Shown here: one piece after another, positions 1 to 39,772 of the stretch
How positions within the stretch are numbered: the stretch's first letter is position 1
Layout of the letters: each line of letters begins with the position of its first letter
From: a virus
Reading direction: 5' to 3' (one strand)
IMG/VR virus record: IMGVR_UViG_3300025759_000228
Span: 1 to 39,772 of that record
Length of the DNA stretch: 39,772 bases
Position numbers and translations under genes: made by a program
Notes under the pieces: model-generated
Seen by the model: only the letters and a program-made list of their open reading frames with translations
Told to the model about the DNA's origin: nothing
The model's database searches: none

Positions 1-10
1 TCACAACTAG
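1..10 (+). CDS. 3' end of the gene cut by the window boundary
   Basis: If the window is circular, the open frame that runs off the right end (from 39519) continues here through Asn-His-Asn and stops at TAG, 8-10. The phase fits exactly: 254 bases on the right plus 10 here make 88 codons. It ends 26 bases before the major capsid start, as expected for a packed late operon. The product is described at the right-hand entry. Confidence 0.6.
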
Positions 11-36
11 ATTTTTAATAATTAAGGAGAAAAAAA

Positions 37-948
37 ATGGCTACTTTATATTCAACATATCAAGCTCAACAAAATGCGCGAGACGTATCGGACTTTGTAA
101 CAAATGTATCCCCAAAGGATAGTCCGTTTTTTTCATTAATTGGATCAAACGCCGGAGGATCTCGATTAAAAGAGAATGTAACTGATTCTTTAGCAGCAGC
201 GAACAAGGACAATGCATTAGCAGAAGGTGGTACATTTTCAGATGATACAATTGGCACTAGATCTACTGAGTCAAACTATATGCAGATTTTTGATAAAGTC
301 ATTAATGTTACGGGGACTCAAGAAGAAGTTCTCAAATATGGCGGTGTTAAATCAGAGCTTGCTTATCAGGTTAAGAAACGTTTTACTGAACTTGCGACTG
401 ACGTTGAAGAGGCTTTCATTCAAGGTGTCTCAGCTTCTGGGACAACAGCGGTTGCACGTAAACTCAATGGTCTTGTGGCAAAGATCACCACAAATACAGC
501 CACAGCAGATATTACTGGCGCTACATGGACTGGAACAAGTGACGCTAACTTAGCAGCTTTTGAAGATTCACTTAATGATATGTTTGACCAAATGTGGACA
601 ACGGGACAAGCCCCAGACACAGTATTAGTTGGTGGTGACCGTAAGAGACGAATTTCTAAGTTATCAACTAAAGTAACACGAAACGTTGAGGCCGAGCGCA
701 AAACACAAATTTTATCAATTAACGTATATGATTCAGATTTTGGTACAGTAAATGTCATTCTTGATAGATACGTTCCTGACGCAAATATTCTAGCGGTAGC
801 TCTAGATATGTGGGAAGTTTCATATTTAAGACGTTTTACACAATTCAAATTAGCAAAGACTACTGATAGCACTCGTATTGCTATTGTTGGTGAGCTAACA
901 TTGGATGGTAAGACAGAGAAGGCTGGCGGTAAAATTACAGCTTCATAA
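37..948 (+). CDS. Major capsid protein, SU10/DUF5309 type
   Basis: This 303-residue protein resembles the SU10-like major head protein family (DUF5309) over its whole length. The recognisable family features are an N-terminal segment on partner-domain contacts (SPKDSPFFSLIG), then the DSLAAANKDNALAEG stretch, the TGTQEEVLKYG segment, and near the C-terminus SDFGTVNVILDR followed by YLRRFTQFKLAKT. The fold is expected to be HK97-like and the protein would form the icosahedral shell. The start has a strong AAGGAG site 8 bases upstream. It follows the portal and one small gene (across the circular join) and is followed by a clear intrinsic terminator, which suits a gene expressed at high level. 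No separate scaffold or maturation protease is recognisable next to it. Confidence 0.92.
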   Translation: MATLYSTYQAQQNARDVSDFVTNVSPKDSPFFSLIGSNAGGSRLKENVTDSLAAANKDNALAEGGTFSDDTIGTRSTESNYMQIFDKVINVTGTQEEVLKYGGVKSELAYQVKKRFTELATDVEEAFIQGVSASGTTAVARKLNGLVAKITTNTATADITGATWTGTSDANLAAFEDSLNDMFDQMWTTGQAPDTVLVGGDRKRRISKLSTKVTRNVEAERKTQILSINVYDSDFGTVNVILDRYVPDANILAVALDMWEVSYLRRFTQFKLAKTTDSTRIAIVGELTLDGKTEKAGGKITAS

Positions 949-975
949 GTTATAATTTAACCTTAGAGATTCTTT

Positions 976-1011
976 AAAAGGCGACGAGTTGAAAGACTGT
1001 CGCCTTTTTTT
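976..1011 (+). terminator. Rho-independent terminator after the capsid gene
   Basis: The arms AAAAGGCGAC (976-985) and GTCGCCTTTT (999-1008) pair perfectly, enclose a 13-base loop, and run into a T tract to 1011. It lies 28 bases after the capsid stop. Some read-through or a new promoter is needed to express the tail genes beyond, and a promoter is visible just downstream. Confidence 0.9.
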
Positions 1012-1012
1012 A

Positions 1013-1041
1013 TTGAATATGTAATAACATTGTTATAGAAT
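1013..1041 (+). promoter_or_regulatory. Promoter of the sugar cassette with a built-in palindrome
   Basis: The -35 is TTGAAT (1013-1018), the spacer is 17 bases and the -10 is TAGAAT (1036-1041). The ATG of the next gene follows the -10 after 6 bases, so transcription would begin at or next to the start codon (a leaderless mRNA). A perfect inverted repeat ATAAC-ATT-GTTAT (1024-1036) occupies the spacer and could be an operator. No Shine-Dalgarno sequence precedes that ATG. Confidence 0.6.
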
Positions 1042-1047
1042 ATAACC

Positions 1048-1380
1048 ATGTTTACTTTACAAGAATTGGCTATAGCTTCAGATGTGGACCTGTCACGAAT
1101 AAATCCAGAGATGTCTGATTTTGATCAAAAGGTAGAGATGGCTAATCAGCTTGTTAAAAAGTGGATGAAAAACCCTAAAAACAGAGAGTATCTTGATGAA
1201 AAAAAATCAGATTACATCCATGACAGAGGCTGGTCCGTAGGCTCTAACTTTAAGCATGAGGTCGATATACCTCAGGAAGCTTTTCTTCTATTACCTAAAG
1301 AGATACGTAGTGATAAAAAAGAACTTATGAAATGGGCATCAAGGTATCACCCGTATCTTTTTCATAAAAGTGTAGTATGA
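1048..1380 (+). CDS. Hypothetical protein, first gene of the sugar cassette
   Basis: A 110-residue soluble protein that I do not recognise. It is charged, rich in Lys and Asp, and has an aromatic C-terminal part (WASRYHPYLFHKS) but no membrane segment or metal motif. The ATG lacks a ribosome-binding site and sits 6 bases after a promoter -10 box, so it may be translated from a leaderless message. Its stop overlaps the start of the next gene (ATGA), which suggests translational coupling and a shared process with the GT-B-like, methyltransferase and glycosyltransferase genes that follow. Confidence 0.7.
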   Translation: MFTLQELAIASDVDLSRINPEMSDFDQKVEMANQLVKKWMKNPKNREYLDEKKSDYIHDRGWSVGSNFKHEVDIPQEAFLLLPKEIRSDKKELMKWASRYHPYLFHKSVV

Positions 1381-2099
1381 GTCACCCATGCATTGATTGG
1401 ATACCTTCAGAAGTAGCTCTAAGATGCAATATTTTTTGGACATTAGATTTTGGCATCCCAGAATTACCAGGACCAAAAATTTGGATTGAGCACGGCATCC
1501 CTGATAATCATGTTCTATCTAAGAGGCAATTCCATGATGATGTACATTATCTTTGTAATAATAATTGGACGTATGATAACTTAAAAAAAAACGGCTTAAT
1601 GGCTTATCATGTAGGTAGTATTTATACGGACATGACAATTCCTCGTCGTAGAAATCCATCTAAACTTGTATATGCGCCTCAGCATTGTAGAATGGAGCAT
1701 CATAGTTTACCTGTGGAATGGAATCAAGAACCTCTGACTAAATTGGAGTTAGAAAAAATATGCGAAGATTATGATTGTGATGGATACATTACATCTATTG
1801 TTGATGATACTCAAAGGGATTTGTACGATCACTTAAATCCAATAATGAGTAATAGATTTTACAATATGGGTCGTGAACATTTTAAAAAATGTCAGTTTTT
1901 ATATGAAAACGCAAAAGTTGTCTATTCGGACCTGATGTCGACATTCGATATAGTTGCCGAATCACACGGGATTAAGGTGATAGGCAGGGGCAATCAAAAT
2001 ATGCCTCGTGATTACGATAATATAGAGGTATTAACAGATGGACAGTCATGCGCTCGTATTTTAAAGGTCATAAAGGAGATACTGGATGGATTTTCTTAA
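1377..2099 (+). CDS. GT-B-fold-like sugar enzyme (glycosyl/glycerophosphotransferase or 2-epimerase type)
   Basis: This 240-residue protein has the spacing of motifs seen in CDP-glycerol-type transferases and UDP-GlcNAc 2-epimerases (GT-B fold). In order they are an early IEHGIPDN loop, a KLVYAPQH strand-loop where these families often have a YAPT-like motif, and a late VVYSDLMSTFDIVAESHGIKVI stretch resembling the acceptor/donor-site Ser-Asp...Glu...G region. It is shorter than typical members (350-400 residues), so one lobe may be reduced. It starts by ATGA overlap with the upstream gene and overlaps the next by 14 bases. The family call is an inference from motif pattern only; a NeuC-like role would fit the NeuB/NeuA genes elsewhere but is not shown. 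Confidence 0.5.
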   Translation: MSHPCIDWIPSEVALRCNIFWTLDFGIPELPGPKIWIEHGIPDNHVLSKRQFHDDVHYLCNNNWTYDNLKKNGLMAYHVGSIYTDMTIPRRRNPSKLVYAPQHCRMEHHSLPVEWNQEPLTKLELEKICEDYDCDGYITSIVDDTQRDLYDHLNPIMSNRFYNMGREHFKKCQFLYENAKVVYSDLMSTFDIVAESHGIKVIGRGNQNMPRDYDNIEVLTDGQSCARILKVIKEILDGFS

Positions 2100-2787
2100 A
2101 TCTTTAGACTTACCATTAGCTAAAAAGTATAGATCGGTAATATTTATGCATCCTAGATGGACCCCGTTGTCTGCCTGGACACAACATATACCGTTTGCAT
2201 TTTTTTTAATGGCAGTTATGAAGCCTAAGAAAGTTGTTGAGCTAGGATCTTTTTTAGGTTCTTCATTTTTTGCTTTTTGCCAAGCAGCTAAAGAACTTGA
2301 TATAGACACGCAGTGTTATGCAGTGGATACATGGGAAGGAGATAAGCATGCGGGTCACTATGATGATGATATATATAAGACTGTTGTGGCAGCGCATTCT
2401 CATTATAGGGAGTTTGCATATTTATTGCGGATGACATTTGATAAAGCAAATAAATTATCTGAAACTAACAATGTGGATTTGTTGCATATAGATGGGCTTC
2501 ATACATATGAGGCTGTCAAACATGATTTTGAAACATGGTTACCAAAGATGTCTGATAATGGTGTAATTATATTTCACGATACAACTGAGATGAAAGAGGA
2601 TTTTGGAGTCTGGAGATTATGGAATGAAATATCAACACAGTATCCATCGGCGAATTTCTCTCACGGTCATGGTCTTGGGATATTGCTGGTGGGGAGTAAA
2701 GTAAAAAAAGAACTTAGGAGGTTTGTTAAAGATAAACACTTCCATTCTTACGAACATCTATTTCACATACTTGGAGTATCTATATGA
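2086..2787 (+). CDS. Class I SAM-dependent methyltransferase (Methyltransf_24-like)
   Basis: A 233-residue protein with a clear Rossmann methyltransferase core. Motif I is VVELGSFLGSS (near residue 50), an acidic strand end follows at CYAVDTWEGD (near residue 80), then the VDLLHIDGLHTYEAVKHD segment and the NGVIIFHDT motif. The HIDGxHxY...D and HD patterns are typical of the Methyltransf_24 group, often linked to sugar or cell-envelope methylation. An AAGGAG site lies inside the previous gene, and the last codons overlap the glycosyltransferase start (ATGA). Acting after or with the glycosyltransferases, it may methylate a transferred sugar; the substrate cannot be read from the sequence. Confidence 0.8.
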   Translation: MDFLKSLDLPLAKKYRSVIFMHPRWTPLSAWTQHIPFAFFLMAVMKPKKVVELGSFLGSSFFAFCQAAKELDIDTQCYAVDTWEGDKHAGHYDDDIYKTVVAAHSHYREFAYLLRMTFDKANKLSETNNVDLLHIDGLHTYEAVKHDFETWLPKMSDNGVIIFHDTTEMKEDFGVWRLWNEISTQYPSANFSHGHGLGILLVGSKVKKELRRFVKDKHFHSYEHLFHILGVSI

Positions 2788-4010
2788 TTAAAAAACAAAA
2801 AGGTTGGAAGTTAAGAGTATGTATAATATCCAAAAATAAAGGTTTTTGTTACTACTACAGATTGAAGTGGCCTTTAGCTGAGCTAGAGAAGAGAGGGTTA
2901 GTTGAAACGCGAGGTTTAGATTGGTCAAACCCTGAATTTAAGAGGAATATAGGTAAGTACATGTCAGATGCCGTAGAGTGGGCAGATGTTATTATATTTC
3001 ATTATACAAACCCTTCTGATATTTTAGTTAGATTTAATGATTTTGCAATACAGAATAAATTACCTAAATTATTTGTGTCAGAATTTGATGATGATTTTAC
3101 ATGTGTCCATCCATCTAACAGTTATTACAGGTATGCCGGAATAAAGAATATTCAGTTATCTGATGGTAATTATGCTTGGAAAGATGGGGAATTGTGTGAT
3201 CCACTTGGGGAGTATAATGATGCAAGCGATTCTGAAAAAGACGCTTTTCGATTTAATATTTTAAGAAATAAGGCAAGAATGGCGAAGATGTTTAGAGCTC
3301 TCATATATTCAGATGTCATAACCTGTACAACCCCAGATCTCGGATTAACATTTAATAAGTGGAACGAAAACGTTTCTATTTTACCTAATTTTATTAACCC
3401 AGATGAAATGAACTACCCTGGTAAAAAGAAGAGGCGTGACCATGTATTAATAGGGTGGCAAGGTGGTGATAGTCATCATCACGATTTAAAAATGATTATG
3501 CCGGCATTAAAAATGATTAAGGAAAAGTACAAGGATAATGTCAAATTTAGATTTTATGGAGCAGCTTTTGTTAATATGTATAAAGAAATAAATGGTGAAC
3601 ATATAGAGTGGATAGATCCAGAAAAATTTAATAAAGTATTTTCAGAAGACCTTATTGATATAGGGATAGTCCCATTAATAGATCCAGAGATTAATCGTTT
3701 CAATAACTCAAAATCTAATATAAAATGGCTTGAGTATTCACACTACGCAATACCATCCGTAGTTTCTGGGTGTAAACCATACGTTCAACATATAGAGGAT
3801 GGGAAGACAGGGCTTTTGGCTTATAGTGTAAATGACTGGTTTAATCACATATGCAAACTTATAGATGACCCTATTTATAGATTTAAATTAGGATCAGATG
3901 CAAAAAAACATGTTGATTTAAATTTCTCTATCCAGAATCATGCGTATAAGTGGTATGATTTATATATGAATGCGCTTAATGCAAAGGTTAAGCATTTATC
4001 TACAATATGA
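2784..4010 (+). CDS. Glycosyltransferase, GT4-like (GT-B fold)
   Basis: A 408-residue protein with a typical GT4/Glycos_transf_1 C-terminal lobe. The LPNFINPDEM linker (around residue 205) is followed by LIGWQGGDSHHHDL, then DIGIVPLIDPEINRFNNSKSN and KWLEYSHYAIPSVVSG, where the E of the EX7E-like motif is expected, and IEDGKTGLLA. The N-terminal acceptor lobe is more divergent. It would move a sugar from a nucleotide donor to a protein or glycan acceptor in the cytoplasm. It is the last gene of the cassette, 14 bases before the adaptor gene, with no terminator between. Its position in the late operon right after the capsid gene favours decoration of virion protein, though host-envelope modification is equally possible. 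Confidence 0.8.
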   Translation: MIKKQKGWKLRVCIISKNKGFCYYYRLKWPLAELEKRGLVETRGLDWSNPEFKRNIGKYMSDAVEWADVIIFHYTNPSDILVRFNDFAIQNKLPKLFVSEFDDDFTCVHPSNSYYRYAGIKNIQLSDGNYAWKDGELCDPLGEYNDASDSEKDAFRFNILRNKARMAKMFRALIYSDVITCTTPDLGLTFNKWNENVSILPNFINPDEMNYPGKKKRRDHVLIGWQGGDSHHHDLKMIMPALKMIKEKYKDNVKFRFYGAAFVNMYKEINGEHIEWIDPEKFNKVFSEDLIDIGIVPLIDPEINRFNNSKSNIKWLEYSHYAIPSVVSGCKPYVQHIEDGKTGLLAYSVNDWFNHICKLIDDPIYRFKLGSDAKKHVDLNFSIQNHAYKWYDLYMNALNAKVKHLSTI

Positions 4011-4024
4011 AATAAGGATTTAAT

Positions 4025-4672
4025 ATGGCTACATTCTCATGGACTAGTTTATTTACAAACCAGACTTTAACCCGAGACTCATTTATTACTAACTTAAGAA
4101 CTAGGGTTGATGAAGACACAGAGGATAATATTAGTGATACTCAAATTGTATCTCTTATTAATCAGGGGTTAGATAATATTGGTCGAGCAGCTGGTCTCTT
4201 GCCAGAGTATGCCACCGTAAGTGCTGATGGTTCATCATCTTATACATTGCCTACAAACTTAGTTATGCTTGATGAATTGTATTATATCGATACAAATTCA
4301 CCAGCAAACTATACATATTTGAGTTCAACTAATTTTCAAGAGCTACAGAGTAACGGATATAGCTCAGACACTCCTTATTATTATGTTAGAGAAGGTGAGA
4401 ATGTATCAATATTTGGAAGCGGTAAAAGCACAGGTACTTATCGCCTATATGGTAGTAGAATACCTACAAAGCCAGCAACTGGCTCATCATATATAGATTT
4501 GCCAGATCAATATATAGAGTTACTTTACTTATGGTGTGAATGGAAATATTGGGTGAGAAGAAGAGTCCCAGATGAATCTTCTTTAGCTCGAGAGTTGTAT
4601 TTTAGTATATTAAATAGTGTTCGAGAACAGGTTGTGTCCCAGTACTCAAGAGGCGCTACAGCTTATGGCTAA
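4025..4672 (+). CDS. Head-tail adaptor (connector) protein
   Basis: A 215-residue protein resembling the adaptor proteins that sit between portal and tail in podoviruses (P22 gp4/T7 gp11-like group). The N-terminal half has the usual helical opening (LRTRVDEDTEDNISDTQIVSLINQGLDNI), then a short beta region with YTLPTNLVMLDELYYID and the two-part YYYVREGENVSIFGSGKSTGTYRLYG. A final helical part (YIELLYLWCEWKYWVRRRVPDESSLARELYFS) is typical of this family. An AAGGAT site precedes the start. It is followed by an 8-base overlap with the tail protein gene. Confidence 0.75.
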   Translation: MATFSWTSLFTNQTLTRDSFITNLRTRVDEDTEDNISDTQIVSLINQGLDNIGRAAGLLPEYATVSADGSSSYTLPTNLVMLDELYYIDTNSPANYTYLSSTNFQELQSNGYSSDTPYYYVREGENVSIFGSGKSTGTYRLYGSRIPTKPATGSSYIDLPDQYIELLYLWCEWKYWVRRRVPDESSLARELYFSILNSVREQVVSQYSRGATAYG

Positions 4673-6389
4673 AGATCTTCGACAGAAAGTTGTTGATAAT
4701 TTTTCTACTGGCTTAAATGTTATAGATAGCCCACATGATATGGCAGATTCTGATCTTCAGGTAGCAGATAATGTGGTTTTTAGACCTAGCGGGGAGGCTG
4801 AATCTATAGATGGACTTCTTCAGACTGGTAACGATATTTATATTAATGGGTCAATATCAACTAGCATATTAGGTGGAGTTAGGTTTAATGACCTAATATA
4901 CATAATGGCGAGTAATGGCGTAGAGTCAAGACTAGTTTATTTAGATACGACATTAACCGGATCAATAACAGCCTTCGCTGATGCCGGAAGCGGTCAGGTG
5001 ACTGTAACTTCTGTAAGTCACGGCATGAACAATAATGATTCAGTAACTATAAGTGGAACTACAAATTATAATGGTATTTTTACTATAGCAAATACAACCA
5101 CTAATACATTCGAAATAACAGATACGTGGGTATCTGACGATGCTACGGGAACCTGGGATACAGATGGATGGGTGGAAGCCTCTAGTCAAAACTTCGATCC
5201 AGCAGCATTATTTGATTTCATTGTTTATAATAATAAGATGTGGTTTGTTAATGGATTAACAACAAATTCAAATGTTATTCACTTTTTAGATACATCTAAT
5301 ACTTTGACAGGCCTTACTACGGCATCAGGATTAGAATCCGGAATAAATCGTATAACTCTTCATTTAGAACGTGTATGGATATCTAAAAATAATAGTATAT
5401 TTGTCTCTATTCAATATCCAACAGGTTCAAATACAGATTGGGATGCATCTAGAGCTTACTCAGGATCAAATGCACCAGGTCTTATCCAGTTAGATAATAA
5501 CACTGAGGATTCTATAAAAAAAATGGAATCACATTTCGGTCAATTAACTGTATTTAGGGAGTTTAGGATAAATGTTGTTACTGGAACCTCTATACTTACA
5601 GCAACTATAGAAAAATCATTTAATGCCAGAGGGATAATTGCACCTTTTTCAATAGGAAAATCAGATCGTTTCTTGTATTTTTTATCACGAGATGGGGTTA
5701 AGCAGTTTTCTGGCATAACAACGCAGGATCAGACTACAACATTCGATTCTATAAGCACTATAGGATTAGATAGAAAAATAAGAACAGAGGTAACGGCTTT
5801 CTCAGACCAGTCAATGGCCACAGGGTATGCCTTTAAGGATAAATATTACCTATCTGATGGAGATAGTACAATATTGGTATTTGATGAAATAACAGGAGGC
5901 TGGTCAAAATGGACTATAGGAGGTGCGGAATTGTTTTTAGAGTCCGGTGATAATCTTTTTGTTGCAAAAGGCTCTAAGTTTTACCAGATTAATGCGGATC
6001 CATCATCATCAATAACTTCAAGGGTAAAGACAAAAGATTTTAATTTACAAACAGACCAATATTATAAAATGTTTGATAAATTACTTATAACATTAAAATC
6101 ATTTCAGTCATCTCAAGATGTAGATCTTGAGTGGTACCTAGATGGTTCTGAAACGGCAAGTGGATCAAAAAGTATTACGGTTCAAGGTACTGGTGTGAAG
6201 TGGGATTCTGGATATAAATGGGATTCAGGTGTTCGATGGGATGCTGGATCAATAAATTTCACAAGAGAAAAGCAGCGAAAATTACGTCAAGGTGTTACAA
6301 TAGCTTTTGGAGTTAAATCTACAGGATCAAATAGGTTCTCTGTTAGCTCGATAGATTTATTATATGAAATAATGCGAAAGGAGTCTTAG
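4665..6389 (+). CDS. P22 gp10-like tail accessory (stabilisation) protein
   Basis: 574 residues from the ATG at 4665; an earlier ATG at 4617 would lie deep in the adaptor gene, so the later start is chosen (8-base overlap). The body is a beta-rich, probably propeller-like protein with repeated GVRFNDLIYIM / FDFIVYNNKMWFVNG / DRFLYFLSRDGVKQF blades. Near residues 90-150 is an inserted HGMNNNDSVTISGTTNYNG...FEIT domain of the FCCH-like type found in many phage tail proteins. The C-terminus carries KWDSGYKWDSGVRWDAG, a W-D-x-G signature common in gp10-like proteins. It should close the connector below the adaptor ring and hold packaged DNA. Confidence 0.7.
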   Translation: MAKDLRQKVVDNFSTGLNVIDSPHDMADSDLQVADNVVFRPSGEAESIDGLLQTGNDIYINGSISTSILGGVRFNDLIYIMASNGVESRLVYLDTTLTGSITAFADAGSGQVTVTSVSHGMNNNDSVTISGTTNYNGIFTIANTTTNTFEITDTWVSDDATGTWDTDGWVEASSQNFDPAALFDFIVYNNKMWFVNGLTTNSNVIHFLDTSNTLTGLTTASGLESGINRITLHLERVWISKNNSIFVSIQYPTGSNTDWDASRAYSGSNAPGLIQLDNNTEDSIKKMESHFGQLTVFREFRINVVTGTSILTATIEKSFNARGIIAPFSIGKSDRFLYFLSRDGVKQFSGITTQDQTTTFDSISTIGLDRKIRTEVTAFSDQSMATGYAFKDKYYLSDGDSTILVFDEITGGWSKWTIGGAELFLESGDNLFVAKGSKFYQINADPSSSITSRVKTKDFNLQTDQYYKMFDKLLITLKSFQSSQDVDLEWYLDGSETASGSKSITVQGTGVKWDSGYKWDSGVRWDAGSINFTREKQRKLRQGVTIAFGVKSTGSNRFSVSSIDLLYEIMRKES

Positions 6390-6390
6390 T

Positions 6391-7713
6391 ATGGCAACTA
6401 TATCACTTACGGACATTGTGTTTAATAGTGACTTAGAATCGGCAACGGTAAATTCTATATTTGCTGAAGTTGAAGATTTTCTAAATGGAACAACAGCTTC
6501 GGCAGATATTACTGTGACAGGGGCAGTTCAGGGAAGCTCAGTAACAGATGGAACAGCTACATTAACGAGCGGGGCATTTACTGGTCTTACTAATTTAACA
6601 ATGTCCGGAACTATTGATCTTGGAACTAATACAATTTTAGATGGGACATTTACAGGTAATTGGAATTTCGGGTCTGGAACAATCGATACAACCGGAGAAA
6701 TAACCGCAGGTTCTATGGTAACTGATAATATTACAGTTAACGGGAACATTATTAGTACAACAGCCGGTAATTTATCTTTAAATCCTGTTGCTGGATCAAG
6801 CGTTATTATTGACGGAGCAGCTAATTTTGATTCGGGGGTTGTAACTGGAATTACAAGTCTTACATCCACAACATTAACAGATGGGACTGCGACTATAACT
6901 GGCGGGGTCGGTTCTGGATTCACCTCATTTACATCCACAACATTGACAGATGGGACTGCGACTGTAACTGGCGGGGTCGGTTCTGGATTCACCTCATTTA
7001 CATCCACATCATTAACAGATGGGACTGCGACTATAACTGGCGGGGTCGGTTCTGGATTCACCTCATTTACATCCACATCTATAACTGGGACATTACAAAC
7101 GGCGTCACAGTCAAACATTACAAGCTTAGGAACATTAACCTCTCTAGTTATTTCCGGAGATCTTACAGTAGACACAAGCACTTTTCATGTTGATAGTACA
7201 AATAATAGGGTGGGGTTAGGTACAGCTATTCCTGCATTTAGGTTAGATGTCAGAGGTTCAGATGCGACAAAATTTACAGGTATATCGTTAAGAAATACAG
7301 ATACTACCGCAGGAACTGAATCAGTATTACAAATGCCAGTTTTCAATGGGAATCCAGGATTTACATTAAGACAGTCATCCAACGCAGTTGGACCATCTTG
7401 GGCAACTGGAGCTTATGATGTTATGATTGCTACAGGTCAAGGATCTTCAGATATGCATTTTAGTGCAGGGGCTTTGGTTACGCCTGATCTTACTATAAGC
7501 TCAGAAGGTAGGGTTGGCATTGGATCATCATCACCAGTCTCTACTGCTCAATTGGAGATTTCCTCAACAACACGAGGGTTCCTGCCACCAAGAATGACTA
7601 CAACACAGCGTGACGCCATCTCATCACCGGCAGCAGGGTTAGTAATCTACAATACAACGACATCGAAAATTAATTTATATACTGGATCATGGGAAGCCGT
7701 AACAAGCGCATAA
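6391..7713 (+). CDS. Tail fibre / receptor-binding structural protein
   Basis: A 440-residue Thr/Ser/Gly-rich beta protein. The N-terminal part is built of short SLTDGTATITGG-like turns, including three nearly identical 23-residue copies. The C-terminal third has the fibre-type RVGLGTAIP and RVGIGSSSP turns and a final TTRGFLPPRMTTTQRDAI...GLVIYNTTT...LYTGSWEAV module that is common at the tips of phage and bacterial surface fibres. It probably forms a trimeric stalk with a distal host-contact tip. It starts one base after the previous gene with an AAAGGAG site. Which end binds the virion is inferred from the repeats and tip module. Confidence 0.75.
   Translation: MATISLTDIVFNSDLESATVNSIFAEVEDFLNGTTASADITVTGAVQGSSVTDGTATLTSGAFTGLTNLTMSGTIDLGTNTILDGTFTGNWNFGSGTIDTTGEITAGSMVTDNITVNGNIISTTAGNLSLNPVAGSSVIIDGAANFDSGVVTGITSLTSTTLTDGTATITGGVGSGFTSFTSTTLTDGTATVTGGVGSGFTSFTSTSLTDGTATITGGVGSGFTSFTSTSITGTLQTASQSNITSLGTLTSLVISGDLTVDTSTFHVDSTNNRVGLGTAIPAFRLDVRGSDATKFTGISLRNTDTTAGTESVLQMPVFNGNPGFTLRQSSNAVGPSWATGAYDVMIATGQGSSDMHFSAGALVTPDLTISSEGRVGIGSSSPVSTAQLEISSTTRGFLPPRMTTTQRDAISSPAAGLVIYNTTTSKINLYTGSWEAVTSA
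6862..7068 (+). repeat. Three 69-bp tandem repeats in the fibre gene
   Basis: Copies begin at 6862, 6931 and 7000, each 69 bp, and differ only at a few positions (for example TTAACA/TTGACA and ACT/GTA changes). They encode 23-residue units, TSTTLTDGTATITGGVGSGF plus TSF. The exact length and near identity at DNA level show recent in-frame duplication, which could vary the stalk length. Confidence 0.9.
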
Positions 7714-7726
7714 AAGGATAAAAAAA

Positions 7727-7972
7727 ATGGCAATTAAATCAGATGTAAGTTTTAAAGGTATAACAGTTAATGACTCTTATATAAAATTAGAAAAGATAGT
7801 TAATGCAGGTCCAAATATTCAGCTTCAGGTTGGTATTTATTCTATAGTTGATGGCGAGAAAGGGGAGTTAATTGAGAGATTACCTTATGAAATCGAGAAT
7901 ACTAAATCAATTTTAGATCAGGCATATCAGGCATTGAAAACTCAGATATTCACAGAGTCTACAGATATTTAA
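7727..7972 (+). CDS. Hypothetical protein after the tail fibre
   Basis: An 81-residue protein that I do not assign to a family. It reads as a small alpha/beta domain (ITVNDSYIKLEKIV, IQLQVGIYSI) with a final helix (ILDQAYQALKTQIF). The start has an AAAGGA site. Small proteins of this size and position often accompany fibre genes in tailed phages, as chaperones or minor structural parts, but nothing here proves that. The coding frame ends 2 bases before the next gene. Confidence 0.7.
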   Translation: MAIKSDVSFKGITVNDSYIKLEKIVNAGPNIQLQVGIYSIVDGEKGELIERLPYEIENTKSILDQAYQALKTQIFTESTDI

Positions 7973-7974
7973 CT

Positions 7975-8322
7975 ATGACTGAAGATATCGCGTCTAAGGT
8001 AAATAGATTATCTAGTGATATACAAGAGTTAAAGAGAAGTCCTAATCAGGCGGTAATTGATAAGACTATGGCACTTCTTGTATCTAAATTAGATGACAGA
8101 GATAAGATAATAGATTTAGAGTTACGAAATCTATCAAAATCTATACAACTCGATATTCAAAAGACATTAGATGTTTCATTTTCTAATTTTGAATCAAGAA
8201 TTGATAAAAAATTAAAAGAAGTTGTAAGAGAGCAAAAAGATAAAGTTAGCTGGGGTATTGAGGTAGTTAGATTTACTGTGGTTGTAATAATGTTTATACT
8301 TTCTATAAAGTTGGTGAAGTAA
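7975..8322 (+). CDS. Coiled-coil protein with C-terminal membrane anchor
   Basis: A 115-residue protein. Residues 1-90 are helical and charged with heptad-like spacing (KVNRLSSDIQELKR, ESRIDKKLKEVVREQKDK). Residues 95-112 are a hydrophobic segment (VVRFTVVVIMFILSIKLV). It would be tail-anchored with its coiled coil in the cytoplasm or, if inverted, the periplasm. With the DUF5675 gene next to it (TAATG overlap) and another membrane protein after that, it is a plausible part of the lysis module, such as a holin-like or spanin-like protein. That role is inferred from context. Confidence 0.65.
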   Translation: MTEDIASKVNRLSSDIQELKRSPNQAVIDKTMALLVSKLDDRDKIIDLELRNLSKSIQLDIQKTLDVSFSNFESRIDKKLKEVVREQKDKVSWGIEVVRFTVVVIMFILSIKLVK

Positions 8323-8717
8323 TGAAAAAGATTATATTGAAACGATTTAGTGAAAAAGCCGAATGTATTCAGGGTGTTATTTTAGATGCGGAAACAAAAA
8401 ACATAATTGCTCTAACATTAGAGAACCCCTGGTTAGATAATAAGCCAAATATAAGCTGCATACCTAAAGGATCTTATGTATGCTCTAGGTATAACTCTAA
8501 TAAATATAAAAATGTCTATGAGGTTAAAAACGTAGATGGCAGGACTTATATATTAATACATTGTGGGAATACTGAAAAAGATACAAACGGATGTATATTA
8601 GTAGGTAAAGGATTCAGTGTAATTAGGGGGCATCAAGCTATAACTAATTCAATAGCTGCCATGTTAGAATTAAATAGTTTTCTTGGGGATAATGACTTTG
8701 AGATATTAATAGAGTGA
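8322..8717 (+). CDS. DUF5675 family protein, candidate lysis enzyme
   Basis: A 131-residue protein with the DUF5675 pattern: an N-terminal KRFSEKAECIQGVILD strand, LTLENPW, SCIPKGSY, and the key block YILIHCGN...NGCILVG with His80 and Cys91. The HxGN...GC arrangement recalls the His/Cys pair of L,D-transpeptidase-like (YkuD) proteins, so peptidoglycan chemistry is a reasonable guess; catalysis is not proven. It lies between two small membrane proteins in the late operon, where endolysins often sit, and no other endolysin is visible in the genome. It overlaps the previous gene by one base (TAATG). Confidence 0.75.
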   Translation: MKKIILKRFSEKAECIQGVILDAETKNIIALTLENPWLDNKPNISCIPKGSYVCSRYNSNKYKNVYEVKNVDGRTYILIHCGNTEKDTNGCILVGKGFSVIRGHQAITNSIAAMLELNSFLGDNDFEILIE

Positions 8718-8727
8718 GGAGATAAGT

Positions 8728-9063
8728 ATGTTAGAAAGTGTATTTGTATTTATTTTTGATAAAGTTTTAGGGGGTGTAATCGGAGCGCTGCCAATTCCTA
8801 TTCAGCTTGCCATATATGGTGTATTGGGGGCATTAGGCATATTTGTTGGAAGAAAGTTTATATTTATTAATATATGCATGAGATTCTTTCCTAATTTATT
8901 TGTAACTATGATGACGGATTTAGGCAAAAGTTGTAATACTTTTTTTGAAAAAAAGAAAGCTAAGGGAAAGTATAAAAATAGCTGGAAAATAGCAGAAGAA
9001 AAACTATCAGAAGCTATAACATCTTTTAATAATGAAATAAAGAAAGGTCCAGATGTCATTTAA
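8728..9063 (+). CDS. Small membrane protein, holin-like candidate
   Basis: A 111-residue protein. The N-terminal half has two hydrophobic stretches in close succession (about residues 3-25 and 27-50, including ALPIPIQLAIYGVLGALGIFVG). The C-terminal half is a charged, lysine-rich helix (KKKAKGKYKNSWKIAEEKLSEAI). This is the shape of a holin, but many small phage membrane proteins look alike. An AGGAGA site precedes the start. It overlaps the next gene by 11 bases. Confidence 0.6.
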   Translation: MLESVFVFIFDKVLGGVIGALPIPIQLAIYGVLGALGIFVGRKFIFINICMRFFPNLFVTMMTDLGKSCNTFFEKKKAKGKYKNSWKIAEEKLSEAITSFNNEIKKGPDVI

Positions 9064-9376
9064 AAGTGATTTTCAAGAGCCAAAAGATAGGTATTTTGCA
9101 GCTGAGAATCTTAATTTTCAGGTCGGTTCAAGCCCTACTATTTCAGATATTTCTGGATCTATTGGGATACCCAGTATAGATGGTCACATTCTATGTAAGA
9201 ATACAGCCGGTTCTACCGGAAATATATTAGTTGAAATAAGTAATGATGGATTAAATTATGGTGACCAATTTACATTATTTAACACAGAGACGTTTGATTT
9301 AAGTGGATTAAGTATAAAGAAGATAAGAATAACACATTCTGGAACTGATTCAGGCTTTAGGCTATTTGCGCGATAA
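9053..9376 (+). CDS. Small beta-rich structural protein
   Basis: A 107-residue protein with alternating beta strands (ENLNFQVGSSPTISDISG, NILVEISNDGLNYGDQFTLF, KKIRITHSG) and a C-terminal GFRLFAR. The VEISNDGLNYGD part resembles the EFSSDGVNWDE strand pair in the larger next protein, so the two may share a jelly-roll-like or Ig-like domain. It starts inside the end of the previous gene with an AAAGG site and ends by TAATG overlap with the next gene. A virion decoration or fibre-base role is inferred only. Confidence 0.6.
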   Translation: MSFKSDFQEPKDRYFAAENLNFQVGSSPTISDISGSIGIPSIDGHILCKNTAGSTGNILVEISNDGLNYGDQFTLFNTETFDLSGLSIKKIRITHSGTDSGFRLFAR

Positions 9377-11256
9377 TGGGTTATCAAAGAGGGTTCCCCG
9401 CCTCGGGGGTTGTATCAGATAATAATAGCACTTCAGTAACGCTTGGTATTAATGGTGTATACAAAAAGTGGGACGAAGGTCGTAAGTTTGACTCTGGTGT
9501 AAAATGGGACTCATTGAGTTCAAAATATATAGGTAAGCCAGATGAGGTTCTAGAGTATTCTGAAATAACTATATTTATTTACTCGGAGGTATCTAGTGCT
9601 GATAATGGTATAAGTTTAGAATTCTCTTCTGATGGTGTTAACTGGGATGAGAAAAATAAATATACACTATATGGTGGGGAATCATTTAAAACTACATTAA
9701 AAGTGACAGCAAGATATTTCCGTGTTGTTTATGACAACGGATCATCCGCTCAGACTGATTTTAGACTACAAACTATTTATCATAGGTCAAAAAATGAAGG
9801 CGGAGATGGGTCATCTTCTAATCAATCTGTATCTGATCTACCTCTGGCAGCTTTTGGTGAAGTTAATACAATACAATCTACACCTATTGAGCAAATAATG
9901 TATGTGTATGGGATCGGGGATAAAACAGAAGTTTTTGCAGGCGCCTCTGGGTCTGTAAATGTGGCAGACTCACTTGTAAATTGTACAACTGGTACAACCA
10001 TAGGTGGTTATGGAGTAGCCAGAAGTAAGCGAGCTTTAATATATAGACCAGGAGAGGGTGCTGAAGCAAGATTTACAGCTATTTTTACAACGGGGGTTGC
10101 CAATAGTCTGCAATTCGCTGGTTTATTCAGTGCAACTGACGCGTTTTGTTTTGGATATGATGGGTCTAATTTTGGAATATTACATAGGTATGGTGGAGCC
10201 TTAGAGATACAAACTATACAGATAACTAATTCAGCAAGTGGAGCAGAAACCGTTACCTTAACTTTAAATAATACAATATTTTCAATACCTGTAACCAATG
10301 GAAGTGTTCAATTTAACGCTCGTGAAATTGGTGAGTATCTCGAGTTAAACACTTCAGACTGGAGAGTTGATATTATAGATGATTCAGTTACTATTTTAGC
10401 TCAATCAGTTGGAGATAAGGCAGGCACTTTTTCAATATCATCTACCGGTACGTTAACGGGGTCTTTTTCAGAGGAACAGGTGGGGGTTGATAATACATCC
10501 GACTGGACATATCTTTCTTCATGGAATGGTTTAGGGGCTAACTGGTTAGATCCGACAAAAGGAAATGTATATAAAATAGAATTTCAATATCTAGGGTTCG
10601 GTGCAGTTAATTTTTTTATCGAACATCCTGACACCGGTCGCCTTATACTTATACATCAACTAAAATATACAAACAGAAACACGTCAACATCTGTAAGGAA
10701 TCCATCTTTAAAATGTGGTTGGGCCTCAGCTTCCCTTGGTTCAACAACTGATCTTTCAGTAAAAGGTGCTTCTATGTATATTGCAACCCAAGGAATAAGG
10801 GTAAAAAGAGAAGAATCACATTCTTATGTAAACACAAAAAATATATCTACTACAGATACAAACTTAATCACAATTAAAAATTTAATCACGTTTAATAACA
10901 TACCTAATCTTAGTGAAATTATACCTATAATATTAACTGGGGCAAGTGAAAGTAATAAGACTACTATAATAACAGTGGTGAAGAATGCAACAATTGATGG
11001 GACTCAAAACTTTGAGTATTTTTCTGAAGATGAGAATATAGCTCTAATAGATACTGCAGGGACTACATATACCGCAGGAGATGGGAAGGTTATAGCAACT
11101 ACGGTTATATCACCTACTGGGGTATCGCCTGAGATTATGTTTGAAAATTTAAAGGTAGTGTTAATACCAGGAGATACATTAACATGTCTTGCAAGATTAT
11201 CAGGTGGGGCTGCCAGCGATGTTACTATTAGTATTTCATGGGATGAGGACTTATAA
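9376..11256 (+). CDS. Large beta-rich structural protein (tail/fibre associated)
   Basis: A 626-residue protein of mostly beta character. The N-terminus carries KKWDEGRKFDSGVKWDS, the same W-D-x-G signature as the gp10-like tail protein. It is followed by a domain with LEFSSDGVNWDEKNKY and RYFRVVYDNGSSAQTDFRLQT, a beta-sandwich motif common in phage receptor-binding or adhesion proteins. The centre and C-terminus (SLQFAGLFSATDAFCFGYDG, SDWTYLSSWNG, FIEHPDTGRLILIHQ) look like a lectin-like or concanavalin-like fold. It could be a second adhesin. It begins one base inside the previous stop and is followed by a 25-base gap with a GAGAGG site. Confidence 0.65.
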   Translation: MGYQRGFPASGVVSDNNSTSVTLGINGVYKKWDEGRKFDSGVKWDSLSSKYIGKPDEVLEYSEITIFIYSEVSSADNGISLEFSSDGVNWDEKNKYTLYGGESFKTTLKVTARYFRVVYDNGSSAQTDFRLQTIYHRSKNEGGDGSSSNQSVSDLPLAAFGEVNTIQSTPIEQIMYVYGIGDKTEVFAGASGSVNVADSLVNCTTGTTIGGYGVARSKRALIYRPGEGAEARFTAIFTTGVANSLQFAGLFSATDAFCFGYDGSNFGILHRYGGALEIQTIQITNSASGAETVTLTLNNTIFSIPVTNGSVQFNAREIGEYLELNTSDWRVDIIDDSVTILAQSVGDKAGTFSISSTGTLTGSFSEEQVGVDNTSDWTYLSSWNGLGANWLDPTKGNVYKIEFQYLGFGAVNFFIEHPDTGRLILIHQLKYTNRNTSTSVRNPSLKCGWASASLGSTTDLSVKGASMYIATQGIRVKREESHSYVNTKNISTTDTNLITIKNLITFNNIPNLSEIIPIILTGASESNKTTIITVVKNATIDGTQNFEYFSEDENIALIDTAGTTYTAGDGKVIATTVISPTGVSPEIMFENLKVVLIPGDTLTCLARLSGGAASDVTISISWDEDL

Positions 11257-11281
11257 TAGTATAAATAAAGAGAGGTAGATT

Positions 11282-12400
11282 ATGGCACGAACAATAAGTC
11301 AAATATCAGGAGAATTCGGATTGTCTCGAGGGGCAACTGCCGATCCATTTTCAAAGCAGGAAGCTGCAGTATTATCTAATGTGCAAAGATCTTTGCAAGA
11401 TATAAGGTCTCAACAACTAGAATCTGAATCAGGAAGAGGGTTCGGTAGAAGCTCTTTTGCAGATGCTGCATTTTCTAGACAAGCAGAGGGTGTTGTGGGT
11501 CAGGTGGGACAACAGTTTGCTCAAGCTAGAACACAAGAACAGTTAGCTGAGAATCAATTTCAAAGGAATATTATAGGGCAACAGGTTGGGGCTGATGTTA
11601 GTAGCCGATTATTAGGCGAACAGACAGCAGCAGAACAGCAATTAATAGGTTCTAGAGGGGCTGAACAGAGATTAACAGATATAGCAGGTGTTGAGGCAAG
11701 AACCGCTAGTGAGCAGCAGCTTATTGGAGCAAGAGGATCTGATACTCGTCAAACTTTAGCCCAGCAAATTGCTGGTCAGCAAGATTTATCAGCCCAACAG
11801 GCTCAGCAGCAACTAGGACAGCTAGAGGCTGCTACACAGGCCGAGACAGGGTTGATAGGTGCTAGAGCAGAAAGCCAAAAAGATTTACTAGCAGATCAAA
11901 TTGCTGGTCAATCAGCATTATCAACACAGGAAGCAGCACAGCAGATAGACAAAATACAAGCTGCAGCTGGTGTTGAAGAGGGCCTTATAGGGGCTCGTGG
12001 AGCCGAGCAACGCCTTGGAATACAGGAGCAAGCACAGGCAGCGGAAAGCTTAGCTCAGGTACAAGGTATTGAGCAAAGGATTACGCAATCTCAAAATTTT
12101 CAAGAACAAGGCAATTTAATTAATCAAAAAGCTGAGATTCAAACACAGCAGGCTAATCAACAATTTCAGAATGATTTAGCTCTTCTTAATCAGAAGTATG
12201 ATCGAGTTATACAATCATTGCCTGAGGAATTTAAATTAAAGGCTGAATATGAAGAACAGGTTTTTGAGAATAAATTACAAATTACAAGAGAGCAACAGAT
12301 TGTTGATTTTGCGACAGAGGCAGCCTTCACTCAGTTATTAAGTATATTAGGGGGAGATTTGCCGGGATTAGATTTAGACCTACCGGAGATAAGTATATAA
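11282..12400 (+). CDS. Gln/Ala-rich coiled-coil protein, probable internal virion protein
   Basis: A 372-residue protein, very rich in Gln, Ala and Glu and largely helical. A degenerate motif LIGARGAEQRL recurs at least four times (LIGSRGAEQRL, LIGARGSDTRQ, LIGARAESQKD, LIGARGAEQRL) with AQQIAGQ-like linkers, spaced roughly 35-45 residues. The C-terminus ends in GLDLDLPEISI, similar in style to the PDI/LP repeats of the next protein. Its position after the tail genes and before three other large low-complexity proteins matches the internal (ejection) proteins of podoviruses. It ends by TAATG overlap with the next gene. Confidence 0.6.
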   Translation: MARTISQISGEFGLSRGATADPFSKQEAAVLSNVQRSLQDIRSQQLESESGRGFGRSSFADAAFSRQAEGVVGQVGQQFAQARTQEQLAENQFQRNIIGQQVGADVSSRLLGEQTAAEQQLIGSRGAEQRLTDIAGVEARTASEQQLIGARGSDTRQTLAQQIAGQQDLSAQQAQQQLGQLEAATQAETGLIGARAESQKDLLADQIAGQSALSTQEAAQQIDKIQAAAGVEEGLIGARGAEQRLGIQEQAQAAESLAQVQGIEQRITQSQNFQEQGNLINQKAEIQTQQANQQFQNDLALLNQKYDRVIQSLPEEFKLKAEYEEQVFENKLQITREQQIVDFATEAAFTQLLSILGGDLPGLDLDLPEISI

Positions 12401-14202
12401 TGCCATCATTAGCAGATAGTTTATTTAGAGACGAGATATCAGATATAGATGAAGGTGGAGAAAAGGATATATTATTTGATATTACCTCTAAATCAGGTAT
12501 TAGTGGATCATTATCTACCCCATTAAAACAAAGTGATACGGGGATTGGTAGGTCTGGTTTTAAATTATTTAATCCATTCTCTGGTCTATCATCTCCAGAT
12601 ATACAATCTCCAGATATACAATCTCCCGATATACAGGCTCCAGATATACAATCTCCCGATATACAGGCTCCAGATATACAATCTCCCGATATACAGGCTC
12701 CAGATATAGAAGCTCCAGATATACAGGCTCCAGATATAGAAGCTCCAGATATACAAGCTCCAGATATACAGGCTCCCGATATACAAGCTCCAGATATACA
12801 GGCTCCCGATATACAGGCTCCCGATATACAAGCTCCCGATATACAGGCTCCAGATATACAGGCTCCAGATATAGAAGCTCCAGATATAGAAGCTCCAGAT
12901 ATACAGGCTCCAGATATAGACTTACCTAGGATTAACTTACCTGATATTGATTTCCCATCTTCAAATGATGGGAAAGTTCAATTATCTACTGGTATTGGTG
13001 GAGATTTAACAAATGGGATATCTATCGAGCAAGATGACGGAAGTTTCGGTCAAATAGGTACCTATGGGGGGGGGGCAATAGATGTCAGCGATAGGCTTGA
13101 ATCTGAATGGTCTAATGTAACTAAAGGGACGGATGCCGAAGGTATTAAGTTAAAGGATCTTAACGATTTTTATCTTGATCCTGCAGGGGCTTTAGAGAAG
13201 CATGGAGAAGATAAGTTAAATTCGGCATTAAGTCAATATAGTGATATTGGGACTGAAGATATAAAGGAGTTAATTGACTTCGCTAAAGACCCCGTTGATT
13301 ATATTGAAAATAAAGGTGTAGATAAAGCTAAAGAGTTAGCTCAAAAATCTGTAGAAAAAAAGATTAAAAAAACGGTAGAGAAAGAGCTTAAAGAGCAGTT
13401 TGGAGACAGTGTATCTGATAAACTTGTTAATGATGCAACAAAGCAAATTGCTAATGAATATGGGGCTGAATTAATAGTAGGCATAGGGACATTAATTAAT
13501 GGAGGGAATGTTAAAGACGCCAGAAATGCTGCAGCTAAGGAGTTTGTTTACCAATCATTAAATAGTTTTATGCCTGGTAGTGGCTCACTAGTAAGAGTTT
13601 TAGCTGACAAACAAGTAAGCCAAATAGTTGATTTTGCGTTCAAACCTACGGATATTGCCCTTGAGGCCTTAGGTGACCTTGGTGAAGAGGCTCTGGATTT
13701 GGTAAAAGATGTAACAGGCGCTATAAGCTTTGCCGGAGGCACGCTGCTAGATGTTGTTGACCCAATAGATTCAATAACCAGCTATGGGTGTAATCTATCG
13801 ACAGCAGCATATAGATCTTCATTTATTACAAAAGATGAGTTCTTAGATTTTCCTAGGTTTAGAATTCGTTTTCAAAAGCATGAAAGAGGGGCAGATAAAT
13901 TCTGGTCAGGATACGTGATATTAACAAACCCTATTCAGGACTTTCTTGTTTTAAATAAAAACATAGGGTATGTAACCTATAAATTAATAACTAGACCTTG
14001 GTTAAATCATATGCAATTTATTATGGGGAAGAAAAAGTTTAGCATATTTGGATTTCTGGCTATGCAGTTTATGCGTGTAATTTCGATATCCGCATATTTT
14101 ATAAATAAACATAAGTGCGATAGCTTAAATACATTTTTCGAAACAAATAGTATAATGAGTGTATATAGAAAAACAATAAAAGGAGTCTCTAAATGTCGTT
14201 AG
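12400..14202 (+). CDS. PDI-repeat protein, probable internal virion/ejection protein
   Basis: A 600-residue protein. Residues about 66-175 consist of some 22 tandem PDIQ(A/S) or PDIEA pentapeptides. The middle (about residues 240-440) is helical and charged (KAKELAQKSVEKKIKKTVEKELKE), and the end (about 455-600) has a Cys-containing stretch CNLSTAAYRSSF followed by an aromatic, basic part. The latter recalls the C-[FYN]-[IL]-[ST]-T-A domain seen in some phage internal proteins, but only weakly. No catalytic motif is visible. The repeat could form an extended stalk or filament. It overlaps the next gene by 10 bases. Confidence 0.6.
   Translation: MPSLADSLFRDEISDIDEGGEKDILFDITSKSGISGSLSTPLKQSDTGIGRSGFKLFNPFSGLSSPDIQSPDIQSPDIQAPDIQSPDIQAPDIQSPDIQAPDIEAPDIQAPDIEAPDIQAPDIQAPDIQAPDIQAPDIQAPDIQAPDIQAPDIQAPDIEAPDIEAPDIQAPDIDLPRINLPDIDFPSSNDGKVQLSTGIGGDLTNGISIEQDDGSFGQIGTYGGGAIDVSDRLESEWSNVTKGTDAEGIKLKDLNDFYLDPAGALEKHGEDKLNSALSQYSDIGTEDIKELIDFAKDPVDYIENKGVDKAKELAQKSVEKKIKKTVEKELKEQFGDSVSDKLVNDATKQIANEYGAELIVGIGTLINGGNVKDARNAAAKEFVYQSLNSFMPGSGSLVRVLADKQVSQIVDFAFKPTDIALEALGDLGEEALDLVKDVTGAISFAGGTLLDVVDPIDSITSYGCNLSTAAYRSSFITKDEFLDFPRFRIRFQKHERGADKFWSGYVILTNPIQDFLVLNKNIGYVTYKLITRPWLNHMQFIMGKKKFSIFGFLAMQFMRVISISAYFINKHKCDSLNTFFETNSIMSVYRKTIKGVSKCR
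12595..12924 (+). repeat. 15-bp tandem array encoding the PDIQA/S repeats
   Basis: About 22 contiguous 15-bp units of the form CCAGATATACAATCT, with variation mainly at CCA/CCC, CAA/CAG/GAA (Gln/Glu) and TCT/GCT (Ser/Ala). All units keep the reading frame. Variants are interspersed rather than graded, which fits repeated slippage or unequal exchange. Confidence 0.95.
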
Positions 14203-15629
14203 GATTCGCACAATTTGCAGAGTTGGATACTGAAATTAGTGATATGCCATCCAATAATATACCAGCGCCAAGATCATCTAAAACAGGTAAGAGAAAACCT
14301 ATATCTAATAATAAAGCAGCAGCAAAATCTAGGGCTGGTGGCGCAAAAACTAGATCAGAGATAGCATTAGAGTCTGTCATTAAGGGGCAGGATGATCTAA
14401 TGAAGTCCCAGCAAAAAGCCACAAAAGTAAAAGAAGCTTCTTCTAAAATGATTACATTAATGGATAAAATTGGTGAACTACCTCCAGAGGAAGCTCAGTC
14501 TGAGTCAACTTATAATAATGTAAAAAATATAGTACCTAACTTAACATTAGAGCAGTATAGATCTTTAGCTGATAAATCTCAAAAAAGAGCTACTTTAACA
14601 AGGCAGTTATCTAGATTACCTGTTGGAACTCAGTTGCCAGAGGCTTCGCTTAAAAAACTAAAATCAGTAGGTATTGATAACCCTAATAAATATATGAGCT
14701 TATCTGTAACTAAACCAACAAACACTATTGTTGGCGCCTTACAACAAACAGCCATAAATCGAGCTAAGGCAGCTAGAAAGACGGGGGTGTCAACTTTTGG
14801 ATCAGGAGCAGGGGAGGGGTTACTATCTAAGCAAGAAGATATAGCTAAATCTGCCACTGAGTCCCTAGCCTTAAAGGATAGGGAAAAACTAATGAGAATA
14901 AAATCTCTTTCTGAAGGTTTAAAGTCAGGTAGTTTAGATGAGAGGCAAAGGTTTACGGCTATACGTGAGATTAAAAACGACCTAATTACTCAATCGAAAA
15001 CTGCTGACACGCTTAATCAATGGTTTAATAATGTGCGTGATTTTTCTAGTCTAGATAAATCTAAATCAACTCTTAGGCTGGATGATAATTTCGGTGAATT
15101 AACTGGTACAGGCAAGGCAATCGTGACTAAAAAATCTTTCCAGAACATAAATGATATTGGATTGGTGTATTCTCTTATTAAAATGCTAGACCCTGAGTCT
15201 GTTGTCAGAGAGGGTGAGATTAAATTAGCTAATAACTCATTAGGATTATTAGAATCCCTTGGTGTTAAGGTAAATAATATATTTAAAGGTGAGACATTAA
15301 GCCCGCAGCAAAGAGCTGGTATATTAAATGTAGCTAATAAGACATTTATTAGTGGGAGTAGATCTTTAAGGGAGAATGTTAAGACTGCAGATGCTACCGC
15401 TAAGAGGTTTGGGTTAGAATCTGAACTTGCTATACCTGGTAGCGTAAGAAAGATTGTGAAAAACTCTGAGGTAGCTGAGAAAGCTATATCTGATTTTGAA
15501 GCGAGTCAAAAACCACCAGAAGGTACATTTAAAAGTGTAGAGGAAGCTGAGCGTTCTGGGCTTAGAAAAGGCGCAGTGGTTGAGATTGAGGATGCCACAG
15601 GTAGAAAAAGAAAGGCGATAATTGAATAA
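14193..15629 (+). CDS. Helical structural protein, probable internal virion protein
   Basis: A 478-residue basic, helical protein with no enzyme motif that I recognise. The N-terminal 80 residues are Lys/Ser/Ala-rich and probably disordered; the C-terminal ~35 residues (FKSVEEAERSGLRKGAVVEIED then TGRKRKAIIE) form a small beta module that also ends other phage internal proteins. It starts with an AAAAGGAG site inside the end of the previous gene and ends by TAATG overlap with the next. Its location in the late operon's terminal block supports an injected or core protein. Confidence 0.55.
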   Translation: MSLGFAQFAELDTEISDMPSNNIPAPRSSKTGKRKPISNNKAAAKSRAGGAKTRSEIALESVIKGQDDLMKSQQKATKVKEASSKMITLMDKIGELPPEEAQSESTYNNVKNIVPNLTLEQYRSLADKSQKRATLTRQLSRLPVGTQLPEASLKKLKSVGIDNPNKYMSLSVTKPTNTIVGALQQTAINRAKAARKTGVSTFGSGAGEGLLSKQEDIAKSATESLALKDREKLMRIKSLSEGLKSGSLDERQRFTAIREIKNDLITQSKTADTLNQWFNNVRDFSSLDKSKSTLRLDDNFGELTGTGKAIVTKKSFQNINDIGLVYSLIKMLDPESVVREGEIKLANNSLGLLESLGVKVNNIFKGETLSPQQRAGILNVANKTFISGSRSLRENVKTADATAKRFGLESELAIPGSVRKIVKNSEVAEKAISDFEASQKPPEGTFKSVEEAERSGLRKGAVVEIEDATGRKRKAIIE

Positions 15630-17494
15630 TGCCAGTTAAATTTTTAGATAGTGATAAACTTAATACATCGGATAATCAATTGGTATCGAACGCTCCAAAA
15701 AGGAGAGTTGTCTTTCTAGATGAGCTAGACCCAAGTGACCCTAATTATGAACCGACACCAGAGCCTGTAGAAGATTTTACGACCACTGAGAAGGTTATTT
15801 CTGAGAGTGCCCCTATATTAGGAGGGTTATTAGGTTCCGTTTCTGGGGCTGCACAAGGCGCTGCCATAGGTAGCGCAGTTCCTGTGTTAGGAACCGCCGT
15901 AGGTGGGGTTGCTGGTGCTATTATAGGGGGCGCTATAGGTAGTGGTGGAGGACGAGCCTTAGGAGATGTAATGGAGGCTCATTTCGGTGGTAAAGATCGC
16001 CCTGGCTCTGAGATTATGAAGAGATCAGCACGTGAAGCAGGTATGAGCGCACTTATCGACGTCCCCCTTCTTGGACTAGGGGCTGCTGCTAAAGCTGTAC
16101 GTCCAGCGGTGCGTGGCTTATCAAAAAATGTAAGGGCTTCGCGTCTATTAAAGCAATCTAATCAGAGGGTTATTAACAATAAAGCTAAGGTTCAACTTAA
16201 ACTTGATATGATTAATAAGGAAGTCTCTGATGCAAATAAAGCTATAAAAAAAGATCATGCAATTAAAAAAGCAATGTCAGAAGGCAGAGCAGATAAGGCT
16301 CTTGGTAAAATTGGTATAATTCTAGATAAAGAGGTTACTAAAGTTTCTAAAGAGATAGCAGGAGCTTCAAACCAGGCTCTAAAAGAGCTTGGTAAGGAGT
16401 ATGATCTTATAGGGGAGCAGTTCGGTCGTAATACCATAGAGTTAAAGGATACTATTGTCGGTTTGAATAAGTTAAGTAAATCGAATGACCCCGTCATATT
16501 TCAGTCTATGAGTAAAGTTAAAGGTCTAATTAAAACATTAAATGCAAAGAAGAATGGGCACACGGTTAATGACGCGATAGCTTTAAGACGACAAATTACT
16601 GCTCAGGAACGTAAGTTATATAATTCTGGTGGTGAGGTTAGTGGTGCTTTAGCTGAAACTTTATCTGAAATAAGAAGTGTTCTTGATAGCAAGTTATCCG
16701 ATTCAACTTTTGGATTATCTGGTAAATTAGCTGAACGCTACAAGGAAACTATAAATTTAGCTAAATCAAATAAGTTATTTAGGGGTGATTTATTGAAAGC
16801 TGGTAATCTTGGTATGCGTAACGCTGAAGATATAGTGCAAGCTGATATAAAGGGTATGCTAAGAGAGTCAGAGCGAGTAGGTGATAGCTTTCTAAAAGTT
16901 GGCCATAAGCAAGCTCTAGAGATAGCACAGTCAGGTGAAAGCATTTTTGATATAAGTAATAAGAGTGTATTAAAGATAGCTAATCAATCAAAAATACTAA
17001 GGGCTTCTAAGGTACCTGATATGATTAAATTAGCGGATTCAATTGATGAGTCCATGATAAATATAGCCAGGGGTCAGATAAGTAAGTCAAATATTAAAAA
17101 ATCACTAAAGTCAATTGGACAACCTGAGATGGTATCTAATGATCTAGCGGATGTTTTAGAGAGCCGTCTTCTTAAATTAAAAAATCTTGATGTAAAACAA
17201 AAGGATAAATTATTAAAAATGGGGGCAGATAGGGATGTTGCAAATAGCTTACTTGGCACATACATAGCAGGTGATACTGCTGCTAGGGTTCTGCCTGGTG
17301 CGGTTGGAAAATCTATACAAGGTGCAGTTAATCTTTTAGCAATAAAGAAGTGGGCCCCGATTACCGCTGATGTGTTAGACCCAATATTAGAAAAGTATTC
17401 TAAATCCCTATTAAGTGTCCCTTCTTTTAAAAATGAAGCACTAAGACAGATGATGCAGACGGTAGTTAGTGATGTATCTAAAACTGAAAATTAA
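15629..17494 (+). CDS. Internal virion protein with glycine-zipper segment
   Basis: A 621-residue protein, last of the late unit. Residues about 58-112 are a Gly/Ala-rich hydrophobic zipper (GGLLGSVSGAAQGAAIG, then GTAVGGVAGAIIGGAIG), a type of segment able to insert in membranes. The remainder is helical and charged with long coiled-coil stretches (KAKVQLKLDMINKEVSDANKA). Proteins of this kind in podoviruses are packaged and ejected to form a channel across the envelope; that is a family-level inference. Its TAA stop (17492-17494) shares bases with the stop of the opposing early gene. Confidence 0.6.
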   Translation: MPVKFLDSDKLNTSDNQLVSNAPKRRVVFLDELDPSDPNYEPTPEPVEDFTTTEKVISESAPILGGLLGSVSGAAQGAAIGSAVPVLGTAVGGVAGAIIGGAIGSGGGRALGDVMEAHFGGKDRPGSEIMKRSAREAGMSALIDVPLLGLGAAAKAVRPAVRGLSKNVRASRLLKQSNQRVINNKAKVQLKLDMINKEVSDANKAIKKDHAIKKAMSEGRADKALGKIGIILDKEVTKVSKEIAGASNQALKELGKEYDLIGEQFGRNTIELKDTIVGLNKLSKSNDPVIFQSMSKVKGLIKTLNAKKNGHTVNDAIALRRQITAQERKLYNSGGEVSGALAETLSEIRSVLDSKLSDSTFGLSGKLAERYKETINLAKSNKLFRGDLLKAGNLGMRNAEDIVQADIKGMLRESERVGDSFLKVGHKQALEIAQSGESIFDISNKSVLKIANQSKILRASKVPDMIKLADSIDESMINIARGQISKSNIKKSLKSIGQPEMVSNDLADVLESRLLKLKNLDVKQKDKLLKMGADRDVANSLLGTYIAGDTAARVLPGAVGKSIQGAVNLLAIKKWAPITADVLDPILEKYSKSLLSVPSFKNEALRQMMQTVVSDVSKTEN

Positions 17495-17667
17495 TTTTTC
17501 TTATGGTCAATAAACGACTCAGCCATATTTGTAGATGCTATTATAAATAAGCATAAAAACATAGCTAACGATAATTTACCTAAGAAAAAAAGAACTACCG
17601 CACTGTACCCTGAGATCTCAATATACAGTGCGGTTAATATAATCCCTAAAGCTATTAATATTTTCAT
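17491..17667 (-). CDS. Small membrane protein, last gene of the early unit
   Basis: 58 residues, with two hydrophobic stretches: residues 2-15 (KILIALGIILTALY) and about 22-43 (AVVLFFLGKLSLAMFLCLFI), then a short charged tail ending HKKN. It starts by ATGA overlap with the preceding gene, the pattern used throughout this operon, which argues that it is real. Its stop shares the bases TTAA with the last late gene on the other strand. A terminator-like hairpin lies within the coding part. Function unknown. Confidence 0.6.
   Translation of the reverse strand: MKILIALGIILTALYIEISGYSAVVLFFLGKLSLAMFLCLFIIASTNMAESFIDHKKN
17582..17634 (-). terminator. Terminator-like hairpin for the early unit
   Basis: Perfect 11-bp arms, ACCGCACTGTA (17597-17607) and TACAGTGCGGT (17624-17634), with a loop containing the palindrome TGAGATCTCA (17611-17620). 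Read on the minus strand it is followed by AGTTCTTTTTTTCTT (17596-17582), as expected for an intrinsic terminator of early transcription. It would also form in late transcripts running past 17494, though the T run is weak there. It sits inside the 58-codon gene. Confidence 0.8.
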
Positions 17668-17948
17668 TTAGAAATTTCTGTGATTAATTGGTGCTTAAGA
17701 ATATTCGTCATTCCTTTGTGAGTTTTAATTAGATCTAATATTTTATTTTTATCTGTATCATCTACTTTAATTACGCCTTCTGTCATTAGACTTACTGCCC
17801 ATGCTATATACTTACCTGGTTCCTCTGTGTTTGCTCCAGCAAAGAAATTGCCAAGTGTTTTTGCGAGAGTTAATGTATTCCCATTCTCGTCCTTAAGTTC
17901 TTTTTGGTTTAGATCCACAATAGATTTATCTAGGTTTATTTTTTTCAT
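17664..17948 (-). CDS. Hypothetical early protein
   Basis: A 94-residue soluble protein I do not recognise. It opens with MKKINLDKSIVDLNQKELKD and has a helix with LAKTLGNFFAG near residue 30 and a C-terminal helix (LDLIKTHKGMTNILKHQLI). It starts and ends by ATGA overlap with its neighbours, so it is co-translated with the ribbon-helix-helix gene before it and the membrane protein after it. Small proteins with a DxxGxxLTL core are frequent in phage early regions, without known function. Confidence 0.7.
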   Translation of the reverse strand: MKKINLDKSIVDLNQKELKDENGNTLTLAKTLGNFFAGANTEEPGKYIAWAVSLMTEGVIKVDDTDKNKILDLIKTHKGMTNILKHQLITEISK

Positions 17949-18103
17949 TTTTTTAGCTCCTCATTATCTTTAGTTATTAAATACCATATATACGCAGACA
18001 TCGACATATTTCTTTTATTAGCACACTCCTTCATATATTTCTTTTGATCTGAATTTACTCTCATATAGAAGTGCTCTGACTTCTTATTGTTTATAATAAC
18101 CAT
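17945..18103 (-). CDS. Ribbon-helix-helix-like small protein
   Basis: 52 residues, MVIINNKKSEHFYMRVNSDQ and so on. The basic start, the strand FYMRVN, then helices SDQKKYMKECANKRN and SMSAYIWYLI match the ribbon-helix-helix layout of small DNA-binding regulators. The start at 18103 has AAGGA 8 bases upstream and lies inside the end of the dehydratase gene (13-base overlap). It could regulate the early unit. Target unknown. Confidence 0.6.
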   Translation of the reverse strand: MVIINNKKSEHFYMRVNSDQKKYMKECANKRNMSMSAYIWYLITKDNEELKK

Positions 18104-19104
18104 CTATCATTCCTTAATGACCAGTATACGGTATTACAAAGATTATCCATGACGTTTCCTGGCTCCCACCCTATAGACTTCATTCTAGAACCATCTAATG
18201 CATACCTCAAGTCGTGCCCTGGTCTTGATGAGTGGAAGTCCACCATCTCATATATTAATTCTTTACCAACGTTTAAAGCTATTGTCTTTGCAAGCTCAAG
18301 ATTATCTATTTCCTTTGACCCCACAATATTGAATTTCTGACATTTTACACCGCTATCGTGTATGGGCATGTTAACTGTATCGTAATTTATAAGATGCAAA
18401 AGTGCAGATGCGACATCTTTTGCATGTATATAATGCCTAGAACCAGCCTTTTTCATTGACTCATCCGAGTGTATTGTTACTTTCTGACCATCCCTAACCT
18501 TCTTAATGCACATTGGTATGAATTTTTCTGGATGCTGACGCTCTCCAAATACATTCATAGTATGTGTAATTATAGCTGGTAGTCCGTATGTGTTGTGATA
18601 GGCTACTACAAGCTCCTCAGCAGCAGCTTTTGATGCGCTATAAGGGTTTGTCGAGTTATATCTATCATACTCTTTATACGATAAACCCTGTGGTGCTGGA
18701 CCAAATATTTCGTCCGTAGAAAAATATATAAACTTCTTTAATGATTTAAGTTTTCTTGCATAATCCATGATATTTACTGTACCTACTGTATTATCAAGAA
18801 CAAAATCCATAGGGTAATCAATTGATCTATCTACATGAGACCCTGCTGCAAGGTGCGCGATATAGTCAACATCTCCAATCATTTTTGATATCATAGGGTT
18901 TACTGCCGACTTTAAGTCATGATGTACGATTGATAATCGTTTTGAGTTTTTTACAGAATCCATATTTAGATCTGAAATTCTATTTAGATTTCCACTATAG
19001 TCTAGTCTATCAAGACATACTATATCCCAATCAGTATTCAGGTAAATGTATTCTAGTAAATGATGCCCTATGAATCCGGCTGCACCAGTTATTAATATCC
19101 TCAT
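18091..19104 (-). CDS. NAD-dependent sugar-nucleotide 4,6-dehydratase (RmlB-like)
   Basis: A 337-residue extended short-chain dehydrogenase. The NAD-binding GAAGFIGHH (residues 7-15) is intact, as are HLAAGSHVDRS (about 84-94), the dehydratase active-site STDE at 129-132 and the YSASK catalytic pair, Tyr155 and Lys159. The substrate region NVFGERQHPEKFIPMCI matches the NYGPyqfPEKLIPl stretch of dTDP-glucose 4,6-dehydratases, so a dTDP-hexose or UDP-HexNAc 4,6-dehydratase is expected. This makes 4-keto-6-deoxy sugar nucleotides, precursors of rhamnose-type or bacillosamine-type sugars (and of pseudaminic or legionaminic acid if UDP-HexNAc is used). It overlaps the upstream DUF6378 gene by 4 bases. 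Confidence 0.88.
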   Translation of the reverse strand: MRILITGAAGFIGHHLLEYIYLNTDWDIVCLDRLDYSGNLNRISDLNMDSVKNSKRLSIVHHDLKSAVNPMISKMIGDVDYIAHLAAGSHVDRSIDYPMDFVLDNTVGTVNIMDYARKLKSLKKFIYFSTDEIFGPAPQGLSYKEYDRYNSTNPYSASKAAAEELVVAYHNTYGLPAIITHTMNVFGERQHPEKFIPMCIKKVRDGQKVTIHSDESMKKAGSRHYIHAKDVASALLHLINYDTVNMPIHDSGVKCQKFNIVGSKEIDNLELAKTIALNVGKELIYEMVDFHSSRPGHDLRYALDGSRMKSIGWEPGNVMDNLCNTVYWSLRNDRWLL

Positions 19105-19379
19105 TCCAAACCCTCTATCATAGCAGCAGTTCTAGCATACCCTGCCATATCTACTAAATTGTCTCTTTTATGAGCAGCCTTCTCTCTTGCTACTTTAAAT
19201 AAAACCATCATTAAAGACACATCCTTCTTAGACACATCTACACCTAGATATCCTGACCATAGATCAGCTATATCCTGGAAGTTGTGCTTAGGATCCCCGT
19301 ACTGAGTCATTCTATTATTGGATGTTATGTCTAAAGCTTCCATTAATATAGACGCATCCTTCTCGTTTTTTATCTGCAT
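19101..19379 (-). CDS. DUF6378 protein
   Basis: 92 residues from the ATG at 19379, which has GAGGAG 8 bases before it; the longer frame to 19457 would translate through the upstream hairpin and the end of the nuclease gene and is not favoured. It carries the DUF6378 pattern NNRMTQYGDPKHNFQDIADLW, then SKKDVSLMMVLFKVAREKA and KRDNLVDMAGYARTAA. DUF6378 proteins are common in phage early regions; their role is not established, but they resemble all-alpha NTP pyrophosphohydrolase-like helical domains in pattern. Confidence 0.75.
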   Translation of the reverse strand: MQIKNEKDASILMEALDITSNNRMTQYGDPKHNFQDIADLWSGYLGVDVSKKDVSLMMVLFKVAREKAAHKRDNLVDMAGYARTAAMIEGLE

Positions 19380-19400
19380 TTTTTGTCTCCTCAAATAAAT

Positions 19401-19440
19401 ACCACCCTGGTGCCCAGGGAGGGGGGTGACCCAGGATGGT
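19401..19440 (-). promoter_or_regulatory. GC-rich hairpin before the DUF6378 gene
   Basis: Read on the minus strand, ACCATCCTGG (19440-19431) pairs with CCAGGGTGGT (19410-19401); the single T/G contact is a wobble in RNA, so the arms pair over 10 bp only in the mRNA sense. The 20-base loop contains C6 and CCCTGGG. It lies 8 bases upstream of the ribosome-binding site of the next gene, has no T run, and is far more GC-rich than its surroundings. It could shape translation or mRNA stability. Confidence 0.6.
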
Positions 19441-19443
19441 AAT

Positions 19444-19454
19444 ATACAATGTAT
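19444..19454. promoter_or_regulatory. Palindrome ATACAATGTAT
   Basis: Perfect inverted repeat ATACA-A-TGTAT at the end of the nuclease gene. A second palindrome (TGTAT-C-ATACA, 19450-19460) overlaps it. The same 11-mer (opposite strand reading) recurs at 32526-32536 beside the internal early promoter, so both may bind the same regulator. Confidence 0.4.
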
Positions 19455-19759
19455 CATACAGTGTTATCTATTTCAATTATTTTATCTATTACTTCCTGGA
19501 CACTCTTCGCAACAAAAGCAATCCCACCACAGTTATTGACGCTATCGATAAACCAATCTTGTAGCTTCGTCGTCCCTTTCTTGTTACTTGGAGTCTTAAC
19601 CTCGATAGCAACGAATTTCCCTTTATAAACACCGATGAGGTCTGAGATACCAGCCATTTGCATTGGCCCCCCATGTATCTTAAAAAAGAATGACTGGTCA
19701 TAACTGTTTAGCTCCTTTTTTATTTTTAGTACGAGTGCGCTTTCTTGCTTCATTGCCAT
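19454..19759 (-). CDS. VRR-NUC domain nuclease
   Basis: A 101-residue PD-(D/E)xK nuclease of the stand-alone VRR-NUC type. Visible signatures are FFFKIHGGPMQMAGISDLIGVYKG (substrate/metal Asp in ISDLIG near residue 39), VAIEVKT (the E-x-K pair near residues 52-54) and WFIDSVNNCGGIAFVAKS. Such small phage proteins act on branched or nicked DNA, for example during recombination or packaging. The start at 19759 lies inside the end of the preceding gene (62-base overlap); it is needed to keep the N-terminal helix typical of the family. Confidence 0.88.
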   Translation of the reverse strand: MAMKQESALVLKIKKELNSYDQSFFFKIHGGPMQMAGISDLIGVYKGKFVAIEVKTPSNKKGTTKLQDWFIDSVNNCGGIAFVAKSVQEVIDKIIEIDNTV

Positions 19760-20174
19760 TTAAAATATCTCCTTCGAATTGTACTTTAATTTCATGTATC
19801 TTTCTTAAATCTTTACAACTGTAATTTTTTAACTCCTCTGTTTCTGATGGGGTGTATTTTATAATCTCTCCATTCTTAATATTTCTAAATATCCAAGTTC
19901 TTTGATCTTCACTTATATACATTTTATGATCATCTAAAAAACTTAGACCACCCATCGGTATTACTCTTTCAGGGATATTTTTAAGACCCCCCCAGGCGTA
20001 AGATTCAGACTCTTCCCTCCATCCAATATTTTTATAATGCTCCTTTGCTAAACTAACACAGTCATTATGTACTTTTATAAATTTATTATAGTTAGCCTCT
20101 GTATTGATAGTCATTACATATTCACGAACCTTACATAACGCCTTATATTGTGGCGTTGTAAAAAACATACTCAT
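19698..20174 (-). CDS. Hypothetical early protein
   Basis: A 158-residue soluble protein with no family that I recognise. It opens with a helix (TPQYKALCKVREYVMTI) and has a central WREESESYAWGGLKNIPERV stretch with a following DHKMYISEDQRTWIF strand pair. It ends in a very basic tail (ARKRTRTKNKKGAKQL) that could contact nucleic acid. That tail is coded by DNA also used by the start of the VRR-NUC gene. It begins by 1-base overlap with the primase-helicase stop, so the two are co-translated and may work in replication. Confidence 0.65.
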   Translation of the reverse strand: MSMFFTTPQYKALCKVREYVMTINTEANYNKFIKVHNDCVSLAKEHYKNIGWREESESYAWGGLKNIPERVIPMGGLSFLDDHKMYISEDQRTWIFRNIKNGEIIKYTPSETEELKNYSCKDLRKIHEIKVQFEGDILNGNEARKRTRTKNKKGAKQL

Positions 20175-23113
20175 TAATCTAGCCCCTCTTCATTAAAGTC
20201 ATACTCTACTTCTGTTTTTATATTATTCATCTTATTTATATCCTCTAGAACCTCTTCGTCAAAATTGTTTTTATATGTCATTATTGCCTTTAGCATTCTG
20301 CATCTATCTAATATTATCGCAGACCCTTTTGAGCCCCCTGTATTATGGTTTTTTAGATCCGAGTCTTTATCTATTATATGAAACTTCCTCAATAATTGCT
20401 TAAGCTTCTGGTATGTCATATAACTAAAATCATCTTCATTCTCTTTACTCTTTAAGACGTCTTTAATGAAGTGATCGCTTATTCCTCTACGTATATATAC
20501 ATCGCCATCATATAGGAAGCTCATATCTTTTATTTTTCCATCCTGAACTCTTTTAATCCAAAGATATAACCTCTCTACTATCTCTAATGATTTAGTATCC
20601 CCGCCAAACGCCTCTCTTGTATCTACTCCATCCCTTGCCTTTTCAAGCATAATATTAAAAACACTCTCATTTACATGTGACTTATCATCTATTAGCTTTG
20701 CTACACATAGGTATGGGGTCCACAACTCTTTCTGCCTAAATGTAACCTTACTCTTTTTTAACTCTTCGCGCTTATTAGATAATGATGTTCTGTAGATATC
20801 GTCAACATCCTTCGCGTACTGCATCCCAAAGCAATAGATCATATCTCTAAGCTCCTGAGATTCATCTTTCACGTTAGCCTCTATAAGCTCCTCTATCTCA
20901 ACGCCCTCCATGGCTCTAATCATCTCTAATAAAATCATCCTATCTTCAAGTATGGAGTCGGCGCCTTTTGTTCCAGCAAATATTTTCATACAGTAGTTAT
21001 GAAACGTAACAACCGAGTTCGATTGTCCCTCACACCTTGTTGCCGAACCGCTCTTTTTGTACCCAGCCTTCAAAAGTTCTAATTTTTCTGACTGCCCTAC
21101 CTCTCTTTGCTTTTGAGTTGGGTTAAGATTTTCAGCTTCATCTATAAGAAGCATGCAGCGGAACGCCTCAACACTCCTAAAAAGGGCTGCATCAGATATT
21201 GATGACGCAAGTTGCGAGTTAAAACCTAAGAGATGAAATATCTCTAAAAGTGTCGTTTTGCCAGACCTTTTTTCAGCTAGAAGGTGGACATAGCCGACTG
21301 CATTGAAAACCATAAATAACGATGTCACCATTAATAATACTGCACAGAATGAAGCATCGTAATTTTTTTTAAAATAAACAAATCTATTTATAAATTTAAG
21401 AAGTTTCTCGTATAAATCTCTTGGATCTACCATGGCCTTGCCATTTACGTACTTATTTACCGAGTATGGGCCATCCTTAAAAGACCAGTACTCACACCTA
21501 TACTCAGGGCCTAATTTCCTCTGTAGCGCGAAGTTTTCTTTAATAATCTGGTAATCTTTTACTACCGAGATATCTCCATTCGAGCAAACCATTAAAACTT
21601 CATTAACAACCTTCATTATTCCATTTTTATCAGTAACGGTCTTAGGTCTTGTTATTGTGTAATAAAGAAACCCCTCCTTATAATCTTGCCCTGAGCTTAT
21701 TAGCTTTATATCATTTTCATGATCTTTAAATATAGACGACTTATCATCCTCTGTATCCTTATCTTTGAACACCTCAGTTTGACTTGAAAAGACCAAGTCT
21801 TGTATAGACCTAAGTATATTTTTAAATGATGATAACTTGAATCGTTGCTTTATCTTATCTAAAACGTAAACCTCAGCAATATGTTTCGGCATACTTGAAA
21901 GGAGGTTGCATATCGGTTCTAGTTTTAAAACGAGATCTTTCTTGTCAGTATCAGGTGGTATTTTATTAATTAAGTGATCTATATAAGATTCTGATTCTAA
22001 CTTTAATTCATGGAAAGCCTCGACACCTTTATCTTTTATAAATTCATTTAAATCTATTTTAGATACTCCAGGGCCCCTAGGCAATAGTATAACAAAAGGG
22101 TTAATGCCAGCATGTAACAACATTTCACAAATTCTATCAGTACCCTTCTGGCCAGCCTGATTTTCATCGTTATCATTAGCGATATAAACCCGTTTAAAAT
22201 TCTTACAAAATTCAACGACTCTTCCATACTCATCTCTTTTGAATGATGTCGTGACCGCAGATACGGAATTGATCCCATGCATCTTTGCTGATAAATAATC
22301 TGTAACCCCTTCCGTTATGACAACTTCATCATTGTCTTTGCTGCACTTAATTATCTGGTTTTTTATTGATTTTGATACCCATGGTCTTTTCTCAGAGTTT
22401 AAGTATTGCTTAAAATACTTTGGGGACTCTACTCCATTGCCCCAATTATTTGTTTTTGATGTCTTTCTACCTATGGTGTACTTTACCACACCGTAGTCAT
22501 TATATGGGATGACTAATCTCCCTTGGTATATATGGAATACTCCCGTCTTTGATTTTTCTGATTTATTAAATAACCCTGATGACAAAAGCTCCTCTTGAGT
22601 CCAGTATTCCCGCATATTCACCGAAGGACATACCGCACCATACCCCCATCTTTCAGTCTCTAAAAATTCTTTATTGAATCCATATTTTTTACATATAGAC
22701 TCAGCCATATTTGTTTTTTTTAACTGTGACTGATATTCGGATACCGCATATTCGATTATATCAAATACAGGCGAGTAAACACCTCCCTCATATGATGAGT
22801 CCTGTTGATTTATCTCATATTTATTTGCAAGGTATTTTATAGCCCCTTTAAATGACTCTGATGCTTTTTTACCTCTTGAGCATGACCCAAATTTTATTAG
22901 CTCTATTAGATGTATATAATTACCGGATACACCGCAGTTAAAGCAATTAAATGTCGGCTCTATTGTGTTTACCTGAAAGCTAGTCCCAGACTTGCTACTA
23001 TGCCCCACAGGGCATTTCCCTATATAGTTATGCCCATTTTCTTTCATCTCTGGGAGATAGCTTAATACCTCACTTATAGTGAGTCTTTTATTTATCTCAT
23101 CTATTATATTCAT
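20174..23113 (-). CDS. Primase-helicase (zinc-finger, TOPRIM and P-loop ATPase)
   Basis: A 979-residue replication protein. Residues 34-60 form a CHC2-like zinc finger (Cys34, His38, Cys57, Cys60). A TOPRIM domain follows at about 263-330, with EVVITEGVTD (Glu268) and the metal-binding DND at 313-315. The central region is charged. An ATPase domain lies from about 605, with the P loop AEKRSGKTT (GKT at 618-620) and Walker B LLIDEAE (655-661). This is the DNA-loading and primer-making engine of the phage. The start overlaps the previous stop by one base (TAATG). No polymerase gene accompanies it, so a host replicative polymerase is probably recruited. Confidence 0.9.
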   Translation of the reverse strand: MNIIDEINKRLTISEVLSYLPEMKENGHNYIGKCPVGHSSKSGTSFQVNTIEPTFNCFNCGVSGNYIHLIELIKFGSCSRGKKASESFKGAIKYLANKYEINQQDSSYEGGVYSPVFDIIEYAVSEYQSQLKKTNMAESICKKYGFNKEFLETERWGYGAVCPSVNMREYWTQEELLSSGLFNKSEKSKTGVFHIYQGRLVIPYNDYGVVKYTIGRKTSKTNNWGNGVESPKYFKQYLNSEKRPWVSKSIKNQIIKCSKDNDEVVITEGVTDYLSAKMHGINSVSAVTTSFKRDEYGRVVEFCKNFKRVYIANDNDENQAGQKGTDRICEMLLHAGINPFVILLPRGPGVSKIDLNEFIKDKGVEAFHELKLESESYIDHLINKIPPDTDKKDLVLKLEPICNLLSSMPKHIAEVYVLDKIKQRFKLSSFKNILRSIQDLVFSSQTEVFKDKDTEDDKSSIFKDHENDIKLISSGQDYKEGFLYYTITRPKTVTDKNGIMKVVNEVLMVCSNGDISVVKDYQIIKENFALQRKLGPEYRCEYWSFKDGPYSVNKYVNGKAMVDPRDLYEKLLKFINRFVYFKKNYDASFCAVLLMVTSLFMVFNAVGYVHLLAEKRSGKTTLLEIFHLLGFNSQLASSISDAALFRSVEAFRCMLLIDEAENLNPTQKQREVGQSEKLELLKAGYKKSGSATRCEGQSNSVVTFHNYCMKIFAGTKGADSILEDRMILLEMIRAMEGVEIEELIEANVKDESQELRDMIYCFGMQYAKDVDDIYRTSLSNKREELKKSKVTFRQKELWTPYLCVAKLIDDKSHVNESVFNIMLEKARDGVDTREAFGGDTKSLEIVERLYLWIKRVQDGKIKDMSFLYDGDVYIRRGISDHFIKDVLKSKENEDDFSYMTYQKLKQLLRKFHIIDKDSDLKNHNTGGSKGSAIILDRCRMLKAIMTYKNNFDEEVLEDINKMNNIKTEVEYDFNEEGLD

Positions 23114-23631
23114 TATCTTAGCTCACTAGGTAGATGGACTTCATGTGCTTTTGTTATAAGTGCACCACAGTAAGTTGATACATTACTGCTCTTTAGACAC
23201 TCACTCCTCATTGTTATTACACCGTTTTCAACCCCCTCATTATTGTATGTTCGTACTTCATTTAGATTATTTGATACCAATATGTCAGCGGTCTTTTTTA
23301 TAAACCCAGATTTAAACCCTATAACAGACGGTAGTACTACAGACACTATATCGTAGTGGTCCCCCATAGATAGGTATACCCATCTTGCTATAAGAAAAAC
23401 TGAATCCTCTGGCTCTAATGCATTCTTAGGTCGCATTAAAACACTTAGCTTATCATCACCCATTTCGAGGAACCGCTCGATGTCCGTTGCTAACGCAACT
23501 CTAGATATCCTCTTATCTCTTAGGCACTCTTTTATTACATCATCCATAAGAATCTCATTTTTACTTGGGAATCTTTTAGAGTTTTTTTTAGCGCAAATTA
23601 TTACAAGTATTTTATTAATTTCTCGTTCCAT
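23113..23631 (-). CDS. CMP-nonulosonate cytidylyltransferase-like protein (NeuA type), short form
   Basis: A 172-residue protein with the NeuA-like opening ILVIICAKKNSKRFPSKNE, which corresponds to the CTP-binding SKR...GKN loop (residues 7-25). RVALATD (44-50), VLMRPKNALEPEDS and YDIVSVVLPSVIGFKSG follow the family order. It is shorter than usual (about 220-230 residues), and the C-terminal IDxxxDL metal segment is not recognisable. It may therefore be a reduced enzyme, or have altered activity. It sits downstream of NeuB and a HAD phosphatase, with a 31-base overlap at its start. Role: activate a nonulosonic acid with CMP. Confidence 0.7.
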   Translation of the reverse strand: MEREINKILVIICAKKNSKRFPSKNEILMDDVIKECLRDKRISRVALATDIERFLEMGDDKLSVLMRPKNALEPEDSVFLIARWVYLSMGDHYDIVSVVLPSVIGFKSGFIKKTADILVSNNLNEVRTYNNEGVENGVITMRSECLKSSNVSTYCGALITKAHEVHLPSELR

Positions 23632-23903
23632 TCTTCAAACCTCACGCCTTTATCATCAATGTATAAGTCTGCCACTGGCTTCCCGAACTGAATAAGATCG
23701 TATTTAACCTTATTCCTACTTAACCAACTTTTAGTAATGCTAAGGTTGTTTATATGTCTTCCTGTGTGAATAATTACTATATTCCCTGTTTTTTTTAGTT
23801 GGGCCATAATTAAAATTGTATTTCTTATAGGACTTCTAAATTGATAATCATCATGGTCTATCTCACATATGACCCCGTCCATGTCAAAACAGTATGTCTT
23901 CAT
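23601..23903 (-). CDS. HAD-family phosphatase
   Basis: A 100-residue HAD hydrolase. Motif I is CFDMDGVIC (Asp7 and Asp9 expected nucleophile and acid), motif II IIHTGR (Thr near residue 46), and the last acidic motif is ADLYIDDKGV (Asp77-Asp78). The GKPVADLYIDDK ending is typical of small capsule/sugar-phosphate phosphatases. Between NeuB and NeuA it would remove the phosphate from nonulosonate-9-phosphate, as in sialic acid synthesis from phosphorylated precursors. It overlaps NeuB by 4 bases (ATGA) and NeuA by 31. Confidence 0.85.
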   Translation of the reverse strand: MKTYCFDMDGVICEIDHDDYQFRSPIRNTILIMAQLKKTGNIVIIHTGRHINNLSITKSWLSRNKVKYDLIQFGKPVADLYIDDKGVRFEEWNEKLIKYL

Positions 23904-24922
23904 TTTATATTCTCCATTTTTATAGCTGTCTTAGCATTTATATCTGAATTGCAAGTCTTGCCTATTAAATTGCGATAGTAATTACCAGGTATACCGTCCC
24001 CAGGGCTTAATAGACACAAATTATCTTCCGTAAAAACCTCCCCTTTTCTTATATTTCTATTAGCACATATTGACCGCATTAATTTAATTCTTGACCCCTT
24101 AATCCCGTCACCATCTATAGCCGATAATGAATGATCTAATCCTATCATTTCTTGAATATAATTCACCTGTCTCCTCATGTATCTAAATTTGACTGGTGTC
24201 AAAGATCCTTTGTGATCTGACCCCTTATCTTCAGGGTCTAATGTCATGTGCTTCTCTATTACTGTTGCCCCCATACAAACCGCAATTTTAACCGCATCTA
24301 TCCCCATCGTGTGGTCCGAGTAACCTATTCTATATCGTATTCCATATTGATTCTTTAGTGTGTTTATACGAATTAATCTAGCATCACTATCTTCTGTTGG
24401 GTATTTAGACACACAGTGCATTATTGTTACGTCTTTCTTATATAGTATCTTAAGAGCCTCTGTTAACTCGAAAAAATCACACATACCTGTAGATATTATT
24501 ATTTTTTTATCCAGAGGCTTTATCCCTTCTAATAAAGGTATGTTGGTTATGTCTCTCGATGCAATCTTAATATATTCGCATTTTGGTATTATGTGCTCTC
24601 TTATTATTCTTTTGTTTAAAAGCGTTGATGAACATAATGTAATAACTACATCCACCCCTAAATCTTTCGCCCTAATACATAAGTTGTTTATATCTACCGG
24701 ATCTAACTCTAATTTCTTTCTATGATCCATGTATGTTTTTCCGTAGCTATTTGGTGAATTATAAGGTGAATTAGCCATATCATCCGTCATCTCATTATCA
24801 AGATCTCTCATGGTTAGCTTGATTGCGTTAACCTGACTCTTTGAGGCCTTCTCTATCATGTTATATGCGGTATCAATATCCCCATTATGGTTTTGCCCTA
24901 ACTCAGCTATTATGTATGTCAT
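23900..24922 (-). CDS. neuB: N-acetylneuraminate/nonulosonate synthase (NeuB family) with SAF domain
   Basis: A 340-residue synthase. It opens with the NeuB signature YIIAELGQNHNGDIDTA, and has ITLCSS, CEYIKIASRD, KKIIISTGMCDF, MHCVSKYPT, IGYSDHT and VIEKHMTLD, the conserved metal- and PEP-binding TIM-barrel segments. The C-terminal 60 residues (SICANRNIRKGEVFTEDNL then PGDGIPGNYYRNLIGK) form the SAF/antifreeze-like domain of the family. It condenses PEP with an amino-sugar (ManNAc type, or a pseudaminic or legionaminic precursor). It overlaps the zinc-motif gene upstream by 20 bases and the phosphatase by 4. Which nonulosonic acid is made cannot be told. Confidence 0.93.
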   Translation of the reverse strand: MTYIIAELGQNHNGDIDTAYNMIEKASKSQVNAIKLTMRDLDNEMTDDMANSPYNSPNSYGKTYMDHRKKLELDPVDINNLCIRAKDLGVDVVITLCSSTLLNKRIIREHIIPKCEYIKIASRDITNIPLLEGIKPLDKKIIISTGMCDFFELTEALKILYKKDVTIMHCVSKYPTEDSDARLIRINTLKNQYGIRYRIGYSDHTMGIDAVKIAVCMGATVIEKHMTLDPEDKGSDHKGSLTPVKFRYMRRQVNYIQEMIGLDHSLSAIDGDGIKGSRIKLMRSICANRNIRKGEVFTEDNLCLLSPGDGIPGNYYRNLIGKTCNSDINAKTAIKMENIK

Positions 24923-25121
24923 TTATCAACCTCACTGCTATTATTGTTATTTTTGTACTGCACTTTGCACATATATCATCATCCTTAGTGTTGACAGGCA
25001 CAAGACCCCTACAGTTCCCACAGGCCTTTTTGTATCCATTATTCCCATAAAAGAATTCATTTTCTTTTATGTTTTTTACCCACATAAAACGGGTTGCTTT
25101 TACCTCATCAACTGTCATCAT
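24903..25121 (-). CDS. Small two-CxxC zinc-binding protein
   Basis: 72 residues with Cys34-x2-Cys37 and Cys51-x2-Cys54, enough for one zinc ribbon or rubredoxin-like knuckle. The N-terminus is polar (MMTVDEVKATRFMWV) and no other motif is seen. An AGGAG lies 13 bases before the first ATG, a little far, so the second Met (25118) is an alternative. It overlaps NeuB by 20 bases and the small helical gene before it by 14. Function unknown; a nucleic-acid-binding role is possible. Confidence 0.6.
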   Translation of the reverse strand: MMTVDEVKATRFMWVKNIKENEFFYGNNGYKKACGNCRGLVPVNTKDDDICAKCSTKITIIAVRLINDIHNS

Positions 25122-25263
25122 TGCCGTTGTCTAACTCCTGTTCCTTTATTATAATCTGAAATATTTGTCTTAAATCATCTGCTATTCTTGGGTGTTTTTC
25201 TTTTAATTTTATTCTAGCTGTGTTTAGAGAGACTAATTGTCTATTTGTTATTAAATTTTTCAT
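25108..25263 (-). CDS. Small helical early protein
   Basis: 51 residues starting MKNLITNRQLVSLNTARIK. It is basic in the first half and acidic at the end (QELDNGNDDS). It starts by ATGA overlap with the preceding gene and overlaps the next one by 14 bases, both characteristic of this operon. No family is recognised. Confidence 0.5.
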   Translation of the reverse strand: MKNLITNRQLVSLNTARIKLKEKHPRIADDLRQIFQIIIKEQELDNGNDDS

Positions 25264-25466
25264 AATAAAGACTTTTTCAACCTCGCTTCCGTTAGTTTTA
25301 ATTTATTAATTCTAAAAATATAATCTGAGAATGCTTCGTCTATCTTTTCAGAATTACTTATAATATTAACTACACTATTATTGTTCATATTGATATTTAC
25401 ATTTAATGAACCAGGTAAAGAGAAAGGTGAACTTGGGTCTGGATGTAATGATATTATTTTTTTCAT
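25260..25466 (-). CDS. Hypothetical small early protein
   Basis: 68 residues. The sequence has an N-terminal strand pair (KKIISLHPDP, SLNVNINMNNNSVVNII) and a C-terminal helix (IFRINKLKLTEARLKKSLL). It directly abuts the ThyX stop (its ATG follows it), and its own stop overlaps the next start (ATGA). I see no diagnostic motif. Confidence 0.55.
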   Translation of the reverse strand: MKKIISLHPDPSSPFSLPGSLNVNINMNNNSVVNIISNSEKIDEAFSDYIFRINKLKLTEARLKKSLL

Positions 25467-26084
25467 TTAAATTAGTCCTTTTAATGTTGGTATCTCTTTA
25501 ATAAGTGTTTCTTTTATATCTAATGCTATGTCCATGTGTTCTTTCTGAGTGCCGTTACCTGTCCTTAGTTTTAGATAATGTATCCAACTACGAATCGTTC
25601 CAGACATATATAAAGTTGTTTGAGTGGATAATGGAAGTAGCGATCTTGCACATTCTTTAGCTACACCGTGCTCAATGGCTGTATTGTAAAGTTTTAAAGA
25701 CTTCTCTTGGTGATGTTTCAATACGCATTTAAACCAAGACTTCTTATCTTCTGTTAAGTCGTCATTACTCATTTGTCTATTATTAAGATCCTGACTCCTA
25801 GCTTCTTGCGTCTCGAATGACGTAGCCTCTGCATACCTTTGACTGAACTCCTGAAATGAGAAACTACGGTGTCTAAGTATCTGGGCCGATATAGCTCGAC
25901 TAGTTGTAATCTCCACACACATACTACCCATCTCAAATACAGACCAATGACCTTTGGTCATACAGTATTTTAATAGTTTAGATACATTTGGGTTATCTTG
26001 GTTTGCAGGGTTACTCACCCGTGCACAATACCCTATTACCTTCTCACATTCTGGGGTCACCCAGATTATTTTTGTTTTACTCAC
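25467..26084 (-). CDS. thyX: Flavin-dependent thymidylate synthase
   Basis: The RHRSFSFQEFSQR signature (about residues 71-83 from the chosen start) is the RHRxxSxxxxSxR motif of ThyX. Downstream, ECARSLLPLSTQTTLYMSG and HMDIALDIKE complete the fold. It makes dTMP from dUMP with methylenetetrahydrofolate and FAD. The open frame extends to ATG at 26102, but the GTG at 26084 has AGGAG 7 bases before it and gives the usual short ThyX N-terminus (SKTKIIWVTPECEKV), so it is preferred; the preceding gene's stop overlaps this region. About 205 residues. Confidence 0.93.
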   Translation of the reverse strand: MSKTKIIWVTPECEKVIGYCARVSNPANQDNPNVSKLLKYCMTKGHWSVFEMGSMCVEITTSRAISAQILRHRSFSFQEFSQRYAEATSFETQEARSQDLNNRQMSNDDLTEDKKSWFKCVLKHHQEKSLKLYNTAIEHGVAKECARSLLPLSTQTTLYMSGTIRSWIHYLKLRTGNGTQKEHMDIALDIKETLIKEIPTLKGLI

Positions 26085-26256
26085 ACTCAGACTCCTCATC
26101 AAAAAGACCTAAAACTTCCTTTTTTTGTTTATAATTCATATGTTTATATGGTGTCGTCATATCAAACATATAGTAATCATCTTTCGTTCCATCACTGTTA
26201 TATGATGTAACCATATAACATTCGTTCGGGTCTATTAAACTTATTTTTTTAAACAT
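26077..26256 (-). CDS. Small early protein upstream of ThyX
   Basis: 59 residues (MFKKISLIDPNECYMVTSYN then SDGTKDDYYMFDMTTPYKHM and a charged end LFDEESECE). It overlaps ThyX by a few bases at its 3' end, so translation is probably coupled. AAAG about 9 bases before the ATG is a weak ribosome-binding site. No family recognised. Confidence 0.5.
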   Translation of the reverse strand: MFKKISLIDPNECYMVTSYNSDGTKDDYYMFDMTTPYKHMNYKQKKEVLGLFDEESECE

Positions 26257-26260
26257 CTTT

Positions 26261-26353
26261 CTAACCCCTGACTATATAGTCTCTTGTGTCTATGCCTTCT
26301 TCTAATAAAATTAAATATTCTTCTTTAGTTATTACAATTCGTTCCTTACTCAT
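26261..26353 (-). CDS. Tiny early protein
   Basis: 30 residues, MSKERIVITKEEYLILLEEG plus IDTRDYIVRG. AAAGGA lies 9 bases before this ATG. The same frame also opens earlier at an ATG (26389) that overlaps the stop of the preceding gene as ATGA, which would give 42 residues. The content (IVITKEEYLILLEEG) looks like a real helix-forming peptide, but at this size the call is uncertain. Confidence 0.4.
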   Translation of the reverse strand: MSKERIVITKEEYLILLEEGIDTRDYIVRG

Positions 26354-26385
26354 TTCATATAATCCTTTATATGTGTCTAGTGTGT

Positions 26386-26664
26386 TCATACTAAAAACTT
26401 AGCAATTTCTATTATAGATATACTAGCGAACCCACCAGCAGCCGTTGCCATATAATCCATGGGGTCGCAGGTGTGATTCTTAGGATTTAGGTAGTCATAA
26501 ACCTCTTTCCCTATAGCTCCTGCTTGTACGGCCATTATAGATAAGGGTAAGTTACCTAATGAAACAATACCAACTAAAAAACCAACTATAAAATGACCTC
26601 TCTTGTCTTTTGCTAACTTTATCATGTGAAAATTCTCCCTTGGTGCGCTTATTAATTTATTCAT
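26386..26664 (-). CDS. Small membrane protein, YfiM/DUF2279-like pattern
   Basis: 92 residues with two or three hydrophobic segments (HFIVGFLVGIVSLGNLPLSI, SIMAVQAGAIGK, YMATAAGGFASISIIEIAKF). The pattern DKRGHFIVGF...GKEVYDYLNP...DYMATAAGG resembles small phage proteins of the YfiM/DUF2279 type (H at the start of a helix, K-E-x-Y-D, then D-x-x-A-T-x-x-G). Function unknown. It starts by ATGA overlap with the repeat-protein stop, and its stop overlaps a possible start for the next small gene. Confidence 0.5.
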   Translation of the reverse strand: MNKLISAPRENFHMIKLAKDKRGHFIVGFLVGIVSLGNLPLSIMAVQAGAIGKEVYDYLNPKNHTCDPMDYMATAAGGFASISIIEIAKFLV

Positions 26665-28166
26665 CTCTCAACCTCTTTCGTTCCATTTTGATTTTTCAAT
26701 AACCTACTATAAACGGATTGCTTGCGATCCCCGCATTGTCTGCTATCACCGCATTGTCTGCTATCCCCGCATTGTCTGCTATCCCCGAATTGCTTGCTAT
26801 AACCATATTGTCTGCTATCACCGTATTGTCTGCTATCCCCGAATTGCTTGCTATAACCATATTGTCTGCTATCACCGTATTGTCTGCTATCACCGTATTG
26901 ATGGCTGTTCCCGTATTGCTTGCTATTCCCGAATTGCTCGCTATTCTCGTATTGCTTGCTATTACCGTATTGCTCGCTATCCTCGTATTGGCAGCTGTTA
27001 CCGTATTGCTCGCTATCCCCGTATTGCTGGCTGTTCCCGCACTGCTCACTACCACCGTATTGCTCGCTATCCCCGTATTGCTGGCTATTACCGTATTGCC
27101 AGCTATTACCGTATTGCCAGCTTTTACCGTATTGCCTGCTATTACCGGATTGACTGCTATCACCGGATTGCAAACTATCATCGGATTGCTCGCTATCCCC
27201 GTATTGCTGGCTGTTACCGTATTGCTTGCTATTATCGTATTGCTCGCTATTCTCGTATTGCTTGCTATTACCGTATTGCCAGCTATTACCGTATTGCCTG
27301 CTTTTACCGTATTGCCTGCTATTACCGAATTGCTCGCTATTCTCGTATTGCTTGCTATTACCGTATTGCTCGCTATCACCGTATTGATGGCTGTTACCGG
27401 ATTGCTGGCTATTATCGTATTGCTCGCTATTCTCGTATTGCTTGCTATTACCGTATTGCCAGCTATTACCGAATTGCTCGCTATCCCCGTATTGCTGGCT
27501 ATTACCGTATTGCCAGCTATTCCCGTATTGCCTGCTGTTACCGTATTGCCTGCTTGTACCGTATTGTCTGCTATCACCGTATTGCTGGCTGTTACCGTAT
27601 TGCTTGCTATTCCCGAATTGCTCGCTATTCTCGTATTGCTTGCTATTACCGTATTGCTCGCTATCACCGTATTGATGGCTGTTACCGGATTGCTGGCTAT
27701 TATCGTATTGCCAACTATTATCGTATTGCTTGCTATCACCGGATTGCCTGCTGTTACCGGATTGCATGCTATCACCGGATTGCTGGCTATTACCGGATTG
27801 ACTACTATTACCGCATTGCCTGCTATTACCGGATTGCCTGCTATTACCGGATTGCTTGCTATTACCGTATTGCTTGCTATTACCGAATTGCCAGCTATCC
27901 CCTAATTGCCTGCTGTTCCCGTATTGCCTGCTGCTACCTTTAGCGATTGAATCCCCACTGCGTCTTGAATTCTCATAACCAACAGACTCATCAAAAAGCC
28001 AGCATGACCCTAACTGTGATAGGTTTTCTTCAGAAGCAACCCAGCCTCCCTTATCTCCTTTTTTCACATCTCCTGCAATAGTTTTAAAATCTTTCAAAGC
28101 TTCTATTCTATAAACGATAACCCCTTGCTCTAACTCTCTTGTCTCTTCTGTCAATTTGTATTTCAT
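26661..28166 (-). CDS. Long QYGNS hexapeptide-repeat protein
   Basis: A 501-residue protein. Residues 1-65 form an ordered N-terminal domain (VIVYRIEALKDFKTIAGDVKKGDKGGW and SEENLSQLGSCWLF). About 68 tandem six-residue units then follow, of the form (R/K/W/E)Q(Y/S/F)G(N/D)S, and a short unique tail. The N-terminal domain resembles that of phage and bacterial proteins with AxVYGNA hexapeptides, where the repeat is a beta-helix; here V is replaced by Q and A by S. Its last residues come from DNA read in a different frame from that of its paralogue (see findings). The stop overlaps the next gene by ATGA; the ribosome site is AGAGG. Function unknown. Confidence 0.75.
   Translation of the reverse strand: MKYKLTEETRELEQGVIVYRIEALKDFKTIAGDVKKGDKGGWVASEENLSQLGSCWLFDESVGYENSRRSGDSIAKGSSRQYGNSRQLGDSWQFGNSKQYGNSKQSGNSRQSGNSRQCGNSSQSGNSQQSGDSMQSGNSRQSGDSKQYDNSWQYDNSQQSGNSHQYGDSEQYGNSKQYENSEQFGNSKQYGNSQQYGDSRQYGTSRQYGNSRQYGNSWQYGNSQQYGDSEQFGNSWQYGNSKQYENSEQYDNSQQSGNSHQYGDSEQYGNSKQYENSEQFGNSRQYGKSRQYGNSWQYGNSKQYENSEQYDNSKQYGNSQQYGDSEQSDDSLQSGDSSQSGNSRQYGKSWQYGNSWQYGNSQQYGDSEQYGGSEQCGNSQQYGDSEQYGNSCQYEDSEQYGNSKQYENSEQFGNSKQYGNSHQYGDSRQYGDSRQYGYSKQFGDSRQYGDSRQYGYSKQFGDSRQCGDSRQCGDSRQCGDRKQSVYSRLLKNQNGTKEVER
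26710..27930 (-). repeat. 18-bp tandem array in the long repeat gene
   Basis: About 68 units of 18 bp, of the type TACGGTAATAGC plus 6 bases on the minus strand. Units vary (GGT/GGG/GGA, AAT/GAT, TAC/TTC/TCC/TGC) but keep the length, and longer blocks recur, for example KQYENSEQ(Y/F)(D/G)NS appears three times. All six frames are free of stops over long stretches. It is liable to slippage and recombination. Confidence 0.95.
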
Positions 28167-28169
28167 TTC

Positions 28170-28823
28170 TCAACCTCTCTCGTTCCATTTTAATTTGTTC
28201 AATAACCTGATATCACCAGATTGCTTGCTATCACTGAATTGCCAGCTATAACCGAATTGTCTGCTATCCCCGAATTGCTTGCTATCTCCGGATTGCCTGC
28301 TATCTCCGTATTGCCTACTATAACCGGATTGCTTACTGTTACCGGATTGCTTGCTGTTACCGGATTGCTTGCTGTTACCGGATTGCTTGCTGTTACCGGA
28401 TTGCTTGCTGTTACCGGATTGCTTGCTGTTACCGAACTGCTCGCTATAACCGTGTTGCCTGCTATAACCATATTGTCTGCTATTCCCGTATTGCCAGCTA
28501 TAACCGAATTGCTGGCTATTATCGTATTGCTGGCTATCTCCGAATTGCTGGCTATTACCGGATTGCCTGCTATTACCGTATTGCTTACTGTTACCTTTAG
28601 CGATTGAATCCTCACTGCGTCTTGAGTTCTCATAACCAACAGACTCATCAAAAAGCCAGCATGCCCCTAACTGTGATAGGTTTTCTTCAGAAGCAATCCA
28701 GCCTCCCTTATCTCCTTTTTTCACATCTCCTCCAATAGTTTTAAAATCTTTCAAAGCTTCTATTCTGTATACAATAACCCCTGGCTCTAACTCTCTTGTA
28801 TCTTCTGTCAATTTGTACTTCAT
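28170..28823 (-). CDS. Short paralogue of the QYGNS repeat protein
   Basis: 217 residues. The N-terminal ~80 residues are almost identical to the longer protein (about 8 differences such as E8D, Q14P, A31G, V43I), so the pair is a recent tandem duplication. It carries about 20 hexapeptide units, including a uniform run of KQSGNS. The C-terminus is LNKLKWNERG. It begins 3 bases after the next gene's stop with an AGAGG-type site; the paralogue follows after 3 bases. Both copies sit between Lar and the small membrane protein. Function unknown. Confidence 0.72.
   Translation of the reverse strand: MKYKLTEDTRELEPGVIVYRIEALKDFKTIGGDVKKGDKGGWIASEENLSQLGACWLFDESVGYENSRRSEDSIAKGNSKQYGNSRQSGNSQQFGDSQQYDNSQQFGYSWQYGNSRQYGYSRQHGYSEQFGNSKQSGNSKQSGNSKQSGNSKQSGNSKQSGNSKQSGYSRQYGDSRQSGDSKQFGDSRQFGYSWQFSDSKQSGDIRLLNKLKWNERG
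28212..28592 (-). repeat. 18-bp tandem array in the short repeat gene
   Basis: About 20 hexapeptide-coding units. Bases 28341-28430 are five exact 18-bp copies of ACCGGATTGCTTGCTGTT (plus-strand reading), preceded by a one-base variant. The identity shows very recent expansion, more recent than in the long paralogue. Confidence 0.95.
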
Positions 28824-28826
28824 TTT

Positions 28827-29018
28827 TCAACCTCTTTCGTTCCATGCTTGTATAATTAAACCGTGATAATCATCAACCTCCTCTGGCCCCCTGGCATTAC
28901 AGTCTGCACACTCTACCTGTGATGTACCGTAGTCACCTTCTAATATAGAAAAATTGTCATCATTGCCACAAAATGGGCATCTCTCGAAATGGTACTTATC
29001 TGATAGTTGTACTCTCAT
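28827..29018 (-). CDS. Lar-family-like restriction alleviation protein
   Basis: A 63-residue zinc-finger protein: FERCPFCGNDDNFSILEG (Cys14, Cys17), VECADCNARGPEE (Cys37, Cys40) and the C-terminal LIIQAWNERG. CPFCG followed by C-x-x-C-x-A-x-GP and an A-x-x-x-W-N-x-R end is the Lar pattern (PF14354). Lar proteins modulate host type I restriction. The start has a TAGAGGAG-like site, in the gap after the preceding gene. Being an early gene fits a role right after entry. Confidence 0.82.
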   Translation of the reverse strand: MRVQLSDKYHFERCPFCGNDDNFSILEGDYGTSQVECADCNARGPEEVDDYHGLIIQAWNERG

Positions 29019-29033
29019 TTTTCTACTCCTCTA

Positions 29034-29363
29034 TCATTCCTCAGCATGAACCGAATCTTTGAATAAATGCTTGAACTCTATGGGTTTTTCTATGTTCTCT
29101 ATTCCGTTAATTCTTAAATCTATAAGGTCTAAATCATCTTTTATTGATTTAAGAGTAGATTCTATATACTCTATTTTTCTACAGTAACCAACTATCTTTA
29201 ACTTAGTTTTATATATTTCAGTCTTATTGCTTATAGACATTTCCTCAATAAGGAAATTCCCTCTATCTTTAAAATCAGATATATATTCTTTCCCTTTCCT
29301 TTGTATCTCCATATAAAAGTGAATCATTCCGACAACTCCTAATATAGTTAAGATCTCTATCAT
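29034..29363 (-). CDS. Membrane-anchored hypothetical protein
   Basis: 109 residues with an N-terminal hydrophobic segment (residues 3-19, EILTILGVVGMIHFYM) and a long charged helical remainder with probable coiled coil (IEYIESTLKSIKDDLDLIDLR). It starts one base inside the helicase stop (29363 shared) and lies 15 bases before Lar. No family recognised. Confidence 0.6.
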   Translation of the reverse strand: MIEILTILGVVGMIHFYMEIQRKGKEYISDFKDRGNFLIEEMSISNKTEIYKTKLKIVGYCRKIEYIESTLKSIKDDLDLIDLRINGIENIEKPIEFKHLFKDSVHAEE

Positions 29364-30952
29364 TATTCTGCTCCCTTGACAAACGCCAATGCTTCTCTAC
29401 TTGTAAAATCTTTCTTCTTCAACGACCCATAAATCGCCTTATCAACTGTATTTTTAGCAAGTAAGTAAATGTAAAAAATACAATCGTGCTTACTTCCGGT
29501 AGCCCTCAATATCCGGCCTTTACTCTGGATGTGATTTTTTCTAGAGTAATCTAACTCATAAAATATACAATACCTAGCGTTAGGTAGGCTGTATCCCTCT
29601 GATTTTTGTATCTGCGCAATAAATACACGTGAATCATCATTATTAAACTTCAGATAAACTTCCTTATCCTTAGTTCTTCCATCATAAATATGGTAACCAA
29701 GATTCATCTTTTCACAAAGCTCTGCGACCCTATCTATACTCCTTGTGAATCTGCAAAATATCAAAACCTTATCTGTTATCTGACTCAAAGTTTCTTTTAA
29801 AACATCCAGCTTCTCAGTCCCTACATACTCAACCGTATCGCTATCCTTATCCACTAAATACCCTGAAGTTATTTGAGATAACCTAAGTAATCTCTCTAGT
29901 ACATTTTGAGCAACGACCTGACCACTATCTACCCCAACAATCATCTCGTCTTTCATCTGGCTGTAAAGCTTCTTGGATTTATTACTTAATACTATATCTT
30001 TAATTATAACCTGCTCATCTGGGAGGTTATCTATTACGTCCCTTATGTCAAATTTTATAGAGTTACTAGCCACCAACCTCTTGAGCTCATTTTGTTTCTT
30101 ATACCCTATAACCTGGTTAAACATTGGCTCAGTTATGATGTACCTCTCCTTAAACCTTGTAAAGTGAGGCCCGAATATTGACTGGTCTACTACCTTATAC
30201 GGCATGAATAAATCTTCATAATTATTACTTATTATTGTTCCGGTTAAACCAACCTTGATGTTTATCCCTTGCGTTGCATTATATGCATCCTTAGATCTAT
30301 TTGACGTTCTACTTTTACAATAGTGAACCTCGTCAAAAACTACCATATCATATCCTTTTTTTAAGATATCCTGACTCAACTTCCCTAGTACCTCATAATT
30401 AACAATATCAAAAAGTGTTGTTGAGTTGCTTATTAGATCTTTTCTTTTTGTGATAGACCCATAAATTATAGTGCTATCAAAGTCTGAGTGTACCTTTATC
30501 TCGTTCGCAAAGTTCCACATTATAGATGCAGGTGATACAATTAAGACCTTCTTTACTCGTCCCATGTCCCATAGCAAGGTAGCTGCGTCAATAGCTGCCT
30601 TGCTCTTCCCTGTTCCTACTCCAGCGAATATAAAGCATTTCTGTCTTTTAACTATAAGGGCAGTTATATGCTCTTGATGTTTAAACTGCTTAGTTTTGAA
30701 CTCTTTGTTTAACTTGAAGTTTTTTATTGCTCGATTTTTATTTGCGAAATACTCTGAAACTTTGGGGCACACCTCTATATCAATCCCCTCATCCTTCACC
30801 GTCTCTAGTATCTGGTTATACACCACTATAGACGGCTCAAACATCCAAGATTTATATCTTCTATTCCATCTGCCCTTTAGAGAAGCTGGTATGTCCCGTC
30901 TCTCATAAGGGCAGTCTAAGAAAATCTTGCTATCTTTACTTCTAAGTTTCAT
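29363..30952 (-). CDS. SNF2/superfamily 2 helicase
   Basis: A 529-residue helicase. The P loop is FAGVGTGKSKAA (residues 109-120), the DEVH box FDEVHYCK at 206-213, and motif III-like VGLTGT follows. The C-terminal lobe has KVLIFCRFTRSIDRV, VFIAQIQKSEGYSLPNA and the motif VI region QSKGRILRATGSKH. About 85 residues before the P loop are a separate N-terminal domain. This class is common in phage early regions and could remodel DNA-protein complexes or assist recombination and replication. It overlaps the upstream ribbon-helix-helix gene by 4 bases (ATGA). Confidence 0.9.
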   Translation of the reverse strand: MKLRSKDSKIFLDCPYERRDIPASLKGRWNRRYKSWMFEPSIVVYNQILETVKDEGIDIEVCPKVSEYFANKNRAIKNFKLNKEFKTKQFKHQEHITALIVKRQKCFIFAGVGTGKSKAAIDAATLLWDMGRVKKVLIVSPASIMWNFANEIKVHSDFDSTIIYGSITKRKDLISNSTTLFDIVNYEVLGKLSQDILKKGYDMVVFDEVHYCKSRTSNRSKDAYNATQGINIKVGLTGTIISNNYEDLFMPYKVVDQSIFGPHFTRFKERYIITEPMFNQVIGYKKQNELKRLVASNSIKFDIRDVIDNLPDEQVIIKDIVLSNKSKKLYSQMKDEMIVGVDSGQVVAQNVLERLLRLSQITSGYLVDKDSDTVEYVGTEKLDVLKETLSQITDKVLIFCRFTRSIDRVAELCEKMNLGYHIYDGRTKDKEVYLKFNNDDSRVFIAQIQKSEGYSLPNARYCIFYELDYSRKNHIQSKGRILRATGSKHDCIFYIYLLAKNTVDKAIYGSLKKKDFTSREALAFVKGAE

Positions 30953-31167
30953 CTTTGTCGCTTAACAGTTCTTGGCTTTCGGAAATACACATCTTCCTCA
31001 ACCTCCTGAATAACAGGCTCCTGGTTTATATTCTCTAATACAACCATCTTTGAATATGTAGCCATAGGCATATCATACGACTTAGCCTTTTCTTTCAACT
31101 TCTCATGGTCTTCCTGGGTGAATGACAGGTGTACTATTTTATTTGTATCTAATTTTTTATTTTTCAA
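30949..31167 (-). CDS. Ribbon-helix-helix protein
   Basis: 72 residues. The strand KIVHLSFTQEDH is followed by the helix EKLKEKAKSYD and then the MPMATYSKMVVLE helix, the ribbon-helix-helix order; the tail is acidic then basic (EEDVYFRKPRTVKRQR). It sits directly upstream of the helicase (ATGA overlap) and 12 bases after the ssDNA-binding candidate. It is one of three such small regulators in the early unit. Confidence 0.65.
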   Translation of the reverse strand: MKNKKLDTNKIVHLSFTQEDHEKLKEKAKSYDMPMATYSKMVVLENINQEPVIQEVEEDVYFRKPRTVKRQR

Positions 31168-31179
31168 TTTACGCTCCCA

Positions 31180-31884
31180 TTAATCTAATTCCGCGTCTTC
31201 AAAATTATATTCTTTATCATCCTGTGGCTCTGGGTTATCCTCTGTAATTGTTGGTACAATATTCATCACCATGCCCCTTACTTTAGATGCTGATACAACT
31301 ATATCTTCGCTATTGAATCCTGAGTTTAACTTATATCTTGCTACTGAATATGTCTTACTTCCCTTCTTTGCCTCTTCTGTATACAAAGTGTAGTTTCTAG
31401 CATACATTGGCTCACCATTACCCTTTGTAAACTTTGCAATTGATGTTGTGAACTTCTTCCCCGTTCTAAAGCTAGTCCCTTTAAATGAGATAATGAAAGG
31501 TAGCCCACTTGGATTATCGTTTAAGATAACGAAGAAATCTAAGAATGCGCACTTCCATTTATCATCCTCTGATAAACTATCCCCGTTGTCCCAGGTTACC
31601 CCATCTTGTGATTGTGTCACTAGCTTAAAGTCCGAATCGAATTTGCGCCAGTTTTGACTAATCTTACATACCGTTACAACCACACTTGGTCCAAACGATT
31701 CTCCTGTTGCTGAATCATACCAATCCCCAAGTGATACCCCTTCTTTATCGCTGTCATGAGCCATCTGCAAAAATGACTTCTCAATCAGGCTCGATGATAT
31801 ATCATCTGCCCCGTCACCCTGATATTTTTTCAAGTAATCCGGTGTCGTTAATGATGTCTCTTTTTTTTCTAATTCTTGTGTCAT
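31180..31884 (-). CDS. Probable single-stranded DNA-binding / recombination protein
   Basis: A 234-residue protein. The central part is beta-rich (VVVTVCKISQNWRKF, KWKCAFLDFFVILNDN, LPFIISFKGTSFRTGKKFTTSI, ARYKLNSGF) as in OB-fold-type phage proteins. The last ~30 residues are strongly acidic and end NFEDAELD, like the acidic tail of ssDNA-binding proteins. The position, in front of the helicase and behind regulators, suits replication or recombination. The start has AAAAGGA 8 bases upstream. The family call is inferred, not certain. Confidence 0.55.
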   Translation of the reverse strand: MTQELEKKETSLTTPDYLKKYQGDGADDISSSLIEKSFLQMAHDSDKEGVSLGDWYDSATGESFGPSVVVTVCKISQNWRKFDSDFKLVTQSQDGVTWDNGDSLSEDDKWKCAFLDFFVILNDNPSGLPFIISFKGTSFRTGKKFTTSIAKFTKGNGEPMYARNYTLYTEEAKKGSKTYSVARYKLNSGFNSEDIVVSASKVRGMVMNIVPTITEDNPEPQDDKEYNFEDAELD

Positions 31885-31964
31885 TTTTTTATCCTTTTAG
31901 TATTTGATTGAAATAAATATAATTCATTCACCGTCGCCGTCGACTAGGCCAATAATCTATCTGC

Positions 31965-32093
31965 TCATAAAAAAATTCTCCCTATCATTTTAAAGAAACC
32001 TTCTCTTTCCACATTTATTGGACGTCTATATATCTTAATCTCACCGCACTTGTATCTACGACCGTCTATACGTAACCTTCTTATATGAATCAT
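31965..32093 (-). CDS. Possible small ORF between two early genes
   Basis: 42 codons, MIHIRRLRIDGRRYKCGEIK and then IYRRPINVEREGFFKMIGRIFL. It is very basic, overlaps the end of the 151-residue gene by about 38 bases, and fills most of the gap before the ssDNA-binding candidate. There is no good ribosome site (GGGATAG at a distance of about 7). Its basic composition is coherent, but it may be chance. Bases 31885-31964 upstream of the next gene are otherwise non-coding and GC-rich in part (CGACGG twice). Confidence 0.3.
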   Translation of the reverse strand: MIHIRRLRIDGRRYKCGEIKIYRRPINVEREGFFKMIGRIFL

Positions 32094-32511
32094 TGCAGTC
32101 TATCCCATCTGTTAAGGGATCAGGCACAATCCCTTCTTTTATAAGTTTATTAATCTCAGAGTTTTTAAATATATCACTCTTCAAAATCTGTGGATTACGA
32201 GAAACGAAATCCAGTGCTCTTCTCTTGTCTACTACCTTTATAACTGTCTGATTACTCATGTAAGCGCCATACCCATTAGCTTTATGCTTATCTATATCCA
32301 TTTTAGTCATTAAATTATAAACCTCTGAGTCTATCTGACTAATAACATCATTAAGTGGCTCTATCATATCTTTTTTTATATTTGATATCCTATTAGTTAA
32401 TTCCAAACGATCAGATAACAATTTATTCATCATCTGATTAACCTTAGCCGCCCCTCTCGCAATCTCGTTTATGTTAATTCCATTTTCGTTTATGTCCATT
32501 TGTATATTCAC
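32056..32511 (-). CDS. Coiled-coil early protein with conserved C-terminal module
   Basis: 151 residues. The first ~75 form a long helix (LLSDRLELTNRISNIKKDMIE), probably coiled coil. The C-terminal part (NQTVIKVVDKRRALDFVSRN, then INKLIKEGIVPDPLTDGIDC) resembles a module found at the end of several small phage early proteins, usually with xKVTxRR at the very end, as here. It has its own promoter with three direct repeats and an AGGAGG site (CTCCTCC on the plus strand), so it is likely expressed separately from the upstream genes. Function unknown; a host-nuclease-inhibitor-like role is a possibility only. Confidence 0.6.
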   Translation of the reverse strand: MNIQMDINENGININEIARGAAKVNQMMNKLLSDRLELTNRISNIKKDMIEPLNDVISQIDSEVYNLMTKMDIDKHKANGYGAYMSNQTVIKVVDKRRALDFVSRNPQILKSDIFKNSEINKLIKEGIVPDPLTDGIDCNDSYKKVTYRRS

Positions 32512-32529
32512 CTCCTATTTGTTATATAC

Positions 32530-32559
32530 ATTGTATAGTACTCGATAAGTACCCGTCAA
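32530..32559 (-). promoter_or_regulatory. Internal early promoter
   Basis: Minus strand: -35 TTGACG (32559-32554), an 18-base spacer, and -10 TACAAT (32535-32530); an alternative -10 TATACA gives a 16-base spacer. The -35 overlaps the stop codon of the preceding 80-codon gene. It would drive the 151-residue gene and everything downstream. Confidence 0.65.
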
Positions 32560-32563
32560 GTAC
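32536..32563 (-). promoter_or_regulatory. Three GTACTT direct repeats at 11-bp pitch over the internal promoter
   Basis: On the minus strand GTACTT, GTACTT and GTACTA occur with their plus-strand starts at 32536, 32547 and 32558. The constant 11-bp spacing puts them on the same face of the helix. The set spans the -35 region and the spacer, so it is a good candidate operator for a repressor or activator, such as a ribbon-helix-helix dimer array. Confidence 0.55.
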
Positions 32564-32798
32564 TTATTTTTGTTTCCTTATTAGTTTTTTTCTTGCTTTT
32601 TTTAGGGTACTTCTGCCCAAGAATACTAGAAATGTCATTCTCTAGTTTTTTAATATCATCATGTGACACAACCTCTTTTTCTAGCAGCAACTTTGATATT
32701 CCAGCCAATAATCGCCGGTTAGTATCTGCTACCCGTGTCAGATTCTCAACACTTTCGGTAAGTTTGTCCCATAATTTAAGAAAATCTTGTTTTTTCAT
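32556..32798 (-). CDS. Small helical early protein
   Basis: 80 residues: helix FLKLWDKLTESVENLTRVAD, NRRLLAGISKLLLEKE, then a charged helix and a Lys-rich tail (KKSKKKTNKETKIST). It starts by ATGA overlap with the preceding gene and its stop lies in the next promoter. No family recognised. Confidence 0.6.
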   Translation of the reverse strand: MKKQDFLKLWDKLTESVENLTRVADTNRRLLAGISKLLLEKEVVSHDDIKKLENDISSILGQKYPKKSKKKTNKETKIST

Positions 32799-32938
32799 TT
32801 GGTATCTACTCCTATCTTGTCTGTAATAGACTTCCTGAACCTACGATATAACTTTTCAGCCTCCCTACTCTCTCTCCATACTTGATAACAGGCGATAGAA
32901 AAACTCAACGTACATATACTTACTGCTATGAATATCAT
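32795..32938 (-). CDS. Tiny membrane-anchored early protein
   Basis: 47 residues, MIFIAVSICTLSFSIACYQV forming one membrane segment, followed by a basic tail (RESREAEKLYRRFRKSITDK). It starts by ATGA overlap with the gene before and ends by ATGA overlap with the gene after, which supports translation in this coupled chain. Confidence 0.5.
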   Translation of the reverse strand: MIFIAVSICTLSFSIACYQVWRESREAEKLYRRFRKSITDKIGVDTK

Positions 32939-33036
32939 TTCTTATTATCTAAGTGACGCTCAATAATTCTCAGATACTCCATAGCTTTCAACTCGTCTGA
33001 CTCCTGAATAAATAAACTAATTAGCTCTTTAACCAT
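32935..33036 (-). CDS. Tiny early protein
   Basis: 33 residues, MVKELISLFIQESDELKAME then YLRIIERHLDNKK, a single amphipathic helix. GAGGGG lies 7 bases before the start and the stop overlaps the next start (ATGA), so it looks translated. Function unknown. Confidence 0.45.
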   Translation of the reverse strand: MVKELISLFIQESDELKAMEYLRIIERHLDNKK

Positions 33037-33071
33037 AATTACACCCCTCTTATATGATTCAATTAATTAAG

Positions 33072-33167
33072 TTACACCTTTACATCCTTATCATGCATAT
33101 CCTCCTTTAATTTATTAGCTAGATATTCCATTAAGCCTCTAGTCGTCCCTTTGTAGCTTAATTGCAT
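33072..33167 (-). CDS. Tiny early protein
   Basis: 31 residues, MQLSYKGTTRGLMEYLANKL plus KEDMHDKDVKV. The ATG lies inside the last codons of the preceding gene; AAGGGAG is about 6-8 bases upstream of the overlapping ATGs. The opening MxLxYKG is a style seen in many small phage proteins, but no function is known. Confidence 0.4.
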   Translation of the reverse strand: MQLSYKGTTRGLMEYLANKLKEDMHDKDVKV

Positions 33168-33541
33168 TGCATAGCTCCCTTAATATGCTCCTGAGCATCA
33201 ATATCATCTCTTCTCTTCGCTATACCCATCAGGAACTCTAAATCATCACTATCAAATTCAGATAGATCGTTTTCATAAACTAATTCATATAAAAACCCCT
33301 CTCGACCTTCACTTGGCGTACTATAATCAGCCTCAAGAACCCCATCTTTATTTATCATAGCAACCTGATCAAAGCTGTTAGTTAAAAAAACTTCCCCACT
33401 TTCTTTGTTCATCATTATTTTTAAACCTGATTCAGTCTCAAAATCTACCGGCTTAGGTTTTTCTGCTAGAGCTCTTATTATATTTGAAGCAATAACTAAC
33501 TCTCTATATCCAAAATCTGCTAAATCTGTTGTTGTGTGCAT
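33158..33541 (-). CDS. Hypothetical early protein
   Basis: 127 residues. A helical opening (GYRELVIASNIIRALAE), a beta middle (GLKIMMNKESGEVFLTNSFDQVAMINKDG), and an acidic C-terminal helical part (LSEFDSDDLEFLMGIAKRRDD). This is a familiar profile for phage early proteins of unknown function. GGGAGGTG precedes the start. Confidence 0.65.
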   Translation of the reverse strand: MHTTTDLADFGYRELVIASNIIRALAEKPKPVDFETESGLKIMMNKESGEVFLTNSFDQVAMINKDGVLEADYSTPSEGREGFLYELVYENDLSEFDSDDLEFLMGIAKRRDDIDAQEHIKGAMQCN

Positions 33542-33566
33542 TTTTTACACCTCCCATTTTTATATG

Positions 33567-33764
33567 TTAGTCCAAACTAAAATCTGTATTTATCTTTCCC
33601 TGGTCATCTTCTAAGACGAATGGCGTCTCTTTCTCTATCTCAGTCATTAAATATCGCTTAAAAACTCGTCCTAATGAGATGTGTTCATTCTCACTCTTAA
33701 ACTTATTTAACTTATTTAGTTCATTTTCATCTAGTGTAATCGTAAAACTCTTGGAAACTCGCAT
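33567..33764 (-). CDS. Ribbon-helix-helix regulator, first gene of the early unit
   Basis: 65 residues from the ATG at 33764, which has AGAGGT 8 bases upstream (an in-frame ATG at 33800 gives 12 extra residues without a site). RVSKSFTITLDENELNKLNKF gives the beta strand and first helix, ISLGRVFKRYLMTEIEKE the second; this is a ribbon-helix-helix protein. As the promoter-proximal early gene it is the natural candidate to bind the palindromes around the early promoter and autoregulate. Confidence 0.75.
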   Translation of the reverse strand: MRVSKSFTITLDENELNKLNKFKSENEHISLGRVFKRYLMTEIEKETPFVLEDDQGKINTDFSLD

Positions 33765-33910
33765 AATTAAAACCTCTTTCTTGTAAAAATAAATAACCAT
33801 TTTTCAACGGGGCTATAAAATTGATAAACTAAAAACAATTAAAAATAAATACCTCCTTGTTAAGCTATAAAAATAAAGACATTGAAAACATTAGGTTGTT
33901 TTCTTGATTA

Positions 33911-33939
33911 ACTATAATCACTTTAATTTATAAAGTCAA
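33911..33939 (-). promoter_or_regulatory. Main early promoter
   Basis: Minus strand: -35 TTGACT (33939-33934), 17-base spacer, -10 TATAGT (33916-33911), a near-consensus sigma70 promoter. The transcript would begin near 33904 and carry an untranslated leader of about 140 bases to the ribbon-helix-helix gene. The leader includes an isolated AAGGAGG (33852-33858) without an ATG in range. Confidence 0.75.
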
Positions 33940-33979
33940 CAACTAAAATGTTGTTAAAGATTAAATAAGTTGACTTATT
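33938..33979. promoter_or_regulatory. Two palindromes flanking the early promoter
   Basis: AACAAC-TAAAAT-GTTGTT (33938-33955) touches the -35 box of the main early promoter. AATAAGT-TG-ACTTATT (33964-33979) lies 8 bases further upstream. Both are perfect inverted repeats and are likely operator or origin elements. Confidence 0.5.
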
Positions 33980-33992
33980 GATGTTTTTAGTG

Positions 33993-34001
33993 TGTGGATA
34001 A
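33993..34001 (-). promoter_or_regulatory. Perfect DnaA-box 9-mer (origin candidate)
   Basis: TTATCCACA on the minus strand (TGTGGATAA on plus), the E. coli consensus DnaA box. It lies in the AT-rich, gene-free region between the early and late units, beside palindromes and an inverted repeat TGCAA-AAAA-TTGCA at 34084-34097. Only one exact box was found by eye, so a chance match is possible. Confidence 0.4.
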
Positions 34002-34151
34002 CTGGTTTAGCATTAAAAAAAAACGCATGTATCAAGTTTTATCGATGGGTTATTGGGGTTTTAGCCTCAAAAATGGATTTTTGTGCAAAAAATTGCAGAG
34101 GGTACCTTTGGGTTGACTGTTTTTTTTTTTTTTAAAGAAGTAAAATATCGT

Positions 34152-34182
34152 AACACCTCTACTGTTAAGGCAGGTGTTTTTA
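34152..34182 (+). terminator. Terminator-like hairpin in the control region
   Basis: AACACCT (34152-34158) and AGGTGTT (34172-34178) form a 7-bp stem with a 13-base loop, followed by TTTTTAT on the plus strand. A run of 14 T lies just upstream (34120-34133). No plus-strand gene ends here, so it may end antisense or a small RNA transcript, or it may only be a hairpin. Confidence 0.5.
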
Positions 34183-34358
34183 TATCGATGGAACTTGATG
34201 CTTTTATTAGTGGTATTTCTTTGCTTACTTTTAACCAACAGGAGTTAATGGGCAGCGATCAACACACTTGATTTAATAAGAGACTCAATGGGGTTACTAG
34301 AGAGATTATTAATATGTCTGTCTAGCGCGCGTATATGGATGTCTCCCGACACTCTGAG

Positions 34359-34387
34359 TTGTTAACGACCACCGTATTTTATATATA
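34359..34387 (+). promoter_or_regulatory. Weak candidate late promoter
   Basis: TTGTTA (34359-34364), a 17-base spacer, then TATATA (34382-34387), which lies in an AT-rich stretch. It is the clearest full promoter pair upstream of the late genes, but the -35 is only partly consensus and the -10 region is low-complexity. The palindrome at 34411-34423 lies just downstream of it. Confidence 0.35.
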
Positions 34388-34410
34388 AATACACATAGAT
34401 AGCATAAACA

Positions 34411-34423
34411 TCAGACAGTCTGA
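34411..34423. promoter_or_regulatory. Palindrome TCAGACAGTCTGA (site 1)
   Basis: Perfect inverted repeat TCAGAC-A-GTCTGA. A degenerate copy, TCAGAAAGTCTAA, lies at 34541-34553, exactly 130 bases downstream, with 11 of 13 bases equal. The second copy is just upstream of the TATAAT before the TerS candidate, so the pair may bind a late-gene regulator. Confidence 0.5.
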
Positions 34424-34470
34424 CGCATTAGGGTGGGGATATTTATATTTTTATATTGTCAGAATGGCGA

Positions 34471-34500
34471 GGGGGGCGGGGTATCTCGGGTCCTGGAGGG
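34471..34500 (+). promoter_or_regulatory. G-quadruplex motif in non-coding DNA
   Basis: Four G tracts on the plus strand, GGGGGG, GGGG, GGG and GGG, separated by loops of 1, 6 and 7 bases (34471-34500). This matches the G3+N1-7 quadruplex rule, in a genome that is mostly AT-rich. A C6 run (34514-34519) downstream can pair with the first G tract, and GTATCTCG occurs at 34481 and again at 34520. Confidence 0.6.
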
Positions 34501-34540
34501 TATGGTCTTGCCACCCCCCGTATCTCGCGACTGAAGAAAA

Positions 34541-34553
34541 TCAGAAAGTCTAA
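34541..34553. promoter_or_regulatory. Palindrome copy TCAGAAAGTCTAA (site 2)
   Basis: Degenerate copy of TCAGACAGTCTGA, centred at about 34547, some 40 bases upstream of the TATAAT box at 34586. Its place in front of a -10 with a poor -35 fits an activator site for late transcription. Confidence 0.4.
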
Positions 34554-34585
34554 ATATAACAATGTACCCAACGATAAAAAGCGTG

Positions 34586-34591
34586 TATAAT
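34586..34591 (+). promoter_or_regulatory. Perfect -10 box 6 bases before a start codon
   Basis: TATAAT at 34586-34591 is followed by TTAAGT and then ATG at 34598. No -35 match lies 16-18 bases upstream (the positions read TGTACC or similar) and there is no ribosome site before the ATG. The geometry is that of a leaderless transcript, perhaps activator-dependent. The cassette promoter at 1013-1041 has the same 6-base distance. Confidence 0.4.
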
Positions 34592-34597
34592 TTAAGT

Positions 34598-34966
34598 ATG
34601 GATGATAGAGGCCTTACGATAGCCGGTAAGTGTGCGATTGATAAAACCAGCAGAGATACTGATGTGGTTAATGTCCTTAGGGATATTAGTAAGAAAGAGA
34701 TGCTGGAGAGAAAAGCGTTTGATGCCTTAGAGCGGAGACTTGAGCCACAGAATAGGATGTGTAAGAGCTGCAAGGGAGAGGGGAGTAGACAGGATGGGGC
34801 TACATGTTCTCTTTGTCAGGGAGCTGGATTTGTTGTTGAGGATGCTGATATGAGAGCTATAGAGCTTGTTTTAGCTCCAAAGTTCCCGAAGACTAGTATA
34901 AATGTGAGTGCGGATATTGAGGGTATGAGTGTTGAGGATTTAATGAAGTCGATAGATGCGGTATGA
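34598..34966 (+). CDS. Zinc-finger protein, terminase small subunit candidate
   Basis: 122 residues from ATG 34598 (134 from ATG 34562; neither has a ribosome site, and 34598 lies 6 bases after a perfect TATAAT). Numbered from 34562, the two motifs CKSCKGEG (Cys67, Cys70) and CSLCQGAG (Cys82, Cys85) make a DnaJ-like zinc knuckle. The C-terminal helices include MRAIELVLAPKFPKTSINVS and MSVEDLMKSI, a style common in terminase small subunits. Being the first late gene, three small genes before TerL, it is the only TerS candidate. The assignment is by position and style, not by a diagnostic domain. Confidence 0.55.
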   Translation: MDDRGLTIAGKCAIDKTSRDTDVVNVLRDISKKEMLERKAFDALERRLEPQNRMCKSCKGEGSRQDGATCSLCQGAGFVVEDADMRAIELVLAPKFPKTSINVSADIEGMSVEDLMKSIDAV

Positions 34967-34987
34967 TATGTGTTAGAGGTGTTTTAT

Positions 34988-35242
34988 ATGGGTGGTAAAT
35001 CAGTTATGCATAATAATCCGAATCCGTTTACAGGTAATGAACCTAGAATGGGGTTTAGTGTTATAGGGTCAAGAATGAGTGGGGGGGCTAATAGTGGGAG
35101 TAGTTCTAAGAATACTTTAGAGCGTATTGAGGAGAGGCTTATTAAGCTTGAGGGTCTACTGGGCATTACTGACGAGGAATCTGATAGTGATGATATTATG
35201 GGGAGTGATAGTTTGTCGGATTTGTTGTTTGGGATGGTTTAG
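34988..35242 (+). CDS. Small late protein
   Basis: 84 residues from ATG 34988, which has GAGGTG 6 bases upstream; the frame also opens from a GTG at 34970. Met/Gly/Ser/Asn-rich opening (GGKSVMHNNPNPFTGNEPRMG), then a helix (NTLERIEERLIKLEGLLGI) and an acidic end. No family recognised. It lies between the TerS candidate and TerL. Confidence 0.6.
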   Translation: MGGKSVMHNNPNPFTGNEPRMGFSVIGSRMSGGANSGSSSKNTLERIEERLIKLEGLLGITDEESDSDDIMGSDSLSDLLFGMV

Positions 35243-35258
35243 TTAAGGAGTTTTTAAA

Positions 35259-35495
35259 ATGAGTTTACAAAGCAGAGGTATTGGTCGTGTTGAGAGAGGA
35301 TCTAAGGTCAATATGGGATCATCATCGCAGGGTGTTGGGTCACCTAAGATGAGCGGGATGAGTCCTATAGTGGTTAGGGGTGATGCTATGAGAGCTATTT
35401 TGCCTAAGGGTATGGATAGTGGCAGAGTAGTGGATGAGAGTACGGGTGGTGATAGCGTTAGTTTTCGTAAGATGGGTATCGACGCAGGTATGTAG
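35259..35495 (+). CDS. Small Gly/Ser/Met-rich late protein
   Basis: 78 residues (MSLQSRGIGRVERGSKVNMG then SSSQGVGSPKMSGMSPIVVR). AAGGAG lies 9 bases upstream. Low-complexity and basic, probably flexible. With the gene before and after, it forms a set of three short Gly-rich late proteins that could be minor virion or packaging components. Confidence 0.55.
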   Translation: MSLQSRGIGRVERGSKVNMGSSSQGVGSPKMSGMSPIVVRGDAMRAILPKGMDSGRVVDESTGGDSVSFRKMGIDAGM

Positions 35496-35529
35496 TATTA
35501 TGGTTAGAAACATATAGGAGGTGAAGATT

Positions 35530-35646
35530 ATGTCACAACCAGGACTAATGAATAAAACGGCTACAGGGAAAGCCGGTTCGGCAGTAGGGTTAACTAAAGG
35601 GACTGAAGGTCCAGTTATCCGTATGGGCGGAGCTAAGTTGAAGTAA
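35530..35646 (+). CDS. Very small Gly-rich late protein before TerL
   Basis: 38 residues, MSQPGLMNKTATGKAGSAVG plus LTKGTEGPVIRMGGAKLK. The ribosome-binding site AGGAGGTG is near-perfect, 6 bases upstream, and the stop overlaps the TerL start (TAATG), so it is almost certainly translated. It shares Gly/Ser/Met-rich basic style with the preceding protein. Confidence 0.65.
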   Translation: MSQPGLMNKTATGKAGSAVGLTKGTEGPVIRMGGAKLK

Positions 35647-37508
35647 TGCCAGGATCATCTAAGAAGAAGGTCTCTAAGCTTCGGGATGAGGGTAAGCATG
35701 AGTTAGCTGATTGGTTTGAGGCTAAGGAGAAGGCGAGAGCTGAGGGGAAAGAGCTTTGGCGTTGGATGAAAGAAAATCCTAAGCCAGGAGAGGTATCGAC
35801 TCCTAAAGAATCAACCAATCAGCGTACCTTGCGAAAGATAAACGAGTTCAGGGACAGTGATGAGGTAAAAAAAAACTTTACAATCCCCCCTCAAGAGCTA
35901 GGTATATTAGAGAAGATACGTGAGAATAAGAAGAAGTTAAAAGTAAGAGCTAGGAAGGCTTTTGCGAACAATTCGGTTACTGAGCTGCGTACGCTTTACA
36001 AGGTTATGAATCGTTTAGATGTTGAGGAAAAGAAGATTATATTTAAGTATGACTTTGCTCAATTTGACGATTATTTCTTTAGTGATATTCAAGATAGGGT
36101 AGCTACTGCGCCTTTTCATTATGAGATGGTTAAGTTATATAATACGGCACCTAGATCATGTGTTGTATGTCCCCGTGGTCATGCGAAGAGTACAACTGCA
36201 AGGAAATATATATTGCATCAATTATTATATCGCGAGGTAACTTATGTTGTGATTATTGGTGCGTCTGAGGAGATGGCGGCTCAGAACTTGAGATGGATAA
36301 GAGACCAATTTACTGATAATGATCGAGTAATTGATGTTTATGGATATTTAAAAAATAAGGATAAGTGGGCTGACTCTCAATTTCAGACTAATACAGGGTT
36401 AAAGGTTGTGGCTAAGGGGGCTGGGCAGAAGGTTCGTGGTGCTAATGAGAAGGGGCGACCTGATATGATATATATCGATGATTTGGAGGATGACGAGCAG
36501 GTATCATCTAGAGATCGTCGGACGAAGTTAAAGGACTGGTTAACGAAGGCGTTGATGCCATCTAAGAGTAGGAATGGCCGTATAATTATTACGGGGACTA
36601 TTTTACATATGGATTCGTTGCTTAAGAATATAAGTGAGAATAAGGTTAAGGATCATTTACCCTGGCAGGTGTTATGGTACCAGGCTCTTAGCAAGAATGA
36701 AGATGGAGAAGAGGTTGCGTTATGGCCAGAACATAAACCTGTATCTGAATTAGTGGAGCTTAGGAATACAGATCCAGAGTCGTTTGCGCAGGAATACCAG
36801 AACAACCCTACATCGGGAGCAATGCAGGTTTTTAAGCGTGATGAGTATAATTATTACGATGAGAATGATATTCGTATTGATGATGTTGAGGGGAAAGTAT
36901 ATGTAAAAGGAAAGCAAGTATCTGTGTTATTAACACCAGATTTAGCCCTCTCGGAGAGGGAGGGTGCTGACTATACGGTTTTCACTATTACGGGTATGGA
37001 TAGCGGGAGTAACTTGTATGTTTTGGACTATGAGAGGTTTCGGTCAGCGGACCCTTATGAGCAGATAGAGATGATGTTTGATATGATGCGGAAGTGGCAC
37101 TGTGAGATAATGACCATGGAGACGGTTGCATTCCAGAAGACATTTAAGAGGATGCTTGAGTATGAGATGGAGAAGCGTGATATATTTTTCTATATTCATG
37201 AGTTATCTAGATCCTCTATTCGTAAAATATTTCGTATTAAAGCTTTAAAGGCACCAATAAGAGCCTCTAAGATATATTGGAGACATGATCACTTTGAGCT
37301 TGAGGATGAGTTATCTCAGGTGAGTGCGACGTCCTTAGGTACGCATGATGATGTTATTGATACACTGGCTGATTCTTGGGAGGTTCAGGTCGAGATGTAT
37401 GAGGAGAATAATGTTAAGGCACCAGAGATAAATACTGTAGAATGGGCTATACAAGAAGGGTTATTACCGACTGAATATGAGAAAATGGAGATGAGCAGAT
37501 ATGGCTAA
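35646..37508 (+). CDS. terL: Terminase large subunit
   Basis: A 620-residue packaging motor. After an N-terminal helical domain the ATPase P loop is CPRGHAKSTT (175-184), the Walker B MIYIDDLEDD (274-283), and IIITGTILH follows as the coupling motif. The nuclease domain begins with LLTPDLALSEREGADYTVF (catalytic Asp near residue 428), and later ETVAFQKTFKR and GTHDDVIDTLADSW complete the RNase H-like acidic set. It powers DNA entry into the prohead and cuts the concatemer. Overlaps the previous gene by one base and the portal by 8. Confidence 0.93.
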   Translation: MPGSSKKKVSKLRDEGKHELADWFEAKEKARAEGKELWRWMKENPKPGEVSTPKESTNQRTLRKINEFRDSDEVKKNFTIPPQELGILEKIRENKKKLKVRARKAFANNSVTELRTLYKVMNRLDVEEKKIIFKYDFAQFDDYFFSDIQDRVATAPFHYEMVKLYNTAPRSCVVCPRGHAKSTTARKYILHQLLYREVTYVVIIGASEEMAAQNLRWIRDQFTDNDRVIDVYGYLKNKDKWADSQFQTNTGLKVVAKGAGQKVRGANEKGRPDMIYIDDLEDDEQVSSRDRRTKLKDWLTKALMPSKSRNGRIIITGTILHMDSLLKNISENKVKDHLPWQVLWYQALSKNEDGEEVALWPEHKPVSELVELRNTDPESFAQEYQNNPTSGAMQVFKRDEYNYYDENDIRIDDVEGKVYVKGKQVSVLLTPDLALSEREGADYTVFTITGMDSGSNLYVLDYERFRSADPYEQIEMMFDMMRKWHCEIMTMETVAFQKTFKRMLEYEMEKRDIFFYIHELSRSSIRKIFRIKALKAPIRASKIYWRHDHFELEDELSQVSATSLGTHDDVIDTLADSWEVQVEMYEENNVKAPEINTVEWAIQEGLLPTEYEKMEMSRYG

Positions 37509-39522
37509 GAATGATAATTTAGATGAGTTGTATGATGAGGCCCTTTTATCTGATGATCTATCAGGTTCTAAGAGGGTTTCACATAAGGCTATTGAGCATG
37601 TGGTTGATTTATTTGAGAAGTATCGTGATATGCGTAGGTTTAGAAGGGGTGGGAAGGAGATTGATTTAGCTAGGGAGTGGGACGTCAGATACAGGATATA
37701 CAAGGGTATATATTTACAAAGCGATCATAGCTATGATGGTGAGGCCACTGTGTTTAACCCCGTACTTAGAAAAAGTGTGAATGTTATAGAGTCTGAGGCG
37801 GGGAATGCTTTATTTGGTCGAGAAGATTATTTTTCTGTTGATGCCAGAGGAAATGATGCAGATTCAATTGAGATGGCTAGGGAAGCCTTTGGCACATTAA
37901 AGTATTATTCAGATCAAGAAGATTTTGTTTATAATTTTGAACTAGCTATGAAGCAAGCGCTTATTTACGACAGTACTTGGGTTGAAACTATATATGCAAA
38001 AGACAAGATAACTGGGGTTTATCGTCAGAAAGTCATTGAGCCGGTTACAGACCCTGAGTCTGGGGACCCTTTGTTTGACGAGTCTGGCGTACCTATAACT
38101 AGAACTAACTTTAAGATTCGTAAGATTGATGAGGATAAGCCCACGATAAAGGTTGAGGTTAGAGATATTTACAGAATGTACGTAAATCATTTAAAAGATG
38201 ACCCTGAAGGTGACGATATTATATATAGGGATGAGATGACAGCCCAGAAGTTAATTGAGATGAGAGATCGTGGGGTTTATAATTCTTCAGCAGTAAATAA
38301 GTTATTAAAAATGAACCCAGTATATGGTGAAAGACCAACACAGGATGTGGATGGGACGGGTGATGGTAAAACATTTATGGATGATATTGCCACATCGAAT
38401 GATAATAAAGACTCTTCTAGTTATGAGATACTAAGATTTCAGGGTTTATTCACTACTGAGAATGAAGAGACTGGCGTTAAATACCGTAAGCAGTTCTGGA
38501 TAGATATAGGGGAGAGATCGGAGTGTTTAAGATGTATTGTAAGCCCTGTAATTGGGGGGTATAAGACATTTAGTGGTTGTAATTATGACAGTATGGTTGG
38601 TGAATTTAATTCAGACTCTGTAATTAGCCCATATCAAGATCTGCAGTTTCAGATGAATGATAAAGAGAATCAGTCTTTGGACGGATTAACATTTAATTTA
38701 AATGGACCTCTCGAGGTTTTGCAGGCCTCTGGGATTAAGCAATCTGATATTTCTCAATCAAGAAAGCAACCTAATAAGGTACTCATGTCAAAGCAGATGG
38801 ATTCTGTTCGAAAGATAACAGTTGATGTTCCGCTAAGTCATCTAAATAACGAGCAGATTCGACTAGAAAACATGATGCAGTCTGGGACTGGAGCTACTTC
38901 ATTGGCTGGTGGATCACCTACGGGTACTCAAGTTGATAGATCAGGTAAGGCATTGGGTACACTTTTAACTCAGACTAGATCGCAGTTTAGTAAGTTTGTG
39001 AGAAAGTTTGAGAAGAGAATGATTGAGAAAAGCCTACAGAAGTCATGGGATATAATTATACAATTTTTCGACGATGAGATATTGATACCTATACAGGGTT
39101 CTGATGGGGTAGTTACATCGAAATTGCAAACACCTTCTGAGATAGTTGGCCAATTTAAGATAAATGTATCAACAGGGTCTCAATTTTTAAAAGAGAGGGA
39201 GTATCGGGACTCTATACTTGAATTACTATCTGTTGCTGGCATAAATGATAAATTTATTGAGACGCTTGATATCGTACCTATGTTACAAGAGATAGCGATG
39301 TCTCTATCACCAAAATTAGCCAGATTTATAAATCCTGATAACTTGGTAAATAAACAATCTCAGATGATACAGCAATTACAGCAGGCCCTAGAAAATGTAG
39401 GGGAACAGAATAAAGACTTATATGAAGAATCTAAGAGATTGCAGGGAGAGTTAAAACAAACTGATAGAGCAGCAGCATCTATACCTGGGCCTATTGAGAA
39501 AGAGGAGCTTAAGACGAATTGA
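37501..39522 (+). CDS. Portal protein
   Basis: 673 residues. Location right after TerL, length and composition fit the portal of podoviruses of the P22/SU10 group. Recognisable segments include YDGEATVFNPVLRKSVNVIE near the start of the wing, LAMKQALIYDSTWVETIY, KVEVRDIYRMYVNH and QFQMNDKENQSLDGLTFNLN. The C-terminal 60 residues are a coiled coil (IQQLQQALENVGEQNKDLYE) typical of the crown/barrel. The start overlaps TerL by 8 bases. It forms the dodecameric DNA entry ring. Confidence 0.85.
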   Translation: MAKNDNLDELYDEALLSDDLSGSKRVSHKAIEHVVDLFEKYRDMRRFRRGGKEIDLAREWDVRYRIYKGIYLQSDHSYDGEATVFNPVLRKSVNVIESEAGNALFGREDYFSVDARGNDADSIEMAREAFGTLKYYSDQEDFVYNFELAMKQALIYDSTWVETIYAKDKITGVYRQKVIEPVTDPESGDPLFDESGVPITRTNFKIRKIDEDKPTIKVEVRDIYRMYVNHLKDDPEGDDIIYRDEMTAQKLIEMRDRGVYNSSAVNKLLKMNPVYGERPTQDVDGTGDGKTFMDDIATSNDNKDSSSYEILRFQGLFTTENEETGVKYRKQFWIDIGERSECLRCIVSPVIGGYKTFSGCNYDSMVGEFNSDSVISPYQDLQFQMNDKENQSLDGLTFNLNGPLEVLQASGIKQSDISQSRKQPNKVLMSKQMDSVRKITVDVPLSHLNNEQIRLENMMQSGTGATSLAGGSPTGTQVDRSGKALGTLLTQTRSQFSKFVRKFEKRMIEKSLQKSWDIIIQFFDDEILIPIQGSDGVVTSKLQTPSEIVGQFKINVSTGSQFLKEREYRDSILELLSVAGINDKFIETLDIVPMLQEIAMSLSPKLARFINPDNLVNKQSQMIQQLQQALENVGEQNKDLYEESKRLQGELKQTDRAAASIPGPIEKEELKTN

Positions 39523-39772
39523 TTTATGAACAGTCTGATGAGGATTTAGAAAAAATAAAAAATGCTTCTTATATGAAAGATTTATTAACAACGCCAGGCT
39601 GGAGATTAATAGATTCAGAAATAAAAGAGTTTTTATCTTCATTAAAGGTAAAAAGGGACAGTTCCGATGATCCTAACATTATAATGTCTTGCATTAGGCA
39701 GGAAGATGGTATAATGTTCGTTAAAGAGGTTATTCAAGAGTACATTACTCTTGGTGACGAAGCAGTGAAAAA
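39519..39772 (+). CDS. Small late gene between portal and capsid (cut by the window end)
   Basis: Start TTG 39519 overlaps the portal stop; no ATG is available in this frame before residue 19. 84 codons are inside the window and, with bases 1-10, the gene closes at 87 residues. It has KDLLTTPGWRLIDSEIKEFL near the centre, a pattern of many small phage proteins (TPGW...) found between portal and capsid, and is acidic and helical. AGGAG lies 12 bases before the TTG, slightly far. No homologue is named here; a chaperone-like or scaffold-like role is a guess. Confidence 0.6.
   Translation, partial: MIYEQSDEDLEKIKNASYMKDLLTTPGWRLIDSEIKEFLSSLKVKRDSSDDPNIIMSCIRQEDGIMFVKEVIQEYITLGDEAVK

Follow-up and report, generated by a model that had tools for sequence, protein, structure and literature searches.

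What does a phage make with three genes for a sialic-acid-like sugar, and where would that sugar go? The window, the whole stretch of 39,772 nucleotides that we analysed (IMG/VR virus record IMGVR_UViG_3300025759_000228), carries on its minus strand the four open reading frames that an earlier note had joined into an early pathway for a CMP-activated nonulosonic acid: a NeuB synthase, a HAD phosphatase, a NeuA-like cytidylyltransferase and, further along, a sugar-nucleotide 4,6-dehydratase (Table 1). The first three are co-oriented and overlapping, as described there: the NeuB and HAD genes share 4 bp, the HAD and cytidylyltransferase-like genes share 31 bp, and at base 23113 the cytidylyltransferase-like gene adjoins that of the primase. 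Their early status we infer from co-orientation with replication genes alone. We propose that these three genes, the triad, are a phage-streamlined CMP-Kdn pathway whose product most likely decorates phage structural proteins, a reading that we hold with somewhat better than even confidence.

Table 1. Features of the window discussed in the text.
Feature	Coordinates	Strand	Basis
Major capsid protein	37..948	+	phrog_1328 2.2e-75
Cassette protein, possible transferase	1377..2099	+	phrog_6697 at 0.016 only; in G004, G005, L019
Methyltransf_24 methyltransferase of cassette	2086..2787	+	PF13578 3.6e-25
Glycosyltransferase of cassette	2784..4010	+	phrog_7162 3.8e-39; Glyco_trans_1_4 9.5e-5, below cut-off
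RmlB-like nucleotide-sugar 4,6-dehydratase	18091..19104	-	TIGR01181 8.6e-73, below equivalog cut-off
Primase-helicase, adjoins triad downstream	20174..23113	-	phrog_6444 2.5e-31; same place in G004 and G005
Cytidylyltransferase-like protein (compact, 172 aa), putative CMP-nonulosonate synthetase	23113..23631	-	CTP_transf_3, G004 orthologue, Foldseek
HAD phosphatase (minimal, 100 aa), putative nonulosonate-9-phosphate phosphatase	23601..23903	-	TIGR01689, phrog_1238, motifs, PDB 1xpj
Nonulosonate synthase of the NeuB family (340 aa; TIM barrel and SAF domain), putative Kdn-9-phosphate synthase	23900..24922	-	Pfam, clade, residues
Helicase, upstream of triad	29363..30952	-	phrog_62 4.8e-94

The triad locus also occurs in three other IMG/VR records, from samples that may not be independent: two are 99.995% identical over the 21 kb around the triad, and the third is 100% identical over the 13.5 kb compared. 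In the relative G004, the triad occupies the same slot in the same order, with protein identities of 48% (NeuB), 57% (HAD) and 43% (cytidylyltransferase-like protein). In a second relative, G005, the triad is absent and a SAF-domain remnant alone lies at that spot; the triad is thus dispensable in some relatives. The helicase bounds this slot in both relatives, while in the window more genes intervene. These results support the view that NeuB, the phosphatase and the cytidylyltransferase-like protein are a conserved phage-encoded unit, and the gene identities first read from the sequence hold for all three at the family level.

The synthase contains a full-length NeuB domain (4.5e-56, 190.4 bits against a Pfam cut-off of 22.1) and a SAF domain (9.6e-6, 26.5 bits against 21), which places it among the nonulosonate synthases. 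It had been said to keep all catalytic signatures; this holds for the residues that bind PEP and metal, whereas residues that contact the sugar are replaced. In the numbering of N. meningitidis NeuB, 12 residues are kept (E25, K53, T110, K129, S132, S154, Y186, S213, H215, E234, H236 and D247), of which E25, K53, K129, H215, E234, H236 and others are PEP/metal residues, some with roles that we presume from the N. meningitidis enzyme. Six substitutions (Q55T, N74S, F112C, N184S, F288K and R314S) are identical in the window, in G004 and in the viral contig L043, and the same six are found in 20-21 of the 21 bacterial clade rows of a residue table that omits L067 and L185. Mannose-6-phosphate has no N-acetyl group, and the Arg314 position in the SAF domain is Ser306 in the window NeuB. 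In the available part of PMC6795526, Arg314 of N. meningitidis NeuB is described as contacting ManNAc and perhaps positioning its N-acetyl group, and the R314A enzyme is inactive. In the phylogeny that the earlier note had called for, here a quick tree with five reference sequences and some long branches, from which BT1714 is absent, the window NeuB fell among NeuBs that come mostly from Bacteroidota (starred SH-aLRT values of 98 and 96), and a starred value of 98 set it apart from the references, which were NeuB of Neisseria and Moritella, 6ncs, PseI and SpsE.

The NeuBs with which the window protein groups are encoded beside homologues of a Kdn-9-P phosphatase. Among the 80 loci kept of 557 in the bacterial genome scan, a homologue of PDB 3e81, which we take to be the Bacteroides Kdn-9-P phosphatase, lies downstream of NeuB at a distance of no more than about 0.8 kb in 79, and a cytidylyltransferase is present in 73. 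In a reverse search from the phosphatase, which had 31 matches, the 12 loci inspected all had a NeuB nearby that carries the SPG motif of the clade; one of these loci is the genome of bacterial locus L119 again. No near-identical copy of the Bacteroides phosphatase was found in 393 genomes of L119's order (best, 72%), and the clade is tied to the biochemically tested BT1714 by the neighbouring phosphatase only. B. thetaiotaomicron has both the Kdn-9-P synthase BT1714 and a Kdn-9-P phosphatase (cited in the available part of PMC6200933), and its Kdn pathway has the same three enzyme roles as the phage triad; the window NeuB falls in the clade whose genes neighbour homologues of that phosphatase and shares the clade's active-site substitutions. 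The other two parts differ, in that the B. thetaiotaomicron phosphatase is KdsC-type whereas that of the phage is a 100-aa EcbF/BcbF-like HAD, and the cytidylyltransferase has about 250 aa in the bacterial clade loci but 172 aa in the phage.

The HAD protein lies below Pfam cut-offs and matches TIGR01689 at 2.1e-11, its cut-off not reached; it also matches phrog_1238 (4.3e-20) and PDB 1xpj (1.4e-6), and the motifs DxD, T, K and DD are all present (D7/D9, T47, K75 and D83/D84). Its sequence shows no recognisable homology to the Bacteroides phosphatase: a phmmer comparison with 3e81 at E 1e-5 had matches in 0 viral loci. The usual ManNAc route of bacteria does without a HAD phosphatase; according to the available part of PMC6200933, routes from a phosphorylated hexose require a phosphatase and many bacterial routes do not. 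Searches of the window with NeuC and DegT profiles, each built from one sequence, detected neither a 2-epimerase nor an aminotransferase. Together, the HAD, the NeuB clade and the active-site changes point to a Kdn-9-phosphate route, and the presence of a phosphatase with no 2-epimerase also fits a path from Man-6-P and PEP through Kdn-9-P and Kdn to CMP-Kdn. NeuB would condense host mannose-6-phosphate with PEP to Kdn-9-phosphate, as its clade and active site suggest; the minimal HAD would take off the phosphate to leave Kdn; and the cytidylyltransferase-like protein, in the weakest step, would activate Kdn with CTP.

Kdn may then serve in glycosylation of the virion or of the host. A phage glycosyltransferase would most likely use CMP-Kdn on phage structural proteins, and the candidate is the capsid-adjacent cassette at 1377-4010. 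Its first protein (AF2 mean pLDDT 38) had no Pfam or NCBIfam match, neither it nor 4617-6389 had a match among named phages, and a Pfam scan of 20 window ORFs detected neither a sialyltransferase nor a Maf family. G005 keeps the cassette without the triad, which means that Kdn cannot be all that the cassette depends on. The main alternative is that CMP-Kdn is made but serves to change the host surface instead of the virion, whether for masking or for superinfection exclusion; it concerns the use and not the pathway, and its likelihood overlaps with that of our preferred reading. The triad lies among replication rather than structural genes, which suits action before assembly, and the transferase for CMP-Kdn is a candidate only. 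However, the only glycosyltransferase-like genes that we found lie directly behind the capsid gene, and a comparable cassette occupies the same position in podovirus MW202801. We consider host-surface use a genuine possibility, if the lesser one. Glycosylation of DNA was also considered as a use; the window's ThyX (25467-26102) had no match in G004 or G005. As for the capsid protein itself, its best match in named phages was 37% identical among the matches listed (15 of 315), and the hosts were varied.

The module could instead make another nonulosonate (of Neu5Ac, legionaminic or pseudaminic type) from a hexose precursor that the host provides. The best curated NeuB models are indeed N-acetylneuraminate synthase (TIGR03569, 245.3 bits) and pseudaminic acid synthase (TIGR03586, 189.5 bits), and some other viral NeuBs (L005 and L057) sit with PseI in the tree, the L005 contig holding a Pse/Leg-like gene set. 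Both equivalog cut-offs are missed widely, however (399.65 and 340.25 bits, respectively), Arg314, Gln55 and Phe288 are replaced, the window lacks a detected 2-epimerase or aminotransferase, and the ManNAc route needs no phosphatase (PMC6200933, available part). Canonical Neu5Ac, Pse or Leg synthesis is thus disfavoured by the curated cut-offs, the tree and the residues, and we regard this alternative as unlikely.

The step from Kdn to CMP-Kdn depends on a protein that matches CTP_transf_3 below the cut-off (E 0.016, 15.4 bits against 22.6) and has no convincing PDB sequence match. Its N-terminus, AKKNSKRFPSKN, aligns with the ARxxSxRxPxKN-like nucleotide-binding motif of other cytidylyltransferases. 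Its C-terminal metal-binding end diverges: in a gappy alignment, the 'DID' of the others, a DxD that presumably binds metal, aligns with E-V-H or E-I-H. Further segments diverge as well. The AF2 model, built from two sequences, is of low confidence (mean pLDDT 60.5); with it, Foldseek placed CMP-NeuAc synthetase on top (6ifd, 1.1e-5) and also found the CMP-Kdn synthetase 9t4z (2.5e-5). VIA-align gave CMP-NeuAc synthetase a Z of 13.6, with GlmU, ArnC and IspD within 1, a near-tie that shows fold only. The protein thus resembles CMP-sugar synthetases in its modelled fold and weakly by sequence. It might be degenerate or have another job, the pathway then ending at free Kdn or borrowing a host CMP-synthetase; its 172 aa, sub-threshold score and divergent C-terminal motif would suit this. 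We think it rather improbable, since the G004 orthologue has equal length, 43% identity and the same conserved motifs of its own, and itself exceeds the CTP_transf_3 cut-off (23.5 against 22.6 bits, 5.4e-5), and the top structural matches are CMP-sialate synthetases.

That the triad is captured host fragments without function is very improbable: it is missing from G005 save the SAF remnant, but its frames are open and overlapping, set and order are the same in G004 at 43-57% protein identity, codon position 3 is the least conserved between the two with positions 1 and 2 more so, and no close bacterial copy, let alone the identical host genes that the earlier note had thought of, is among the matches listed (best NeuBs, 38-44% identical).

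The dehydratase, a real frame where first reported, we removed from the pathway. Among curated models it scores best with RmlB (245 bits) and far lower with LegB (108.2 against a cut-off of 475) and PseB (33.8 against 407.75), and tblastn gave no match for it in the contigs of G004 or G005, which may be incomplete; G004 keeps the triad.

Other systems resemble the proposed CMP-Kdn pathway in part. That of Prymnesium parvum also leads from Man-6-P to CMP-Kdn (PMC6200933, in whose available part the phosphatase gene is not identified), and its PpNeuA (9t4z) is among the top fold matches of the phage model; unlike the phage pathway, it is algal and very different in sequence. In the available part of Roux et al. 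2013 (PMC3877843), uncontaminated viromes contained neuB (126 reads in 8) and neuA (11 in 5), as reads only, without gene order, clade or pathway. Besides that list, we recognised no paper on a phage nonulosonate pathway in the open-access literature; the NeuB matches in PMC6292376 were author names.

Among IMG/VR contigs, L043/L044, L046/L047, L042 and L048 have the same three gene types and NeuB signature, in L043/L044 in the window's order and with overlaps. Unlike the window, these contigs span 28-130 kb and contain large glycan clusters; their cytidylyltransferases have about 230 aa, and their NeuB carries an N-terminal insertion. The nearest in module and NeuB (L042, L043, L047 and L048) had no Terminase_6N or T4 portal, which leaves IMG/VR as the basis for calling them viral. 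In the viral scan (80 of 506 relatives kept), a cytidylyltransferase lay within 8 kb of NeuB in 51 of 61 groups, within 1 kb in 36 and within 100 bases in 22; both it and a HAD did so in 23, 5 and 1, respectively. A HAD was near NeuB in 4 of the 61 within 100 bases and in 9 within 1 kb; HAD and NeuB are usually not direct neighbours in other viral groups. Twenty control stretches, taken from 11 of these contigs, contained 0 cytidylyltransferases and 1 HAD.

If our reading is true, replication-module genes of a phage go into building a sugar acid, with the most compact CMP-nonulosonate gene set among those met here; three small enzymes would make the virion-or-host-surface role of phage sugar genes testable, and neuB reads in clean viromes would be easier to explain. 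Sialic-acid-type sugars would then seem a common currency in phage-host recognition. More tentatively, tailed phages may widely make and display their own sialic-acid-like sugars: a 40-kb podovirus-like phage would have pared a Bacteroidota-type Kdn pathway to about 1.8 kb, its phosphatase non-orthologous and 100 aa long and its CMP-synthetase 172 aa long, and have a Kdn-coated virion, and larger phages would combine NeuB with transferases of their own, among them homologues of GT29 sialyltransferases, a family known mainly from eukaryotes. Terminase_6N was present in 12 of 50 NeuB contigs (50 of 75 loci covered), and a T4 portal in 5 of 17, all five among those 12. PHROGs added a terminase and portal in L053, and a terminase, head-tail adaptor and major head protein in L005.

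The three genes of the window that an earlier note had read as a sialic-type pathway, with a nearby RmlB-like dehydratase counted in, lie on the minus strand between the primase gene and a small ORF downstream of ThyX; the coordinates proposed for them proved exact, and the genes are neighbours with short overlaps. They belong to a long run of minus-strand genes, among them those for primase, helicase and thymidylate synthase. The plus strand of the window, a virus record of 39,772 bases, encodes head, portal-like and terminase genes, and the capsid protein and terminase match phrog_1328 (2.2e-75) and phrog_38 (1.5e-88), respectively. In another contig, L012, the ends of the window are joined, with 885 intervening bases, so that the capsid gene (37-948) comes after gene 37501-39522. 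We found the triad locus in further records as well: a 21-kb stretch around it shows one mismatch in two of them, and a third is identical over the 13.5 kb that it covers at the locus, with 41 of 12,429 bases differing further along.

NeuB has both expected domains above the Pfam cut-offs, and solved chains of NeuB, PseI and SpsE align with it throughout its length. The HAD protein, of 100 amino acids, contains the complete set of HAD motifs; it is nearest to EcbF/BcbF-type phosphatases (2.1e-11, under that model's cut-off) and matches PDB 1xpj at 1.4e-6. Of the three proteins, the NeuA-like one is the least secure: it falls under the Pfam cut-off (its orthologue in G004, a relative of the window virus, is above), a PDB sequence search gave no convincing match, and VIA-align supports a nucleotidyltransferase fold only. 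Among the best Foldseek matches of its low-confidence model (mean pLDDT 60.5) were the CMP-NeuAc synthetase 6ifd (1.1e-5), the CMP-Kdn synthetase 9t4z (2.5e-5) and the CMP-Pse synthetase 9ftc (7.8e-5).

Two relatives, with terminases 67% (G004) and 64% (G005) identical to that of the window, bear on which genes belong together. G004 has the triad in the same order in the helicase-primase interval (identity 48% for NeuB, 57% for HAD and 43% for the cytidylyltransferase), and codon position 3 is the least conserved in all three genes, a pattern shared by the genes for primase, capsid and terminase. In G005 the triad is absent from this interval, and a 66-amino-acid ORF stands there instead. In two-sequence comparisons this ORF is identical at 22 of 55 positions to the SAF end of the G004 NeuB (E 2e-8) and at 11 of 45 to the window NeuB (2e-4), and it matches Pfam SAF at 0.0085, under the cut-off; judged by its sequence, it is apparently what is left of a lost NeuB. 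The triad behaves as a separate unit, and nothing links the dehydratase to it. Neither the dehydratase nor ThyX has a tblastn match in the G004 or G005 contigs, which are possibly incomplete, and we advise removing the dehydratase from the pathway; the observation behind the earlier note is otherwise sound and its broad idea right.

Which sugar is made? Mapping onto Neisseria meningitidis NeuB shows 12 retained residues, for PEP or metal or conserved in other ways. Six others are replaced (Gln55 by Thr, Asn74 by Ser, Phe112 by Cys, Asn184 by Ser, Phe288 by Lys and Arg314 by Ser) in the window, G004, the viral locus L043 and 20 or 21 of 21 bacterial rows. Because Cys at 112 and Ser at 184 also occur in SpsE or PseI, the informative positions are Gln55, Phe288 and Arg314. 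Mannose-6-phosphate has no N-acetyl group. According to one study, Arg314 contacts ManNAc and may position its N-acetyl group, and R314A is inactive (PMC6795526). As a speculation, the lysine replacing Phe288 (Lys280 of the window NeuB) could contact the phosphate of mannose-6-phosphate. From this substrate, a synthase, a phosphatase and a cytidylyltransferase would form the full set leading to CMP-Kdn; one-sequence profiles found no 2-epimerase or aminotransferase in the window. The triad pathway is probably of the Kdn type. According to PMC6200933, the routes of B. thetaiotaomicron, P. parvum and human include phosphorylation and dephosphorylation steps, and phosphate removal is unneeded in many bacteria.

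We ran the profile of the phage NeuB against genomes of bacteria and used the best 80 of at least 557 relatives, which are mostly from Bacteroidota (38-43% identity). Among these 80 loci, 73 have a cytidylyltransferase, usually directly upstream of NeuB, and 79 have a homologue of PDB 3e81 at most ~0.8 kb downstream, at times with one intervening gene; the only locus lacking it, L128, ends 137 bases past NeuB. The PDB listing names 3e81 acylneuraminate cytidylyltransferase; we take it to be the Bacteroides Kdn-9-P phosphatase. Conversely, 3e81 searched against 393 genomes from the order to which L119, another bacterial locus, belongs gave 31 matches (E <= 1e-40); in each of the 12 loci taken from these, one of them again from the genome of L119, a NeuB carrying the same SPG motif lies next to the match. 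In a quick 57-row NeuB tree with some long branches, the window NeuB groups with these bacterial rows and some viral NeuBs (branches at 98 and 96, starred) and stands apart from the five reference rows (98, starred). In five bacterial loci (L118, L130, L176, L185 and L192) one large ORF matches both NeuB and cytidylyltransferase profiles, apparently a fusion.

A four-sequence NeuB profile applied to IMG/VR found a relative encoded in 506 of 556 candidate stretches. Eighty were retained as 79 loci, 75 of which are other than the window's own virus or G004 and form 61 groups at 90% identity. A cytidylyltransferase lies within 8 kb of NeuB in 51 of these groups, within 1 kb in 36 and within 100 bases in 22; for cytidylyltransferase plus HAD the numbers are 23, 5 and 1. 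As a control, 20 NeuB-distant 17-kb stretches from 11 of these contigs contained no cytidylyltransferase and one HAD. L043/L044 show the exact NeuB-HAD-cytidylyltransferase order with overlaps, and L046/L047 the order HAD-NeuB-cytidylyltransferase. Some, but not all, of these contigs were shown to be phage: Terminase_6N was present in 12 of 50 NeuB contigs tested and a T4-type portal in 5 of 17; neither was found in L042, L043, L047 or L048. Outside the window's 35-row clade, 12 of 17 viral tree rows are too short (272-307 amino acids) for a SAF domain, so the sugars at issue are probably nonulosonates of several kinds.

As to the use of the sugar, a Pfam scan of 20 window ORFs turned up no known sialyltransferase family; candidate transferases are the glycosyltransferase and its companion protein directly behind the capsid gene. 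A comparable cassette (two glycosyltransferases, a methyltransferase and a NodB-like protein) occupies the same place in podovirus MW202801, and the window's own cassette recurs in G004, G005 and the fragment L019. Because this cassette persists in G005, where the triad is missing, the virion could carry a variable glycan to which Kdn is an optional addition. Mycobacteriophages have glycans on capsid and tail tube (cited in PMC12619734). Our literature search, which was not exhaustive, found no description of a phage nonulosonate pathway; a 2013 study of clean viromes gives 126 neuB reads in 8 viromes and 11 neuA reads in 5 (PMC3877843).

Positions of window genes and of related features in other viral contigs
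Feature	Contig	Position	Remark
NeuB	window	23900-24922 (-)	
HAD phosphatase	window	23601-23903 (-)	
NeuA-like cytidylyltransferase	window	23113-23631 (-)	
RmlB-like dehydratase	window	18091-19104 (-)	
ThyX	window	25467-26102	
Candidate glycosyltransferase	window	2784-4010	capsid-adjacent cassette
Candidate companion protein	window	1377-2099	capsid-adjacent cassette
Stand-alone SAF-domain ORF	G005 (L027)	9497-9697	NeuB slot
Four GT29 sialyltransferase homologues	L008 (LR756508, 484-kb uncultured phage)	7247-7879, 9978-10661, 10642-11322, 11319-12068	Pfam 1.6e-26 to 5.6e-32
Pse/Leg-like set	L005 (IMGVR_UViG_3300036861_000067)	2527-10981	immediately upstream of phage genes for terminase and head-tail adaptor
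Cytidylyltransferase, DegT aminotransferase, short NeuB, HAD, consecutive	L007 (cyanophage AG-345-L05)	6116-9142	Kyanoviridae genome
MptE-like (PF01973) genes near NeuB module	L042, L047, L048	10663-11436, 10922-11683, 11131-11934	under Pfam cut-off

Other viral loci carry different sugar genes. The GT29 homologues of L008, from a family known mainly from eukaryotes, flank a NeuB (7914-8813), and one matches the alpha-2,3-sialyltransferase 2wnb at 4.7e-16. The L005 set comprises a Polysacc_synt_2 dehydratase, a short DegT-like ORF, a cytidylyltransferase and a NeuB of PseI type by the tree, with GNAT-like and HisF-like ORFs recognised by eye only; its phage genes are terminase, adaptor and head protein. 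The PF01973 family includes the Maf flagellin nonulosonate transferases.

Repeat-built proteins were also observed. A DIQAP/DIQSP-like run (~12595-12957, plus strand) inside the window protein 12400-14202 gives a low-complexity Extensin match under the Pfam cut-off. The minus strand (26661-28823) encodes a related pair of proteins, 501 and 217 amino acids long, that consist mostly of imperfect short QYGNSR-like repeats behind a common N-terminus; G005 also has repeat-built proteins, and one stretch gives a 43% tblastn match.
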